Of a stretch of DNA of 64,000 nt, positions 1 to 64,000 are shown piece after piece. A program made the position numbers and the translations under genes. The notes beneath the pieces are model-generated. The model searched no databases and was not told where the DNA came from. It saw only the letters and a program-made list of their open reading frames with translations. The stretch is from Candidatus Heimdallarchaeota archaeon LC_3 (GTDB lineage: Archaea; Asgardarchaeota; Heimdallarchaeia; Hodarchaeales; LC-3), in assembly GCA_001940645.1 (NCBI GenBank), contig MDVS01000001.1:1-64000 (forward strand). Reading direction: 5' to 3'. The first letter of the stretch is position 1. Each line of letters opens with the position of its first letter.

Positions 1-289
1 TATTCTTAATTACAGCTTTACCTAATTCAAAAATAACTTTACTCATCCGCTCATAAACATAAGGGACTTTAGCTGGATTAAAAGCTTTTTTACAATGATA
101 ACAATAATAACGACGGATTTCACCTGCTCGTGTCCAATACGAACCCCAAGTAGTTACAGCAACAGGTATAATATCACAAAAAGGACAGTTTAAATCTTCA
201 TGTGAGAGCTGAAGAACTAAATTTTCTGTTAATGGAATTTTAGTAATGGGATTTTGATTTTGCTTTTCTAAATAAGTAGTAACAGTCAT
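1..289 (-). CDS. N-terminal fragment of a zinc-ribbon transposase-like protein (cut by window edge)
   Basis: The minus strand is open from an ATG at 289 down to the window edge without a stop (about 96 codons). The translation has two Cys pairs, CPFC near residue 36 and CYHC near residue 67, separated by a basic, aromatic stretch and followed by KKAFNPAK. This is the layout of the N-terminal zinc ribbon of several insertion-sequence transposases, where it helps bind DNA. The catalytic part would lie outside the window, so the family cannot be named. A zinc-ribbon regulator is the alternative. It is not the same protein as the transposase at 37092-38294, which lacks this domain. Confidence 0.5.
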   Translation of the reverse strand, partial: MTVTTYLEKQNQNPITKIPLTENLVLQLSHEDLNCPFCDIIPVAVTTWGSYWTRAGEIRRYYCYHCKKAFNPAKVPYVYERMSKVIFELGKAVIKN

Positions 290-539
290 AATGACTAAAA
301 GAGCTAAGCAATGAGTATATAAATATTAGTATGACCAACGTATAGCAGAGGAATTATTATGTCAAAGTTTTAAAAAATTTAAGAACAAGATCCAACACTA
401 TATATGAATTCAAAAAAAGTTTAAGAATCCTACAATTTTCAGGTTATCTCTGTTTTTTGTTAAAAGAGATAAATGATATTTTTCAGAAGTCCAATATATT
501 TTGTCTATCAATGAAAAATAGAGAATTAAAGGGATTTCT

Positions 540-1736
540 ATGACTATTTTATTCTATGATTCTAAATCTAATAATTCTATTAATGCAAGTTATTTTGGAC
601 TATCTTTAGGTCTTTCAATATTGTTATTAAACAACTACTTGAATAACATTCCTATCAATGAATCGCCTATTGATATTGCGACAAAATTATTCTCGATAAC
701 ATTCTTATCATCAATTTTGTCAAGTTTCTTCATAATAGTTAGATTAGACAAATTTCTTATACCGAAATTTGTAAAATATTTAAAAAAATTTGAAAATAAA
801 GAATGGATGAGCTCTAATGAAGTTTTACTGACACCATATTTAAAGGAATTTTATAACACAATCACTTCAACTATCATAATAGTGATTCTTTTTATAATTC
901 TAACTTTAGCGAATTTCGTATCAGAAGATTCTTTATTTTTTGTAGAAAAAGAAATTACTTTAGCTATTTTGACTATAGCAATATTTTTATTACTGATAGC
1001 TCTTTTTTACCGAATAAAGAATGATAATTATAAATTAGATTACGTTGCGATCTTCTATCGACTAAAAAAAGATCCACACATTGATAAAGACCATAAGGAC
1101 GATGATGAGTCCGAAAGTCTCGGTAACAGATTAATCGAAATTAATTTTGATTTAATGAACAACAACTGGTCTGGTGTAAAGAATAATATAGAAATAATAA
1201 AAAGTAAGGCTAATAGTTTATTTTCTGATTGTTTTTTCCAATCAGATAGAAAAGCTTTTTATATTTTAGAATTTGAAAAATTGAAGAATATATCAGAACA
1301 AGATGACATACTTTTAAAGGAATATTTTATAACAATTAACAATCCATTAAATGGAAAAGTAAATGGATCTTTGAATACAAGATATCATCATCTAAAGATC
1401 CATGGACTTTTTTATGTTTATGAAGAGGGTTCTGATTTATTAAAAAAATATAATGAGATTATTAGTAAATCTATAGAGTTTAATGAAGAACATCAAATCG
1501 TCTTGAACCGTTTAAAGAGTCAGATTTATCCAGGAGACCTACAAGATCTAAATCCTGGTACTATCAAGAAAAAAAAAGAAATTCTGAATAATTTAAAGAA
1601 TGAATTCATTAATGATACGAAATTAAGAACTCTAAATAATTGTCTTATTGAATTATTTAACGATTTTTTTCAAATATTCCCTTTAAGAGATGAAATACAG
1701 GAAAAAATAAAGAAATTGGATAAAGAAAGTATGTAA
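540..1736 (+). CDS. Four-helix membrane protein with cytoplasmic C-terminal domain, function unknown
   Basis: I do not recognise the family. The first 165 residues hold about four hydrophobic stretches (roughly 18-35, 50-67, 110-128 and 139-157). A polar, lysine-rich domain of about 230 residues with predicted helical character follows (for example residues 185-215 and 330-398). There are no cysteine pairs, nucleotide-binding motifs or catalytic signatures that I can see. A purine-rich AAAGGGA lies about 7 bases upstream of the ATG, which supports this start. The neighbours are a transposase fragment and an AbrB-type regulator, so the gene sits in an accessory region and may be cargo of a mobile element. 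Confidence 0.6.
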   Translation: MTILFYDSKSNNSINASYFGLSLGLSILLLNNYLNNIPINESPIDIATKLFSITFLSSILSSFFIIVRLDKFLIPKFVKYLKKFENKEWMSSNEVLLTPYLKEFYNTITSTIIIVILFIILTLANFVSEDSLFFVEKEITLAILTIAIFLLLIALFYRIKNDNYKLDYVAIFYRLKKDPHIDKDHKDDDESESLGNRLIEINFDLMNNNWSGVKNNIEIIKSKANSLFSDCFFQSDRKAFYILEFEKLKNISEQDDILLKEYFITINNPLNGKVNGSLNTRYHHLKIHGLFYVYEEGSDLLKKYNEIISKSIEFNEEHQIVLNRLKSQIYPGDLQDLNPGTIKKKKEILNNLKNEFINDTKLRTLNNCLIELFNDFFQIFPLRDEIQEKIKKLDKESM

Positions 1737-1765
1737 TAAAGAGTTGATACATAATGACATTAGCA

Positions 1766-2266
1766 TCAGTCTATCATTACAAAATAATTCTCTGGATTTT
1801 TCCCTTCTTTAATAGCTTGATAGACTTCTTCGGTAATATATCTCACAGTTCTACCCCTACCGTTCTTTTTTGCATAAATTAATAAATAATTCTTCACTAC
1901 ATGATCATAAGATACTAAAAATGTGAAATGTTCCGTTCTATTGTTATAAACATCTTCAAATCGTGCTGATTCTTTATGCAGATCAGTTTTATCAAAAAAT
2001 ACAGGAATTAATTTTTGTTTTGGTCCCGATTGTCTCACATATTTTATTACACTTTTATATTTTCGGGGTTTTTCTGGAGTAATTAGGATATTATTTATCC
2101 CTACTTCTATCTGTATAGATGTTCCTTCCGCAAATCCCATATTAGATACTAGACTATCTAACAATATCCCTAGAGAATTCCCTACTTTCCTTATAGCCTT
2201 ACTTGTAAAGATTTCCAGAGTTCTACCTTTTTCTAGACCTTTATTTTGTGTTGTTGCTTCAGCCAT
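1766..2266 (-). CDS. AbrB/SpoVT/MazE-type DNA-binding protein with C-terminal extension
   Basis: Residues about 22-68 fit the AbrB swapped-hairpin fold: AIRKVGNSLGI, then a hydrophobic segment with GFAEG, then a short strand reading NNILITP. Such proteins act as dimeric transcription regulators or as antitoxins. The remaining 95 residues are not typical of small AbrB proteins and have no family I recognise. They contain basic and aromatic stretches (YVRQSGPKQ, KKNGRGRTVRY). The upstream DNA, on the side where the promoter must be, carries two clusters of the palindrome GTTATAAC at 15-base spacing, plausible operators for this dimeric regulator. No toxin gene is adjacent, since the gene at 540-1736 converges on it. 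Confidence 0.7.
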   Translation of the reverse strand: MAEATTQNKGLEKGRTLEIFTSKAIRKVGNSLGILLDSLVSNMGFAEGTSIQIEVGINNILITPEKPRKYKSVIKYVRQSGPKQKLIPVFFDKTDLHKESARFEDVYNNRTEHFTFLVSYDHVVKNYLLIYAKKNGRGRTVRYITEEVYQAIKEGKNPENYFVMID

Positions 2267-2362
2267 TTATCTCAGTATATAATAAAAATGTAGCTTAAAT
2301 AATAAAAGAGATTTTATTTTTTTAATAAAGATTTTTTTATTCTTTTTTTTCTTTATAGTTAT

Positions 2363-2400
2363 GTTATAACAAGATCTGTTATAACGTATTCTGTTATAAC
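2363..2400. repeat. Three GTTATAAC palindromes at exact 15-base spacing
   Basis: The palindrome GTTATAAC starts at 2363, 2378 and 2393. The last two copies share the longer core TCTGTTATAAC. The cluster lies about 100 bases upstream of the AbrB-type gene start and could be its operator. Exact periodic spacing is also typical of replication iterons. Confidence 0.75.
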
Positions 2401-2581
2401 ACAATAGGATCTAATCACCTATAATATTATTTCTCTCTCTGATTACTGATCCAAGCTTATCTCGACCAATTTTTCGGTGTTGATCTTCCTACCTGGAATT
2501 CTATTTTGAGTTGTCAAGACTTTTTTCCTACTCAAATACTCTTTCTTCAACCAAAATAAAGAAGAATCAAGTTTTTAATCT

Positions 2582-2634
2582 GTTATAACCTATTCTGTTA
2601 TAACGACATCTATTATAACGCATTCTGTTATAAC
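2582..2634. repeat. Four GTTATAAC palindromes (one variant) at exact 15-base spacing
   Basis: Copies start at 2582, 2597, 2612 and 2627, and the third reads ATTATAAC. The shared unit is roughly CTGTTATAAC followed by five bases, often ATT-rich. Both clusters end in GTTATAACACAATA, which suggests that the whole cluster was duplicated. Confidence 0.75.
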
Positions 2635-3095
2635 ACAATAAGAGAGAATTTTTCAATAAGTATCATTCTAATTTTATTTCCTTTTATCATATTGAAAATA
2701 ATATTTAATATTATCGGAGGGGAGGGAGAGCACCAATTCTAAAAGAAAAGCTAATACTTGTTTGGAGGGGAGTCAAACTTACATATTTTGTTTATTGGAT
2801 TTCTAACAATCCATGAATTGATGCTAATAACATCATAACTTATTCTCCTTTTAAGTCTTTCGATTCCTTGTTATTAACACAGTACAAATAATATTATATC
2901 TATCATTTTCAGTTTACTTACAAGAATACTACCATTCCTTACCATATTTTCGATTTTCAAATCATTCAATTCTGCTTCGAATTACAGAGTAGAAACTATT
3001 TCTGGCTGCTTTTAACCCAATTCCGTTAATTTATTGATGTAGCACTATTTTACGATCATAATTCATCAGAAAAGGTAGTGAATTGAATCTGAAAG

Positions 3096-3103
3096 TATTT
3101 AAG
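3096..3103 (+). promoter_or_regulatory. Candidate TATA box for the gene at 3150
   Basis: The sequence TATTTAAG, preceded by the purine run GAAAG that could act as a BRE, lies about 50 bases upstream of the ATG at 3150. A ribosome binding site GGTG at 3140-3143 lies 6 bases before that ATG. Confidence 0.45.
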
Positions 3104-3149
3104 CTCCCAACTTTCATATTAGTATAGCTGACTATCTTTGGTGAATATC

Positions 3150-3452
3150 ATGCTTCGACTTTACAACAATTCTTTTGATACTACTAAAAAATCTTTTCGT
3201 GATCTTATTCAGGACATTGAAATTCCTTCTAATTGTATTGATAAAATTAATATTCTTTTGGATTGGTATGGATCACTTAAATCCTGTAATAAATACGAAA
3301 TCATTGCTGGATGTTTGTTCATAACTCTTCAAGAACACCACTCCAATATGTCCTTAGGATATATACTTGATTTTTTCCTCAAAAAAGGTATCCAATTCTC
3401 TCTTGGGAATATTGAATATGTTATTATGTTTATTTCCCAATTTCCTATGTAG
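3150..3452 (+). CDS. Small helical protein of unknown function
   Basis: About 100 residues, rich in helix-forming segments, with three scattered cysteines and no clear motif. The frame extends upstream to TTG and GTG codons at 3138 and 3141. I chose the ATG at 3150 because GGTG sits 6 bases before it. The stretch around residues 50-80 (an alternating hydrophobic helix followed by a Gly-Tyr-containing turn and another helix) faintly recalls a cyclin-fold helix of TFB, but this is too weak to name. It stands alone, convergent with the winged-helix gene at 3481-3726. Confidence 0.5.
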   Translation: MLRLYNNSFDTTKKSFRDLIQDIEIPSNCIDKINILLDWYGSLKSCNKYEIIAGCLFITLQEHHSNMSLGYILDFFLKKGIQFSLGNIEYVIMFISQFPM

Positions 3453-3480
3453 CTTACGTTAATTGGCATAAAAGATTGTT

Positions 3481-3726
3481 TCATTCAAATGAATAATAAA
3501 AAGATCTTAAATCCCTCAAATCTGGATATTTTGTTATCTTTTCTGATTCCATTAACAATTTCATTCCATACCGAACACTTCTCAGTGATAATCCAGTTTT
3601 AATTGCAATTTCTTCTGATTTCAGAGGTTCTCTGCTTTCTTTTAATATTTCTTCGATAATTAACGCTATTTGGCTTTGCTTATCTTTACTATCCTCAATT
3701 GACTTTTTTCCAGTAAATTTAGTCAT
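3481..3726 (-). CDS. Small winged-helix DNA-binding protein, copy 1
   Basis: An 81-residue protein with a winged helix-turn-helix: helix 2 and recognition helix in EEIAIKTGLSLRSVRYGMK (about residues 40-58), then a wing with KITKYPDLRDLRSFYY. This suits a small dimeric transcription regulator. It is nearly identical to the protein at 4500-4745, differing at about seven residues, and more distantly related to the protein at 52044-52352. The SD is GGAG, upstream of an ATG reading MTKF. The promoter region carries a 22-base inverted repeat, AGTATTT/AAATACT, overlapping the TATA-like TATTTAAATA, so autoregulation is likely. Confidence 0.75.
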   Translation of the reverse strand: MTKFTGKKSIEDSKDKQSQIALIIEEILKESREPLKSEEIAIKTGLSLRSVRYGMKLLMESEKITKYPDLRDLRSFYYSFE

Positions 3727-3760
3727 ATTATTTGCTCCGTTGAATAATTATATCATAATA

Positions 3761-3782
3761 AGTATTTTCTTATTTAAATACT
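3761..3782. promoter_or_regulatory. Palindromic operator over the promoter of winged-helix copy 1
   Basis: The arms AGTATTT and AAATACT are separated by 8 bases. The unit covers TATTTAAATA, the likely TATA box on the minus strand. An equivalent palindrome is conserved at 4780-4801 in front of copy 2 despite spacer changes, which suggests selection or recent copying. Confidence 0.55.
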
Positions 3783-3853
3783 AATAAATATTTTTACTAA
3801 GGATTCATTTTATTGATTATTAGTTTCCTTATCCCATTTATTGATTTTTAAAA

Positions 3854-4381
3854 TTACAAATAAAAGAAAATAACCGGTATCATGAATATTTTTGTCCACA
3901 GGATTGATATAACAATCGAATATTCTTTTTTTAGCACTTCAGGATAATATTTTCTTCTTGCTAGAACATTCGTGATATAATTGGTAAAAATGAAAGTTGT
4001 TATTATTAAAAATATTACAATAAAAGTTCCAGAATATTGAATTAATGTTCCTTCATAATAGTCTTGTGAATTCCTTTGAAACAATAGCAAATAAGAAATC
4101 CAGACAATTAACAAAAAAATAATTGATAAAGTCGGTTCACGTATTGAATAAAAAGTTTTTAGTAAAACAGAAATGAATAAACTGGTGAAAAAGCTATAAA
4201 AAATAAAAATGAAAAATAAAATAGACGTTGGAAGATGAAATGATGATGTGAATATGTACATAAAGAAAAGGGTAAATAAGAGACTTAGACAGATATTTAT
4301 AAAGAAGTTTACGTGATCTAACGTAGTAGCTTTATTAACTGATTGTATCTTCAGAGTGATGGTCATTAGAAGATTTATCAA
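3854..4381 (-). CDS. Multi-pass membrane protein between the two winged-helix copies, function unknown
   Basis: The 175-residue protein is almost entirely hydrophobic, with about five transmembrane segments (roughly 28-48, 52-73, 82-103, 117-139 and 152-174). No catalytic motif is visible. It lies exactly between the two near-identical winged-helix genes, all on the minus strand, so a regulator-membrane-regulator module is plausible. It could be an integral membrane partner or cargo whose expression the regulators control. The similarity to known families is not strong enough to name one. Confidence 0.55.
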   Translation of the reverse strand: MINLLMTITLKIQSVNKATTLDHVNFFINICLSLLFTLFFMYIFTSSFHLPTSILFFIFIFYSFFTSLFISVLLKTFYSIREPTLSIIFLLIVWISYLLLFQRNSQDYYEGTLIQYSGTFIVIFLIITTFIFTNYITNVLARRKYYPEVLKKEYSIVISILWTKIFMIPVIFFYL

Positions 4382-4499
4382 TCCGAAACTAATAATTATA
4401 AGTCCTTCTCAAAAAAAAATGTCTCAATTTTTACATTTAATAATATTTGTAGCTATAAGAAGTTCTTGGATTCTATTTTAATTAGCAGAAAAACTTGTC

Positions 4500-4745
4500 T
4501 CATTGAAGCGTATAATAAAAAGATCGTAAATCTCTCAAATCTGGATATTTTGTTATCTTTTCTGATTCCATTAACAATTTCATTCCATACCGAACACTTC
4601 TCAGTGATAATCCAGTTTTAATTACAATTTCTTCTGATTTCAGGGGTTCTCTGCTTTCTTTTAGTATTTCTTCTATAATTAATGCTATTTGGCTTTGTTT
4701 ATCTTTGCTATCATCAACTGACTTTTTCCCAATAAATTTAGTCAT
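4500..4745 (-). CDS. Small winged-helix DNA-binding protein, copy 2
   Basis: This 81-residue protein is almost the same as the one at 3481-3726. The substitutions I can see are at positions 5, 10, 11, 43 and the last three residues. The helix-turn-helix core (LSLRSVRYGMKLL) and the wing are unchanged, so both copies probably recognise the same DNA. The upstream GGAG ribosome site and the AGTATTT/AAATACT palindrome are kept. It is the first gene of the minus-strand run that continues into the membrane gene at 3854-4381. Confidence 0.75.
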   Translation of the reverse strand: MTKFIGKKSVDDSKDKQSQIALIIEEILKESREPLKSEEIVIKTGLSLRSVRYGMKLLMESEKITKYPDLRDLRSFYYTLQ

Positions 4746-4779
4746 TTTATTTGCTCCTTTGAATAATTATATCCTAATT

Positions 4780-4801
4780 AGTATTTTATTATTTAAATAC
4801 T
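4780..4801. promoter_or_regulatory. Palindromic operator over the promoter of winged-helix copy 2
   Basis: The same arms AGTATTT and AAATACT as at 3761-3782, with an 8-base spacer that differs in three positions. It overlaps a TATA-like TATTTAAATA reading toward the gene at 4500-4745. Confidence 0.55.
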
Positions 4802-4897
4802 CACAAATATTTTTACTAAGGACTCAACTCATGCTAATAATAAACAATTAGTGACTAAAAAAGGATTAAGTGAAAATTTTTACCACATTTCTTTCGT

Positions 4898-5002
4898 TTA
4901 TTTAATTAAAGCTTCAATTATATTTGGGGTAAGAATTTTAAGAAATTTCTCTTTAATCTCCTGATTTTCACCACCTAATGCTATCTTCATCAAAAAAGTC
5001 AT
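4898..5002 (-). CDS. 34-residue peptide with a strong ribosome binding site
   Basis: ATG at 5002, stop at 4898, translated MTFLMKIALGGENQEIKE and onward to ALIK. A perfect GGAGG lies 7 bases upstream, just after the stop codon of the preceding membrane gene, so the two are likely co-transcribed and translationally coupled. The peptide has a hydrophobic start and an amphipathic, charged middle. The function is unknown. The good ribosome site is the main reason to list it. Confidence 0.5.
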   Translation of the reverse strand: MTFLMKIALGGENQEIKEKFLKILTPNIIEALIK

Positions 5003-5019
5003 ATTTATACCTCCGAACA

Positions 5020-5265
5020 TTATTCTGTTAAGGATAGTTGATCTATTTCACTTTCCAATTCATTTATTCTTTCTAGAAGAATATTCATTGAATCTGATGT
5101 CCAATTTGCTTTGGAGTTAAAATAAATTCCAAGAAAAATGATTAAGGAAGAGAGAATTCCCAAAATAAGAAATAGACCTTTTCCATTGAGAAATGAATCC
5201 AGAAATACCCCCATCCAAAATAACACAAAAGCGGGTAAAAATGTAAGAAAAATCGCTTTAAACAA
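5020..5265 (-). CDS. Small two-helix membrane protein; natural N-terminus probably cut off by an in-frame stop
   Basis: From the TTG at 5265 the product has 81 residues: two hydrophobic segments (about 3-21 and 30-48) and a charged C-terminal helix likely to form a coiled coil (residues 60-79). No good ribosome site precedes this TTG. Further upstream in the same frame an ATG at 5340 has a proper GAGAGG site, but that frame reads 15 codons and meets TAA at 5295-5293, then continues openly into this gene. The intact gene was probably about 106 codons. Either a point mutation broke it, or the TAA is read through, or the short upstream frame is a leader peptide. Confidence 0.5.
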   Translation of the reverse strand: MFKAIFLTFLPAFVLFWMGVFLDSFLNGKGLFLILGILSSLIIFLGIYFNSKANWTSDSMNILLERINELESEIDQLSLTE

Positions 5266-5397
5266 GCTATCATCTTTTGATAATCCTTTTCTTTACCTTT
5301 TAATTTCCATTTTTTCTAAAGAACTATTATCTGTATCCATTTTATTTATTCCTCTCAAATTTAATATTATGTTAATTGTAATTCTTCCTTTCAAATT

Positions 5398-5832
5398 TTA
5401 ATCAGGATCAATAATTCTTCCCTCATTACTTAATTCTTTATATTTTAATTGGATTCTTTTTTTTAGACTGGTAGCTTTTTCTGTATTCTTAATTTTTACA
5501 TTTGATATGGACATTTCTTCTAATATAAATTCCAATTCTTTCGTTGTTTCTGCTTTATCTATCCTTGCAAGATAAGGTTCGAGCTGTTTATCGAATAATA
5601 AGTCTTTTTCAGACAATTTTCCTTCCAACAGTTTGTATTTTTGATCTTGTTTCTCTATTGTTGTAATAATGCTACCTATTAGGATAATAAATACCAATGA
5701 ACTAAATATACCCGAAAGTATTGCTAATATTGAATAAAATATTTCATTATTACCTATGTTAATAATCACTAAGATAATAAAAGTAATTATAATTGATACT
5801 ATCCATAAATTGAACAAATTCCGCATAGTCAT
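5398..5832 (-). CDS. Small two-helix membrane protein with cytoplasmic helical tail
   Basis: A 144-residue protein. Residues about 8-26 and 30-56 are hydrophobic, and the rest is a charged, helical tail (residues 60-144) with coiled-coil-like spacing of Leu and Ile. No known family. Its layout (two N-terminal helices and a helical tail) resembles the neighbouring protein at 5020-5265, so the two could form a complex. It belongs to a minus-strand run of small genes in the accessory region. Confidence 0.55.
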   Translation of the reverse strand: MTMRNLFNLWIVSIIITFIILVIINIGNNEIFYSILAILSGIFSSLVFIILIGSIITTIEKQDQKYKLLEGKLSEKDLLFDKQLEPYLARIDKAETTKELEFILEEMSISNVKIKNTEKATSLKKRIQLKYKELSNEGRIIDPD

Positions 5833-5900
5833 AATTAATCTCTAATCCTAATTTAATTTTACTCAACTTATTATTATTTTCCAGCTATAATAAAAGAATA

Positions 5901-6221
5901 TTATTCAGGATCAACATCTAAATTAGATCCATTACTCTCATTTTTCGTTACAAATGTTCTTACTACCTGATTTCTGAACTCTTTGAATATATCCAAAACA
6001 AATTTGTATTCAAATGGCGAAAAAATAAACTCCCGTTGTTGTTCTTGATTCTTACTATACGATACCTTTATTTTCAACGACTTCTGATTATGTAAAACTG
6101 TTTTTGCACTTGGAACCTCATAATTTTCTAGTTTAATCACCGAAATCCAAACGCTATAAGCTCCATCCTGTTTTCTTCTCCATGTGGAATATGGTAAATC
6201 ATTCTCCAAATAATAATACAA
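5901..6221 (-). CDS. Hypothetical 106-residue soluble protein at a recombination junction
   Basis: No recognised domain. The sequence alternates strands and short turns (YSVWISVIKLENY, SLKIKVSYSK, EFIFSPFEYKFVLDIF), suggesting a small beta-rich fold followed by a helix. It ends in an acidic tail. Its 5' end coincides with the point where the truncated helicase on the other strand begins to resemble its family (about 6220-6235). The gene may therefore have been brought in by the event that removed the helicase N-terminus, or its first codons may be fused from the junction. Confidence 0.45.
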   Translation of the reverse strand: MYYYLENDLPYSTWRRKQDGAYSVWISVIKLENYEVPSAKTVLHNQKSLKIKVSYSKNQEQQREFIFSPFEYKFVLDIFKEFRNQVVRTFVTKNESNGSNLDVDPE

Positions 6222-6229
6222 TTCGTCTA

Positions 6230-7876
6230 TTTGTTGGGCATACCTATTCCGGTATTCTTGGAACTCATCTCTTTATGCTATTACAACGATTAAAGCGTAT
6301 TATTGGTAAGTTCCAGATAATTGGTGCTTCTGCAACAGTTGGTAACCCTAAAGAATTTTTTAAACGACTTACAGGACAAGAAATTGTTGTTATTTATTGT
6401 AAAGATAACGTAGCAAAACGTCCAACAATAGATATCTTGCTTGTAAGTCCGACCATTGATAAAAACGATAACTATAATGTCTCAGGATTAGTAAGAGACC
6501 TAGTATCTAATGAAAACGATCACACTTTGCTAGTGTTTCGCAATTCTCAACTATCATCTGAATATACATTTAGGGTATTATCGGATGAGTTAGGAAAACA
6601 AGTAGAGATCCATCGCGGAGGATTAAACAAGACTCATAGACAAAATGTTGAATCGAAATTACGTGATGGCGAGATTAAAGCAGTTGTTTGCACCAGTTCT
6701 TTAGAATTAGGAATAGATGTTGGGGATATTTCTGGTGTAATAACTCCGCTAGTCCCTATTAATAGTCTTTATCAAAGAATTGGTCGTGCAGGCAGAAGAA
6801 ATAGACCAGCATTAGCGATACTGGAGTTAAGTAATGATGTGGTCAGTGAATATTATATCAGACATCCTAAAGAGTATTTTACTGATGTAACACCTATTAC
6901 GTTTGAGACCAATAATCGGAGAATAATTTTTGATCACTTGCGGTTAGCAAAATATGAAAGACCATTTGAAAAGAATGAATTCAGAGAATATGACGATATA
7001 CTAGAATTAATTGTAAAAAAGGAGAGAAGAGAACAAGAGGAAAAGGATTCCTCAGAGGAACAGACCACTGGAACAAAGAATATCCCAGTATTTTCACTAC
7101 GAACATCGGAAGGATCAATGGAAATAAAATATTTTAACAAGATTATTGCTACCAGAGCCTTTCCATATGCATTCTGGGAATATTTTCCCGAAGCAAGACG
7201 ATTCATTGCTGGAAACAAGTTTAAGGTAGTGGATGTCAAGAAAACAACACGATTCAATAGACCACATTATGTTGCTCAAGTAGAACGTATTGTTGGGGAG
7301 GATTACACTGTTATAAGACCGATCAGACTAGAATCATATGAATTTATTGGTGAACCCAGTCCTCTAAACAGATTAGCAAAAACAGAGGTACTGGTGGGTA
7401 AGGGAAAGATCATTTATACCATTAAAGGAGCTGAAACAAGACAGGGAAGATCAAAAACAAGTAGTAAAATTCATTTCAGTCATTATTCTTATGTCCATAG
7501 AACTATTATCTTGGAATTAACTTTTGAAGATGAGATCGGATTGGTAGTTTTACATACTCTACGCCACTTGTTACGAGCAGCAGTCCAGATGAAATTAGGA
7601 TTACAATCAGAATATTTCTTCATACAAAATTCGCAAATGAAAAAGAAGTTAGTGTTATATGATGCCTCAGAAGGGGGAAATGGGAGTATTCTAACAATAA
7701 TGAAGAGAGTTAAGTATATTTTTGAACGAATGCATCAAATTATTGCTTCTTGTGAATGCTCTAATCCATATGGATGTCCAAAATGCACTTTTGATCTAAA
7801 ATGTCGGAATCCCAAATGGGATTTAGATAAAGAGGCTACTATAAATTTTTTGAGGAAATTAAGAAACAACAGATAG
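6230..7876 (+). pseudogene. C-terminal half of an MrfA/YprA-type DExH helicase (5' truncated)
   Basis: The product begins inside the first RecA domain. GHTYSGILGTH corresponds to the DEhHtYrGifGsH region, but the two acidic residues of the Walker B motif are missing (it reads F-V-G-H-T-Y), and Walker A is absent altogether. What remains is motif III (GASAT), the second RecA domain with the ending RIGRAGRR, and a C-terminal DUF1998-like domain with the four-cysteine cluster CEC...GCPKC...KC near the end. Without Walker A/B it cannot hydrolyse ATP. An ATG at 6182 opens the same frame, but the residues before about 6224 do not look like helicase. A short separate protein using the C-terminal domain alone is possible but less likely. 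Confidence 0.75.
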
Positions 7877-8265
7877 CTTAAATTCACTAAATTGAGTAAA
7901 GATATCTACATTACTATTATTATTATTGCTAAATACTCTTTTTTTATTATTGGAATGATTGGAATTGCAGAAAATTAAATACTGATATTAAAATAAGCGA
8001 TATTTGTTCAGATTTTGAATTTAAGAAACTAGTTCAGGATTTGAATTACTCAGTTATGATGGATTTTAAACCAGAATTACTATACAAAGATAAAAATAAC
8101 TATTCAATTCTTAAATATAATCCAAAAGATTATAAGGATTAAAAAATACAAACATAACTATCGATATTTCATCCACTCAAATCTAATTTACCGCCGAAGA
8201 CGGAATCGGGGCATGTTAGCGAAGTGTAATGATAGCGATATTTACTTACATATAGTTGAAGAAAT
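7877..8265. other. Non-coding or degenerate interval after the helicase remnant
   Basis: A frame on the plus strand is open for about 55 codons and ends at about 8140, with its only ATG codons near 8056-8061. It has no ribosome site and no recognisable motif, so it may be the tail of a decayed gene. Between about 8190 and 8225 there is a more GC-rich segment (CCGCCGAAGACGG) of unknown role. Confidence 0.4.
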
Positions 8266-9870
8266 GTGTTTTTGTTAGAGGAATTTTCTTTGATCGTTGG
8301 AATTGATCTTGGGACAGTAAAATCGATTGTTGGTTATTGGGATGAAGTTGAGAATATTCCTAAAATAATTCCAGCTAAGAATGGCAAAAATTTTATCCCC
8401 TCTCTTGTTTTAGTGGATAAATTTGGTGATATTCACGTTGGTTGGGATGCATTTAATCATCCTGATAAATATAAAGAAAAAACTAATTACATCAGTTCCG
8501 TAAAGCGTGTTATGGGTACAAAAGGGGATACTGACAGAGATCAATTGCATACCTATCCTCAGGAAATTTCAGCATTAATTCTTGATGAATTAAAAAAGCA
8601 AGCAGAGAATTACCTCCAAACAACAGTATCTAAAGCGGTTATATCTATCCCTTCTCATTTTGATGATAATCAACGTAGAGCAACTTTGGAAGCGGCTCAA
8701 ATAGCAGACTTAGAAGTTGTAAGACTTCTCAATGAAGCCACCGCTGTAGCACTTAGGTACAAACAACTAAGTGATAATAAAAGCGATGAGAGGATTCTTG
8801 TTTTTGATATGGGGGGTGGTACTACTGATGTTTCTGTAATAGAGGCAGGGGAAGGCGTCTATGAAGTTCTAAATGTTAAGGGTGATAGTCAATTGGGTGG
8901 AAATGATATTGATGTATTAATTGCAAACTATATAAAACAGCAATTAAAATATCAATATGATATTGACACGATTGATGATAAATTCGATAAATTCGAGTCA
9001 TATTTACTTGATAAAGCTTCTGAGTTAAAAGAGGCATTAAGTTTTCATAACTCGTACGATATTGATCTTCATATGATCGCTGACAAGTATAAAAAATCTC
9101 AGAAAATCCAAATTACTCTTTCACGAGATCAATTCCTTAGTTTTTCTTCAGATCTTCTTGATAAAACTCTTTCGATAATGGATCTTGCTCTGAAAGATTC
9201 AAATATTAATTCTAATACACTCAGTTGTTGCATACTAATTGGAGGAGGGTGTTTTATTCCATACATTCAAGAAAAAGTAAAATCCATGTTTCATTGTCCA
9301 GTTCGGATTATAACAGATAATTCATGGGTCACTCAAGGATCTGTTATTCAGGGATCTCTCTTCAGTGGTCATACTAAAGAAATGGTCCTTCTAGATATTG
9401 TTCCTGCTTCTTATGGAATAGGAACACTAGGTGGTATTTTTACTCCCATATTAGAAAAGAATACAGTTATTCCAACTAAAAAGTCTACTAACGTTACTTT
9501 AGATCTTAATTATTATCAAGATATTGGCCCGACTCAATATTATTCAGAAATAACAATTCAAGTTTATACGGGAGAACAAGGAGAAGCACGAAAAAACGTA
9601 CATCTCACGAATTTAATTTTAAAATTGAATAGAAGATATATGAAAACTAAGCTACCAACTTTTGCGGTAACTATCGAAATTGATTCGAATATGCTTCTTA
9701 GCGCTTCTGTGAAAGAGTTAGGAACAAATAATATTACTTCAGCTATTATTCGAGCTCCTTTTGGATTAAATCAAACACAGATCTCTTTAATGAAAAAAAA
9801 GATAATAGATAGGAAAATTCCATTAAATATAAAAAGAAAATTTTTGAAATATTTCAATTTTGTCAAATAA
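8266..9870 (+). CDS. Hsp70/DnaK-like ATPase lacking the C-terminal lid
   Basis: Clear actin-fold signatures: phosphate-1 GIDLGTVKSIVG near residue 12, RLLNEATAVALRY near 153, phosphate-2 LVFDMGGGTTDVS near 178, and the adenosine motif LIGGGCFIPY near 325. The DnaK-like linker LLDIVPASYGIGTLGG and a beta-sandwich substrate domain follow. The protein stops at 534 residues, shortly after the sandwich, about 80-100 residues shorter than DnaK, so the helical lid is missing or reduced to a basic tail. No dnaJ or grpE is adjacent, so this is probably a specialised or element-borne paralog and not the housekeeping chaperone. The start could be GTG 8266, TTG 8272 or TTG 8290; the last is closest to the usual DnaK start. 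Confidence 0.85.
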   Translation: MFLLEEFSLIVGIDLGTVKSIVGYWDEVENIPKIIPAKNGKNFIPSLVLVDKFGDIHVGWDAFNHPDKYKEKTNYISSVKRVMGTKGDTDRDQLHTYPQEISALILDELKKQAENYLQTTVSKAVISIPSHFDDNQRRATLEAAQIADLEVVRLLNEATAVALRYKQLSDNKSDERILVFDMGGGTTDVSVIEAGEGVYEVLNVKGDSQLGGNDIDVLIANYIKQQLKYQYDIDTIDDKFDKFESYLLDKASELKEALSFHNSYDIDLHMIADKYKKSQKIQITLSRDQFLSFSSDLLDKTLSIMDLALKDSNINSNTLSCCILIGGGCFIPYIQEKVKSMFHCPVRIITDNSWVTQGSVIQGSLFSGHTKEMVLLDIVPASYGIGTLGGIFTPILEKNTVIPTKKSTNVTLDLNYYQDIGPTQYYSEITIQVYTGEQGEARKNVHLTNLILKLNRRYMKTKLPTFAVTIEIDSNMLLSASVKELGTNNITSAIIRAPFGLNQTQISLMKKKIIDRKIPLNIKRKFLKYFNFVK

Positions 9871-10147
9871 GAAAATAACAATTAAAAATGTCATGAGAGA
9901 AAAGAAAAATCCTCTGTTAGGATGTAATAAAATAAATTACATTGATTATTAAACTTATGGACTGATCTAAGAGTTGTTCTGAATAATTTTTTATCAATTA
10001 ATCAATTCAAATTTTCTTAGCCTTAATTCTTCCTGCAATTATTATGACCTTATTACTACAATTCTAATTGTATAAGAGCTCTTATTAAAGTTAAATCCTT
10101 CTTATTTTTTAGTAAATAATTATTAAGTGAATACAATGAATCCATTT

Positions 10148-10360
10148 TCATAAATACCTCAATTCATCCTTTGTTACTCCCTTTTTACAATAATGTTCTT
10201 GCCAGATTCTTTTCAGATTCTTCTTTTCTTCACTCCAAGGATTCTTCATTCCCTTAAGTAGCATCTCTCCACAGCCACATGCTACTGATACTGGTTCATA
10301 AACTCTTCTCTCTTCTTTTGATAGCACTTTTTTCTTTTCTCTAAATCGTTCCTTTCTCAA
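10148..10360 (-). CDS. Possible small basic, cysteine-containing protein
   Basis: 70 codons from a TTG start, very rich in Lys, Arg and Glu at the N-terminus, with a CGCG pair near residue 28 and a further Cys near residue 58. A zinc-binding role is conceivable but not shown. It overlaps the open upstream frame of the TraB-like gene by a few dozen bases. The TTG start has no obvious ribosome site. It may not be a real gene. Confidence 0.3.
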   Translation of the reverse strand: MRKERFREKKKVLSKEERRVYEPVSVACGCGEMLLKGMKNPWSEEKKNLKRIWQEHYCKKGVTKDELRYL

Positions 10361-10403
10361 AGAATTTTATCAAAAAAGACATCTTTCATTTGATAATTCC
10401 TTA

Positions 10404-10997
10404 ATTCAATCGAATAACATCTTTTTTTTAGGAGTTGAGCACGGTTGTCAATATTGTATGGAAAATATCAGAAATCTTATGAAAAAGGAAAATTTTACAG
10501 CAATTGGACTTGAAATCGATTTTATTAGATTGTTTTCTTACCATGAATTAGAAAAATCTAAGAACTTAGGGGATAATTCATTGATTGCTAAATTTCAAAA
10601 AATTAATTTTTCAAAAAGTTCTCTGTGGGATGATGACTTTCATGAATTAAGCTTGTTAGCATGGTATGCTTTTCATACTTTTCCTGGACAAGAGATGTGG
10701 GAATCAGTTCAAATTGCAGAAAATACAGGTATTCCATATTTTCTATTAGACCAAAATATCCATACTATGCAAAGGGAAGTTCAAAATTTAAGCACAGATC
10801 GAAATCACATAGTAATAGATAAGCGGGATTTAAAAATGGTCACAAAACTACTGAAAATCCTGTGTCAATTAGATGAGGATGCAAAATTTTTGTGTATCGT
10901 TGGAAGGGCTCATCTAAATGGATTGTTTTCAAGGTATGAAACGATCCAACAACTGGGCAGCAAAAAACTTTACCCAATTTTATTATGGGAAGGATAG
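10404..10997 (+). CDS. TraB/PrgY-family-like protein without a standard start codon
   Basis: The product has the layout of TraB domains: an N-terminal strand and Gly-His motif (IFFLGVEHG), a helix then AIGLEID, the segment IPYFLLDQNIHT near the middle (family: hxLiDRdIxxT), and CIVGRAHLNGL near the end (family: VvGxgHlxGi). TraB-type domains are thought to be metal-dependent hydrolases. The first ATG in frame is at 10458, but that would remove the conserved LGVEHG strand, which is encoded just upstream in the same frame. No ATG, GTG or TTG exists between the preceding stop (10299) and 10458. ATT at 10404 would give a family-like N-terminus. At 197 residues it is shorter than many TraB proteins. 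It may be a decayed copy. Confidence 0.5.
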   Translation: MQSNNIFFLGVEHGCQYCMENIRNLMKKENFTAIGLEIDFIRLFSYHELEKSKNLGDNSLIAKFQKINFSKSSLWDDDFHELSLLAWYAFHTFPGQEMWESVQIAENTGIPYFLLDQNIHTMQREVQNLSTDRNHIVIDKRDLKMVTKLLKILCQLDEDAKFLCIVGRAHLNGLFSRYETIQQLGSKKLYPILLWEG

Positions 10998-11172
10998 CGC
11001 AGATGAAAATTATTCCCAATAAATTAATCTTTTAGAGTATCGACATCATTTAGCGATACATGATTTCTTGATATTTTTAAAATTTTAACGCAATCGAGTT
11101 AAACATTGTTTGATAATTTCAATCTTTTTACAAAAAAAATATTTATCATTTTGTTGGAAAGGGAATATTGCC

Positions 11173-11553
11173 TTGAACGAAAAATATAATGAAAAACTTG
11201 TGAGAATTAAAGAACAAGGCTATGTTACATTAAATGATTGGTATGAATTATATACAATTTCAATAATAGATGTAGATTTTATTAAGACATTTGACGATTT
11301 TGAGAAGAATACTGGATCTAAATTTAATGTAGTTCTTAAGGAGAGGACAAAACGATTTCAGGAAATTAATAACAAATTGACTACTTATTTCACAAGAGAA
11401 GAACTATTTTCTCCCGATCCTATTTCTATTTTCACTAATGATAGAGTAATTGAATTATCGTCTGATTCTGGATATGATATAGATGATATAACTAATTTCT
11501 TCATTATTCCACTAAAGAAATACATAGATTTTATTATTAATAGATACACATGA
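11173..11553 (+). CDS. Hypothetical helical acidic protein
   Basis: About 126 residues from a TTG at 11173, preceded by GGAAAGGGA about 9 bases upstream; the frame continues upstream to another TTG at 11110. The product is soluble, rich in Asp, Glu, Ile and aromatic residues, with helices around EKLVRIKEQGYVTLNDWYEL and a C-terminal hydrophobic helix. No motif or family was recognised. It stands alone between the TraB-like gene and the sliding-clamp operon. Confidence 0.45.
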   Translation: MNEKYNEKLVRIKEQGYVTLNDWYELYTISIIDVDFIKTFDDFEKNTGSKFNVVLKERTKRFQEINNKLTTYFTREELFSPDPISIFTNDRVIELSSDSGYDIDDITNFFIIPLKKYIDFIINRYT

Positions 11554-11770
11554 AACAAATTTTTCACTGTTAGGTTTATTCCATCGGTGAAAGAATTATT
11601 GTCTCTTTTCAACTAGTTTATTTCCACCCCATCTTTTCTTTTGGTCATTAAATACCATTCTGTTTATTTCGAACAGTTTACTTCTTGCTGCAATTTATCT
11701 AATTTCCTCTTTTCTATTAGTATTTCAATAAAAATAATCAATTCATTCACTTATTCATTAATTTAGGTGC

Positions 11771-11812
11771 TTATATACTAATATCTAGTTAATATTATAT
11801 TACAATTAGGTG
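11771..11812 (+). promoter_or_regulatory. Promoter and ribosome site of the clamp operon
   Basis: The TATA-like TTATATAC at 11771-11778 is followed by AGGTG at 11808-11812, five bases before the ATG at 11818. No other TATA-like element was seen inside the operon, whose genes overlap, so a single transcript is likely. Confidence 0.45.
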
Positions 11813-11817
11813 TTTTT

Positions 11818-12132
11818 ATGAGTAGTCAACAACTTTTAATAAATTTTATGATTGGTTTTTATTTTGTCTCTATTCTTCTTGCATTAATTTATGGTATTAA
11901 GTGGAATAAAGTCTTTAAACGTGTTAAAAAGTTTAGAAAGAATCATTTTTCTAATCCTTCTTATAAATCTCAAGTTACTAATATGTTTTCTTATCATTAT
12001 GCTAAATCCATGAGAGTAACCCGACCTAAGAAGCGATTCTATATTCCAGCTACTAAATTATATCCTCAGCTTCAATTAGTTAAAGATTACGGTATCAAAC
12101 GTAAATATCGCGACTCAACGGGAGAGAAATAA
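11818..12132 (+). CDS. Small membrane-anchored basic protein, first gene of the clamp operon
   Basis: 104 residues. One hydrophobic segment at about residues 8-26, then a strongly basic cytoplasmic tail (KRVKKFRKN, RVTRPKKRF, GIKRKYR) that could contact nucleic acid or acidic lipids. No family was recognised. The next reading frame begins within the last codons of this gene, so it is translationally linked to the winged-helix-like gene and, through it, to the PCNA-like gene. A role tethering DNA or the clamp to the membrane is conceivable, but that is inference from context only. Confidence 0.6.
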   Translation: MSSQQLLINFMIGFYFVSILLALIYGIKWNKVFKRVKKFRKNHFSNPSYKSQVTNMFSYHYAKSMRVTRPKKRFYIPATKLYPQLQLVKDYGIKRKYRDSTGEK

Positions 12133-12386
12133 TTATTAAATTTCAAGATTTTCTAGTTGGTTATGTTTTCAAAAGATTACAGACCGCTTGTAGCTTTGAG
12201 GAGTTAATCAATCCTCTCTTAGCTAAGAATATAATTTCACATGATATTTTCAAGTCTTTATTTGATGTTCTCTTAGAGAAACAGATCATTGAAGAAAAAT
12301 TCGTCATGAATAATGTTTTCTTCTATTCCATTAGAGATAATGAGATCGAGACCTTTGAATCTTTGGAGAATACTATTAATGAGTAA
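12132..12386 (+). CDS. Winged-helix-like small protein, probable ATT start
   Basis: An open frame of 84 codons fills the gap between two co-directional genes and ends in TAA overlapping the ATG of the next gene (ATGAGTAA), the usual sign of coupled translation. The translation looks like a real protein: FEELINPLLAKNIISHDIFKSLFDVLLEKQII, then a strand pair (EKFVMNNVFFYSI), matching a winged helix. No ATG, GTG or TTG occurs before codon 59. GGGAG lies 7 bases before ATT 12132, so ATT (or the ATA or ATT either side) is the likely start. A -1 frameshift from the preceding gene is the other explanation. Confidence 0.55.
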   Translation: MIKFQDFLVGYVFKRLQTACSFEELINPLLAKNIISHDIFKSLFDVLLEKQIIEEKFVMNNVFFYSIRDNEIETFESLENTINE

Positions 12387-13557
12387 ATCCTTGTTATCTT
12401 ATGTCAAGAAAGTTGATTATCTTGATATGTTTGAATCCCAACTCAAAGAAATAAGACAATCAAAGGTTAATATCTCTGAAATTTATGATAAAATCATTCA
12501 ACTTGAAGAAAGTTTGCTTAAGAAATATGGAGTTATCCCCTCTTTTGCTCAAGAACTATCAGAATTAAAAACAACTATTGGACAAGAGTTAGATAATAAA
12601 AAAGATTTAGCTACCTTAACTATTTCGCTTGACAATTTTAAGATCCTTGCTAAATTTATTAAATCTTTATCCTTATTAGATGAATATAAAATATTACTTG
12701 AAATAAACCCCGATCAAGTGAACTTCACTATTTTAGATTCTTCCGAAAGATATTTTTTCCAGACATCTATAGACAAGTCTTTTTTCAACTGTTATAACAC
12801 ACCCCACTCATATTATTATATAGTGACCCTCTCAGAATTTAAGACAATCCTTGAAAGAATCCCTCAGAATAACAAAAATTTCTATTCATTTTCTTTTATT
12901 GGTTCAGATCAAGGTCTTTTTATTCACTACGAATTAATTTATAATCATGGACCACAGCCAGACTTACTAAAAATCAAAGTTAATACAAATTGCCTTGTAA
13001 TTAAAAAAGACAGCGAAGAAATCCAGAAAATCTTAAAAATGGAAAATAGATTCAAGCCAGGTAGTAAAGACTTTATTCAAAAAATTGGATTTTCAAAAAC
13101 AGAGATTCTTTATAACTTTCTTTCATACTGTAATTCTTTCAAAAACGATTATTATGATTTTATATCTATTAATGTTTCTTTTCCTAAAACTTTGACCTTA
13201 TCCGACATGAAAGATCCAACTGATGTAAGCACTACTCAAGAATATTCTATTGAAACACTAACTGATAAAGAAATCACAGCAGAATATTACCAATCTTACT
13301 TCAAATTTATGGGGAATATCGGATTAATCTTCCTTACTAAGTCAGGGAAGAAAATTACTAATAGGCTTGAAAATTATAATATTTATTTTGACAAAGATAA
13401 TAATTTGAAATTAGATTTCATCACGAATTACTTTTCTGGGGAATTTATTATTGCTCCTAATATCATAGACAACGAAGATGATTTAGAAGACAATTCACAA
13501 GAAGAAGCAGTACAAATATTAAATTCAGACATTAAGGAAGAGGGAGATTCTAACTAA
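12379..13557 (+). CDS. Divergent PCNA-like sliding clamp with N-terminal helical extension
   Basis: Residues about 75-370 follow the two-domain plan of PCNA. In the first half FKILAKFIKSLS is followed by ILDSSERYFFQTSIDKSFFNCY, matching the PCNA pattern MDSSHVxLvxLxLxxexFxxY, and then VTLSEFKTILERI matches the second PCNA helix (VNLxxxxKILK). In the second half SYFKFMGNIG leads to NNLKLDFITNYFSGEFIIAPNI, matching the C-terminal LxLxfxi...LxyyLAPrI. About 75 residues of charged helix precede the clamp, and an acidic tail follows. Clamps encircle DNA and tether polymerases and nucleases. I chose ATG 12379, overlapping the stop of the gene before; the frame also opens at 12313. The next gene overlaps its stop by one base. 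This is far from standard archaeal PCNA, so it is probably not the only clamp in the cell. Confidence 0.65.
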   Translation: MSKSLLSYVKKVDYLDMFESQLKEIRQSKVNISEIYDKIIQLEESLLKKYGVIPSFAQELSELKTTIGQELDNKKDLATLTISLDNFKILAKFIKSLSLLDEYKILLEINPDQVNFTILDSSERYFFQTSIDKSFFNCYNTPHSYYYIVTLSEFKTILERIPQNNKNFYSFSFIGSDQGLFIHYELIYNHGPQPDLLKIKVNTNCLVIKKDSEEIQKILKMENRFKPGSKDFIQKIGFSKTEILYNFLSYCNSFKNDYYDFISINVSFPKTLTLSDMKDPTDVSTTQEYSIETLTDKEITAEYYQSYFKFMGNIGLIFLTKSGKKITNRLENYNIYFDKDNNLKLDFITNYFSGEFIIAPNIIDNEDDLEDNSQEEAVQILNSDIKEEGDSN

Positions 13558-14152
13558 TGGCTTATACAAGAGAAAGATTTAATCAAAATATCCACCAGCT
13601 AAAAGCATTAAATCAAGAATTGGATACTTTGAAATCAGATCCTATTATTAGAAAACAAAATCCTTCTAAAATAGCTAATCTTACTTATGAAATAACTGAA
13701 TTAACTAAAGAAAATGAAATTATTGAAAATCTTATATCTACTCAATTAAGTAAAGACAAACAACAAGATGAAAACAAATTACAATTCAATATTCCAGACA
13801 TTACTTTTACTTTTTCCCAAGAATTTTCTAAATCACTTATCAGACTTTTTACTATTCTTAATAAATTCCACTCACTTAATAGATTATATTTTTCCAAAAA
13901 CGAATTGACCATTATTAACAACGAAGATAATGAAAATACTGATTTAGCTTTAAAAATAACTTTTCCAAATGAATTATTTGCTCAATACCACGTTAAAGAT
14001 TCTTTAGGTATCATAGTAGATACTCCCAATCATTCGAGTATTCACTAACAGAAATTTCAATAAGACAAAGTGAATTTATGTTTATCAAAACGACCTTCAA
14101 AGAATTTGACCTTGAAATAAGTTTAACATCAGTAGATGAAGATTTGTTTTAA
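13557..14152 (+). pseudogene. Half-length PCNA-like protein with coiled-coil N-terminus and a -1 frameshift
   Basis: The first 75 residues are a charged helix (coiled coil). Then FSKSLIRLFTILNKF, NELTIINNE and LKITFPNELFAQYHV match the first half of a PCNA N-terminal domain, as in the neighbouring gene. The frame stops at 14048 with a short tail (163 residues). Reading one base back around 14034-14037 gives a further 38 codons ending at 14152 (EYSLTEISIRQ, FKEFDLEISL), which look like the rest of the same domain. So the gene is either disrupted by a one-base loss or uses a programmed -1 shift. Even when joined it encodes only one of the two clamp domains and would need a partner, perhaps the neighbouring clamp. 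Confidence 0.5.
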
Positions 14153-14177
14153 AAAAATTATTCATCACTTAGAAGTA

Positions 14178-15596
14178 CTATTTCCTCTTCGGATTCATTA
14201 CATGAATAGCTTTACCTAATGCTTGTTCACACGCCTCCATTATCATTTCTGGTAATGTTGGATGAGGATGAATAGTATGTCCAACATCTTCCAAAGTAGC
14301 ACCTAATTCTAAAGCTAATGCAGCTTCAGAGATCAAATCAGTTGCATTTGGTCCAACAATTTCGACACCTAAAATCGATTTTGTTGTAGCATCAGCAATG
14401 ACTCTCACAAAACCTAACTCTTTTCCAGAACTCAATGCTCTTCCAGATGCTCCAAAGGCTGCTCTTCCAATTATTACTTCAAATCCTGCTTCTTTTGCTT
14501 GAGATTCACTTAATCCTGTCCAAGCAATTTCTGGATCTGTAAATATTGCTCCAGGCATTGATGCAAAATCAATTTCTGAAGCGGTCATTCCAGAAATAAC
14601 CTCTGCGGCAATTATTCCTTGTTTACTTGCTCGATGTGCTAAAAATGGCATTCCAGTGCAATCGCCAATACTGTAAATATGTGGAACATTTGTTCTGCAT
14701 TGTTTATCGATTGTTATAAATCCTCTCTTATCAGTATTAACTCCAGCTTTGTCTAATTGAAGTAAAGATGTATTGGCACGTTTTCCTACTGATAAAAGTA
14801 CTTTGTTAACTGTAATTTTGATTTTTTCTTTAGGAGTCTCAATTTCAACATCCATTGTCCCATCGGAGTTATGAACTAGGCTTGTAGCTTTAGATTTTTT
14901 ATAACTTGTTACTCCGAGCTTTCGAAGATTGGTATTCAATAGACGAACTAAAGTTGGTTCAACACCCGGTAGAAATTCCTCCATCAATTCAACCACTGTC
15001 AACTTTGAACCTAGTTTAGCATAGACACTCCCTAATTCCATACCTATTATACCACCTCCTATTACAAGGAGGTGTTCTGGAATATGATCTAATGCTAATG
15101 CTCCCTTAGCACCAAGAATATTTTTTTCATCAATTTGAAATCCCGGTAAAGAGATGAATTCAGTTCCAATCGCGATTATAATATTATCTGCTTCTATTAG
15201 CTCCTTTTCACCAGAACTTTTTTTAGCAACCTCAACAGTGTGATCATTAACAAAATTGCATATTCCTTCAATATATTCAGCTTTATTAGCTTTCAATAAT
15301 TGGGCAATTCCTCCAATCAATTTATCTTGAACGCTCTGTTTCCATTCCTGCAATTTTTTCATATCAATTCTAGGATTCTCAACAGTTATTCCCATGGTAT
15401 CTAAATGATTGAGATCATGATAATGATTAGCTGCAGAGATAAGAGCTTTAGATGGGATGCATCCCCAATTAAGGCATTCTCCACCAAGGTTATTTCCCAC
15501 AACTAAGACTTTTTTACCGAGCTGTCCAGCTCGTATACCAGCAACATAGCCTCCAGGACCATCACCAATTATTAAAATTTCGTATTTACTAGTCAT
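14178..15596 (-). CDS. lpdA: Dihydrolipoamide dehydrogenase (E3)
   Basis: E3 reoxidises the lipoyl groups of 2-oxoacid dehydrogenase complexes with FAD and NAD+. Visible features are the N-terminal FAD-binding GDGPGGYVAG, the redox disulfide in GGECLNWGCIPSK (Cys41/Cys46), the NAD-binding GGGIIGMELG near residue 180, the second FAD motif with SIGDCTG near 312, and the C-terminal catalytic HPHPTLPE. The length (472) is normal. It is the last minus-strand gene of the cluster containing E1 alpha, E1 beta and E2, separated from them by an alpha/beta hydrolase and a DinB-family gene and by a gap of about 270 bases, so it may have its own promoter. Confidence 0.95.
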   Translation of the reverse strand: MTSKYEILIIGDGPGGYVAGIRAGQLGKKVLVVGNNLGGECLNWGCIPSKALISAANHYHDLNHLDTMGITVENPRIDMKKLQEWKQSVQDKLIGGIAQLLKANKAEYIEGICNFVNDHTVEVAKKSSGEKELIEADNIIIAIGTEFISLPGFQIDEKNILGAKGALALDHIPEHLLVIGGGIIGMELGSVYAKLGSKLTVVELMEEFLPGVEPTLVRLLNTNLRKLGVTSYKKSKATSLVHNSDGTMDVEIETPKEKIKITVNKVLLSVGKRANTSLLQLDKAGVNTDKRGFITIDKQCRTNVPHIYSIGDCTGMPFLAHRASKQGIIAAEVISGMTASEIDFASMPGAIFTDPEIAWTGLSESQAKEAGFEVIIGRAAFGASGRALSSGKELGFVRVIADATTKSILGVEIVGPNATDLISEAALALELGATLEDVGHTIHPHPTLPEMIMEACEQALGKAIHVMNPKRK

Positions 15597-15870
15597 AATA
15601 TAACATTCCTATAAAAAACCGTGATATTAGTGAAATAAGCATAGTTATCTAGTATGAAAATTAATTAATAGCATTTTTGACTTATAATGCTCAGACTGAA
15701 AAAAAAAGCTATACGTACAAATTCTTGAAAATAACACTGAAAATTAATTAATATGGGCTTGGAACCCAGCAATTATTCTTTCTTATACCTTTTCAAATGA
15801 ATAGGCATAGTCCTAATATTGCAAATACCATTTGAAACCTATTCCAATATTGAAAATTAATATTTCAAAC

Positions 15871-16383
15871 CTAAATATTAAATTGTCTTTTCAGGAAATT
15901 GATTTGTCCTATATGAACAGATTCATGTTGATTCAGATGATATAGAATCCATTCAATACTGATTTGTCTTCCATCAGATTCAACAAGTGTGTCAAGGTCT
16001 GAATCAGACATAATTTTAAATCTTTCAAGTACATTTTCCCGAACTTCATTAAGTTTTTGAGTGTAGAAATCCATTGGTTTTTCAGTCAATTGAATTGGGT
16101 CAAGATTCTCACGTAATGCAAAGGCATATTTCCATTCGTCGTAGCTCATCTCTTTTTTATCGATATCTTCAAAGATATAAGACCATTCTACAACAGTAAT
16201 ATGCAATAAAAGAGTTCCTATAGTTTCTATTTTGTTAATATCAGGAGAATAATCTAAAGTTTCCTGTGATATACCTTTTAGTTGAGTGAATAACCTTTTT
16301 CGAGTTTCTTTTAACATTAAAATGAGTTTCTCTACGCGAGGTTTAGTACTATCTCTAATTGAAAAAGAAAAGTTGGAGTCCAT
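15871..16383 (-). CDS. DinB/YfiT-family four-helix metal-binding protein
   Basis: 170 residues with the DinB four-helix-bundle pattern: LLLHITVVEWSYI carries the first metal-ligand His (about residue 62), and EWILYHLNQHESVHIGQINFLKRQ carries the others at the C-terminus. Some members are thiol-dependent transferases, while many have no known role. It lies between the 2-oxoacid dehydrogenase E2 side and E3, on the same strand and 40 bases downstream of an alpha/beta hydrolase, so it may be co-transcribed, but no functional link to the complex is evident. Confidence 0.8.
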   Translation of the reverse strand: MDSNFSFSIRDSTKPRVEKLILMLKETRKRLFTQLKGISQETLDYSPDINKIETIGTLLLHITVVEWSYIFEDIDKKEMSYDEWKYAFALRENLDPIQLTEKPMDFYTQKLNEVRENVLERFKIMSDSDLDTLVESDGRQISIEWILYHLNQHESVHIGQINFLKRQFNI

Positions 16384-16423
16384 TATAATACACTTTAAAA
16401 CAACGTAAATTAAATTCTCAAAT

Positions 16424-17227
16424 TTAATTAAGAAAATTTTCTACCTCTTTATTGAATTGATCAGCATTTTCCATTTGTGGATAATGATTTGTTCCTTTTA
16501 TGATAGCTTTTTTAGCATTTGGAATATTTTTTACCATAATATAAACAATATTATAATAATCTTTAGGATTTAATTCACCAAGGGTGATTAATGTTGAAAT
16601 GTTGATTTCAGATAATCTTTCAATAGCTTGTTTTTCTGAAACGCGATGTGGATCTTCATTAAACCAATCCCAACCTGAATAATCGTTGATCATTTTTTTT
16701 ACATACTCCCCACTTCGTGTGTTATTTATCAATGGTTTTACTGAAGGAAAATTTCGCCAAGCTTCTTTTACTTCTTGTAAATCCGAATTTTTGCCCATTG
16801 TCCATACTTTATTCATCCAATCAACAATTTCAGGAGACCATTCATATCCTCCAAGTGCAGGATCTACCCCAATTAACGATCGAGTATATTCTGGAAAGTT
16901 TAAGGCAAAATTAATTGCAACAAATCCTCCAAGTGAATGACCAATCACATGAGTCTTAGATATATCTAAAGAATCTAGAATTAACTTGAGGTCTTCATCG
17001 TGACTATATTCCTTTTTATCGGGAGGAGAAGATTTACCAAAACCCCTCATGTCGTATCGAAGAACTTGATAATTTTTAACAAAATGATGAAACTGATCAT
17101 CCCAGCTTCGTGTATCAAAACTAAAACCATGTATAAAAGTTATTGTCTCTCCTGATCCAGAAAGTTCATAATAAAAGCGTGTTCTATTTACTTCTAAATA
17201 TTCCTTCTTTTCTCCCAAAAATCTCAC
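16424..17227 (-). CDS. Alpha/beta-hydrolase fold protein
   Basis: Typical hydrolase features: the oxyanion HG in FIHGFSFDTRSWD (near residue 35), YDMRGFGKS, the nucleophile elbow GHSLGG (Ser near 98), an acid in the strand LITLGEL region, and the catalytic His in GTNHYPQMENADQF near residue 247. The length (267) fits esterases, lactonases and C-C bond hydrolases, but the substrate cannot be told. Its place between the dehydrogenase genes and E3 is like hydrolases seen beside acetoin or branched-chain dehydrogenase operons. That is only suggestive. Confidence 0.85.
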   Translation of the reverse strand: MRFLGEKKEYLEVNRTRFYYELSGSGETITFIHGFSFDTRSWDDQFHHFVKNYQVLRYDMRGFGKSSPPDKKEYSHDEDLKLILDSLDISKTHVIGHSLGGFVAINFALNFPEYTRSLIGVDPALGGYEWSPEIVDWMNKVWTMGKNSDLQEVKEAWRNFPSVKPLINNTRSGEYVKKMINDYSGWDWFNEDPHRVSEKQAIERLSEINISTLITLGELNPKDYYNIVYIMVKNIPNAKKAIIKGTNHYPQMENADQFNKEVENFLN

Positions 17228-17312
17228 CTAAATAGCTAAATTATTTTGTTAAAATTGATATAAAAGAAATAATTATTTAATTTATTCTGTTAATAAATTT
17301 TTACAATTTTCC

Positions 17313-18653
17313 TTACATAATGTCAAGAAACATACTAGCAGGATTCTCAAGATATCCAATTACTTGATTCATGAATCGCGCAGCATTAGCTCCATCAGTC
17401 ACTCTGTGATCAACGCTAATACTTAGATACATCATTCTTCTAATAACAATCTCAGGTTTTCCACTATCTTCGACTACTACTGGCCTTAGTTTTCCTTTAT
17501 GAATACCAATAATCCCCACTTCTGGATGATTGATAATTGGAGTACTCATTAGTCCACCAATAGGGCCAACATTGGTCAAAGTAAAAGTTCCACCAGTTAT
17601 TTCATCAAGTTTTAGTTTACCTATACGTGCACGGTCAGCTAAATCTTTTATTTCTGTGGATAATTGCCAGATGGATTTCTGATCAGCATCCTTTATTACA
17701 GGAACCATTAAACCATTAGGCGTATCAACAGCAATTCCGATATTATAAAATCCTTTCAGGATTAGCTCTTCCTTTTCGTCATCCATGCTTGCATTTAGAG
17801 TGGGATGCTCTATCAAACTTCGTGTGACAGCTTTAATAATGAAAGGTAGATAGGTAACTTTTATAGGAATACCCTGTTTCTCAGCGTAAGCTCTTGCATC
17901 TTTTCTGAGCTTGTCTAAAGATGCCATATCAAATTCATCAAAGTATGAGAAATGTGCTGCTGTTTGCTTTGACCTAGCCATGGATTTTGATATTGCTCTT
18001 CTAATTCCTTTAATAGGAATCCTTTTTTCGCTACCTCTTGGAACCTGTAGTTGTCTTGGAATTACAGGAATAAAGCCAGCACTTGGTTGACCAACAGGTC
18101 CTTGTTGAAGATGATATTCAAAATCTTCTCGGGTTATTCTTCCCCCTGATCCTGACCCTTTTACATGACGTAGATCAATATTTTTTTCCCGTGCTTCTCT
18201 TCTAATACCAGGTGATGTTAAAGGTCGTTCACTAACAATCTCTTGTTGGAATACCTGATCTACAGCCACTTTAGTAGGTGTTTGAGGTTTATTTAATTCA
18301 ACATCTGATTTTCTTCTTCTTGTCACCTTGTCTGAAGCAACAAATAAACTATCATCTTTTTCTTTTGGTTTTTCCTTTATTTTAGGAGTTTTCTTTCCCT
18401 TAACTGGTGCAGTACCTGATTCTTCAATCGTAAACATAACCTCTCCGACTTTAATTATGTCTCCTACTTTGTATCGTGTTTCTTTAATTATTCCAGCCAC
18501 AGGTGCTGCAATCTCAATATTAACTTTTTCAGTCATAACTTCAACGACAAGACCATCTTTTTCTATAGAATCACCAGGTTTAACATGCCATTCGAGCAAC
18601 TCTCCTTCAGTAATTCCCTCTCCTATATCTGCAAACTTGAATTCAAACATCAT
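17313..18653 (-). CDS. 2-oxoacid dehydrogenase E2, dihydrolipoamide acyltransferase
   Basis: E2 transfers the acyl group from E1 to CoA through a swinging lipoyl arm and forms the core of the complex. It has an N-terminal lipoyl domain with the attachment lysine in VMTEKVNIEIA (Lys43), a long proline/lysine-rich linker, a peripheral-subunit-binding domain (SPGIRREAREKNIDLRHVKGSGSGGRI is the expected pattern; about 145-180), and the catalytic domain with HRVTDG (His416, Asp420) near the end. There is a single lipoyl domain, and the total of 446 residues is normal. AGGAG lies just upstream of the start, directly after the E1 beta stop, so the genes are one operon. Pyruvate, branched-chain or acetoin specificity cannot be read from the sequence. 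Confidence 0.93.
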   Translation of the reverse strand: MMFEFKFADIGEGITEGELLEWHVKPGDSIEKDGLVVEVMTEKVNIEIAAPVAGIIKETRYKVGDIIKVGEVMFTIEESGTAPVKGKKTPKIKEKPKEKDDSLFVASDKVTRRRKSDVELNKPQTPTKVAVDQVFQQEIVSERPLTSPGIRREAREKNIDLRHVKGSGSGGRITREDFEYHLQQGPVGQPSAGFIPVIPRQLQVPRGSEKRIPIKGIRRAISKSMARSKQTAAHFSYFDEFDMASLDKLRKDARAYAEKQGIPIKVTYLPFIIKAVTRSLIEHPTLNASMDDEKEELILKGFYNIGIAVDTPNGLMVPVIKDADQKSIWQLSTEIKDLADRARIGKLKLDEITGGTFTLTNVGPIGGLMSTPIINHPEVGIIGIHKGKLRPVVVEDSGKPEIVIRRMMYLSISVDHRVTDGANAARFMNQVIGYLENPASMFLDIM

Positions 18654-18667
18654 TTTCTCATTTTCTC

Positions 18668-19645
18668 CTAAAATTTATAAGATTTAATCACAGCTTCTGT
18701 TACTTTGTATGGATCGGGTAAATAATCCATCTCTAATGTAAATGGGAAAGGAGTATCCATTCCTGCTACTCGTAGAATCGGAGATTCTAGATATTCAATA
18801 AATTTTTCTGCAATAGTTGCTGATATTTCTGCTCCATATCCCAATGTTTTCGGAGCTTCATATACTACAACAACTCTTCCAGTTTTCTTTACTGATTTTT
18901 CAATAGCTTCTAAATCATATGGCATTAAAGTCCGCAAATCAACTATTTCACAACTTATGTTGTGTTCTTCTTGGCAAATATTAGCAGCTTCAAGACACAC
19001 TGGAATCATAGCTCCGTAGGCAATTATTGTAACATCAGTTCCTTCTCTTGGTATAGCAGCTTTACCTATAGGTACGGTATAATCTCCTTCAGGTACTTCT
19101 TGCTTGAAAGCTCTATAAATGGATTTAGGTTCTAAAAATAAAACAGGATCGGGCTCTCGTAGTGCTGAAGTTAATAATCCTTTAGTATCATAAGGATTAC
19201 TTGGTATTACTACTTTTATTCCAGCATTATGGACAAAAAATGCTTCAATACTCTGAGAATGATAGTGACTTCCTTTAATGCCTCCTCCATAGGGTGCTCT
19301 TACAACAACAGGACAAGAATACTCTCCCCCTGTTCTATATCGGAATTTTGCTAACTCTGACACCATTTGATCAGCTGCTGGCCATATAAAATCTGCGAAC
19401 TGAATTTCTGCGACTGGTTTTAATCCGTATAATCCTAATCCTATTGCAAATCCAATGATTCCTGATTCATTTAGTGGTGTGTCAATAATTCGATTCATTC
19501 CGAATTCATCTATTAATCCTTCAGTTGCTCTAAATACTCCTCCATTCCTTCCAATATCTTCTCCTAAGACCAATATATCTTTATTTCTTCTCATTTCTTC
19601 AAATAATGTTAAGTTTACAGCTTGAACGATTGTTAATTCTGTCAT
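18668..19645 (-). CDS. 2-oxoacid dehydrogenase E1 component, beta subunit
   Basis: The partner of E1 alpha in ThDP-dependent decarboxylation of a 2-oxoacid. The protein shows the transketolase-pyrimidine domain start (VQAVNLTLFEEMRRN, then LGEDIGRNGGVFRAT), EIQFADFIWPAADQ, and the C-terminal transketolase domain with DLRTLMPYDLEAI and GRVVVVYEAPKTLGYGAEI. The family length is about 325. The frame extends to a TTG at 19660, but GGAGGT sits 7 bases before the ATG at 19645, so I start there. It lies between E1 alpha and E2 with very short gaps. Confidence 0.94.
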   Translation of the reverse strand: MTELTIVQAVNLTLFEEMRRNKDILVLGEDIGRNGGVFRATEGLIDEFGMNRIIDTPLNESGIIGFAIGLGLYGLKPVAEIQFADFIWPAADQMVSELAKFRYRTGGEYSCPVVVRAPYGGGIKGSHYHSQSIEAFFVHNAGIKVVIPSNPYDTKGLLTSALREPDPVLFLEPKSIYRAFKQEVPEGDYTVPIGKAAIPREGTDVTIIAYGAMIPVCLEAANICQEEHNISCEIVDLRTLMPYDLEAIEKSVKKTGRVVVVYEAPKTLGYGAEISATIAEKFIEYLESPILRVAGMDTPFPFTLEMDYLPDPYKVTEAVIKSYKF

Positions 19646-19665
19646 CACATTTACCTCCAATATTT

Positions 19666-20730
19666 TTATTCATATCTCCTTTTGAATTGTTTAAGGTCCT
19701 CTAACTGCTCTTTCAAATGCCATGGCATTTCCTTATACACATCAGTAAATATAGTATCTATTTCAGGTGGTCCCGTTGCTTCAGCTTTATCTACTGCTTC
19801 ATCTATTTCTTTTAATACTTCTTCTCTCCACGTTTTTTCTTTTTTATCATCCCACAACCCTTTGTTTTCAAGAAATTTCCTAAATCTAAGTATAGGATCT
19901 TTTGCACGCCATTGTTCAACTTCAGAATCTTCTCTATATTTTTTAGGATCGTCTGAAGTGGTATGAGGGCCTAATCTATAAGTGATTGCCTCTATAAAAT
20001 ATGGTCCTTCTCCTTTTCTTGCTTTATCTGCTGCTTCTTTAACTGCTGCAAAAACACCGATTATATCATTTCCATCTATTTGTTCTCCGGGCATTCCATA
20101 TCCTTTTGCTTTATCTGCTATTTTTTCTGATGCAGTTTGTCTGGATAATGGAACAGATATGGCCCATTGATTGTTTTGACAGAAAAATATTGTTGGTGTT
20201 TTTAATACTGAAGCAAAATTCATTCCAGAATGAAAATCATTTGATGATGTTGCGCCGTCTCCAAAAAATACAGCCGTTATTTTCTTCTCTTTTTTATGAG
20301 CCATTCCGTATGCAACTCCTGCTGCTTGAACTATTTGAGTTCCAATGGGTGCTGAAGGATTAACAAAATTTGCTTCTCTTACTCCTACTAAACAGGATAA
20401 TCTTCTTCCTTTATGAGTATCATTTGCATTTCCGAACCATTGATCAATAATATGCTGTAACGGGATTCCACGATAAAAAACAATTCCAATTTCTCGATAG
20501 GAGGGAAAAATCCAATCACTATCTTTTAAAGCAGCAACAAGTCCAATTTGCGTAGCTTCTTGACCAGTGCTAGGTACATAAAATCCAATTCTCCCTTGTC
20601 TTTGCAATCGTATTCCCTTTTCATCTAATAATCGAACTTGAACCATCATTTCATACATTTTGACTAAATCTTTATTCGGTATTTTCGGTTCCTTTGAAGT
20701 ATTACCATCCGGAGTTAGTACTTGTCTCAT
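19666..20730 (-). CDS. 2-oxoacid dehydrogenase E1 component, alpha subunit
   Basis: It carries the ThDP/Mg motif GDGATSSNDFHSGMNFA (about residues 157-173) ending in QNNQWAIS, and the family signatures FYVPSTGQEATQIG near residue 50 and TYRLGPHTTSDDPKKYR near 258, which holds the phosphorylation-loop equivalent. The length of 354 and the gene order alpha, beta, E2 match Bacillus-type pyruvate or branched-chain dehydrogenases and those of haloarchaea. It is the first gene of the operon, and the AT-rich 430 bases upstream should contain the promoter. Such a complex suggests NAD-linked oxidation of 2-oxoacids alongside or instead of ferredoxin oxidoreductases. Confidence 0.94.
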   Translation of the reverse strand: MRQVLTPDGNTSKEPKIPNKDLVKMYEMMVQVRLLDEKGIRLQRQGRIGFYVPSTGQEATQIGLVAALKDSDWIFPSYREIGIVFYRGIPLQHIIDQWFGNANDTHKGRRLSCLVGVREANFVNPSAPIGTQIVQAAGVAYGMAHKKEKKITAVFFGDGATSSNDFHSGMNFASVLKTPTIFFCQNNQWAISVPLSRQTASEKIADKAKGYGMPGEQIDGNDIIGVFAAVKEAADKARKGEGPYFIEAITYRLGPHTTSDDPKKYREDSEVEQWRAKDPILRFRKFLENKGLWDDKKEKTWREEVLKEIDEAVDKAEATGPPEIDTIFTDVYKEMPWHLKEQLEDLKQFKRRYE

Positions 20731-21164
20731 ATCATATCTACCTTAGTAGCTTCAGAAAAAGGATAATCTTTTCTTAATAATTGCTAACTAATGTTTAATA
20801 TTTGAATTTGAATTTTAAATGAGATTTCTATTTTAATTTGTTAAATAAAATATAATTATTATATAATTATTATAAGGCAAAATTCCTCATTTTCTTAAAA
20901 TAGTTGATGAAGGTATTCCTATCAATTATCTTGTACTTAAAAATAACATACTAAAAATAAATTTTTATCTTCTTATCGAGATGAAACAAATAAAATTTCT
21001 TTTAATTGATCACAATTTTTCAAAAAAGTAGGTAAGCATAACACTACGTTAAAAAAAAAACACGAGTACTGTTATAACTACCTTTGAAGACTAGTTCCTT
21101 AAATAATTGATATACTCAAATAGTATAATAAATTGAGAAATCATTATAATGGTAAGTGATTTGA
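20731..21164. other. AT-rich intergenic region between divergent genes
   Basis: No coding sequence seen. It must hold the promoter of the dehydrogenase operon (left) and of the small gene at 21165 (right). One isolated GTTATAAC lies at 21071-21078, probably by chance. Confidence 0.5.
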
Positions 21165-21386
21165 ATGCAAGAAGAAATTGAGCACTGCATAAATAGCGAA
21201 TGTGAAGTTTGTGGTGGAACGAATAAATGCCCATTAGATACAAAAATATTTAATTTTTTAACAGAAAATAACTTTGATCCGTATGTTATGACACAGTATC
21301 ATAAGATAAAAACAAAATATCAAGATTACAAAAACGACAATGATTATTCGTCTTGTATATTTCTATCTGAAGTTAAAAGAAATTGA
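21165..21386 (+). CDS. Small cysteine-rich protein, possible zinc binder
   Basis: 73 residues. Cysteines cluster near the N-terminus (EHCINSECEVCGGTNKCPLD), giving four close Cys that could bind zinc, and one more lies near the C-terminus. The rest is a charged helix. No family was recognised. A moderate start context (ATG at 21165 after AAGTGATTTGA) supports it. It converges on the GNAT gene at 21404. Confidence 0.5.
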   Translation: MQEEIEHCINSECEVCGGTNKCPLDTKIFNFLTENNFDPYVMTQYHKIKTKYQDYKNDNDYSSCIFLSEVKRN

Positions 21387-21403
21387 TTTGTTAAATGAAA
21401 AAT

Positions 21404-22159
21404 TTACCGTAAATCTTTTACAAATCCTTGTGTTGTAACCCATTCTTGAGCGGTGGCTGCCTGAAATCCAATTCTTTCAAATAATTTCATGGCAGGTTCA
21501 TTTTTTTCATCTACCCAACAAAAAACTGTCCTTATTGCTTTACGAGTAAAAAGAAAGTTTAGTATTGATCTAACTGAACCAGTAGCATAACCGTTTCCTC
21601 TTAAATCTTCTTTAGTCCATACTCCCTCCATGAAAGCGTAAGATAATTGTTGCATTTCAATTATAAATGGAATCGGAGCAATAGACACTAACTCATTATT
21701 TTCTATTGAACCATAAACAATCCCATCCTTTGAAAGTTCAGCTAAATCAGGATTTAATTCTCTTAATTGATCCAATTTTATTCTTTTTCCTGGTTTTGTC
21801 TGTCTTTTTGGAACAAATAGTGATTTATCTAGGTATAAACAGATAAGATTCGAAAAATCATCTAAATCTTCAAATCGTGCTTCTATTGCTGGTGAATGAT
21901 GAGAAGGAAAGTATAACTTCACTCGATCTCCTATTTTTAAGGTGGGATGTTTAGTTAACAATGATTGAACGGTAGCAAGATGTCCATATGTAGTTATATG
22001 ATCATTATAAACAAAAAGAAAAGTTTCTTCCTTACTAACCATGCTCACTTCATCAGGTTTTTTTATAACTAGGTAAAGATGAAAGGAGAACTGCGCAAGT
22101 AAACTTTTTCTCATCGCTAGATTCAAGATAATAGATTTATCCTCATTTTTTAGTGTCAT
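21404..22159 (-). CDS. GNAT-family N-acetyltransferase
   Basis: The C-terminal half has the GNAT fold: ELVSIAPIPF strand, then the acetyl-CoA-binding loop EDLRGNGYATGSVRSIL (RxxGxG/A type), then TVFCWVDEKNEPAMKLFERIGFQ, the last helix and strand typical of the family. The first 130 residues form an additional N-terminal domain (with YNDHITTYGHLATVQSLL), as in FR47/GCN5-related two-domain acetyltransferases. The substrate is unknown. It is a monocistronic minus-strand gene. Confidence 0.85.
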   Translation of the reverse strand: MTLKNEDKSIILNLAMRKSLLAQFSFHLYLVIKKPDEVSMVSKEETFLFVYNDHITTYGHLATVQSLLTKHPTLKIGDRVKLYFPSHHSPAIEARFEDLDDFSNLICLYLDKSLFVPKRQTKPGKRIKLDQLRELNPDLAELSKDGIVYGSIENNELVSIAPIPFIIEMQQLSYAFMEGVWTKEDLRGNGYATGSVRSILNFLFTRKAIRTVFCWVDEKNEPAMKLFERIGFQAATAQEWVTTQGFVKDLR

Positions 22160-22349
22160 TTTATCACTTGACGAAGTGTAGGATCCTTATTTGAGGAATC
22201 AAATTTAATAATTCAAAAATTTTTTTTATTGGAAATTTGTCGATAATCGTTGCTGGAAAACAAAAAAATTATTTCATGTCAAAAAGGTTTCGTTCAAAGG
22301 AATCAACTTATATCAATTATTATCTAAATAAAATAGAATCGAATTCACA

Positions 22350-23447
22350 TTATTTTTTCCTTTTATTTCTTGGAAGCCCTCCTTCTATCATTTGCCATGT
22401 ATAAATTCGGTTGAATTCTTGATTAATAGATGATTTTTCTATTTCTCTAGGTAAGCTCTTTAGAAACCATAAATTACTGTACCTATGGATTAAACGTTCA
22501 CCAGAATAGAAATTGAATCTTTTATAATAGGAATCAATGCTAAAGCTTTCTTCTAGTATCATTTTTGTTAATTTAGACGTGAAAATTGTTGGTTTATTTG
22601 AAAAAGAAAAGTATATAGGTTTGAAGTTTATTTCTGTTTGATTATAATTTATATTTTGGTGTAATAAGCTATAAGCCTTACGTAAAAAGAGTCTTGCTCC
22701 AACAATGGTATATGGGGGATCAGTCATAATCACATCATAAATGTTTAGCCATGATTTTGGTATTTTCCCTCTCAGATCCATTTTCAACATAGAAATTTCT
22801 TTTTCCAAATCATATTTTCTGACATAGTTAAGTACTAATTCATCAATGTCAATAACTGATATCGTATAGTTAAAAGAAGGATTAAATCTTTTGAATATTG
22901 CTAAAGCGATAGACATGCCATCATCATCACCTAAAAAACATAATCTTCTGCCTTCTAAATCCCCATGGCTCAATAATGCTTTTATTCTTTTTATAATTGT
23001 TTCAAAATTTATTCTTGATTGATCATAATCCGGGTTAGGATGAGGACGCTTTTTCGAGATGTTTTTTATCTCTTTTAGACATAATTCTGAAAAAAATTTC
23101 GCTATAAGACTTTCTCTCATTGGATCATAAAATAGAGGTATTTCTGGAATATTAATTAATTTTAAGTTATTTTCAACCCATTCGATACCTTGAGAACTGA
23201 ATTCTTTTAAATTTTTAAATAATCCCTGTCTAAAAAGTTCTTTTCTTAAGGCTGAAATTCCTGGAACTGGTAAACCAGAAACTTCAGCAATCTTTCTTGT
23301 ATTTTCCTCACGAAATCTCCATAATGCTAAGATACCATTTCGTGCTGCTTCAGCACCATCAGAAAATTTAGCAATTTTCGCAATAGAATCCAAAGTTAAA
23401 TATAATTTCTTATAGATTCCATTGTCTATTGAATTTAAAGGACACAT
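22350..23447 (-). CDS. bpsA: N4-bis(aminopropyl)spermidine synthase (branched polyamine synthase)
   Basis: BpsA adds aminopropyl groups from decarboxylated S-adenosylmethionine to spermidine, making branched polyamines. The N-terminal winged helix is present (TRKIAEVSGLPVPGISALRKEL), followed by the signature RPHPNPDYDQ near residue 140, the nucleotide-binding FLGDDDGMS near 173, and the DPPYT motif with its catalytic Asp near 243. The length of 365 fits. Branched polyamines are best known from thermophiles, where they stabilise nucleic acids. The gene is preceded by a free-standing promoter region and faces away from the regulator at 23692. Confidence 0.88.
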   Translation of the reverse strand: MCPLNSIDNGIYKKLYLTLDSIAKIAKFSDGAEAARNGILALWRFREENTRKIAEVSGLPVPGISALRKELFRQGLFKNLKEFSSQGIEWVENNLKLINIPEIPLFYDPMRESLIAKFFSELCLKEIKNISKKRPHPNPDYDQSRINFETIIKRIKALLSHGDLEGRRLCFLGDDDGMSIALAIFKRFNPSFNYTISVIDIDELVLNYVRKYDLEKEISMLKMDLRGKIPKSWLNIYDVIMTDPPYTIVGARLFLRKAYSLLHQNINYNQTEINFKPIYFSFSNKPTIFTSKLTKMILEESFSIDSYYKRFNFYSGERLIHRYSNLWFLKSLPREIEKSSINQEFNRIYTWQMIEGGLPRNKRKK

Positions 23448-23691
23448 AAAAGCTCATATCAATATTTAAAAGGGTTGTTTCTTAAATGGATAATAATTTT
23501 GTTCTTAATTTTTGTTAGTAACCTATTTTGATTCTATTCCTTAGTTGGTGACTTATTTTGGTTCTATTCAATAATGATAAATTGTTTGAAAGAATTGAAG
23601 TTTATTTAAACTTAATATAATTCTCTTAATATGTCATAAAGAAATTATAATTTTTATTCTTTCTGATTTTTTGAAAAGGATCTGCTACCTT

Positions 23692-24378
23692 ATGAGTAAT
23701 ATTCTCGATTCAACAGAATCAATATTAATTCATCCTACTAGGAGAAAAATATACGAACTTTGTGTCATGTCTCCAGGTACTAACTTTACAAAAATAGCAG
23801 AATTCTTAAAAATAGCAAATTCAACAATTTCATGGCATTTGAAAAGATTAGAAGAGTCGGGACTTGTTAAGTCAATAAAAATTAGTGGTAAAAGAATTTA
23901 TGTTCCAGTTGAACTTCGAAACGAATTAGCTGAAGAAATTTATGTTATTTTAGAAAATGAGATCGCACGTAAAATATTCATTTATGTATTAAACAATCCT
24001 GAGACATATCCTTTAGATATTGCAAGAAATATTGACCCCCCAATCCATCATGAAACAGTACGGTATCATTTAGATCGTTTAAAAAAAATAAAACTGATAG
24101 AAATTGAAAAAAAATCAAAGATGGTTAGAGTTAAAGAGGGTACACTAGCAATTCAGCTAAGGCAGACTTCTCTTAATGTTCTCACAGATAATTATATCAA
24201 CTTTTTAACAGAATTTCTGAAATCTGATTGTCTATATCCCGAAATAATAGAAAAAACGGATCATACATTAATTTTACGTATCGATTGTCCAGATGGTGAC
24301 GAAATCATCATGAATTTACGTCTGAGTGATTGGGGTCTTCTGGATGTTATAGAACAGAAATCAAAAACTGATGAATAA
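23692..24378 (+). CDS. Two-domain winged-helix transcription regulator (ArsR-like)
   Basis: Two winged helices in tandem. The first has FTKIAEFLKIANSTISWHLKRLEESGLVKS (about residues 30-60), with a wing at ISGKRIYVPV. The second has YPLDIARNIDPPIHHETVRYHLDRLKKIKLIEI (about 105-140). The C-terminal 60 residues form a separate, mixed domain. This double-HTH form is common in archaea. The frame opens at TTG 23671, but ATG 23692, with AAAGGATC about 10 bases upstream, gives the usual short N-terminus. It is divergent from bpsA and might regulate it, though this is only context. Confidence 0.8.
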   Translation: MSNILDSTESILIHPTRRKIYELCVMSPGTNFTKIAEFLKIANSTISWHLKRLEESGLVKSIKISGKRIYVPVELRNELAEEIYVILENEIARKIFIYVLNNPETYPLDIARNIDPPIHHETVRYHLDRLKKIKLIEIEKKSKMVRVKEGTLAIQLRQTSLNVLTDNYINFLTEFLKSDCLYPEIIEKTDHTLILRIDCPDGDEIIMNLRLSDWGLLDVIEQKSKTDE

Positions 24379-24396
24379 GAAAAGAAAAAATATTTT

Positions 24397-25785
24397 TTAA
24401 TCTTCTAATCCATTATCTAAGTCTTCGTCCTCAGGGCCAAGGTCGATTTTGAATTCAAGCGAAGAAGGAAAATAATAATCATCCTTTTCTGGTAAATCAT
24501 CTTCTTCTTCTTCATCATCTTCTTCGTAATCATCATCAGATTCTAGTTCAGAATCAAAATTAGAGTAAAATTCATCTTCATTATTAGGATTATCTTCAAA
24601 TGACTCTTCTCTTTCAGCATCAGACTCTTTTAACGATATTCCTAAAATATTTGCTAAACTTTCTCCTGCATCTTGTGTTTTCTTCGCTTCATCATAATTT
24701 CCAATTTCTTCTAGAAGTTGAGCCAGATTAAGGGTAGCTATTAATTCCGTTCTTGATTCTCCAGCTTGACGTGCATTAAAGGCAATTTCCTGTATAGTAC
24801 TTATAGCACTGGTTAAATCCTTCTTAGATTGATAAGCTGCAGCTAAATTCCACATTGGTCCATCTTTGAGCCAATGTCCTTCACCTTTGTTTGAATAAAG
24901 AACTGCTCGTTGAAAATATTCAGTTCCATCGTCTAAATTATTTAATCTCCATGCAGAAGCCATACCCAAGCGATTATAAATGATAGAAATAAGGTTATTT
25001 GCATGAATTTTCTTAGCAAGCTTCAATGCTTTTAGGTATAATCTTGTAGATTCTTTTATCTGTCCGACAAGATCTAAAGCATGTCCTAAACCTAATAAAG
25101 AAAAGCTTCTAAAAAATTTATCTTTGATTTTGTTAGCTTCATTTAAAGCTCCTTGATTTAAATAAAGACATTCACGTACATTTCCAGTTTTCAATAAACT
25201 CTTTGCACCAGCAATTCTTACCCACTGAAAATAAGGAGAGAGTTTTTCTTTCTCTCCCTCACTTTTAAATGAATTATAATGTTCTAAGGCTTTGTCATAA
25301 ATCTTAATCCCCTTATAATAAGAATATCTCGCGTTTTCGAGATAAATCATAATCCCCCAAGTTTCAAAAAGAACTTCATCATCTTTTTCATTAAAAGCTT
25401 TATTTTCAGCTTCTTTTAGCAATTTGCTTGCTTCTACAAACTTATTCATAAAAATCAAAGCTAATCCTTGATACATCAAAATACTAGGGGCCTTGTTTGT
25501 CCAACTAATTTTTTGAACTTTAGTTAAATTTCCTGTAATTACACCTAATTTCACTGCAACATAAGCAATTTCTGCATCAACAGGTAAATCATTTTCTAAC
25601 AATTGAAAATAAAAATCAGTTAAATCAGGATAAGATATGAGAGGTATTTCATTGTTAGAATTTGTTTTTCCTGCTAAATAAATGTTGAATTGTTCTTCGA
25701 GCCATGATAACGAATAATCTGAGAATCTTTGCCTATGATATTTAATTTCAGATGGAAATAGTTCTTTGATCATATAATACTTCAC
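24397..25785 (-). CDS. TPR-repeat protein with strongly acidic C-terminal tail
   Basis: Helical repeats of TPR type run from about residue 70 to 370. Repeated patterns such as LGHALDLVGQIKESTRLYLKALKLA, YNRLGMASAWRLNNLDDGTEYFQRAV and LNLAQLLEEIGNYDEAKKT show the A/G-Y-A spacing of TPRs. The last 70 residues are dominated by Asp and Glu and probably disordered. It is most likely a cytoplasmic scaffold protein, with partners unknown. It converges on the regulator at 23692 with a gap of only about 18 bases. Confidence 0.75.
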   Translation of the reverse strand: MKYYMIKELFPSEIKYHRQRFSDYSLSWLEEQFNIYLAGKTNSNNEIPLISYPDLTDFYFQLLENDLPVDAEIAYVAVKLGVITGNLTKVQKISWTNKAPSILMYQGLALIFMNKFVEASKLLKEAENKAFNEKDDEVLFETWGIMIYLENARYSYYKGIKIYDKALEHYNSFKSEGEKEKLSPYFQWVRIAGAKSLLKTGNVRECLYLNQGALNEANKIKDKFFRSFSLLGLGHALDLVGQIKESTRLYLKALKLAKKIHANNLISIIYNRLGMASAWRLNNLDDGTEYFQRAVLYSNKGEGHWLKDGPMWNLAAAYQSKKDLTSAISTIQEIAFNARQAGESRTELIATLNLAQLLEEIGNYDEAKKTQDAGESLANILGISLKESDAEREESFEDNPNNEDEFYSNFDSELESDDDYEEDDEEEEDDLPEKDDYYFPSSLEFKIDLGPEDEDLDNGLED

Positions 25786-26064
25786 ATTATCAATTCTTAT
25801 TTTTATAGCTAAAATAATTTTTCAATGAGACATTAATCTAGTAAAAAAATCCTTGTCATTATTTATAAATTTATGAATTTTGCTAAATTAAATATAAATC
25901 ATCTTAGTAATTAAAATTATTAAAAATCTATTAACTGATTTTATATAAAAAGTTTTTCAAATTTCTAATTCAATTTCTCTTTTTTAATAAATATTAATTT
26001 AAAAAGAAAATTCACACTTAAAATTGACTTAAAACAAAAAATAATAATTGGAAAAGATAATAAA

Positions 26065-27333
26065 TTGCGTGGTAAATTTTTTCTCATTGGTTACGGATTA
26101 TCTGGACCAGATGGTCTAACTTTACATGCTCTTAATGTTTTGAAGTCAGTTGATATAATTTTTTTTGAGATTTATACTAATTTTCCATTTGAAGACAGTT
26201 TAAAAGATCTTGAAAATGTTTTACAGAAAAAAATCATCCCAATTTCAAGAACAAGAGTAGAAGATGAATCAACTGAATTTTTAAAAGCTATTAAAAACAA
26301 TAACGTAGCATTACTAATTTCAGGTGATCCTTTTATTGCAACAACTCATCACAGTCTATGGTTAGAGGCATCCAATCTAGAAATTGATGTTGAAGTAATA
26401 AACAATATAAGTATCTATAATTTAGTTCCATCATTGACAGGGTTGTCAGCATACAAATTTGGGAAAATCAGCTCTATAACGTTTCCTGATAACTTTTCTG
26501 TTGCCCCCTATGATACATTGCAAAAAAATTTGGATATAAATGCTCATACCTTATTCCTTTTAGATATTGAGATTAATTCTAATAAATTCCTTGAAATAAA
26601 TAAAGCATTAGATTTATTATTAAAAATGGAACAAAGGCAATCTAATAAACTCATTACAGAAGATACATTACTCATAGGTTTAGCTCATATTGGAACAAAC
26701 AAATCAAAAATCGTATTTGATTCATTAAAAAATCAACAAAAGATTGATTGGAAAAGTATCGGGCCACCTCAAGCAATAGTAATACCAGGAAATCTACATT
26801 TCGCAGAAGAAGAAATTTTAAATAAATTTTGGGGAAAAGAAGGAAGCAACCCAGTTTATTATAAAAAATCAGCTGAAAAAATTGTTGTGACGGGTTCGTT
26901 TGACATTATTCATCCTGGACACATACAATTTTTCCATGAAGCTAAAAAACAGAATCCAAATGCTGAATTAATAGTTGTAATAGCTAGAGATTCTTCTATA
27001 CGTGAGTTTAAAGACCGTGATCCAATCTTACCAGAAGATCACAGATTGCAGGTGCTGAGATCTTTACAAATTGTGGATAAAGCTGTGTTAGGAAATGAAG
27101 GTAAAGACAAAATAAAAATCATTGAAGAAATTGATCCAGATTTAATTGTACTAGGATATGATCAATGGATTTCTGAGGAAAAACTTATTTCAGAACTAAA
27201 CAAAAGAGAATTAAAAACTAAAGTGGTTCGATTGAAAAAATATGGAAATTCTTTAGCAAGCTCGACAGAAATAAGGAAAAAGATCGGTAGGGAATTTAGT
27301 AATAAAACAAATAATCAAAAAAAAACACAGTAA
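26065..27333 (+). CDS. Fusion of diphthine synthase (DPH5/DphB) and archaeal FAD synthetase (RibL)
   Basis: Residues about 1-265 match the SAM-dependent methylase that builds diphthamide on EF-2: FFLIGYGLSGPDGLT, FFEIYTNF, LISGDPFIATTHHSLWLEA, and later INNISIYNLVPSLTGLSAYKFGK and LDIE. Residues about 275-410 match RibL, the archaeal FMN adenylyltransferase: VTGSFDIIHPGHIQFFHEAKK with the nucleotidyltransferase HxGH, then DPILPEDHRLQVLRSL, VLGNEGKDK, LVLGYDQW and a C-terminal SSTEIRKKI. Separate proteins are the usual arrangement. The start is TTG at 26065. The stop abuts ribK, so FMN formed by RibK could pass to the RibL half. Confidence 0.85.
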   Translation: MRGKFFLIGYGLSGPDGLTLHALNVLKSVDIIFFEIYTNFPFEDSLKDLENVLQKKIIPISRTRVEDESTEFLKAIKNNNVALLISGDPFIATTHHSLWLEASNLEIDVEVINNISIYNLVPSLTGLSAYKFGKISSITFPDNFSVAPYDTLQKNLDINAHTLFLLDIEINSNKFLEINKALDLLLKMEQRQSNKLITEDTLLIGLAHIGTNKSKIVFDSLKNQQKIDWKSIGPPQAIVIPGNLHFAEEEILNKFWGKEGSNPVYYKKSAEKIVVTGSFDIIHPGHIQFFHEAKKQNPNAELIVVIARDSSIREFKDRDPILPEDHRLQVLRSLQIVDKAVLGNEGKDKIKIIEEIDPDLIVLGYDQWISEEKLISELNKRELKTKVVRLKKYGNSLASSTEIRKKIGREFSNKTNNQKKTQ

Positions 27334-28038
27334 TTGAGAAATAAAATGCTTTCAATCGTAACCTTAGAACCAAAGTTATTGAATATTATTATGGTTTTAG
27401 TGAAAAATGGAGTAAGAAAAGATTTCATTTTGATTAATGAAGAAAAGATAAAAGAAATGTTTAATTCCTCATTAGAAGACTTTTTTCAAGATACAGAAAA
27501 ATTAATACCAAAATATTTAGAAAAAAAAGAGAACTCAGAAGGCATAAGTTTACGAATAACCTCAGAAACTGAAAAAAGTTTACGATCTCTGTTAATTGAA
27601 TTACAAACAATATTTTTTGGTTTTCCCCCTCAAATCAGAGGATTATTAATGACTGGATTGGGTGAAGGAAACTACTATATAGCTTTACCGGAATACTCCA
27701 AACAATTTAATGAGTTACTTGGATGGACACCATATCCTGGTACTTTAAACTTAAGATTAACAACCCACAATGATGTAGAAGGTTTTCAAAGATTAATTAA
27801 TTCTCCTTCACACTTAATCAACGGTTTTAAACACGAAGGACGAACATTTGGAGAAGTTTTATTATGGAAATGTGAGATTCAGCATTTCACAGATGAAATA
27901 ATTGAAGGGGCGGTAATTCGACCTGTGAGGACTCACCATTCACATCAAACGATCGAGTTAATCGCTCCCTATAATATACGTGACAAATTAAATTTAAAGG
28001 ATGAAGACACACTAATTGTTAACCCAAATTTAATGTAA
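27334..28038 (+). CDS. ribK: CTP-dependent riboflavin kinase
   Basis: RibK phosphorylates riboflavin to FMN using CTP, an archaeal enzyme. The C-terminal half is typical: GFPPQIRGLLMTGLGEGNYY (about residues 92-110), then FNELLGWTPYPGTLNLRL, FKHEGRTFGEVLLWKC, and EGAVIRPVRTHHSH with IELIAPYNIRDKLNL near the end. The first 90 residues stand where many homologues carry a winged helix, but the helix-turn-helix pattern is not clear here. The start may be TTG 27334, right after the stop of the fused DPH5-RibL gene, or ATG 27346. The two genes form a flavin-cofactor operon. Confidence 0.88.
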   Translation: MRNKMLSIVTLEPKLLNIIMVLVKNGVRKDFILINEEKIKEMFNSSLEDFFQDTEKLIPKYLEKKENSEGISLRITSETEKSLRSLLIELQTIFFGFPPQIRGLLMTGLGEGNYYIALPEYSKQFNELLGWTPYPGTLNLRLTTHNDVEGFQRLINSPSHLINGFKHEGRTFGEVLLWKCEIQHFTDEIIEGAVIRPVRTHHSHQTIELIAPYNIRDKLNLKDEDTLIVNPNLM

Positions 28039-28048
28039 AAACGAAAAA

Positions 28049-28150
28049 ACGAGTGTGTTGGGATTTAAACCCCCGATCGTCAAGTTTTGTTTAGTGATTA
28101 CGAGCACAGAGGGATTTGAACCCCCGATCGTCAAGTTTTGTTTAGTGATT
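28049..28150 (-). repeat. Two tandem 51-base copies of the 3' half of tRNA-Lys plus spacer
   Basis: Copies cover 28049-28099 and 28100-28150, directly next to the tRNA whose 3' part begins the next unit at 28151. Each contains the T-arm and acceptor 3' strand (reading GAGGGATTTGAACCCCC on the plus strand) and a spacer of about 25 bases (GATCGTCAAG...GTGATT). The copy next to the tRNA is exact over the tRNA part. The outer one has several substitutions. Confidence 0.85.
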
Positions 28151-28151
28151 A

Positions 28152-28225
28152 CGAGCACAGAGGGATTTGAACCCCCGACTAACCGGTTAAGAGCCGGTTA
28201 CGCTACCTGGCTGCGTTATGTGCCC
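28152..28225 (-). tRNA. tRNA-Lys (anticodon CTT)
   Basis: Read on the minus strand it folds fully. The acceptor GGGCACA pairs with TGTGCTC (one G-T). The D-arm is ACGC/GCGT with GG in the loop. The anticodon arm is ACCGG/CCGGT with loop CTCTTAA, so the anticodon is CTT. The variable loop is 5 bases, the T-arm is GGGGG/CCCTC with loop TTCAAAT, and the discriminator is G. There is no intron, and CCA is not encoded. Tandem copies of its 3' half follow downstream. Confidence 0.92.
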
Positions 28226-28347
28226 TTAAAATGTTCTAATGTGTATTTAGATAACATATTACTAATAGTTTTCAAGAATTTTAAATTTTCACTAAGTTAA
28301 TTATCTGAATATTAAAAAAGAAGAATAGAATTGTAGGTTTTCAACCA

Positions 28348-29526
28348 TCATTGTATTCTGAAAGAGTTTGCGAAAATGAATAATAAAGTAAATGAAATAA
28401 GCATCATTAACCAGTAGCTCATTGGATGAATTTTCTTTACTAATTTCCCAAACATATTTCCAAAGGGTAACAAATTTATATTTAAAGCTATTAATGCCAT
28501 CAAAAATCCTAAATTAATTGTTTCTAATAATTCTGGTCCAAAATTTGAAAAGAAATTTGCATAAAGCATCACTAAAGAACTTCCCAGAAGTAACAGAAAA
28601 CTTAATACTAACCCCTTATATATAGCATTTCCCATTTCAAGTCTAGATGGAAGGATTTTCATTTTCATTTCACCTGGAAACATAACAAGAGGAAAAGGAA
28701 AATCAAATTGAAACAGAAAAAATGTAAAAGCAAAAATTAGAATTAAAAATGAAGGTTCTATCTTAAATACCATATCACTTTGTAATCTAGCAACTATATA
28801 GCCAGTAAAAATCACGGGTAAGATAAATATTAGAGTAATAATTGCACTCCAAAATAATACCATTTCGAATATCCCAAAAGTATTTATAAGAAAATCGATA
28901 TTTTTTCCGCCTTCTACTAATTTTCCTATCGTCCACAAAAGAAATATTGAAACAATGAAAAAATATGTTATTAAATAAGATGTGACGTTTTTTCTTGTTA
29001 AACCAGCACCACTAAAACTGCCAATAAACGTTTGTTTTGGTTTAGGAGCTAAAACACTAAAAAAATCTGAAGTGTTAATTAAAATAGCATTTTTTGGTGA
29101 TTTTGGTGATGGATTTAAAAATGAAGTTGAAGATCTAAGTAATTCGAGTGGTAAATTTGAATACAATCCATCTATAGATATTTCAAATCCAGAAAATTGA
29201 GATAATATATTTTTTCTATTCCTAGTTTGGACAGGTGGCTTTTTCTTAATATATTGACTCTTTTCATCTAAGAGTGAACCGGTTTCAGAAATTTTATTTA
29301 TATTTTCTAGAGGATTTCCATCGTATAGGCAAAATTTTACTGTATTTGGAAAGGTTTTGTTGCATACAGGACATATTTTTGTGTTACTGTCTTTTTTAGA
29401 ACTTAGTATAGCATTCAGCTTCGATCCGCAAGCCATGCAGTAACTTGATTCTGATGGATTTACGGTTTGACATTTAGAACACTTTTTTTTAATTCCGTCA
29501 ATCTCACTATTATCGTTTTGTTCCAT
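28348..29526 (-). CDS. Membrane protein with two N-terminal zinc ribbons and a Yip1-like domain
   Basis: Two zinc ribbons occur at residues about 15-35 (CSKCQT...YCMACGSKL) and 50-70 (ICPVCNKTF...FCLYDG, with an Asp-Gly in place of the last Cys). A linker of about 100 residues follows, then five hydrophobic helices (about 190-212, 222-250, 262-285, 305-335 and 345-392). The helical part resembles the Yip1 family, whose eukaryotic members act in vesicle trafficking, but the prokaryotic ones have no known role. The protein would sit in the membrane with its ribbons in the cytoplasm. It is monocistronic and converges with the tRNA. Confidence 0.65.
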   Translation of the reverse strand: MEQNDNSEIDGIKKKCSKCQTVNPSESSYCMACGSKLNAILSSKKDSNTKICPVCNKTFPNTVKFCLYDGNPLENINKISETGSLLDEKSQYIKKKPPVQTRNRKNILSQFSGFEISIDGLYSNLPLELLRSSTSFLNPSPKSPKNAILINTSDFFSVLAPKPKQTFIGSFSGAGLTRKNVTSYLITYFFIVSIFLLWTIGKLVEGGKNIDFLINTFGIFEMVLFWSAIITLIFILPVIFTGYIVARLQSDMVFKIEPSFLILIFAFTFFLFQFDFPFPLVMFPGEMKMKILPSRLEMGNAIYKGLVLSFLLLLGSSLVMLYANFFSNFGPELLETINLGFLMALIALNINLLPFGNMFGKLVKKIHPMSYWLMMLISFTLLFIFANSFRIQ

Positions 29527-29723
29527 TTTAGGTCATTTTTCCATACTAGGTTGTGAATCAAACTGAATCAATGAATCAACTCATGTTATTCAGTCCTAAA
29601 TAACTAAATGATATATATTTTACTCGTATTTTTATATTTTTAATTGACATAATTTATTTTAAAATTATAAAAATTCCAATCAATTACTACCTAAATAATT
29701 TCTTTACAATAAGGATTATAATA

Positions 29724-31160
29724 ATGAAATCTATAAATTCAAGATCCGAGAAAGTACATTTATTTAGAGCATATGATATTCGTGGAACTTATCCAGAGGA
29801 TATAGATGCTCAATTTTATTTAGAAATAGGAATATCTGTGGCTTTATTCGCAAAGAAAAAATTAAAGAAGACTCCTCATTTCTATATAGGTTTTGATATT
29901 CGTACTACTTCTTCGATGTTTGCTTATTCTTTGGCTGTTGGTATGACTTCTCTAGGTGCCTTAGTATCATTTTCAGGTGAACCGTTTCCTTTTGGTGTTA
30001 ATTTGTTTAGTGGTTTACACCATAATGCTGATGTTACAGCTTTTGTTACAGCAAGCCACTTACCCCCTGAGTGGAATGGAGTAAAATTTTATTATTCTGA
30101 TGGTGTCGGGTTTTCAGAGGAAGATAATGTTGATATTAGTAGTATTTATCTTAATGAGTCCTATATGGAAGAAAAAAAGAAAATTACATGGCAAGAATTT
30201 AGTCAAATAAATATTATTCAACATTTTAATGAATATAAAAGCTTTTTGAAAGAAAAATTTTCCTTAAATAAGCAATTAAAGGTTGTTGTAGATTGTGGTA
30301 ATGGGAGTGCAAGTTTATCTGCTCCAGAGATATTGAGAAGCTGTGGGTATCAAGTCATTGAACTTTGGTGCGATCCTGATCCTGAATTTCCAAATCGATC
30401 TCCAGAACCTAATGAAACCAGTCTAACAATACTATCTAAAACTGTAATAGATACTAGTGCAGATTTTGGTATTGGGTTTGATGCAGATGGAGATCGAGGT
30501 GTAATTGTTGATAATTCAGGTCAGATACTCCCACCCGAACATACTGGAATAATGCTTACAAATTATTTGATTGAAAAAGAAAAAAATAATGCAAAATCTA
30601 AAGAAAAACGTATAATATTAGCTAATGTAGAATGTTCTTCCATTATCGAAAAAGTTTTGGGTTTAAATGTTGATGTAAGAAGAGTAAAAGTTGGACATAC
30701 GTATTTAACGTTAGAAGCAAAAAATTTAGATGCGCTAATGGGTATGGAGAGCTCTGGACACTTCGTATTTCCTGAATTTTTCTTATTCGATGATGCTTTG
30801 CTTTTACCTTTAATCACAGGTAAAACAATAGAGTTTTTTGATACAAGATTAAGTGATCTTGTAAGAGATTTGCCAAATTTACATAAGGCAAAATTAACAA
30901 TAGAAGTCCCTGATAAAATGAAATTCAAGCTTATTGAGTCCTTTACAGTTATTTTGAAATCAAAAATCTCAAATAAAATTGACACAATTGATGGTATCGG
31001 AATTCGATTGGAAAAAGGTTGGATTCTTATTCGAGCATCGAATACTTCACCATTAATTCGAATAACAACTGAAGCAGAAACAACAAAAGAAGCAAAAGAA
31101 CTTCTGGAACGGTATTCTTTGTTGCTTAAAGAGGAATTAAGCAAAACTTACCCAATTTAA
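29724..31160 (+). CDS. Phosphomannomutase/phosphoglucomutase family enzyme
   Basis: An alpha-D-phosphohexomutase, interconverting hexose 1- and 6-phosphates. The four family motifs are present: the phosphoserine loop TASHLPPEWNGVK (Ser111), the metal-binding GFDADGDRG (near residue 252), the sugar-binding GMESSGHFVFPE (near 343), and the phosphate-binding RASNTSPLIRI near 445. The phosphoserine loop is usually TASHNP; here it is TASHLP, a mild departure. Glucose, mannose or glucosamine phosphate preference cannot be decided. It probably supplies sugar phosphates for glycans or glycosylation. Confidence 0.9.
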   Translation: MKSINSRSEKVHLFRAYDIRGTYPEDIDAQFYLEIGISVALFAKKKLKKTPHFYIGFDIRTTSSMFAYSLAVGMTSLGALVSFSGEPFPFGVNLFSGLHHNADVTAFVTASHLPPEWNGVKFYYSDGVGFSEEDNVDISSIYLNESYMEEKKKITWQEFSQINIIQHFNEYKSFLKEKFSLNKQLKVVVDCGNGSASLSAPEILRSCGYQVIELWCDPDPEFPNRSPEPNETSLTILSKTVIDTSADFGIGFDADGDRGVIVDNSGQILPPEHTGIMLTNYLIEKEKNNAKSKEKRIILANVECSSIIEKVLGLNVDVRRVKVGHTYLTLEAKNLDALMGMESSGHFVFPEFFLFDDALLLPLITGKTIEFFDTRLSDLVRDLPNLHKAKLTIEVPDKMKFKLIESFTVILKSKISNKIDTIDGIGIRLEKGWILIRASNTSPLIRITTEAETTKEAKELLERYSLLLKEELSKTYPI

Positions 31161-31179
31161 TAAAATTATTTTTTTAATA

Positions 31180-32139
31180 TTATAAAACTAATGCTGATGC
31201 AAAGTAACCAATTACAGCAAACCAAAACCCTATTTTAGTTAATTTTCTTCCTTTTATTCCATTTTCCTTAGATGGTTCTTTGATTAAATTCATACTTGCA
31301 TATAAATTAATTAAAATCATCAAAGAAACAAAACCAACATAGAAAATTGAACTCAATAAATACCCATTGAAACCTAAAACTAATGGTACAGGCGCAAAAA
31401 GGATTGAAATTAAATATAAGACGAATGTAAAAAATGCTGCATTTTTTTCTCCATACCTTATTGCTATAGTTTTAACGCCCTGCATTTTATCTCCTTCAAC
31501 ATCCATAATTCCTTTCAATACTTCTCTTCCTAATGCTGAAAAAAATATCAATAATCCAAATGAAATAATGGTGTATAAAACAGTATCATTTGTAATTCCA
31601 ACTACGAACCCACCTAATAGTATTGCAGCAGGGTAGCTAAGAGAAACACCTATATTTCCTAAGAAGCCGAATTTTTTTAACCAAGTCGAATAGGATATTG
31701 CAATGAATATGAAAATGATGGTGAATACAACAACCATATAATTTACTGCTAATAAGCCAATATTGATCAATACAAGAGATAAGAAAGCTCCAAGAATAAA
31801 CATTATTATTGAAGAATATAATGCTACGTTTGGTGAAAAAACATTTCTTACTAACGGTCTATCCAAGCGATTATTTGCTTTATCACTTTCTAGATCGTAA
31901 TAATCATTGATTGCCATAGAACCCCAAACTATAAGAGCAGGAATAGGCATACCGACAAGGATATGCAAAAAATAATCTGATAGTATTTTTAATATAGAGG
32001 TATTATTTGGATCCTCAAGTCTAATAACAACAAAGCCAGCAGCTAATCCTGATATAGCAGCCATAATACCTAGAGGAAAACGTATAAGTCTGAAATATTC
32101 CATTATTATATTATTTGACATCAATTTTAATTTTCTCAA
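31180..32139 (-). CDS. UbiA-type prenyltransferase, probable digeranylgeranylglyceryl-phosphate synthase
   Basis: An integral membrane enzyme with about eight or nine helices. It has two Asp-rich motifs: NDYYDLESDKANNRLDRPL (near residue 85) and DVEGDKMQGVKTIAIRYG (near 218). These are the diphosphate/Mg sites of UbiA enzymes, and the combination and length (about 313-319) fit the archaeal enzyme that adds the second geranylgeranyl chain to make core membrane lipid. The start may be the TTG at 32139 or the ATG at 32121 (MSNNIIMEYFRLIRFP), the latter closer to homologues. Quinone-type UbiA members are the main alternative. Confidence 0.8.
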   Translation of the reverse strand: MRKLKLMSNNIIMEYFRLIRFPLGIMAAISGLAAGFVVIRLEDPNNTSILKILSDYFLHILVGMPIPALIVWGSMAINDYYDLESDKANNRLDRPLVRNVFSPNVALYSSIIMFILGAFLSLVLINIGLLAVNYMVVVFTIIFIFIAISYSTWLKKFGFLGNIGVSLSYPAAILLGGFVVGITNDTVLYTIISFGLLIFFSALGREVLKGIMDVEGDKMQGVKTIAIRYGEKNAAFFTFVLYLISILFAPVPLVLGFNGYLLSSIFYVGFVSLMILINLYASMNLIKEPSKENGIKGRKLTKIGFWFAVIGYFASALVL

Positions 32140-32274
32140 AAATATCTTAAGAATAACTTTCTAAAATAATAATTCAAAATAAGTTTATGTTATTTTGATT
32201 AATAATTTTTCATTATAAAGAATCAATTAAAAGATGAAGAAAACTTTTTCAATTACGTCAAAGGAGAATCAAAA

Positions 32275-32937
32275 ATGAATGTTGGATTAATTTCTGGAAC
32301 AGGTCCTCAAGGAATGGGTATTGCTCTAAGATGGGCCTTAGCTGGTAGAGACATCTATATTGGATCGAGGACCAAAGAAAAAGCAGAAAATGCTTGTAAA
32401 GAATTAAACGAAATTATAGGAAAAGAAAAAATTTTTCCCCTGATTAACGAAGAAATGTTAAAAGAATGTGAAATAGTTTTATTAACTGTCCCTTATGAAT
32501 ATGCTATTAGAACAGTACAAACGTATCTAGATTTAATAAAAGAAAATACAAAAATATTTGTTGATGTAACAGTTCCTATGGAATGGGTTAAAGGTAAAGG
32601 TATGCTCCCCGTACGTCCAGAAGAGGGATCAGGAGCTCAAGCAATTAAAAAAGTTATTGGTGAAGTTCCAGTAGTTGGAGCATTCAAAACTCAATCTGCT
32701 GAAGAATTAATGAACTATACTCGACCAATAGATGAAGATAATTTTGTTTGTGGACCTTTAGAACATAGAGAAACTATTATGAAGCTCTCTGAAGAAATTC
32801 CAGGATTGAGATCAATAAAATGTGGTCCCCTTCGAGAAGCAGGTATTATTGAACCGTTAGTCCCCTTTCTTATTAATATAAATAGGCGACACAAACTTCC
32901 TAAAGGATCTGGGGCAGGAATCAAGTTAACATTTTAA
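32275..32937 (+). CDS. npdG: F420:NADP oxidoreductase (NpdG-like)
   Basis: It transfers hydride between reduced F420 and NADP. The N-terminal Rossmann motif is GLISGTGPQGMGIALRWALAG, followed by the NADP-phosphate site IGSRTKEKAE; then come VLLTVPYEYA, DVTVPM, VVGAFKTQSAEEL and GPLREAGIIEPLVP. At 220 residues it has the normal family length. AAAGGAG lies about 9 bases before the ATG. It implies that the organism makes coenzyme F420. The tiaS gene follows after about 35 bases, in the same direction. Confidence 0.88.
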   Translation: MNVGLISGTGPQGMGIALRWALAGRDIYIGSRTKEKAENACKELNEIIGKEKIFPLINEEMLKECEIVLLTVPYEYAIRTVQTYLDLIKENTKIFVDVTVPMEWVKGKGMLPVRPEEGSGAQAIKKVIGEVPVVGAFKTQSAEELMNYTRPIDEDNFVCGPLEHRETIMKLSEEIPGLRSIKCGPLREAGIIEPLVPFLININRRHKLPKGSGAGIKLTF

Positions 32938-32971
32938 ATTTTGGATAAAAAAATTCAGGTGAATTACATTC

Positions 32972-34375
32972 ATTGTTGATAATGAATTAATATCTTTCCA
33001 TATTGGATTTGATGATACCGATTCTGATAATGGATTTTGTACTACGTATATAGGTGCAAAAATTACTAAATTTCTTCTTGAAAAAAAAATTGTTTTTCTT
33101 GATTATCCATTATTAATCCGTTTAAACCCTAATGTACCATTTAAAACACGAGGGAACGGTGCAGTTTGTATTAGAGTCAAAATTGAAATAAATTCACTCG
33201 AAACACTAATATCTGAAATCATGGATATTTTTCGTGAATTCACCGATTTTAGTTCTCCCACTACTAATCCAGGAATCGTATTTTGGGTTGGAGAACTCGA
33301 TAAAGAGTTGAAAATTCTTTCAGAACAAGCTCTCTACACGGTAATTCCTCTACAATCTATCAAAAAATTAATCAATAATCCTAAAGCTAAAGTTTTCGGT
33401 TTTAATAACAAGCAAGGGTTAATAGGATCATTTTCAGCTATTGGAACCACATTATTAGATTCAGATTATACTTTTGAACTACTGACTTACAGAAATCCTT
33501 CTATCAAAAATTCCAAGAGAAGAGAAAATGCAAAAAGAATATGGGAAGTAATTTTGAAATCTAAATCATTTTTAGATACGTTTAGTAATGCAGATATAAG
33601 AAATAAAGTTTTAAAAATAATTCCTCACGGTCCAGATCCAGTTTTTTGCGGAATAAGAGGAAAAACTCCTGAGGGAATTATATCATTTTGGAAAGAAATT
33701 CAACCTCAACCAATACCTGAATTATCTGTAATTTTCAGAACTAATCAGGGAACAGATGTTCATTTAGCTACAGCATGGAAAAATAGAATTCATATTTTGG
33801 AAAGAGATTTCTCTCCTTATGAAACTATTTCTCTTGAAGGAACTGTGAATTCTCAACCAACGTGGGATATTGGGGGACATTTATTCTTTGATATCAAATT
33901 TGAACAAAAAATTTATCCCTGTTTTGCTTATGAACCAACAAAGAAATTTAGAAAAAAAGTCAATGAATTAATTAAGGGTGATAAAATCATTGTTGGGGGT
34001 AGTATTCGCCCTCCGACAGATAATTATTCATTGTGCATTAATTTAGAAAAAATAGAAATTTGTGTTTTGTCAGAAAATACAAAAAAACTCAATCCTTATT
34101 GTCCAACTTGTAAAAAAAGAGTGAAATCGATGGGAAAACACCAGGGATATAGGTGCAATAAATGTAGGAAAAAATATACAATTCCTCCATTATCTTTTGA
34201 TAAGAAAACATATGAAAGAGATTTACATCATCGACAGATCTTATTACCTGATGTATTAGCTCAAAGACATCTAACCAAGCCTTTTGAAAGATATGGAAAT
34301 GAAAATACAAATTTTGAATTTAATCATTCTGATTTTATTAAAGAAATGACATACATTAATATTGAAAATATATAA
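32972..34375 (+). CDS. tiaS: tRNA(Ile2)-agmatinylcytidine synthetase, probable ATT start
   Basis: TiaS attaches agmatine to C34 of tRNA-Ile(CAU), allowing AUA decoding, and is essential in archaea. The N-terminal part HIGFDDTDSDNGFCTTYIGA is the family signature, followed by LIRLNPNVPFKTRGNGAV. Later come GTDVHLATAWK and the C-terminal zinc ribbon CPTCKKRVKSMG...RCNKCRKKY. The first ATG in frame (33221) would remove the catalytic first 80 residues, which are clearly encoded upstream. No ATG, GTG or TTG occurs between the in-frame TGA at 32960 and that region. ATT at 32972 stands 9 bases after GGTGA, the same spacing as the S8 protease gene at 53090, so I choose it (467 residues). ATT 32963 is too close to the GGTGA site. 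Confidence 0.88.
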   Translation: MVDNELISFHIGFDDTDSDNGFCTTYIGAKITKFLLEKKIVFLDYPLLIRLNPNVPFKTRGNGAVCIRVKIEINSLETLISEIMDIFREFTDFSSPTTNPGIVFWVGELDKELKILSEQALYTVIPLQSIKKLINNPKAKVFGFNNKQGLIGSFSAIGTTLLDSDYTFELLTYRNPSIKNSKRRENAKRIWEVILKSKSFLDTFSNADIRNKVLKIIPHGPDPVFCGIRGKTPEGIISFWKEIQPQPIPELSVIFRTNQGTDVHLATAWKNRIHILERDFSPYETISLEGTVNSQPTWDIGGHLFFDIKFEQKIYPCFAYEPTKKFRKKVNELIKGDKIIVGGSIRPPTDNYSLCINLEKIEICVLSENTKKLNPYCPTCKKRVKSMGKHQGYRCNKCRKKYTIPPLSFDKKTYERDLHHRQILLPDVLAQRHLTKPFERYGNENTNFEFNHSDFIKEMTYINIENI

Positions 34376-34432
34376 TAAGAAAATTTTAACTTTAATTTTA
34401 GAACATATTAATATAGTTGAAAGTGATTATAA

Positions 34433-34858
34433 TTGCCGTTTATTAATCTAGATCATATATTAGCAACGGAAATAATTGAAGAGGAGCAACCTAAATTACT
34501 ACAAACCCTTCTTTATGATGGAAAAATAAATCCAAGAGAATTTGAGCTTCTAAAAGTTCTCTCGACAATTTCTAAGACATTATCATTAGACAATGATATA
34601 ACAGAACAAGCCAAAGGTCAATTAAAAGAATTCTGTGATAGATACTTCGAGGACGAATCTGAAAGAAGCTTCAACAGACTTATTAATTTTGCTAAAACCA
34701 AAGAGAATGTTTCGTGGGTCTTATTTTCACGAACCTGTCAATTTATTCCTTGGGAGGAACGAAATCCACTAGAAGGTTATATTCCAAGACAAAACCCAAT
34801 AAAAAAAGTATACATTAATGAGACTGTTCAATTTAATAAATTAAAGGAAATAGTTTAG
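34433..34858 (+). CDS. Hypothetical helical protein, unknown function
   Basis: 141 residues starting at TTG. Mostly helical (LLQTLLYDGKINPREFELLKVLSTISKTL), ending with a Pro/Trp-rich part (FIPWEERNPLEGYIPRQNP). No motif was recognised. It precedes the 694-residue protein at 34877 by only about 18 bases, so the two are probably co-expressed. Confidence 0.55.
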   Translation: MPFINLDHILATEIIEEEQPKLLQTLLYDGKINPREFELLKVLSTISKTLSLDNDITEQAKGQLKEFCDRYFEDESERSFNRLINFAKTKENVSWVLFSRTCQFIPWEERNPLEGYIPRQNPIKKVYINETVQFNKLKEIV

Positions 34859-34876
34859 AATTTTGGTGGTTTTGAT

Positions 34877-36961
34877 TTGAATGATGAAAAAATATGTAAA
34901 GAAAAGGAAAAAATAGCTCAGTCTATGGCTGAGATCGACAATCCTACCATCAAAGAAATGATTGAGACTGCTGAAGCATTCTTTGATGTTGCAGCAAATT
35001 GCTATGATAGAATCGGTGACCGAAAAAATTCAGCTAAAAATTTCACATTAGCGGGAGAATTTTTCATGGTAATTGATGAAAAAGATCGTGCAGCAGAATG
35101 TTATGGCAAAGCCGTATTAAGAAATTTAATGGCAGATGAACTTGAAGCTGCCAGAGTCTTGTTAGACAAAGGTAAAGATTATGGCGACCATTTTGATACC
35201 TTTCACTTTCGATTAGCTTCTGATTCATTTTCTAGACGAATAACTGACGAATTCGATTTATTAAATGATGAATCTTATTATCAATTTTCAGATGAAGCAG
35301 ATAAGTCTGACCAAGATTTGCAACTTTTTGATGATGTGCCAACTTCTTATTTACTTGAACAGGCCGAATTAGAAGAAATTTTAATTGAACAAAACAAAGA
35401 AGTTTTAGTTTCTGATTCAAAATACTCATCCACTCCTGCAATTGGAATCACTAAAGGATATAAAATTAGTTCTAAAATCGATTCAGAAAAACGAGGTAGA
35501 GTTGTTGACACTCTTATTTCTTCTGCAAAAAAAGAAGTAGAGAAAAGAATCATCTCTAATGTAACAGCCAAATCACCTATTGGAATGCCTGTTAAATTAT
35601 TAAAAAGAAATCTAATATTTTCGGCAGATAAATCATTATTAGAAATGAATTCACTCGATAATGACATTTTGCATATTGAAGAAAATCTAGAAGATATTGA
35701 ATTAACTGATTTTCCTGTTTCTTTTCTAAAAACCCCTGAACAAGAATTCGAAGAAACAATAGAGTTATCAGAAGGAATTTCTAAAAATAAGGATTCTTCA
35801 ATTGAGGATTCTGATTTACAGAAAAATAAACAAGTAATTTCAAATGATTTTTTAGATTATAGTTTGCTCCCTGATCAAATGCAAGATGATACAAGCGAAG
35901 GAATTGAAATTGATGATTTATTAACTCAAGTTTCTGATTTTACTTCTTTCAGTGAGATTATAAATCAGGAGTCAAATGATCTTGAAAATATAGTGATCAA
36001 AGATGTTATTCCACTAAATTGGCAGATAAAAGGTATAAAAACTTCAAAAGACATGGTGTTATTGAGTCAAGAAATTGATTCAGAAACTGGTTCTTTAATT
36101 TTTAAATGGAAAAGAAATAGTTTACGAGCTGGTGAAAAAGCTCGGATCAAATATATTTTATCGAAAAGAGTACAAAGAACTATTATCACGGTTATTACTG
36201 ATCAAATACTTATTCAAACGTTATATTACAATATAGAAAAAAGTGAAAAAATAGGATTAATCGCAGAAATACCCTTTCAACCTTTTTCCGATTCAGAAAT
36301 AGACTTTCTTTTGATTGAAGATGTTATCCCCCCTGAACTTAAAGTTACGAATATAATTCCCCATGATTTAGCATATTTACAGTATCACACACGGGATGGA
36401 TTACTCTTTAGATGGGTCATGACTAATATTAAATCAGACATTCCATTAGATATTCAATATCATTTGATCGAAAGACCTTTAACAATTTGTTTAAATCATG
36501 TTTTCAATATAAAAGAATCTCCGGACTCTTTACTAACTCTAACAAAAATTATTGAACCTCTAATTGATGTATTAGCTCACGAATATTTGTTGTATTATCA
36601 ATTAGAAGCAAAAAATCTTCCAGAAGTTTCTATAGATATATTAGATTCATTATATCCTAAAAATGTCAGTGTGGAACTTTTAGCAAGTAATCCTTCTTGG
36701 ATGCGACCTACAATCAGAACAGAAGGTAAGAATCAAAAACGATATGAGTGGAGAAATATTGAAATTGATGGTAATAAGATAAGAAAGTTTATAATACGTG
36801 TTAGAGCAAATCAACCATTAAAATCAGTTGATCCAGACATTACAATAAAAAGATCAGGTGACGTAGCTAATTCAATAAAATCTGAGATTCAAGAAGAAAT
36901 AACTGTAAGTGAAAATGTGGATCTTAGAAAAAAAATGGGAATGTCTTTAGTACAAGAATGA
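34877..36961 (+). CDS. Large cytoplasmic protein: alpha-SNAP-like helical repeats, disordered middle, beta-sandwich C-terminus
   Basis: Residues about 20-115 form paired helices with the pattern FFDVAANCYDRIGDRKNSAKNF, FTLAGEFFMVIDEKDRAAECYGKA, resembling TPR or alpha-SNAP repeats. Residues 120-370 are acidic and low in order. The last 320 residues repeat a motif (VIKDVIPLNWQIKGI..., LLIEDVIPPELKVTNI...) followed by strands such as FKWKRNSLRAGEKARIKYIL, which look like two or more immunoglobulin-like DUF11-type domains. There is no signal peptide, so they are intracellular, an unusual place for such domains. Function unknown. The start TTG is preceded by TTTTGGTGGT. Confidence 0.6.
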   Translation: MNDEKICKEKEKIAQSMAEIDNPTIKEMIETAEAFFDVAANCYDRIGDRKNSAKNFTLAGEFFMVIDEKDRAAECYGKAVLRNLMADELEAARVLLDKGKDYGDHFDTFHFRLASDSFSRRITDEFDLLNDESYYQFSDEADKSDQDLQLFDDVPTSYLLEQAELEEILIEQNKEVLVSDSKYSSTPAIGITKGYKISSKIDSEKRGRVVDTLISSAKKEVEKRIISNVTAKSPIGMPVKLLKRNLIFSADKSLLEMNSLDNDILHIEENLEDIELTDFPVSFLKTPEQEFEETIELSEGISKNKDSSIEDSDLQKNKQVISNDFLDYSLLPDQMQDDTSEGIEIDDLLTQVSDFTSFSEIINQESNDLENIVIKDVIPLNWQIKGIKTSKDMVLLSQEIDSETGSLIFKWKRNSLRAGEKARIKYILSKRVQRTIITVITDQILIQTLYYNIEKSEKIGLIAEIPFQPFSDSEIDFLLIEDVIPPELKVTNIIPHDLAYLQYHTRDGLLFRWVMTNIKSDIPLDIQYHLIERPLTICLNHVFNIKESPDSLLTLTKIIEPLIDVLAHEYLLYYQLEAKNLPEVSIDILDSLYPKNVSVELLASNPSWMRPTIRTEGKNQKRYEWRNIEIDGNKIRKFIIRVRANQPLKSVDPDITIKRSGDVANSIKSEIQEEITVSENVDLRKKMGMSLVQE

Positions 36962-37026
36962 ATTCCTTAGACTAAATATATTCAAAAATAATTCATGTCT
37001 GTTTTTATAAATTTTTTAGATGTAAT

Positions 37027-38354
37027 CTACAGAATTTCTTTGCTAAAAGTCATTAAATAATCCTTAAAACAATCTTAACATAGATTTTACATCATCCCGC
37101 TAAAATCCTCTTTTTAAACGATTTCATTTTTGATTTTGAATAAAAATGTTTTTTAGCCTTAGAAATATCATAATCAGTACAATAACATTCCCAAAGTTTC
37201 AAAAGGGTATAATTTATTCCTTTTTTTCGTAATTGTTCTTGATATAACCGGAATAAATAATACAAAAAATAGCTTAATTCCCAATAACATAAATTAAAGT
37301 CCTGCTTCCCAGAATAGCAATCTTCAAACCCAAAGAACTTCTTTATTTTCGCATGAAGGTTTTCTACCTCCCAATGATCACTCCAACGTTTACTAAACGT
37401 CTGAATAGTCATCTTCACCAGATTCGTTAAATAATATTTGATATTAGAACTATTGCCTTGACGAATAGCAAAAGCCTTACAACGGCCATATATTAGTGTA
37501 TTAATCTCTTTCTCTTGATAATAAATCTTTGTTTTTGTAACAGGGTTTGTAATGAATCGCCATTTAGCATTAGAAACAAATCCCTTTTCAAGAGTTTGTA
37601 GTTTTCCAAAAAGAAAATATTGGGTGTTTTTTTTTGTTCCCATCACAAAATTTACCTTGAATTTTCCAAAAAGTTTGTAAAGCTCCTCACAAAGATACCA
37701 GGAATCTGTTGTACAGCATAGTTGTTTTGGGCGTGCTCCTTTTAGTAATAATTGGGTTAGTTGTTTCGTAAAGAGTTGTTTTGCTAGGTTTATTTTTGTT
37801 TTAAAGCCTTCAAGGTGTCCTTGGTTGCGTTGTAAAAATTTTTTAGGTAAATATTGAATAAAATCATAATTAAAATATGATAGAGAAGTAATCCAGCAGT
37901 CTACTATGATATTCTCAAACTGGGTGCCCCCTCCAACATGGTTATGTTGATAGGCAGCACCATGTACATCTTTTCCATATCTCCTCGTTGAAGTGTCGTC
38001 AAGAGAAACTACTATTCGTTCTCGACCATTAATGTTACTAAATCGTCCAGAAAGGTCTTCTTTCAGAATTTGAAGGTAAGGACGACTTCGAAGAAGCGAA
38101 TAACGTATCTTTCGTGCAGAAATATTATCTGTTCCTGTTCGTTCTAAGCTTTGAATACTTTTTCTACGACCAGCAATTAAATGGTCGCATAATGCTGCCA
38201 TGTTTATATTTTGGCTGCCATAGCTCGAAGGGAATGTTTTTAAACTCTGATGAATGAATTCTCGTATGGGAGGGAAGAACATGGTTGTAATCACTAATTC
38301 TTCTATGTTTTTCTCTCCCTTCTAAATTTTATGAATTTTGTCGGAATACAGAGT
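37027..38354 (-). mobile_element. Insertion sequence carrying the DDE transposase
   Basis: The ends are uncertain. The left (37027-37058, ACAGAATTTC...AAAAGTCATTAAAT) and the right, read inverted (about 38354 to 38325, CTGTATTCC...AAAATTCATAAA), share an imperfect terminal inverted repeat of about 25 bases with gaps. No target duplication was found. The element interrupts the space between two same-strand helical-repeat genes (34877 and 38440). Confidence 0.4.
37092..38294 (-). CDS. DDE-type transposase (IS4/IS701-like)
   Basis: A full-length transposase of about 400 residues. The candidate catalytic triad is Asp in VVSLDDTSTRRYG (near residue 98), Asp in CCTTDSWYLCEEL (near 190), and Glu in WSDHWEVENLHAKIKKFFGFEDC (near 330), the latter with the W-x(2)-E-x-h-K-x-G pattern of IS4/IS701 relatives. 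The frame is intact, so it may be active. The start is GTG 38294 or ATG 38282. The family assignment is from motif spacing and is approximate. Confidence 0.78.
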   Translation of the reverse strand: MITTMFFPPIREFIHQSLKTFPSSYGSQNINMAALCDHLIAGRRKSIQSLERTGTDNISARKIRYSLLRSRPYLQILKEDLSGRFSNINGRERIVVSLDDTSTRRYGKDVHGAAYQHNHVGGGTQFENIIVDCWITSLSYFNYDFIQYLPKKFLQRNQGHLEGFKTKINLAKQLFTKQLTQLLLKGARPKQLCCTTDSWYLCEELYKLFGKFKVNFVMGTKKNTQYFLFGKLQTLEKGFVSNAKWRFITNPVTKTKIYYQEKEINTLIYGRCKAFAIRQGNSSNIKYYLTNLVKMTIQTFSKRWSDHWEVENLHAKIKKFFGFEDCYSGKQDFNLCYWELSYFLYYLFRLYQEQLRKKGINYTLLKLWECYCTDYDISKAKKHFYSKSKMKSFKKRILAG

Positions 38355-38439
38355 TTTATGTAAAAAGTATGTTAATATAATAGTGATAAAAATTTCAAAC
38401 TAACAAACTAAAATTAGTTTTTTATCGGTTATCTCAATA

Positions 38440-40347
38440 ATGTCCCCTGACCAAATTTTTGAAGGAATTTTTGCACTAGCTGTAATATGGGATGAACGTG
38501 CAGGTCCTACGATTATTTCACTTTACCCAGAAGATTCCCTTAGTGATCCCATAGGAGTGGCTCTTCAAATTTATCTTTCAAGCGTTGCTGTTTTTGGTCA
38601 ACACCAACAGGCTCAACGTATTGATTTTTCTCTGCCTCTGCTTTCAATATCACCTAATCATCTGGTACGGGTTGCGTTCGATTCTTGGCCGGATCTTGAG
38701 GTGAGAGGTGAGGTACGCCCCTTCTATATTGGCTTTATCATGGATAAAGAAACTGACCGAATTGTTATAGATGATCTGACAAAAAACATCTGGAATTATA
38801 TAGATCAATTTAAAAGAGAGAAACGTGATTATAAGGTTAAATCTGCTTGGGTAGAGATAAATGCCAATTATATGGCCTCTAAACAAGGTTTAAATAAACA
38901 ATCAATAATTGATTTAAAATCGGAAAATGAGGATATTGACTATACAGTTTTACAGGCTATTAGGGATATAGAAATTGCTAGCGACTATTGGCTTCGAGAT
39001 AATGATAGACGTGCTCTCCCCTTGGCATTAAAAACAGCGTATAAACTGGATAATGTCGAAAATGGCCCTGCAGGGCATGCATATTTTTTAGCAGGAACAA
39101 TTTTTACTCAAACAGGAGATTTTGAAAATGCACTTGAACATTTTTCAAAATCAGTTGATTCTTTTAAAAAAGCTAATGATTTAGAAAATGCTGCGGAAGC
39201 AATGTTTAATGTAGCAGTTGTTGCGTTTAGATTAGAAAAATATGATCTTGCTAAATCAAATATTTTGTTAAGTTCCGATATTCAGCAAGATAACATCCGA
39301 AAAGCTAAACTCTATCTACAACTCGCTAAAATTCATATTAAACTCAAAGAATATGATTCTGCATCTAATTCATTTGAATTCGCATTAGAAAATTCTTTGA
39401 AAACTAATGATTATAAGTTAGCGGCAGAGATATTATCTTATTATTCATTTAGGCTCGCTGAAAGAGCTCAAGCGACAACAGATGAAAATTTTCAGTTCTC
39501 ATTGTATGAACATTCAGCTAGCCAACGAGAAAGAGCAGCAGAATACCTTATCTTAGCAGCAGAATCATTAGAAGCAGCTTCAAGTCTATTAATAGCTTCT
39601 AAAATATTTTTACAAATAAAAAATGAAACAAAAGTTATAGAACTTCTTTTAAAAGCAAAGACTTTATTTTTAAAAGATTCTGATTTTATTTCGGCATCTA
39701 GAATACTTGTAGACTTAATTAATATGCAAAAAGGAGATCTTGAGACAAAAGAGAGCTACGCAAAGGAAGCTCTTCAATATTCGGAAAAAATTGCTGATTT
39801 AGATGTAAGATCATTAATTAAAAGTCGTGTATTAAATGAAATGGCAAAAATATGTCGTTTAAAGAATTCTGGATGGGAAGCAAAGGAATATTATAATGAA
39901 GCATTATCAATTATACAAGATAGATCAGAAAATGATTTTATTAAGATTAGTTTAAACTATGCAAATTTTCTATATCAAATAGAAGATTATGGTGGATCTG
40001 GAGATATTTTCTATCAAATAAGTGGTAAATTAGGACTAACTAATTCCAAAGGACAGAAAAGCCTAAAAAATGCACATCTGAGTTATAAGAAAGCAGTAGG
40101 TGCTTATTTACAAACAGCTAATACACTTTTGCATAATAAGAATTTTAAGGAAGCCATTTCATATTACGAAAAGGTGATAGGAGAACTTGATATGGCTTAT
40201 AAAACTACAAATATTAATGATCAGGGTCAAATAAAAGAATGGATAAATCAAATAAGAAAATCTATACGTTCTAAATCTCTTTTGTTTAATAATGATCAAA
40301 ATAAACATTTAGAAAAAATTGATTCAGAATTTATTTTTGAAAATTAA
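38440..40347 (+). CDS. Longin-like N-terminal domain followed by TPR/alpha-SNAP-like repeats
   Basis: The first 125 residues look like a longin or roadblock-type alpha/beta domain: GIFALAVIWDERAGPTIISLYP, then AVFGQHQQAQRIDFSLPLLS and a final helix DLTKNIWNYIDQF. From about residue 170 to 600 run TPR-like helical hairpins (YFLAGTIFTQTGDFENALEHF; MFNVAVVAFRLEKYDLAKSN; AEYLILAAESLEAASSLL). In eukaryotes longin domains and SNAP-type repeats both work in vesicle fusion and small-GTPase control; in Asgard archaea longin proteins are well known. No signal peptide, so cytoplasmic. The function here is unknown, and the longin call is moderate. Confidence 0.6.
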   Translation: MSPDQIFEGIFALAVIWDERAGPTIISLYPEDSLSDPIGVALQIYLSSVAVFGQHQQAQRIDFSLPLLSISPNHLVRVAFDSWPDLEVRGEVRPFYIGFIMDKETDRIVIDDLTKNIWNYIDQFKREKRDYKVKSAWVEINANYMASKQGLNKQSIIDLKSENEDIDYTVLQAIRDIEIASDYWLRDNDRRALPLALKTAYKLDNVENGPAGHAYFLAGTIFTQTGDFENALEHFSKSVDSFKKANDLENAAEAMFNVAVVAFRLEKYDLAKSNILLSSDIQQDNIRKAKLYLQLAKIHIKLKEYDSASNSFEFALENSLKTNDYKLAAEILSYYSFRLAERAQATTDENFQFSLYEHSASQRERAAEYLILAAESLEAASSLLIASKIFLQIKNETKVIELLLKAKTLFLKDSDFISASRILVDLINMQKGDLETKESYAKEALQYSEKIADLDVRSLIKSRVLNEMAKICRLKNSGWEAKEYYNEALSIIQDRSENDFIKISLNYANFLYQIEDYGGSGDIFYQISGKLGLTNSKGQKSLKNAHLSYKKAVGAYLQTANTLLHNKNFKEAISYYEKVIGELDMAYKTTNINDQGQIKEWINQIRKSIRSKSLLFNNDQNKHLEKIDSEFIFEN

Positions 40348-40355
40348 ATTTTATT

Positions 40356-43300
40356 TTAATAGAAGGAACAATTAGTTTTTTTCTGACAATACGGACAAAT
40401 ATTACCTGGCAGGCACTGATGTTGAGCAAACTTTAGATTACAAACTGGACAAGTAAAATGAGATTCGTAATTTTGTGTCATTTCTTCTAAATAGTTTAGA
40501 AAAGATCCGGAATATAGTAGTGATTTTTCTTCAATATCATTATATTTATCATTGTCAATAATTATTTTTATTTCAGAAAGTAAAATCTTTTCTTTTTCAC
40601 TTTTCAATTCCTTTTTCATTTTTAGTTGTGGATTCGTTGAATTATTAATCTCTAATTTGCTCCCTTCCATTGAATTAACAATTTTTTCTTTTGATTTCTT
40701 CTGTATAATTTTTGGTTTTTTTGTGACAAAAAACTCAGAAATATTTTTAGAACTAGGTTTGTTTAAATTAATTAAATTTTGGCGGGAAGCTACTATTTCT
40801 ATCATTCGGGAAACTATTTTTCCCTGCCCTGTCAATTCAATTATATATTTCTGATAGTTTATTTTAATCAGGTTTTTCCTTATGTCATCCATTGTTTTAA
40901 TATCAGTATAATAGCCTATTCCGTGGGATTTGAGAAATTTTTTAGCTTCCTTAATATCAACTTCGAAGAATATTTTAGGTATCACAACAAGGTTTGTTCC
41001 AGTTTTTTTATCTTTAACTGGATTTATATGATAAAATTCTACTTGTGATCCAGGTTCAATACTATATCCAAAATCATCTCTTAACATAAAGCCTGTTGCG
41101 ACGTCAGGACCAATTGCCTTATAATTTTCTAATGGATTATTAATCGATCTCGGAACTACAAAATAAGAGTCATCAAATTTGCCATCTTTGATATCCTCTA
41201 CATATTGGTCTACTTTTTTCAATGCGTTTAGATATAATTTTTTTAATGTTGTGTTATTTTCGTAATTTTCTAAAAAACTTTGAATAATTAATTCCTGAAC
41301 TTCTTTATGAAGTTTGGAGAAATCCCTTCGTTTTGTTTCCAAACCTATTAATTCTTTGAGATCCCATTTTCCTTCTTTATTCCGGTTATAAACGATGTAT
41401 TTCTTTTTCCCCTGAACATATTGAAAACTATAAGGTCCATCTTGTTCAAACTTAAACAAATTTCTTGGTTTTGCTTTCTGAATTCCATTTTTATGATTAT
41501 TTGTCCAATAATTTTTATGTTCGAATGCTTTTTCCACTTTATTATTTAAAATTGCTTCAAGTAAATTCACTGTTTCATCTTTATATTCAAATTCTTTTCC
41601 ATTATTATTTCCAACAGTTTTTCCTATTTTTATTTGATAGTGTGTTGGAACCTCCTCTGGAATAAAAATCCAAATGCCATCAGTATCCATCTCTGTGATG
41701 GGTCCTAATTGGCCTAAATAATCTGCAGCCCATCGTATTAATTTCACACTTAAACTTGTGGTAACTCCTGCAGAAGGAGGAGAGGCATTATGAACCCCAC
41801 CTTTCATACCAAGTAGACCATAGACAGAGTTTAGCGGAACCTTTAATCCTAGTTGCATAGAATCATGAAATTTAACTTTACTTGCAATTTCTTCTGGAAT
41901 AGATTCTTTTCTTTTTATTTTTTCTTTGATTATTCTGTTTAATCTCGTTTTTTCCTGTTTATGATGAATACGAAGCTGGAAAAAATCATCCATAATTGCA
42001 GCAACATGATCGTAGGCTTTCTGACAAAATCTATTTTTCAATGAAATTAGGAAAGATGAATTTTTTTGACTTACATCAAGGATTAAAAAACCATCCCATT
42101 CGATATTATTCCCTGACTTTTCTTCTATTATGAAAGGATTATCACCTTTATAGTTTATTTCAGCTCCAGGAATAGCTTTACTAATCCATGAGGTTAGTCT
42201 GTCTAATAATTGTTCTGATAGGTTACCATTTTTTCCCTTTTTGAAACCCTTAGAAAGATAAGTTGATTCTAGAGGTACTTCGATAAATTGTGAATTATTT
42301 AATTTATATGCCATTAATGCATTGTTATCTGACTTTTTGAAAAACTCATAGCTCTTAATATCTTTGAGTTTTCCCATCGAAAAGTAAAGACAGGTTGATT
42401 CAGATTCAGGGGCGTAATCACAACCAATGTTATTTTTTGATTTATTATCTAACTGTATTCTATTTTCTTTTTTTAATCTACATATACCTTTAGGAAATTT
42501 TTCAGGATTAGTTTGAATTTTATGTTCGCATGGCTTTCTTAGGTTAGCTTTTGCAGTCCAAGGGCTTTCAAAAGCACAAATAGGAACTCCTTCATTATTT
42601 TCCGTTGGTTCCCTTTCTGAACATCCCTCACAAAATTTTTTTGTTACAATTCCTGAAGGTTGAATTTTATACTGTCGAATTTGAGAAGGATACATTGAGG
42701 TTACGTCTAAATGAATAACATTCCCTTTATATTCCTCTTTTGGTTCTTCTAAAAGACCAATTTTTTGTAGTAAATTTTCTCTATTCTTATCTTTCTCAAT
42801 TATCTTTAATGCTCTTGATTCTTCAAAAACGAAATTAACTTGGTCAATATTGTTTATAAGAGATTCTTTAGCTCCTCTATATAATTTTTCTAAATTTTCT
42901 TTCAAATATTTGTTTTCAAACTCGAAGTATTGATCTTGATCTGTAAATAAATTTTGTACATTTTCTAAAAAGTAACTTCGCTTAGCCTTATTTAGCCTTT
43001 TATTTTCAATATCTGTTAATAGTTCAGGAAGTTCATTTTTTAGCTCTTTAATAAACTCCTTATCTATCTTGATTTTATATGGGATATCTTTTCTCCAAAT
43101 ACCTGGATTCGGGGAATCTACAAATCCACCAGTGTATGTTATACTTTCGACATTTAAATTACTTGATAAGGTGCCAACTCCTTCTTGTATATACCTTTTC
43201 AGTGTAACAATTTCATTATCATGACTTATTGCATCAATTAGTAAGTCATCAAGTGTACCAGCATTTACTGAAAGGAGCTCATTGCTAGTTACAGGAAAAA

Positions 43301-45077
43301 TATTTCCCATGGAAATTACAAAATCTAAAATAATATTTTTTGTGTATAACCACGTTACATAAGCATCAGAGCCTGCATATGCAACAGCTTCAGCACTATT
43401 ACCCTGAGTTTGGGAATCTTCATCATTATTAAGTTGCCAAAGAGCATCACGTCCTATAGGGATTATTTTTAGCTTATTTTCTACTGCAGGCTTTAATCCT
43501 TGCATTCCTTTAGGTAGATAACTATATTTTAAAGTCCAAAGATAAGCATCAAGATGAAAGCATCCATAACTCTCTACTCCATCTATATCTCTTAACCAGT
43601 TTTTGATATCTTGTTCTTTCAATCCAATTTTGGGTTTTAACTTGAATCCTATTCTTTCTTTGAATTTTATGTTAAGATTTTCAGATCGACCTTGAATGAA
43701 TGGCACATCAAATTTGTTTCCGTTAAAATCAGTAATGATATCTGGCTTTTCACTTTCAAGAATTTCAATAAATAATTCTATCATATTTGTTTCTGAAGGA
43801 CAGATAATTGATTGTATTGGTTCAAATTCGAGAATATTAGTGTTTTCTTCTAGATTTTTTTGTGTATCAATGAAATTGTGCAATTTTTTTAGAAATTCAA
43901 ATAATCCAGGATTATTTCTTAGCATTTGAGGTATAAATCTTAGTAAACAATCCATTTTTTTTACTGGTTTACTTTCTTTTAGTTTTAGAAGAATTAGATC
44001 AGTATTCTCGTTTGGGGGTTTACGATTTGTTTTCAGTTCTTTATACAAATCGTTTATTAGTTTTAGTTTAAAAATATCCTTATTTTCATCAAGTTTACCA
44101 ATAATTGGGGAGTAATCTATCCACGGTTTATTTTTATCCTCTTCGGGTTTTCGTGTTGTAACAAAAAAATCATTTATATCAGAACAATCTATTACTTCTG
44201 AATTGATTAGAACAACATTAGTAAACAAATTAAAAACTGATATCATGCTTATTTTGTGTTTATTAGGATCCGGTTGTTGATTTTTCGGATTGTTTGTTTC
44301 AATATCATAAGCTACGATATTCATTGGTGGGGTAGTAACTTTTTTTTCATTTATTATTAATTTCGTACATTTGCTATTTTGAAAGAAAGCCTTATACCAT
44401 CGTCCAATTCGTAAATTTAAATCAATGGCTACTCTTCGATGATAAAGAATATCCGCTTCTCGCCATTCAATAACATTTGATATCTTTTCTAATTTTTCTC
44501 TTAAAAAAGGAACTGAATTTGGCACAAAAGTTTCAACACAAAGAAAATTCTTTCTCTTTGGAAAAACCAAACTTTTAGCGTCAAACAATTTTTTTACACT
44601 TGTATTTTTAATATGGTGTTGACCAATATCTTTAACGGCCCAAATTACTTTGGTAATTTGATCTTGGTCTAATCCATCTTCAAGCAAAAGGTAAAAATAT
44701 GGATTGAACTGAATAAATGATCGAAATTTTTGAAACCCTAATGGAGTTTCAACCAAATAAAAGATTGTAATACCGCTTATTTGCTGTTTTTTATATTTCT
44801 CTGATTTTTGTGAGGAATTCTGGTACTCATCATCATATTCATTGTCATCATTAAAATATTCATCTTCTGATTCTGATCCATACTCATCTAGGACATTCTT
44901 CTTATTAGAATTATCCTTTTCATCATAAAAGTGCGGTTTAAAATCAACTAATAAAATATCTTGCTCTTTAATAGTTTTTGGTATTAATTGAAACCAATTT
45001 TCAAATCCTATAACAGAAAAAGAATTAATTTCTTTAGATTTTTTGACCTGAAGATGATTACTTAATGAAAAACTCAA
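40356..45077 (-). CDS. polB: B-family DNA polymerase resembling the catalytic half of Pol epsilon
   Basis: The exonuclease motifs are complete: VAYDIETNN (Asp258/Glu260), ITDFNGNKFDVPFIQGR, and YAGSDAYVTWLY. The polymerase motifs are HLDVTSMYPSQI (motif A, near residue 790), KVPLNSVYGLLG (motif B, near 1080) and EMDTDGIW (motif C, near 1131). Features shared with Pol epsilon but rare elsewhere are YTGGFVDSPNPGIWRKDIP before motif A, the ELDTDGIW-type motif C, EQDGPYSF...YIVYNRNKEG after it, and a cysteine-rich segment just after motif A (FCEGC...ICAF...PCEH), comparable to the Pol epsilon CysX iron-sulfur site. An acidic insert at about 50-90, a PIP-like ISEFF near 1445 and a four-cysteine zinc ribbon at the C-terminus complete the 1573 residues, which is long for archaea. 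It is probably a replicative or repair polymerase. Confidence 0.92.
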   Translation of the reverse strand: MSFSLSNHLQVKKSKEINSFSVIGFENWFQLIPKTIKEQDILLVDFKPHFYDEKDNSNKKNVLDEYGSESEDEYFNDDNEYDDEYQNSSQKSEKYKKQQISGITIFYLVETPLGFQKFRSFIQFNPYFYLLLEDGLDQDQITKVIWAVKDIGQHHIKNTSVKKLFDAKSLVFPKRKNFLCVETFVPNSVPFLREKLEKISNVIEWREADILYHRRVAIDLNLRIGRWYKAFFQNSKCTKLIINEKKVTTPPMNIVAYDIETNNPKNQQPDPNKHKISMISVFNLFTNVVLINSEVIDCSDINDFFVTTRKPEEDKNKPWIDYSPIIGKLDENKDIFKLKLINDLYKELKTNRKPPNENTDLILLKLKESKPVKKMDCLLRFIPQMLRNNPGLFEFLKKLHNFIDTQKNLEENTNILEFEPIQSIICPSETNMIELFIEILESEKPDIITDFNGNKFDVPFIQGRSENLNIKFKERIGFKLKPKIGLKEQDIKNWLRDIDGVESYGCFHLDAYLWTLKYSYLPKGMQGLKPAVENKLKIIPIGRDALWQLNNDEDSQTQGNSAEAVAYAGSDAYVTWLYTKNIILDFVISMGNIFPVTSNELLSVNAGTLDDLLIDAISHDNEIVTLKRYIQEGVGTLSSNLNVESITYTGGFVDSPNPGIWRKDIPYKIKIDKEFIKELKNELPELLTDIENKRLNKAKRSYFLENVQNLFTDQDQYFEFENKYLKENLEKLYRGAKESLINNIDQVNFVFEESRALKIIEKDKNRENLLQKIGLLEEPKEEYKGNVIHLDVTSMYPSQIRQYKIQPSGIVTKKFCEGCSEREPTENNEGVPICAFESPWTAKANLRKPCEHKIQTNPEKFPKGICRLKKENRIQLDNKSKNNIGCDYAPESESTCLYFSMGKLKDIKSYEFFKKSDNNALMAYKLNNSQFIEVPLESTYLSKGFKKGKNGNLSEQLLDRLTSWISKAIPGAEINYKGDNPFIIEEKSGNNIEWDGFLILDVSQKNSSFLISLKNRFCQKAYDHVAAIMDDFFQLRIHHKQEKTRLNRIIKEKIKRKESIPEEIASKVKFHDSMQLGLKVPLNSVYGLLGMKGGVHNASPPSAGVTTSLSVKLIRWAADYLGQLGPITEMDTDGIWIFIPEEVPTHYQIKIGKTVGNNNGKEFEYKDETVNLLEAILNNKVEKAFEHKNYWTNNHKNGIQKAKPRNLFKFEQDGPYSFQYVQGKKKYIVYNRNKEGKWDLKELIGLETKRRDFSKLHKEVQELIIQSFLENYENNTTLKKLYLNALKKVDQYVEDIKDGKFDDSYFVVPRSINNPLENYKAIGPDVATGFMLRDDFGYSIEPGSQVEFYHINPVKDKKTGTNLVVIPKIFFEVDIKEAKKFLKSHGIGYYTDIKTMDDIRKNLIKINYQKYIIELTGQGKIVSRMIEIVASRQNLINLNKPSSKNISEFFVTKKPKIIQKKSKEKIVNSMEGSKLEINNSTNPQLKMKKELKSEKEKILLSEIKIIIDNDKYNDIEEKSLLYSGSFLNYLEEMTQNYESHFTCPVCNLKFAQHQCLPGNICPYCQKKTNCSFY

Positions 45078-45565
45078 TAATACCCCTATAATTCACTTTT
45101 GTCGGTAGCTTTTTTGGGTTAAGTACTTCACCAGACATTCAAAATATTTTTTGAAAAAATAAAATGTATAACAAAAATAAGTTTTGTTAATATTCTTACA
45201 AAATTCAAAAATTTGAATTTTTCTTGCTAAAAAGATAAACACTGATTATTTATTAACCATTTAGAAGTTAAGTTAATTTTCAGTAACAGCAATCCTTATA
45301 ACATCAAAGAATTTGTGAAATCATGATTTGAGTCTATTTGTCTAGATTGACCCTTAACCTTAATCAGGTTATTCAGTTGAAAAAAGTTTTATTAATAAAA
45401 CAGAAGACGAATAAATTTAAGACGAAACGGTGAAAAAGTCTTTTGATTTGTTTTCTAACGTACTTATCTACCTTTAGCGATTGGAATGCAAGCACAATAT
45501 CTGGTTTTTTCTCGTTTTTAAGTATTGAAAACAAAAAAAGTCTAAATTTTTTAGGTGAGAATTAA
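45078..45565 (+). promoter_or_regulatory. Intergenic region with candidate promoter for the solute-binding protein gene
   Basis: No coding sequence seen in these 488 bases. The TATA-like TTTTTAAGTA at 45515-45524 lies about 45 bases before the ATG, and AGGTGAG ends 8 bases before it. The region also contains the divergent promoter of the polymerase gene on its left side. Confidence 0.4.
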
Positions 45566-47770
45566 ATGAAAGTAAATAAGAAAGTACTATTTGGTTTACT
45601 CATATTAGCTGCTTTCTCTACATTTTTTTGGAGTACATCCTCCACTGTTGTAGCAGAAACTGCTGGTACGAATCAAGCTAAGAGTGATCAGTTTTGGATC
45701 GATAATCGAGGTTATGTAGACCAGATTGTCTATAAAGTTATAACTCAGGATGAGTTATTAGTTGAAGCCACCAGAACTGGTGAGATTGATATCGTAGGAC
45801 AATTCGTAGATGTAGCTCTATTGAAACCCTCCGATTTAGCTGATCCTGATCTAGGTCTAACCCAAACCAGAAGACGAGGTTTTGGTCATATCACATTTAA
45901 CAACCAAGAATTTCCATCCAGTGTTCGTGCTATGAGACAAGGATTCGCTTATGCTTTAGATAAGGTGGAATTACAACAAAGAGCTTTAGGTGGGGCTTCT
46001 TTTACTGCTGACTCTGTTATTGTTGGTTCACTAGGTATATGGTCTTGTGAATATGAATTTACCTTATCTCCCTGTTCCCCCTCTTCAGAAACCTATTATG
46101 ATCCTCAAGTTGGATTAGGAAATACAACCATTCTAAATGCAGGGTTCTATGATTTTAATGGTGATGGTTTCCGTGAATATTTCACCGGAAATGTAACCGA
46201 TTCTACCCTTGGTTTAATCTGGAGTGGATCATCAGTTGCTCAAGGTAACGTTCTTGGTACAGCGAGTGGATATCCAGATCCTAACTGGAACGGATATACC
46301 TATTTGGGTGGAGATGGAACCCGAAGAACTTTTGCTGAAGTAAATGTGGTTATGAATGGTGACCCTCTTGGTCCAGGTTCATCAGGAGCTTCTGCCTTGG
46401 CTACCGGTATGGCTGATAGTGCTAATTGGGAAGATGTTGAATTCATTATTACTGGTTCTGCTGGAAGCAATATCGTAACTATTGTTGTCACCATGGTTTC
46501 AGAAGGATTTTATGCGATGGGTATTAAAGGTAACACTGAATTTATCACATTTGCTGCATTACTACAAAAAATGGACGCTGGTGATTTTGTTGGTCTCTTT
46601 TTTGCCTATAGTGGTATGGCTCCTAATCCAACATTTTTGCAAATATTCGATGGTGAAAGTGTTACCAACACCCAAAGAGCACGTTGGTATAACGATACTT
46701 TCGATGCGCTCTGGGACATAATTGACCAAAGCAGTGATTTTGATGAAGTTATTCAAGCTGGTTTCGATGCTCAACAAATATATTGGCAGGAACAACCAAT
46801 GGTTGTTATGTATAATAACGAATTAACTTCACTTTACAGAACAGACAAATTTGATGGATTCGTAACAGTACCTGGTGAAGGTGCATTTGGTTATGATAGC
46901 AGTATCAAGGTTCACTTGAAGAATACCTTAGAGAACTGGGATAAATATCCCAACTACCCTCTTGGAGGAACATATGTATTTGGATTAGCACAACCAATGG
47001 ATTCCCATAACAGTATGAACTCTAACAATGCATATACACGTGATGTGCTTGGTACTATTGAAGAATATTTGTTTGGCCTTAATCCAGAAGATTTAACCCG
47101 CATACCTTCAGGACTAGCTAGTGATTTTACAATTGAAGCACCATATACAGATGATGCTGCAACTAAAGCAGCTAATCCAGATGCTATGATTATCAATGGT
47201 TCTAAATTTACATTTAACCTATTAAATAATGTAACCTGGCATAATGGTGAAAACTTCACATCTGCTGATGTTGCATTCTCATTTGAAGTATTAAAAACCA
47301 ACGTTTCTCCAGTATACTTCGATAATCTTGAACACATTCCATTTGAAAGAATTGAAACACCCAATGATTATCAAGTAATCATCTATTCCAATTCATCTGG
47401 TTTGTTTGAATTCGCAAATACAGGTGTACCAATTTACCAGAAATCCTACTGGAGTCAATTCAATGATGTCGTAAATCATGACAATCCAGTTCCACAAGGA
47501 ACAGGGCCATATAAATGGGTAGCTTCAACTCCCGGAGAATTCTATCTCCAGGAAAGAAATGACGACTATTATCGTAAACCTACAGTAGACAGTTTCTTGA
47601 AATACTTCACTAAACCAACTGGCGTAACTACAACACCAACTACAACTACAACAACATCTGGTACAACAACAACTGACGAACCTTCTCCAGCACCCGGGTT
47701 TGAAATCTTGGTTACTTTAGCTGGTATGATGGTTGTTTCCGTTATATTCTTGAAGCTTCGAAGACGCTAA
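45566..47770 (+). CDS. Family 5 (peptide/nickel type) solute-binding protein with PGF-CTERM-like anchor
   Basis: The N-terminal 30 residues are a signal peptide (LFGLLILAAFSTFFW). The protein then has the family 5 pattern: TRTGEIDIVGQFVDVALLKP, MRQGFAYALDKVELQQRALGG near residue 130, and the second lobe with FNLLNNVTWHNGENFTSADVAFSFE (near 555) and VNHDNPVPQGTGPYKW near 643. Such proteins deliver peptides or sugars to ABC importers. The C-terminus has a Thr-rich stalk, then APGFEILVTLAG...LKLRRR, a hydrophobic helix and basic tail like the PGF-CTERM signals processed by archaeosortase. No permease or ATPase genes are adjacent. Confidence 0.85.
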   Translation: MKVNKKVLFGLLILAAFSTFFWSTSSTVVAETAGTNQAKSDQFWIDNRGYVDQIVYKVITQDELLVEATRTGEIDIVGQFVDVALLKPSDLADPDLGLTQTRRRGFGHITFNNQEFPSSVRAMRQGFAYALDKVELQQRALGGASFTADSVIVGSLGIWSCEYEFTLSPCSPSSETYYDPQVGLGNTTILNAGFYDFNGDGFREYFTGNVTDSTLGLIWSGSSVAQGNVLGTASGYPDPNWNGYTYLGGDGTRRTFAEVNVVMNGDPLGPGSSGASALATGMADSANWEDVEFIITGSAGSNIVTIVVTMVSEGFYAMGIKGNTEFITFAALLQKMDAGDFVGLFFAYSGMAPNPTFLQIFDGESVTNTQRARWYNDTFDALWDIIDQSSDFDEVIQAGFDAQQIYWQEQPMVVMYNNELTSLYRTDKFDGFVTVPGEGAFGYDSSIKVHLKNTLENWDKYPNYPLGGTYVFGLAQPMDSHNSMNSNNAYTRDVLGTIEEYLFGLNPEDLTRIPSGLASDFTIEAPYTDDAATKAANPDAMIINGSKFTFNLLNNVTWHNGENFTSADVAFSFEVLKTNVSPVYFDNLEHIPFERIETPNDYQVIIYSNSSGLFEFANTGVPIYQKSYWSQFNDVVNHDNPVPQGTGPYKWVASTPGEFYLQERNDDYYRKPTVDSFLKYFTKPTGVTTTPTTTTTTSGTTTTDEPSPAPGFEILVTLAGMMVVSVIFLKLRRR

Positions 47771-47795
47771 TCTTAGTAATATAATCGATATCTTT

Positions 47796-47840
47796 TCCCA
47801 AGTAATTTTCTTGGGATAACAATTTTTTTCTTTTTTTTTA
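47796..47840 (+). terminator. Hairpin and T-tract terminator after the solute-binding protein
   Basis: TCCCAAG pairs with CTTGGGA across a 7-base loop (47796-47816), followed within 5 bases by a T-rich tract. It lies about 25 bases after the stop codon. Confidence 0.7.
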
Positions 47841-48042
47841 ATTCTTTTTTTTTACAATAGACAAGAATTCTTCTTCCTAATCTAAAAATTCTTTTTTATA
47901 CTAGAACAATTTTTTCTCAGATAATAAGTATTTTTGACAAAAAGTATAGTTTGGAAATAAACAAATACGATGAGATTCTAACATCTATTTAAAGATCAAA
48001 ATTAAAATACAGAGTAATTTCTGTTCTAAAGATTGATTTACT

Positions 48043-48924
48043 ATGATGGCACCAACGAATAAAACTGTAATTTTAAAGTCTGAATTACCTTGGTCAACAA
48101 GGGAGATGTGGCTTCGCTTAATTATTTATTATATTCTAATTTCTACATTATTATTTATTTTACAATTTGGAATAGGGAGTTTTTTAATATATTATCCAGA
48201 AATTGAAAATATTTCAGAAACTATTTTATTTTCATTAACTGGCATTTTAGGAATTGGATTGACTTGGATATTTTTAAAATTTGATGATCGTCAAATAAAA
48301 CAAATTGGTGTGTTTATTCCTGATCGCATTATTCTATTGTTTTTGTTAGCTTTAATTTTTACTCCAATAGCTTTAATTTTTGGTTTTATTATCGAAAATG
48401 CTTTCGAAATCATTAATTTCACAGAAATGATTGAAGGATTAATTTCAGATCCTCTCATTTTAGTCTTAACAGCATTAGTTACTTTTTTAGGGATCGCTGT
48501 TGGAGAAGAAATTATGTTTAGGGGATATATATTACGTCTTTTAGAGTCAAATTTGACGTTTTGGAAGGCTGCCTTAATTAGTTCTATTCTGTTTGGATTG
48601 TTACATTCATTTTTGCTTGTGAGTAGTGAAAATGCATTAAACTCCATGATTGCAGTTGGTGTATCAGCTACTATATTTGGATTAATGTTTTCGTATGCAT
48701 ATTATAAAACGGGTAGGAGTTTGGGTTTACCAATTCTGATTCATGGAATATGGAATTTAGGGATTTTTATTTTTAATACTGAATTTCATTATGAAAAACT
48801 GGTCCAGGTATTTTTTGAAATTTTCTCTCAGACTCTCGCAGCTCTTATTTTAATAATTGTAATATATTATTATGCAGAAAGATTCCCAGCGAAGAGAAAA
48901 CTTCAAGTTTGGAAAAATACTTAG
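48043..48924 (+). CDS. CPBP-family intramembrane metalloprotease
   Basis: An integral membrane protein of 293 residues with about eight hydrophobic helices. The three CPBP (Abi/CAAX protease-like) motifs are present: GEEIMFRGY (EExxxR, near residue 160), FGLLHSF (FxxxH, near 185), and HGIWNLG (HxxxN, near 235). Family members cleave prenylated or membrane proteins, and some give immunity to bacteriocins. The substrate is unknown. The start is the first of two adjacent ATGs. A hydrolase of the nitrilase family follows downstream, in a separate transcript. Confidence 0.88.
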   Translation: MMAPTNKTVILKSELPWSTREMWLRLIIYYILISTLLFILQFGIGSFLIYYPEIENISETILFSLTGILGIGLTWIFLKFDDRQIKQIGVFIPDRIILLFLLALIFTPIALIFGFIIENAFEIINFTEMIEGLISDPLILVLTALVTFLGIAVGEEIMFRGYILRLLESNLTFWKAALISSILFGLLHSFLLVSSENALNSMIAVGVSATIFGLMFSYAYYKTGRSLGLPILIHGIWNLGIFIFNTEFHYEKLVQVFFEIFSQTLAALILIIVIYYYAERFPAKRKLQVWKNT

Positions 48925-49045
48925 CTTTCTTAATTCTTTATTGAAATTTCAAATTTCTTTTTAATTAAAAATTTCTTAATTTTTATCATCATTTTTGATA
49001 TTTTGTCTGAATTCTTTTTTAAAATCTTATATAATTTAAATATTA

Positions 49046-49864
49046 ATGAAAATTTTACTAAATTTAGTCCAGTTTGATATTAAAACAAATGATCCGATTC
49101 ATAATATTGATCGTATTAATAAATTACTTGAGAATGTGTCCTTTGAAAAGAATGATCAAAAATATAAACAGATAATAATAGTTCCTGAACTTTTTACTAC
49201 GGGGTTTGGAAATTTCGTTGAAATTAAAAATTGTGCAATTGATTTCTCTAATTTGAATAATCTAGCCCTAGAACAAACTGAACATTTAAAGAATTTAGCA
49301 AATAAGTACAATGCATTAATTCTAGGGTCAATTCCTGAATTAAAGAATAAATCTCTTTATAATTCATGCATAAGAATATCAACAGATTCCATTGAAGTTG
49401 TTTATAGAAAAATGCATTTATTTGGACCTATGGATGAACCTGAATTTTTCACTAACGGAAATACCTTATTGAACTTTGAATATTCATCCCTTAATATTGG
49501 AACACAAATTTGTTATGATTTACGGTTTCCAGAAGCAGCAAGAAAATTATCAGCTGATGGAGCTTCAATTATTTTTTATACGGCTGATTGGCCATCTAAA
49601 AGAGGCAATCATTGGAATCACTTATTAAAAGCTAGGGCAATTGAAAATCAATGTTTTGTCATAGGAGTTAATAGAGTAGGATCTGATAAATGGGGAGAAT
49701 ACTTTGGACGTAGCCAAATAATTTCTCCAATGGGTGAAATACTCGGATCGCTAAAACAAGAAGAGTCATGTTTAACGAAAATGATTGATGTTACTAAAGA
49801 AATTGAGTCTTCGCGTTTAAAATTTAATGTACATAAAGATAGAAGAATAACTTTAGAAACATAA
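49046..49864 (+). CDS. Carbon-nitrogen hydrolase (nitrilase superfamily)
   Basis: The catalytic triad Glu-Lys-Cys is visible: VPELFTTGFG (Glu near residue 47), VYRKMHLFGP (Lys near 117), and GTQICYDLRFPE (Cys near 154). The 272-residue length fits omega-amidase and related amidases acting on small amides. The neighbour at 49961 is an asparaginase, so both may work on amide nitrogen. A TATA-like stretch (TATAATTTAAATAT) directly precedes the ATG, so the mRNA may be nearly leaderless. Confidence 0.88.
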   Translation: MKILLNLVQFDIKTNDPIHNIDRINKLLENVSFEKNDQKYKQIIIVPELFTTGFGNFVEIKNCAIDFSNLNNLALEQTEHLKNLANKYNALILGSIPELKNKSLYNSCIRISTDSIEVVYRKMHLFGPMDEPEFFTNGNTLLNFEYSSLNIGTQICYDLRFPEAARKLSADGASIIFYTADWPSKRGNHWNHLLKARAIENQCFVIGVNRVGSDKWGEYFGRSQIISPMGEILGSLKQEESCLTKMIDVTKEIESSRLKFNVHKDRRITLET

Positions 49865-49960
49865 GGACGTTAAGTATTGTTAACATAAAAAACCAGTAAA
49901 ATACAAAATAATTTTTATAAAAAATAAAATTTTTCCTTCTAAATTAAAATGGTGCTATAA

Positions 49961-51007
49961 ATGGTTGTAGTTCTTCTAGGATGTGGAGGAACCATATCAA
50001 TGAATAGAAACAAGGGTACTGGATTTCAACCCGAATTCTTCATTGATGATTTATTAAAACAAATTCCAGAACTCAAGGGTTTTTCAGATCTCGAAACGGA
50101 ACAAATTTTGCATGAAGATTCCTCAAATTTGCAACCCGAAGATTGGTTATTAATTACTCGAGCAATATATGATCATATTAATAGATCTGAAGTTGAAGGA
50201 ATTGTAGTCGTCCATGGAACGGATACATTAACTTATTCCGCGTCGATTTCTGCACTAATGGTTCAAAATCTTCCCAAACCTGTAATTTTTACAGGTTCTC
50301 AAATTCCTCTCTCCCGTGTTGGGTCTGATGGAAGAAAAAATTTAATAGATTCTATTCGTGTAGCTAAAGAAGTAGATATAGCTGAATCAGTAATAGTTTT
50401 CAATAACAAAATTTTTCGTTCTGTTAGAACATTAAAGCTGCGAGAATATGAAATTGCTGCCTTTGATACAGTAGATTCTCCACCAATTGGAGACATTTCT
50501 TTAAATATTAATATATTGGATAGAAATCATCGGAAAAGAAATATAAACTCAAAAGCTAAATATTTTCCTTATTTAGATCCCCATGTTGCACTTATTACAC
50601 TCTTTCCAGGATTAGATCCAAAAAGTTTAGAACAAATGGTTTTTAACGGTGGATATCGAGGAATAATACTCGAATCATATGGTGCAGGAAATATTCCTAT
50701 AAAAAATCGATCTTTATTACCATTAATTAATACTTTACATGAACAAAATATCCCAGTTACTGTTACAACACAATGTATCTGGGGGAGAACAGAAATGATG
50801 TTATATGAAAGTGGTCGAAAGGCATATCAGGCAGGTGCAATACCAGGCTACGATATGACATCGCCAACAGCTCTTTTAAAGAAAATGTGGGCGTTGGGAA
50901 AAAACAAAGGGGCGGTTTCAATCGAGAAAATTGAAAAGGATATGCACACAAATTATGTTGGTGAGATTAATCCTGAAATCATTCCACGTGAAGATTTAGT
51001 AGATTAA
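49961..51007 (+). CDS. ansA: L-asparaginase, type I-like
   Basis: The two active-site Thr regions are present: LLGCGGTISMN (near residue 10), and VVVHGTDTLTYSAS (near 88), and a Lys in SDGRKNLIDSIRVAKE. C-terminal segments ILESYGAGNIP and TTQCIWGRTEMMLYESGR fit asparaginases. The archaeal tRNA amidotransferase subunit GatD has a similar domain but with an N-terminal extension of about 80 residues, which is absent here, so this is a free-standing asparaginase. It would release aspartate and ammonia. Confidence 0.88.
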   Translation: MVVVLLGCGGTISMNRNKGTGFQPEFFIDDLLKQIPELKGFSDLETEQILHEDSSNLQPEDWLLITRAIYDHINRSEVEGIVVVHGTDTLTYSASISALMVQNLPKPVIFTGSQIPLSRVGSDGRKNLIDSIRVAKEVDIAESVIVFNNKIFRSVRTLKLREYEIAAFDTVDSPPIGDISLNINILDRNHRKRNINSKAKYFPYLDPHVALITLFPGLDPKSLEQMVFNGGYRGIILESYGAGNIPIKNRSLLPLINTLHEQNIPVTVTTQCIWGRTEMMLYESGRKAYQAGAIPGYDMTSPTALLKKMWALGKNKGAVSIEKIEKDMHTNYVGEINPEIIPREDLVD

Positions 51008-51075
51008 TAATTTTTTTTAAAATCGCTTTTTGACAAAAATTAGAAAGAAGATCCCTTCCTCCAGGGTGTGGAGAT

Positions 51076-51378
51076 TCACGCTCCACCAAGTCTTGTGAGA
51101 TTTTCATCTAAATTATCCCAATCTTCTGCTGAATCAGGAGCAAAAATAAAATACCCGACATCTTCAGGGAAAATAGAAACAAAAATGGATTCAAAATTTT
51201 CCATGTAGAATTGAATCCGTTCATCAACGGGCATTGTTTTTAATAACGTTAATAGTGATTGTTGAGAAGGTCTAATTAATTTAACATCAATAGTTTCTCC
51301 CCTTACAAGAACAAATTGTTTATTTGTTTGTTTGAAGTCTTTTAATCTTTGAATGGACTTATTTTTATCTTGGGACAT
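51076..51378 (-). CDS. Small hypothetical acidic protein
   Basis: 100 residues with no recognised motif. The N-terminus is lysine-rich, the middle has a short beta-like part (QFVLVRGETIDVKLIRP), and the C-terminus is acidic and aromatic (IFPEDVGYFIFAPDSAEDWDNL). It converges with the asparaginase gene, and a short inverted repeat (GTGGAG/CTCCAC at 51068-51086) overlaps its last codons and may aid termination of both. Confidence 0.5.
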   Translation of the reverse strand: MSQDKNKSIQRLKDFKQTNKQFVLVRGETIDVKLIRPSQQSLLTLLKTMPVDERIQFYMENFESIFVSIFPEDVGYFIFAPDSAEDWDNLDENLTRLGGA

Positions 51379-52043
51379 TATAAAAACCTAAGATTTTTTT
51401 AAAAAATAATTTCTGATAATTATCTATAATAATCGCTAATTCTTTAAGAATTTTCCATATTTAAAAGACCTTTGCTTTCTGGAAAATACTAAACGTTATT
51501 TAATAAATTTTTCAGTAGATTCACTCATTATCAATCGAAATTTGTAACTAATGAAATAGTAAATAGTTGTTCTTATATCAGATTTCTAATTAAAAAATAT
51601 AAAGATGATTTTATTAGCGACAATAGAAATTTTTTTTAGGAATATTAAAATTATAATTATTTTTAGGGTATATGTTGCATTTATCAAAAAAATTGTATCT
51701 GAAAGAGTTTTTCAATGCTTATTCTAAATTTAATATAAAATCCGTTATAAAAACAATCAAATCACATTATTAGAAAATCAAATTGTTGTTTGGAATTCTC
51801 ATAGATATAATATTATATAAAAAATATATTGAGCATTCTCGTTTGATAGTTAAATTTCGGAGAAAATTTTTCTTTGGAAATACTATCATATATTTAAAAT
51901 TTAAAATAAAGTAAAAAACAAGCTCAAAATTCAATTTTTCAATCATTTTAATTTGAATTAGACCAAAGGTTTACTTTCATCAAAAGTTAGTCTTATAAAC
52001 AACCTTTAACTAATGAAATTATATACTGGAAGGACCTATTAAT
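51379..52043. other. Long AT-rich non-coding interval
   Basis: About 660 bases with no credible coding sequence on either strand and no known RNA motif. The right end has a TATA-like CTTATAAA near 51991-51998 and a purine-rich GGAAGGA about 10 bases before the ATG at 52044. The rest has only simple A/T runs. An unannotated small RNA cannot be excluded. Confidence 0.5.
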
Positions 52044-52352
52044 ATGGCAATTGAATGGATAAAAAAGCAAAACGACAAACCTCTTTCAGGATCAGCACTA
52101 AAAATACTCGAAATACTTGATAAAACACAGGAAGTAAGCGCATCAGACTTAAAAGATCAACTTAACTTTTCCACTCGAACCATTCATTATGCATTAAAAA
52201 CACTACAAGATCGTAGTTTAATTGAAAAAAAGCCGTATTTATTGGATATGCGTCAAACTCGATATGTCATCGCTCAACAAATATTGAAGAAGGCAAAATC
52301 TGAAGCTAGCTTCATGATTAAAGAACAGTCAATGTTCTTCACTAACAGATAA
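52044..52352 (+). CDS. Winged-helix DNA-binding protein, relative of the proteins at 3481 and 4500
   Basis: 102 residues. Helix-turn-helix in SASDLKDQLNFSTRTIHYALKTLQDRSLIEK (about residues 33-63), followed by a wing KPYLLDMRQTRYVIA. The layout and the wing (xxLxDxRxxxYx) match the two duplicated proteins at 3481 and 4500, so they form one family, with this the diverged, stand-alone member. A MarR-like fold is the broad call. GGAAGGA lies about 10 bases upstream. Confidence 0.75.
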   Translation: MAIEWIKKQNDKPLSGSALKILEILDKTQEVSASDLKDQLNFSTRTIHYALKTLQDRSLIEKKPYLLDMRQTRYVIAQQILKKAKSEASFMIKEQSMFFTNR

Positions 52353-52450
52353 ACTGAATATAAACCTTTTTTTGACGAAATATGTTAGTCTATTTACTAT
52401 TTCTTAGTTAAAAATGAATTTATACTAGGACTACCATTTTCGTTTCTTTA

Positions 52451-52816
52451 TTGGGTAAAATATCAAATGACTATTTTATATCATATTTAAAATCTGATAA
52501 ATTTTATCATAAGAAGATGAAAACTGAAGATCTGAAATGTTTTTTGTGTAAAGTTCCAATAGAAAAACAAATTCAACTACTTTCCTTAAAAGAATATCAG
52601 CTAGCTATTAGAGGAGGGTACCGATTTAATAAATCATATCCAAATTTGAAACAACCAAATATTAAAGGAGAAAATGGGATTATAAATCTAAAACAAGAGG
52701 ATAAAAACAAACTTAAAGAACTTATTCAATTAGAGAAAGAATTAACAAAAAATAGGGTTCAAATTTGTACAACTTGTCGTAAAAAAATAGATAAGCACAT
52801 CAACCAGATTGTTTAA
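52451..52816 (+). CDS. Small protein with four-cysteine zinc-binding pattern
   Basis: 121 residues starting at TTG. Two CxxC pairs stand far apart (CFLCKVP near residue 32, and CTTCRKKI near 109), with a charged helical middle between them. This could be a zinc-binding protein of the HNH or treble-clef sort, but no His cluster is seen. The N-terminus is poorly supported. An ATG further inside (52518, MKTEDLKCFLC) is an alternative start. A hairpin terminator follows. Confidence 0.5.
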   Translation: MGKISNDYFISYLKSDKFYHKKMKTEDLKCFLCKVPIEKQIQLLSLKEYQLAIRGGYRFNKSYPNLKQPNIKGENGIINLKQEDKNKLKELIQLEKELTKNRVQICTTCRKKIDKHINQIV

Positions 52817-52834
52817 CCTGAATCAGGTTTTTAT
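52815..52834 (+). terminator. Short hairpin terminator
   Basis: AACCTGA and TCAGGTT are separated by one base, followed by TTTTT. It overlaps the stop codon of the gene at 52451. Confidence 0.5.
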
Positions 52835-52986
52835 GGATAAAGCCTAATTATCAAAATTTTTTGTCAATCTGGCATTTTTTAGACAGTAAATCTGGTTGCA
52901 GTTAGGGATAAATCTAATAAACTAGAAGTATCTGTTAAAGATTTAACACGATATGGGCTATTCATTAAGAATCAAGATTCTTTGTG

Positions 52987-53007
52987 AGTTATCTCGAGTA
53001 GATAACT
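52987..53007. promoter_or_regulatory. Perfect inverted repeat upstream of the S8 protease
   Basis: AGTTATCT, a 5-base loop CGAGT, and AGATAACT. It lies about 85 bases before the protease start, in a place where an operator or RNA hairpin could act. Confidence 0.5.
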
Positions 53008-53089
53008 TGCTATTTGTATCGTGTGTTAATTTTTTCTAAGATGAAAGCTCATATCGCAAGTAAAAGAAAAGAATCGGTGAATAAAAAAC

Positions 53090-56000
53090 ATGATAAATGT
53101 TGCGAAAAAACAAATGTCAAGTACTGGTTGGCTTATTATCGCAGTGTTTCTGGTATCCGCTTTTGCGGCTGTCACCTTTGTTGCAGTACAAAATACTACA
53201 ACAACTATAAATATACGTGACAATCCACTTGCACCTGTGAATAATGCCCCAGTTAGTATTGATGAAACTGGATCATCAACTCCAGTAGTTACACCAACTC
53301 AACTAGCTCTAGAAGCTAGATTAGATCCAGCAACTTATAGTTGGGTGGAAACTGGTGTACTATCAGAGAATGTAAAAAGATCAGCATTTGGTGATGCAGT
53401 GATTACAGTATTCGTTTCAGATCCTATCAACACAAAAGCCATTAATGATAATATGATCGTTGAATCTTACATTGATATTGGTGGTTTTTATATTATTTTT
53501 GGTAGTGTTGCGGATACTGCAAGTTTACAAAGGCTTGCCTTAAGCAGTAAATATGTAAGAATTGAAGCTAGCACATTTGCTGAACCAGAAGTTCAAAATA
53601 CTGATAAATTTTATGACGATTTTGCATCTCCTGAACTTTTCGTTGTAAACGATGAGATGTGGACTAATTCTGGTAGTGCAATAGGTATAGACGGATCTGG
53701 TGTTACAATTGCCATTGTTGATGGTGGTGTTGACTTTGGTAACTCAGATTTAGAACCTGCACTTGCCCTAAATGGAACTGGATTTCCACTTTCTTTTGAT
53801 ACAGAAGGTTGGAGTTTAGTCTCTACACCTCTTTATGTTGGTCACAAAGGAGATAATGCGTCGTTGGCTGATGTTCCTATTACTTCAGACAACACAACCA
53901 TTTTATTCAGTGAAGTCAATATCTTAGACAAAATAACTGTTAATGATGAATTTGGTATTCAAGATTTCGAATTCTGGCGTGATAGTTTCTATTTCTGGGC
54001 TCCACAAGATTGGACAATTGATCCAGCTTGGATTAGTGGAAACAATCAAGCCCCACCAAAATTCGGAGTTCTCTGGCAAAATATACCCTTTGGTGAAGCT
54101 GGTTTATCATGGCAATTTGGTTATGCCTTAACCTTAGATATTGATGGTGATGGTGTTTATGACTCCGCAGTCATTGATAATGCCACATCAGCTTTCGCTA
54201 CTTACCAGTTCTATACTGGTAACTACTTTGGTGAAGAACAGCCTAAAACACCTTTCTATGCAGACTTTGATTTTACAAATGATAAAGTAGTTACATGGAC
54301 CTCTGGTATTCCGTCCGATTTTACTTTCGCTGCCGATTGGGATGGTGATGGTTGGAATGACTGGTCGTGGGGTCACATGGGTTCCGCTTATAATAGATAT
54401 GGATACTTATCACAAAATACAACCCTTTATGGAAATATTATTGAAGGAGTTGACCCAGAAGGTTCTGGTTTCGTAGCTATCCACCCAGTTGAGTCTGGTT
54501 TCGCATCTCACGGAACGTGGGCTGGTTCAATGGCAGTTTCAAGAGGAGTTGTTGACTCATTTGTTTATAATAATCAACCAGGTTCTTGGGATTATCCAAA
54601 CGGTAACAATACAGCGTACAAATTAACTGGTTCTGCTCCTGGTGCACAATTAATGTCCATTGCATGGGGTGATTCATCCCAAGATGCTTTCCTCGCTTGG
54701 ATGTGGGCAGCAGGTTTTGCTCTTGATACTAAAGATCAAGATAAAATTGCCTTAGAAGGTGCCCAATGGAGTTGGAGTGGCCAATTAAGAGCTAACCTCA
54801 CCACTAACAGTTGGGGTAGTAACGCATTCGCCCAAGGTCATGATGTCCTTGATTGGATGATTGATCTTATGTCTTCTCCTGACATGGGTGGTGATGCTAC
54901 ATTCACACGTGATCCATATGCCTTTGCCACTTTCAATACTACCCACTTTATTGATACCCCAACTTCTGGTTCATCTTATCAACCATTCACAGCCAACCCA
55001 ACAAACAATACTATATTCTTTATTGGTCACAACAAACCATTTAGCGGAATAGATACTTATGTTTACAATGGATCTTCAGCTTATACTGGAAATCTCGATT
55101 ATCTATACTGGAGTGGTTCTGCTTGGGTTGCTTTATCTGGTGTTACTGGTGCCGTTGATTGGACAGATGATACAGATCCAGATACGTCTCAATCAACTAC
55201 ATGGACAGTACCTGGAGGCTGGGCTCCTTACAATATGACACCCTCTATTGATGAATTGTACTGGATTGGTATCAATATAACAGATACCGTATTTGATTTT
55301 ACTCAAGTTAACCTTTCTTGGGTCGAAGTCCAAGTTGATAATCCTTTCCTAGGTTATCCAGGTATGTTAATGGTTACCTCGGCCGGTAACGGTGGATATT
55401 ACCAATCAAATAGTGATGCTTATGGAACATTATCACTAAAAGTCGGTTCATCCCGATCTTCACACCTATACTCAAACGTCTATGCTAACAATTACCAAAA
55501 TGGTTTAGTTGCTGAACACAGCAGCGCTGGACCAAACGGTATTGGTCGTCCATCAGTCGATGTTTTAGCACCAGGTTGGAATGTTTATTCCCCTGCTCCT
55601 CTATACTCTAGAGGAGATTCCCCATTCATTATGGGTGACAGTGGTTATTCATTCGTTAGCTGGTCTGGAACTTCTGCTTCTAGTCCTTCAGCAGCTGGTG
55701 TAGCTGCCATAGTTTTAGACGCTATGGCCTTACTATCTGGTATTTGGGCTAGTCCAGTTGAACTAAAGAGAATCTTAAAAGCTTCAGCTTCTGATTTAGG
55801 CTATTCAGCTGAATTACAAGGTGCTGGTTTGCTTAATGCCTCCGCTGCTATTGATTTACTTTCTGGTGGTTTCATGGCTCAATCGAATGTAACCTATGAG
55901 AACACATTCTGGGCTAACACCCGTCAGCAGAAATTCTTTGGATATCCATACAACTTCTATGAAGATGGTATTTTTGGATGGGCTGATGAGATAGATGTTA

Positions 56001-58516
56001 TTGACTTTCCACATGAAAATGATGTTTTATTAAATCAAGATCATGGTGGATACGAATTCTATACTGGTCCTATTACAGCTGGAACCACCTTCACTGGTCA
56101 AGTTGAGATAAGCAATAATGGATCCATTTTATCACCAAGTGCACTTGAAATGACTCTCATTAACGAAACTTCTGTAACATATAACAGCACTTCAACAAAT
56201 GTTGAGTTTATTGAAGTCCGTGAAATTTTCAGTACCGCTAACACAACCAGAATGGCAATTCACTTAGACAATAATTTCAACCTAGCTGGTAGTGTTTTCA
56301 CTGAAATTTGGGTTGAATTCTTAACTGCTGACCTTCGATATGCTGATCTTTTCATCTGGAATGATGCTGATGGACAAAATGATATTGAATGGGGTGCTGG
56401 AGTTAATAACGAACTTGGCCAAATCCAAAGAGCTTTTCCACCCTATGGTGCTTTAAAGATCCCATCAGCACAGTATGCTGGAACTGATCTAGTATTAGCT
56501 GTTCGTGGAGCTAACTTCCAGAACTCAACTGATTTTGATGGCTTAGAAGTTGTTAAAGTAACGGTTAAAGAATATTCCAGAACAATAATGACTGGTGTTA
56601 CCTTTACTGATCATACAACTGATGTGTTCAATGTTACCATTGATACAGCTGGAATGGCGCCTGGTTACCATGCTGGTTGGATTGATTTTGGTAATGGTGC
56701 TTTGATGCCTATGAGTATTAAAGTAGGATATGGAGAAATTGATACCTTTGTTTCATTAGACGGATCAACAGTTATGGAAGATCTTGGTGATTTCATTGTA
56801 GATCAAGCTGGTTATTCCTACCGCGGTGGAGTTGGTGATGGTAACCTTGTATGGGTACCATTCTCAATAAATGAAACCAAAGTTGCTGAACAAACTAATT
56901 TAGTAACTGATCCTGACACAACTGAGGTTGTATCTGGTGGAGCTTACTTTGTTGTTAAGGCAACATTAAACAATGGTGGATCCTCTGATGATTTAGGTTT
57001 GGTTTTAACCTATGATGATGTTGGTAAATACCGAACAGGTCAAGTTATTTATGATCTCCCATCATCTACCGGTGTTGATTCAAGTGGTAATCCAGTTATC
57101 TGGTACTATTTGAATTGGCACGAACCCGGAAATCCAGGTTGGTATCTAGGTACAGTAGGTATTGGTAGAGACATAAACAACTTCCAATTTGGACTTTACA
57201 GCTTTGGAAACAGTGCTCCATTCGCTAATGTTACTTTAGAAGCATACTTCATTGATGGAATGCCTAACTTCAACTCCTACTGGACTGATGCTAATGGTGA
57301 TGCAGTCACTACTGGCTCAGTTCACCGTGGCGATCTTAACATGAGAGTAGAATGTACTCCATGTGATCCAAATATTGCTGGTAACTACGAAGTACTATTT
57401 GGTGCATTAGAAGCTGAAACCATATTCACCGAAGGTGAATACGAAAATGGTGTTATAGATGAAACTAGTGTTGATTGGTGGGAAACCCGTGATTTCCAAG
57501 CAGGTGATCTAGTTGAGTGGGAAGCAGGAGATCCTGCTGATTCACAAGATCATGATTTCTATTGGTTTGATCCATCCACAGCAGCAGCCCTTGGATTACC
57601 AACCCCAGTTCCAGGACCTCTCCCATCTGGTTATTTCGCAACTGGACAAGGTAATGCACAAGCAATTGAAAATGGTGGTTTCATTGCTTCAGAGACAGGT
57701 ACTTATTTCCTTGCATTAGACAACTGGGGTGGTGGTGCCTCTACTTGGTTCGTAGAAACCAAAGCTTCCCGCGGTTCATTAGATCCACAAGGTGCTTTAA
57801 CCTATAGTATTGATACTGCAACAGATCTTGACGTCGCTAAGACTGAAGCTATCTGGCAATGGAATTATGATGCTCTAGGTAATATTGTAACTGGATATGA
57901 TAAAACTGCAGCAGTAAGTCTCGGAACATTCACTCCAACAAATCTAGGTACAAACCTTTCAACGATTGCTTTAAACATCGATAACGAACAAGCTCCAGTA
58001 GTTAACTTCACCTTAGCAACTTATACACTACTGGATGCCAACTTAACTAACGACCTCCAAGACTTGATAAGCTTCTCAAGACCAGAAACAGCTACGCTAG
58101 ATATTGGTTGGGAAGGAACGGATGCTAATGGTGATACGATCTTCTATGAACTTCGTGCTTGGAAAGGAGCTACTCCATGGCAACCAACCGATGAATTCTT
58201 CTTTCCTGTTGGGGTTGCAACCTCCTACAGCTGGAGAGTTGATTCACTTGATATCTACGAAGACGACATCTGGACTGTAGAAGTCCGTGCTAGGGACAAC
58301 ACGCAGTATGGTGGTGAAGGTACACCCATTCAATTGACTCTATTCTTGAACTCAGCACCCGACCAAGTAACTGTAACTGTTACTGGACCTGAAACCACTA
58401 TTACTACAGTAACTACATCAACTACTACTACAGCTACGCCAGGATTCACTCTAATAGTTTTGGCTATCGGTTTAGTTATTGCCTTACCTCTTATTGTAAG
58501 ACGTAAGAAAAACTGA
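53090..58516 (+). CDS. Large secreted subtilisin-like (S8) protease with PGF-CTERM-like anchor
   Basis: A 1808-residue secreted protein. The N-terminal hydrophobic segment (residues about 14-30) is a signal/anchor. The catalytic triad is Asp in IAIVDGGVDF (near 208), His in ASHGTWAGSM (near 473), and Ser in SWSGTSASSPSAAG (near 860), with the oxyanion Asn region TSAGNGG near 766. The gaps between the triad residues are exceptionally large (about 265 and 390). The middle holds Asp-rich DxDGDG loops, which may bind calcium. Beyond residue 900 are beta-rich domains with many Asn glycosylation sites. It ends in a Thr-rich stalk and TPGFTLIVLAI...VRRKKN, a PGF-CTERM-like signal. GGTGA lies 9 bases before the start. 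Confidence 0.88.
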   Translation: MINVAKKQMSSTGWLIIAVFLVSAFAAVTFVAVQNTTTTINIRDNPLAPVNNAPVSIDETGSSTPVVTPTQLALEARLDPATYSWVETGVLSENVKRSAFGDAVITVFVSDPINTKAINDNMIVESYIDIGGFYIIFGSVADTASLQRLALSSKYVRIEASTFAEPEVQNTDKFYDDFASPELFVVNDEMWTNSGSAIGIDGSGVTIAIVDGGVDFGNSDLEPALALNGTGFPLSFDTEGWSLVSTPLYVGHKGDNASLADVPITSDNTTILFSEVNILDKITVNDEFGIQDFEFWRDSFYFWAPQDWTIDPAWISGNNQAPPKFGVLWQNIPFGEAGLSWQFGYALTLDIDGDGVYDSAVIDNATSAFATYQFYTGNYFGEEQPKTPFYADFDFTNDKVVTWTSGIPSDFTFAADWDGDGWNDWSWGHMGSAYNRYGYLSQNTTLYGNIIEGVDPEGSGFVAIHPVESGFASHGTWAGSMAVSRGVVDSFVYNNQPGSWDYPNGNNTAYKLTGSAPGAQLMSIAWGDSSQDAFLAWMWAAGFALDTKDQDKIALEGAQWSWSGQLRANLTTNSWGSNAFAQGHDVLDWMIDLMSSPDMGGDATFTRDPYAFATFNTTHFIDTPTSGSSYQPFTANPTNNTIFFIGHNKPFSGIDTYVYNGSSAYTGNLDYLYWSGSAWVALSGVTGAVDWTDDTDPDTSQSTTWTVPGGWAPYNMTPSIDELYWIGINITDTVFDFTQVNLSWVEVQVDNPFLGYPGMLMVTSAGNGGYYQSNSDAYGTLSLKVGSSRSSHLYSNVYANNYQNGLVAEHSSAGPNGIGRPSVDVLAPGWNVYSPAPLYSRGDSPFIMGDSGYSFVSWSGTSASSPSAAGVAAIVLDAMALLSGIWASPVELKRILKASASDLGYSAELQGAGLLNASAAIDLLSGGFMAQSNVTYENTFWANTRQQKFFGYPYNFYEDGIFGWADEIDVIDFPHENDVLLNQDHGGYEFYTGPITAGTTFTGQVEISNNGSILSPSALEMTLINETSVTYNSTSTNVEFIEVREIFSTANTTRMAIHLDNNFNLAGSVFTEIWVEFLTADLRYADLFIWNDADGQNDIEWGAGVNNELGQIQRAFPPYGALKIPSAQYAGTDLVLAVRGANFQNSTDFDGLEVVKVTVKEYSRTIMTGVTFTDHTTDVFNVTIDTAGMAPGYHAGWIDFGNGALMPMSIKVGYGEIDTFVSLDGSTVMEDLGDFIVDQAGYSYRGGVGDGNLVWVPFSINETKVAEQTNLVTDPDTTEVVSGGAYFVVKATLNNGGSSDDLGLVLTYDDVGKYRTGQVIYDLPSSTGVDSSGNPVIWYYLNWHEPGNPGWYLGTVGIGRDINNFQFGLYSFGNSAPFANVTLEAYFIDGMPNFNSYWTDANGDAVTTGSVHRGDLNMRVECTPCDPNIAGNYEVLFGALEAETIFTEGEYENGVIDETSVDWWETRDFQAGDLVEWEAGDPADSQDHDFYWFDPSTAAALGLPTPVPGPLPSGYFATGQGNAQAIENGGFIASETGTYFLALDNWGGGASTWFVETKASRGSLDPQGALTYSIDTATDLDVAKTEAIWQWNYDALGNIVTGYDKTAAVSLGTFTPTNLGTNLSTIALNIDNEQAPVVNFTLATYTLLDANLTNDLQDLISFSRPETATLDIGWEGTDANGDTIFYELRAWKGATPWQPTDEFFFPVGVATSYSWRVDSLDIYEDDIWTVEVRARDNTQYGGEGTPIQLTLFLNSAPDQVTVTVTGPETTITTVTTSTTTTATPGFTLIVLAIGLVIALPLIVRRKKN

Positions 58517-58538
58517 ATTCGAGACTTTAGATTCGGAT

Positions 58539-58580
58539 AAGTGGTAAAAAAACCACTTACTTTTTTCCTTTTTTTATCTC
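58539..58580 (+). terminator. Hairpin and T-rich terminator after the S8 protease
   Basis: AAGTGGT pairs with ACCACTT across a six-base A loop (58539-58558), followed by ACTTTTTTCC and a T-rich tract. It lies about 23 bases after the stop codon. Confidence 0.72.
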
Positions 58581-58788
58581 CCTTTTTTTAAATTTTATCT
58601 ATTTTGGATTTAAATTTCTGTAAATGTTAAAAAACCCTCAGTGAGTATGAGTACTCCCCATACCTTCAATTAAATTAAAATCGTTGTATATTTTTAATTA
58701 AGATATTATATACAAAATAGCAAAATAAGATTTTTAACATACTTTTTTTGGTAGTTTTAATATCGATATCTACAAGTGAGATTACAGT

Positions 58789-59619
58789 ATGAATTCTTTC
58801 ACTCCAAACAAACCTCTGTGGTTGATAAAACTTGGTGGTTCAATTATTACAGATGATCAAGAATTTATGACCTCCCGGGATGATATTATTACCAATGTAT
58901 TGTTTTTATTAGCAGAATATTCAGAGCAATATCAATTTGTAATAGTTCATGGTGCAGGGTCATTCGGTCATCCTTTGGCTAAATCTTACAAACTTTCCAA
59001 GGGTTTTCAATTTGATCGACAAAATTTTGGAGTTGTATTAACCCATAACGCAATGCTAGATTTGAATCACCTATTAGTTGAAATCGGCCAAAAACTTGGA
59101 TTGCACCTAGTTAGTTTCCCTCCAATTTCTTCAGTAATAACTAATAATGGGCGCATCAAAAATTGGAATCTTAAATCCCTTACCCTCGCTCTTTCTCAAG
59201 GTTTTATACCAGTTATTTTTGGGGATGTGGTTTTTGATGAATCTATACAGTTCACTATTTTGAGTGGTGATCAGATTGTTCCTTATCTTGCGAATCAATT
59301 AAATGCTTCTAAAATTGTTATGTTAACAGATGTGGACGGGGTTTACTCAAAAAACCCTAAATTCAATCCTTCAGCATATTTGATTAATGAAATAAATGTC
59401 TTGGATGAGGATTTATTAAAACAAATCTTTTCAACAGAAAACAATAGTGGAAAAATTCGCGTTACAGGGGAAATGGGTAAAAAACTGGATGAATTAATTC
59501 CGATTCTGCGTAAAGGGATTGAAACATTTGTTATATCAGGTTTAAAGTCTGAATTCTTAAGGTCTCATTTAGAAGGAAAAAAGCCATATTTAGGGACTAA
59601 ATTACTAGCAAAAGAGTAA
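58789..59619 (+). CDS. ipk: Isopentenyl phosphate kinase
   Basis: Converts isopentenyl phosphate to isopentenyl diphosphate, the last step of the archaeal alternative mevalonate route. The amino-acid kinase fold has WLIKLGGSIITDD at the N-terminus, the signature VIVHGAGSFGHPLAKSY near residue 60 with the substrate-binding His, then PVIFGDVVFD and MLTDVDGVYSKNP near 195, and GKIRVTGEMGKKLDEL near 225. The length of 276 is normal. The precursor it makes is used by the UbiA-type lipid enzyme at 31180 and would be recycled by the kinase at 60201. Confidence 0.9.
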   Translation: MNSFTPNKPLWLIKLGGSIITDDQEFMTSRDDIITNVLFLLAEYSEQYQFVIVHGAGSFGHPLAKSYKLSKGFQFDRQNFGVVLTHNAMLDLNHLLVEIGQKLGLHLVSFPPISSVITNNGRIKNWNLKSLTLALSQGFIPVIFGDVVFDESIQFTILSGDQIVPYLANQLNASKIVMLTDVDGVYSKNPKFNPSAYLINEINVLDEDLLKQIFSTENNSGKIRVTGEMGKKLDELIPILRKGIETFVISGLKSEFLRSHLEGKKPYLGTKLLAKE

Positions 59620-59673
59620 GACGTTTCTAAATCTCATACAAAACTATAAGAATCGAATTGAAATATTTTACAA

Positions 59674-60011
59674 GAGGTTAGTTCTACGCAGTTGGATCAC
59701 TGGCGTTGGTTGATGAAATTTCTTATCAACTGATGAGGAAACTCCGGACAGCAAAGAAAATCTGGACATTGAAAAATGTCTGTTGAAAGACAGGGCCCTA
59801 AAGCAGAAACGATCAGGGTTTTACATATTAAACGAGGATGAAGAGCAGTGCTCTTTTGAGTAGTGTTAAACTCATGTTGAAACGGTTATCCCCAGAGCTG
59901 CAAGGTATTCCTACGGGAAAATTTACCGCATTAGACTGATGTGATCAGTGATAGTCTAGGTAACAGGATTATCATGAACAGAATCCGGGTTACAGCTGGA
60001 GAGAACTCCTC
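59674..60011 (+). ncRNA. rnpB: RNase P RNA
   Basis: The conserved blocks GAGGAAACTCCGGACA near the 5' part, AGGGCCCTAAAGCAGAAACG, GAAACGGTTATCCCCAGAGCTGCAAGG, and AGAATCCGGGTTACAG near the 3' end occur in the expected order. The ends close a P1 helix: GAGG-TT-AGTTCT at 59674-59685 pairs with AGAACTCCTC at 60002-60011. The length of about 338 fits archaeal type A RNAs. A T-rich stretch follows. It matures the 5' ends of tRNAs. Confidence 0.9.
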
Positions 60012-60200
60012 AATAATTTTTATATTGATATTGTTTTTTTTTATGTATTTAAGAACAATTTTTAGAATAAAATTACTTTTTTTTGAAATAATTATTATGA
60101 ATGAAATGTTTAAATATATCCTTCCTCTAAAGAAATGATTGGATTAATTGCAAGATCAAAAAAATTTAGCAGACGTAGCTATCAGTTATGAGTTGGTTTA

Positions 60201-61742
60201 GTGATTGACATAGTATCAGAAATTCTTTTACCTTTTCTTCTTGTAATAATTTTTGTACTTTTTTGGTTAATATTAAGTGAATTTTTGAGTCGTACTAACA
60301 AATTAAGCAAACCTGATGCTCGAAAAGTACTTCATATCATGGTAGGTAACGTTGTTATTTTTATTCCCTTTTTTGGAGATAAGTTGATAGTTACCTTAAT
60401 TCCACTTGGATTTATTGTATTTAACTTTTTTCTAACTCCATATGGACCAATTAAGAAATTACGAATGGATACTTTTGAGAGTGGTCATGGGTTAGGAACT
60501 GTCTGGTATGCAATCTCTTTAACGCTATTAGTCTTTTTTTCATACGATAATTCATGGATGATATTAGTTTCATTCTTTCCATTAGCTTATGGTGATGGAT
60601 TAGCAGCAGTGATTGGATCACGGGCCAAAAAAGGATTTTTCTGGTCTTTCGGAGGTAAAAAGTCATTAATTGGAACATGGACATTCATTTGGGCATCTTT
60701 CATAGCTGTTAGCTTTGGATTGATGTTATTTAATTTTCTTAGCATAACTAATTTTTCAATGGAATTAATTATATTAATTGGAATAACCGTAGCAGTAATT
60801 GCTTCACTAATTGAATTTTTATCCCCTAAAGGAATGGACAATCTTTTCATCCCTGTAGGAGTATTGATATTTCTACAAATTATGGAAACTCCTCTTATTA
60901 CATATTCAGTTAATATTTCTTTAACTGTTTTTGTTATAGGTACTATTTTTGCACTTTCTTTCGGAATTATTGGATATAAAGTAAAATTTTTATCATTTGA
61001 TGGTGCATTAGCAGGTTTTTTTATGGGAATGATAATAATGGGAATGGGAGGATATACGTTAGGGATTGGTTTACTTATATTCTTTCTAATAGGTTCGTTA
61101 GTAACTAAAATTAATAAAAAGCCACAAATAGGTGACATTTTTGAAAAAGGGTCTGTAAAAAGAGATTCATCACAAGCAATAGCTAAAGCAGGCTTTGCTA
61201 CATTTATGGCTCCATTATTAGTGTTTTTTGATTATCATCCGTTGATTTTAATGATGTTTATTGCTTCATTGGGAACTTCATTAACAGATACTGTGGCTAC
61301 AGAAGTTGGTATTTATACGCAAAGCCAGCCTCGTCATGTATTAAGACCTTGGAAAATTGTGCAACCGGGAGAATCGGGCGGTGTGTCTCTGAAAGGGACA
61401 TTAGCAGGATCTGTCACAGCAATCCTTTTTTCAGTTATTTTATTTCTTGGACTAGCCATTGATCCAAGCATACCAATGCAACTTCCTGAAATTGCACTCA
61501 TTCTGATTCCTATCGCTTCTATAGTTGGGATGTTTGTTGATTCAATACTTGGAATAACCATTCAAGAACAACGAAAGTGTTCAGTTTGTAAAAGAAAAGT
61601 TGAAATTCTTAATCATTGCAATCAAGAAACAGAAAAGTTTTTCGGTTTAAGTTTTATAAAAAATGATACTGTGAACTTTCTAGCAGTTTCTATCGGTGGA
61701 TTAAGTATGATATTACTTTCTATCCCATTTTTACCTTTTTAA
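60201..61742 (+). CDS. Two-part prenol/phytol kinase-like membrane protein (VTE5-like plus DUF92/VTE6-like)
   Basis: 513 residues and about 13-14 hydrophobic helices. The first 200 resemble CTP-dependent prenol kinases (VTE5/dolichol kinase group): KPDARKVLHIMVGN, ESGHGLGTVWYAI, FFPLAYGDGLAAVIGSRAKKGF, GGKKSLIGTWTF. From about residue 240 it matches DUF92 (VTE6): GIIGYKVKFLSFDGALAGF, GSVKRDSSQAIAKAGFA, SLGTSLTDTVATEVGIY, PGESGGVSLKGTLAG, and a late CSVCKRK. In plants the two activities phosphorylate phytol in two steps to the diphosphate. In this archaeon they could salvage geranylgeraniol or polyprenols for lipids. It follows rnpB by about 190 bases and starts at GTG. Confidence 0.8.
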   Translation: MIDIVSEILLPFLLVIIFVLFWLILSEFLSRTNKLSKPDARKVLHIMVGNVVIFIPFFGDKLIVTLIPLGFIVFNFFLTPYGPIKKLRMDTFESGHGLGTVWYAISLTLLVFFSYDNSWMILVSFFPLAYGDGLAAVIGSRAKKGFFWSFGGKKSLIGTWTFIWASFIAVSFGLMLFNFLSITNFSMELIILIGITVAVIASLIEFLSPKGMDNLFIPVGVLIFLQIMETPLITYSVNISLTVFVIGTIFALSFGIIGYKVKFLSFDGALAGFFMGMIIMGMGGYTLGIGLLIFFLIGSLVTKINKKPQIGDIFEKGSVKRDSSQAIAKAGFATFMAPLLVFFDYHPLILMMFIASLGTSLTDTVATEVGIYTQSQPRHVLRPWKIVQPGESGGVSLKGTLAGSVTAILFSVILFLGLAIDPSIPMQLPEIALILIPIASIVGMFVDSILGITIQEQRKCSVCKRKVEILNHCNQETEKFFGLSFIKNDTVNFLAVSIGGLSMILLSIPFLPF

Positions 61743-62248
61743 AGTTCAAATACTCCGCCTGGATTATCCATTACCCATAAAATGAAGCTAATCAATAAAT
61801 ATAGAGTAATTAAAGGGAGGAGTAAGAAAACAGCATTCGTGGAGGTTTGGTATATTCTTCCTACGAGAGTGAGAGAATTTTGAGATTCTGAAATTTGGGA
61901 TTGAATTTTAGTTTTTAACGAAGGATCAGATTGAAAAGAACTTACTTTTTCAATAAAATCCATTGTCAATTGCTCACTAGATGCAAACCAAGGATTTCGA
62001 CGTAATTTGTACCATTTTGTGGGGAACCATAAACTAATCTTCTGATCATTCTCAAAATTCATTTGGATATACGGATTTCCTAGGAAAAACTTTACTTTTA
62101 CGTCATTTAAAGAAGTCCATTCAAATTTTTTCGACTCAAATAATAATCCAATCTCATCTAACTGGACATTTCTTCTTTGGGTTGTAAATGGTTTTTCTGC
62201 GATTGTGCCTATAGCAGTTTCTACATCAGGAATAATAATTTTATCCAT
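61739..62248 (-). CDS. Hypothetical protein with C-terminal transmembrane helix
   Basis: 169 residues. The N-terminal 130 are soluble, with strand-rich parts (VKVKFFLGNPYIQMNFENDQKISLWF) reminiscent of a PH-like or GRAM-like fold, but not enough to name. Residues about 138-160 form a single transmembrane helix followed by a short tail, so it may be a tail-anchored protein with a cytoplasmic head. It overlaps the stop of the kinase-like gene by four bases and converges with it. Confidence 0.5.
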   Translation of the reverse strand: MDKIIIPDVETAIGTIAEKPFTTQRRNVQLDEIGLLFESKKFEWTSLNDVKVKFFLGNPYIQMNFENDQKISLWFPTKWYKLRRNPWFASSEQLTMDFIEKVSSFQSDPSLKTKIQSQISESQNSLTLVGRIYQTSTNAVFLLLPLITLYLLISFILWVMDNPGGVFEL

Positions 62249-62348
62249 TTTATGATCAATTTTTTGGTCTTTCTAAACATCAAAAGATTTTTTGTCAGGA
62301 CTTTATAATTGTCTAATATTCATTTTAAAATCGAAATTTTTTGTTTAA

Positions 62349-62870
62349 TTAATTAATAGTTAAAAAATCTTCTTTTACCGTACTTAAGACTACATGGGAA
62401 ATTGTTCTCTCTACATATTCCATACTCAGTAATTTTTTTGTAAAATCAGATAATTCTTCTCTTTTTTTAAACCTCGCAATAACTATAATGTCTGTTGTTC
62501 CAGTAGAATCATATACAGCTAGACATTCGGGAAGGATTGCTATTTCTTGTTCAGTGGTTATTAATTGTCCTTTGGAAACTTGGATTTCAATTACAACTTT
62601 CCATTCTGATAATCCTAGCTTGTTAAAATTAACTTTTGCACAATATCCTGTAATAATATTTGCTTCTGATAATTTTTTCACCCTGTTTGATATAGTAGTG
62701 GGACTACTTACTCCTATTTTATCAGCAATTTCTTCGCGTGTTAATTCTGAGTTTTGACTCAATAATCTCAGTATTTTCCAATCAATATCATCAATTTTAT
62801 AGTTTTTGTTTGTTTTTGAGGGTGAATTTTCATGTAAATTTTTTTCATTTACAGGGATATCTCTATTCAT
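62349..62870 (-). CDS. Lrp/AsnC-family transcription regulator
   Basis: 173 residues with the Lrp plan: IDDIDWKILRLLSQNSELTREEIADKIGVSSPTTISNRVKKLSEANIITGY is the helix-turn-helix (about residues 27-77), then the RAM ligand-binding domain (WKVVIEIQVSKG, then CLAVYDSTGTTDIIVIARFKKREEL, then the final YVERTISHVVLST). These proteins sense amino acids and form octamers. The promoter is shared with the flavoprotein gene at 63168, which it might control. Confidence 0.88.
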   Translation of the reverse strand: MNRDIPVNEKNLHENSPSKTNKNYKIDDIDWKILRLLSQNSELTREEIADKIGVSSPTTISNRVKKLSEANIITGYCAKVNFNKLGLSEWKVVIEIQVSKGQLITTEQEIAILPECLAVYDSTGTTDIIVIARFKKREELSDFTKKLLSMEYVERTISHVVLSTVKEDFLTIN

Positions 62871-63167
62871 TGTATTTCAGTTCTGTAAGGAATCCAAAAT
62901 TCTTATGGAAATTGGTTTTATATTATCTTTTTCTACATTCTTTATAAACTTTATTATTTTTTTCTGCAATTTTAATGATAATTCCTGCACAATATAGATA
63001 GTTTATTAAAAAAGATGCATGTATATCCAATTGAATATAAATATTAATTTATGAAATTTTTTTCTTGTTAAAATACATTTAATCGAATATTTCATTAATT
63101 TCATGGATTTTTTAAGTAAACCTCTAAACAATAATTGGACTAAACTTGAATCAATTAGGTACATAGT

Positions 63168-64000
63168 ATGACTGAGTTATTCAAACAACAATTACATACA
63201 GATAAAATTAAAGATAATCATTCAAAGGAAAATTTAAATTTTCAAAATGATTACATTTCTATTAAGAAAAAATCTAATTATAAGCGATTCCAAATCAAGA
63301 TCTCTCCTGCACCAGCAAAAAAAGGTCTTCCACATCCTTTTTATCCAAAAATCCAAAAAATTGGTCTTTTTAAACTTTTAATTAAAGAATTATTAGAAAT
63401 TAACTTCAAATTAGTCAGAAAAAAGTATCGAAATCGTTTATTAGCTCGTCCATGTATCTATGGAGTTTTTAGTGGAAAATTAGGTGGATTTCATCCCATT
63501 AGAAGCAAATGTGTTGGATGTTTAAGATGTGTTCAAGAATACCCAGATTTCTGTACGGTGGAGAGGAATCCGAAATTTCTAAATTTTGCAGATTCGTATT
63601 GGGCACCAGATTCAAATTCTAAATTAGCTTCGCTTTCTACAGCATTTTCTACTGTTTGGTATGAAGCTGAATCAGGAAAAATACTTATTAAAGGAATGGG
63701 ATATAAAGGATCATTTTCAGACATTGGATGGGATACTATATGGACGGATATGTCAGAAATTGTTAGACCAACCCGCGATGGAGTATATGGAAGAGAATTT
63801 ATATCAACAATTGTCAATATTGGGAGAAAAAATATTCTTGTTAATATTCTAGAAAAAATTGAAATTCCAAGTAATAAACAAATCAGTCTCCCCATTATAT
63901 TTGATTATTTACCAGATAATATAAATAACGAAAATATTGCTCAGAGTATTTTCAAAACCACCACCGAAATTCAAACGGCTTGTTTTTTTACTCCAGAACA
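63168..64000 (+). CDS. N-terminal part of a glutamate synthase-type FMN protein (cut by window edge)
   Basis: The open frame runs from the ATG at 63168 to the window end without a stop (about 277 codons seen). After a variable N-terminus comes a short cysteine-containing segment (KCVGCLRCVQEYPDFC, an iron-sulfur or zinc binding pattern). Then GMGYKGSFSDIGWD and the family signature WTDMSEIVRPTRDGVYGREFIST appear, which mark archaeal glutamate-synthase-like FMN proteins of the GltB/alpha-hydroxy-acid oxidase type. These precede the TIM-barrel FMN domain, outside this window. Divergent from the Lrp regulator. Likely role: amino-nitrogen metabolism. Confidence 0.72.
   Translation, partial: MTELFKQQLHTDKIKDNHSKENLNFQNDYISIKKKSNYKRFQIKISPAPAKKGLPHPFYPKIQKIGLFKLLIKELLEINFKLVRKKYRNRLLARPCIYGVFSGKLGGFHPIRSKCVGCLRCVQEYPDFCTVERNPKFLNFADSYWAPDSNSKLASLSTAFSTVWYEAESGKILIKGMGYKGSFSDIGWDTIWTDMSEIVRPTRDGVYGREFISTIVNIGRKNILVNILEKIEIPSNKQISLPIIFDYLPDNINNENIAQSIFKTTTEIQTACFFTPE

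Follow-up and report, generated by a model that had tools for sequence, protein, structure and literature searches.

Organization of the Gene Cluster

The window, that is, the whole stretch of 64,000 nucleotides analyzed here, contains four consecutive open reading frames (ORFs) on the + strand. The third encodes a protein of 392 residues, called clamp1 hereafter, and the fourth is referred to as gene 2. The features of the cluster are as follows:

11818..12132, + strand: small basic membrane-type protein of 104 residues; ORF, first gene of the cluster
12132..12386, + strand: winged-helix-like protein (wHTH) of 84 residues; candidate start ATT at 12132, match to Pfam DUF4364 below the cut-off
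12379..13557, + strand: clamp1, 392 residues; ORF, PCNA-like by profile
13557..14048, + strand: gene 2, 163 residues; ORF, residues 2-74 predicted helical, followed by the beginning of a single PCNA-like domain
14021..14152, + strand: possible extension of the gene 2 domain in another frame, strand-like in pattern; 43 codons and a stop, not joined to gene 2

Successive ORFs overlap by 1 base (if the wHTH gene starts at ATT), 8 bases, and 1 base. The start of clamp1 overlaps the stop of the wHTH gene by 8 bases and, as the first-pass annotation of this DNA had noted, gene 2 overlaps clamp1 by a single base, the last base of one ORF being the first base of the other. Because the two genes overlap, clamp1 and gene 2 are probably co-expressed. 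Some 48 bases ahead of the gene for the 104-residue protein is the sequence CTTATATA, which looks TATA-like by eye. The next gene past clamp1 and gene 2 is on the opposite strand and encodes a dehydrogenase, a name read from its sequence, and a neighboring helicase ORF lacks the N-terminal part. Farther along the window, the best matches of an E1-beta protein (18668-19660) among the 80 of 133 loci retained are all archaeal, namely a Heimdallarchaeota MAG (69%) and two MAGs labeled simply 'archaeon' (64 and 61%).

The GC content of the cluster is 0.25-0.29, as compared with 0.31 for the window. Values equally low are found in bases 1-6000 (0.267) and in the polymerase gene (0.292), so the low GC of the cluster says little. 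A 694-residue protein encoded at 34877-36961 has matches in 54 of the 227 genomes of the Asgard phylum (E ≤ 1e-5), with a best identity of 31%; judging from such sequence comparisons, we take the source to be an archaeon of the Asgard type, related to Heimdallarchaeota but distant from the genomes searched.

The Small Membrane-Type and Winged-Helix-Like Proteins

The description of the first product as a small basic membrane protein is borne out by its composition. Its 104 residues include a single hydrophobic stretch near the N terminus (residues ~6-24; best 19-residue hydropathy 2.49) and 22 K/R versus 3 D/E, and comparison with Pfam up to E 1 gave no family.

The second product was first described as winged-helix-like, and it does resemble Pfam DUF4364 (E 2e-4), although this match falls under the curated cut-off. 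ATG, GTG, and TTG are all absent from the head of its frame. The triplet ATT at 12132 is situated seven bases behind GGGAG and overlaps the preceding TAA stop; the frame may thus use an uncommon start codon or contain an error in the sequence. The protein is acidic (8 K/R versus 14 D/E), which does not favor simple DNA binding. When used as a query against the 227 genomes, it yielded three matches, with E-values of 0.004-0.01.

clamp1 Is a Far-Diverged Relative of PCNA

The layout of clamp1 comprises a predicted helical extension (residues 1-78), a two-domain PCNA-like part (79-365), and an acidic tail (366-392). The first-pass annotation had proposed that this product follows the two-domain order of PCNA while lying far from standard archaeal PCNA, and both statements held on comparison with a PCNA profile built from 46 distinct ORFs. 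Two stretches of clamp1 align to this profile in the right order (80-166 with profile positions 3-88, and 258-365 with 153-252), and the whole protein scores 30.2 bits, whereas shuffled sequences reached at most 12.6 bits in one series of 6,000 (3,000 shuffles of clamp1 and 3,000 of gene 2) and 13.7 bits in another of 3,000. Scored alone, domain 1 obtains 28.1 bits (shuffles up to 10.9) and domain 2 obtains 12.5 bits (shuffles up to 11.8, a narrow margin); in neither case did any of 3,000 shuffles reach the score. The profile includes the two PCNAs that clamp1 itself matches best, and after their removal (44 sequences) the whole of clamp1 scored 30.8 bits against a best shuffle of 13.8, and each domain again exceeded all 3,000 of its shuffles. 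With hhalign, the whole single sequence aligned over residues 80-368, with a probability of 82% in local and 92% in global mode; for the clamp part only, the local alignment was confined to domain 1 (52%) and the global probability was 89%.

Searches of genomes point the same way. Against the 227 genomes of the Asgard phylum, clamp1 gave 19 matches in 18 genomes at E up to 0.1, of which the best two are ordinary PCNA genes of 267 residues (E 3.3e-5 and 6.3e-5 per genome). The other 17 have E-values from 0.002 to 0.09; the three inspected (in genomes G123, G126, and G127; E 0.002-0.014) are leucine-rich-repeat proteins by eye. Identity between clamp1 and eight PCNAs is 14-22%. The C-terminal motif IIAPN of clamp1 is found at the position of PCNA LAPR, at most a hint of ring formation and PIP-box binding.

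This divergence places clamp1 below the reach of standard models. The Pfam PCNA models (PF00705/PF02747) gave no match at E up to 1, and a sequence search of PDB chains found none even with E allowed to reach 10. Its best Pfam match is Rad9 (PF04139; E 0.019, residues 90-141, 14.9 bits against a cut-off of 25). An identity as Rad9 of the 9-1-1 clamp was rejected, the model being unspecific in the phylum: with E allowed to reach 0.1 it has matches in 150 of 227 genomes, which in the rows compared fall on ordinary PCNA genes, and it exceeds its own cut-off in 13 of the 227. A word-based search of 5.8 billion proteins, a method that can miss distant relatives, returned only clamp1 itself and P0002, a protein of 220 residues that is 96% identical over 51% of clamp1. 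A scan of GTDB contigs found no relative of clamp1. Likewise, three scans of IMG/VR, which reach close relatives only, found none, and a viral origin was set aside on this basis.

The first-pass annotation had also attributed a helical N-terminal extension to clamp1 and had proposed a fold prediction with a Foldseek search against PCNA. Helices are indeed predicted ahead of the clamp part, but at a pLDDT of only 25-43, and the AlphaFold model as a whole, built from two sequences, has a pLDDT of 31. When this poor model was submitted to Foldseek, 46 of the 50 PDB matches listed were sliding-clamp entries (best E 0.026). Among all 612 matches at E up to 10, however, none was under 0.001, and the TM-score was at most 0.17 for the query and 0.32 for the target. 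These fold matches count as weak.

It could be argued that the resemblance to PCNA arose by chance in a helical, AT-rich protein, given that no Pfam family exceeds its cut-off and that the model is poor. However, the profile score is far above the best of the shuffles, each domain exceeds its own shuffles, and two PCNA genes head the phylum-wide search; we therefore regard chance as extremely improbable. The assignment of clamp1 to the PCNA/DNA clamp superfamily, as a far-diverged relative, holds at the level of sequence comparison.

Gene 2 and Differences Between Strains

Gene 2 had been described as having a helical start similar to that of clamp1 and only half a clamp. The helical start was recovered: the first ~70 residues are modeled as helices with a block pLDDT of 75-94, as compared with 32-55 for later blocks. 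The likeness to the front of clamp1, by contrast, was not significant. The domain part is similar to a PCNA domain over the first half of the latter, with 11 of 3,000 shuffles attaining its score (1 of 3,000 when clamp1 is included in the profile), but the protein as a whole obtains only 5.0 bits against the PCNA profile, which is not significant. The corresponding part of P0004, a protein of a close strain, is reached by 34 of 3,000 shuffles and, with clamp1 in the profile, by 28 of 3,000. With Foldseek, no clamp was present among the 50 matches listed for gene 2; these were unrelated proteins, helical ones among them (best E 0.58). The reading of gene 2 as a half-clamp is thus only suggestive.

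The ORF stops within the domain, where the second helix of a PCNA domain should begin, and a clamp-like strand pattern resumes in another frame after gene 2, up to 14152. At this GC content, 43 open codons have a chance of about 0.023 under independent bases, for a stretch that was picked after the fact. The word-based search with gene 2 returned only the protein itself and P0004 (184 residues; 89% identity over 96%). P0004 has an abruptly different end from gene 2 after I152, and P0002, also from a close strain, has an abruptly different beginning from clamp1 before Q193; such breaks may reflect true divergence or faulty assembly. The start of P0002 found no support as a frameshifted copy of the window.

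These observations raise the question of whether the cluster is a former clamp operon that is losing its function. Such decay would account for the interrupted domain of gene 2 with its tail in another frame, for the divergent ends of P0002 and P0004, for the lack of a usual start codon in the wHTH frame, and for the incomplete helicase ORF nearby. Against it, clamp1 is open over 392 codons, and a second strain differs from it at only 9 positions over the last 200 residues; that no stop interrupts the stretch compared is itself uninformative (chance 0.59). Codon usage is typical in gene 2 (0.302) and slightly low in clamp1 (0.156), the range in 29 other genes being 0.163-0.308. The differences between strains (9 of 200 residues compared in clamp1, p 0.06; 14 of 152 in gene 2, p 0.21) are not significantly conservative, so purifying selection lacks significant support. 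Taken together, decay seems quite unlikely to us.

PCNA Loci in Related Genomes

A search of 22 genomes for PCNA_N at E up to 10 matched 21, 20 of them over the cut-off, and provided the loci L171-L192; G041 and G043 are the two genomes with no match over the cut-off. In a Heimdallarchaeota-related group of 13 loci (L171-L183), the gene next after PCNA in 12 is that of the RFC small subunit, a label that was given from a sequence motif, and Pfam confirmed RFC-type domains in the two such genes tested. In the thirteenth locus (L176), the stretch past PCNA is partly masked. None of the seven loci of a second group (L184-L190) has RFC after PCNA, which means that the PCNA-RFC context is not universal; the division into two groups was made after this result was seen. 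The remaining two loci, L191 and L192, contain no PCNA by profile. The best matches of the 694-residue protein of the window cover most of the first group, not G054, and G040 and other genomes of the second group match too.

A small winged-helix-like gene (111-114 residues) precedes PCNA in 9 of the 13 related loci. When two of these were compared with Pfam, one matched HTH_45 (E 6e-4, below the cut-off) and the other had no match at E 0.1. Homology between this small gene and the wHTH of the cluster was considered but found no support (0.4 bits, with 2,000 shuffles reaching up to 10.5).

The RFC motif occurs nowhere in the 64-kb window, and no RFC gene follows clamp1. Because of this difference from 12 of the 13 PCNA loci of the group, clamp1 was read as an accessory, lineage-specific PCNA paralog. 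Alternatively, clamp1 might itself serve as the main PCNA for replication in an Asgard lineage that evolves unusually fast. Several facts speak for it: of this organism, the analysis covered the 64-kb window only; two of the 22 related genomes have no PCNA_N match over the cut-off; and a small winged-helix-like gene is common ahead of PCNA in related loci. In addition, the PCNA of G040 is just 17-21% identical to seven other PCNAs, similar to the 14-22% of clamp1, so that divergence alone does not make clamp1 accessory. On the other side, PCNA exceeds the Pfam cut-off in 209 of 227 genomes while clamp1 misses PCNA_N even at E 1, the RFC gene is lacking after clamp1, and a helical extension with a partner gene is unlike replicative PCNA. 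It seems unlikely, therefore, that clamp1 is the main PCNA of its host. More than one PCNA is present in several genomes of the phylum.

Helix-Extended PCNA Paralogs in Other Genomes

Long or duplicated PCNA-like frames were examined in 15 regions. Near-full-length helix-extended clamps were found at six loci in 5 of the 227 genomes, with two in G106 and one each in G107, G123, G132, and G157. One of the G106 copies (L201) is a PCNA paralog of 393 residues with about 110 extra N-terminal residues, deposited as EU529_13800 from Promethearchaeota archaeon, whose phylum is placed within the kingdom Promethearchaeati. The frames of the G107 and G157 copies have TTG as their first start codon. Six more genomes (G093, G094, G103, G116, G131, and G147) contain shorter or fragmentary relatives, all of which fit the extended-clamp profile (52.6-185.8 bits) better than the PCNA profile (9.3-42.8 bits). 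The opposite is true of L252 in G139 (84.5 versus 153.7 bits), which was rejected as an extended clamp. A PCNA-like frame of 424 residues on a GC-rich contig (L197) and L202 were left out of the counts.

The neighborhoods of these genes vary. Both G106 copies have a winged-helix-like gene upstream (HTH_45 with E 0.006 and HTH_34 with E 1e-4, both below the cut-off), one of which is preceded by a hydrophobic zinc-ribbon protein. The G107 copy follows McrC and an AAA_5 ATPase that its position marks as McrB-like, and it precedes GmrSD; the G157 copy adjoins a type IIG restriction-methylase. A small ORF of unknown function lies before the G123 copy, and the contig edge before the G132 copy. The first-pass annotation had suggested looking in related genomes for the same gene order. 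Searches of the 227 genomes with clamp1 and the wHTH did not turn up the exact order, five of the 19 clamp1 matches having been inspected; in one other genome (L242), genes of comparable kinds (a membrane protein, then a wHTH, then a helix-extended clamp) follow one another in like order, homology of the pieces not being supported.

Homology between the extension of clamp1 and that of the G106 type was not supported either. The profile score was -0.7 bits and the best stretch reached 3.8, with 2,000 shuffles up to 9.8, and hhalign of the extension alone gave a probability of 0.1%; the profile of the G106 family also misses the clamp part of clamp1, which makes it a weak test of extension homology. 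clamp1 and the G106 family are parallel in design, and closer kinship than shared membership of the clamp superfamily is not supported.

The neighbors of these parallel genes bear on a further explanation, in which clamp1 is linked to defense or to mobile elements and works with restriction or element functions, for example by sensing or holding replicating foreign DNA. It would agree with the McrC and GmrSD surroundings of the G107 copy and with the restriction-methylase beside the G157 copy, and the six genomes with only shorter or fragmentary copies fit a picture of rapid gene gain and loss. However, restriction neighbors occur at only two of the six loci, and homology of the extended-clamp family to clamp1 is not supported outside the clamp part. 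Moreover, clamp1 has no PADLOC match at E 0.01, the IMG/VR scans for close relatives found none, and its low GC, matched elsewhere in the window, says little. A role of this kind for clamp1 is rather unlikely in our judgment; for the extended clamps, the two parallel loci offer a lead toward a possible link with defense.

Proposed Role and Significance

On balance, we lean toward the view that clamp1 is an accessory PCNA-type clamp subunit, probably distinct from the main replicative clamp, and that it belongs to a lineage-specific cluster together with the membrane-type and winged-helix-like proteins and a shorter helix-plus-clamp-domain partner. The clamp part of clamp1 would join a ring, either alone or with the host PCNA. 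Its helical front may dock onto the helical front of gene 2, a step suggested by position only, and gene 2 could then complete, cap, or restrain the ring. The winged-helix protein might regulate the operon or bring the clamp to DNA. As for the use of such a clamp, specialized repair appears likeliest, or else a control of replication, whether during stress or directed against foreign DNA. The readings offered in the first-pass annotation (an element-encoded clamp, a regulator clamp, or a membrane-linked replication factor) are speculative.

A more specific arrangement can be imagined, in which the two domains of clamp1 and the single domain of gene 2 are tied by their helical fronts into a three-domain unit, and two such units would form a six-domain ring with a winged-helix regulator and possibly a membrane tether. 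If true, this would be an intermediate between the 3×2 ring of PCNA and the 2×3 ring of the bacterial beta clamp, but we consider it highly improbable.

Eukaryotes, whose clamps have split into PCNA and 9-1-1, are generally considered to have their nearest known kin among the Asgard archaea. If separate Asgard lineages have accessory clamps with helical extensions, some of them beside restriction systems, this would show clamp diversification beside or before the eukaryotic event and provide a concrete gene set to test. Among the matches listed in the open full-text literature (titles and abstract openings; bioRxiv and most subscription papers lie outside it), there was no description of such clamps. 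The cluster of clamp1 is a real and new variant of the PCNA-type clamp, and its function would be that outlined above.

Comparison with Known Systems

Like the canonical PCNA of the phylum, clamp1 has the two-domain order, a C-terminal AP, and an acidic tail, and its D-S-S stretch aligns with D-[PS]-S-R of PCNA. Unlike canonical PCNA, it falls below Pfam detection, is only 14-22% identical to the eight PCNAs compared, and carries a predicted helical extension of ~78 residues; it also lacks an RFC neighbor and is accompanied by a gene carrying one partial domain. Rad9 of the 9-1-1 clamp is its weak best match in Pfam, but this match is below the cut-off and unspecific in the phylum.

The paralogs of the EU529_13800 type share with clamp1 an extension before a two-domain clamp (theirs is about 100 residues, in proteins of 365-407 residues in all). 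Several of them also have an acidic tail, and a wHTH (weak match) is found upstream of both G106 copies, as at clamp1. Unlike clamp1, the G106 copy fits the PCNA profile far better (125 bits), and no partial-clamp partner was noticed for these paralogs. Finally, the crenarchaeal PCNA1, PCNA2, and PCNA3 are, to our knowledge, all full two-domain subunits without such an extension or a partial-domain partner. They form a heterotrimer of paralogous clamp subunits with divided tasks (PMC3504372), and it is as a paralogous clamp subunit that clamp1 would resemble them.

Other features of the window

Four further features accompany clamp1, the divergent PCNA-like product, in the window:

2260-5400, minus strand: two near-identical stretches, both coding for the same segment, which by eye is winged-helix-like
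6182-7876: C-terminal part of a helicase with the MrfA Zn-binding domain
37092-38294: DDE transposase (Pfam DDE_Tnp_1 and DDE_5, both over the cut-off)
40356-45077: family B DNA polymerase (1,573 aa)

The surroundings of the winged-helix-like stretches are otherwise gene-poor. No N-terminal part of the helicase was seen in the ~480 bases upstream of its ORF, which is therefore probably a broken gene. The C-terminal end of the polymerase is cysteine-rich.

Gene neighborhoods of related clamps

In nine of 13 loci of the Heimdallarchaeota-related group (L173-L178 and L180-L182), a gene of 111-114 aa lies immediately 5' of PCNA, and one of the two tested products gave a weak winged-helix match. 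Two PCNA-like genes stand in tandem at L205 (G149:C431), one with a cysteine-rich extension N-terminal to the clamp; the IBR match of this extension (E 0.037) was below the cut-off. At L245 (G107:C1, 696-7376), an AAA_5 ATPase and then McrC come before a helix-extended PCNA paralog in one row of genes, and GmrSD comes after it; this paralog is a clamp within a restriction island.
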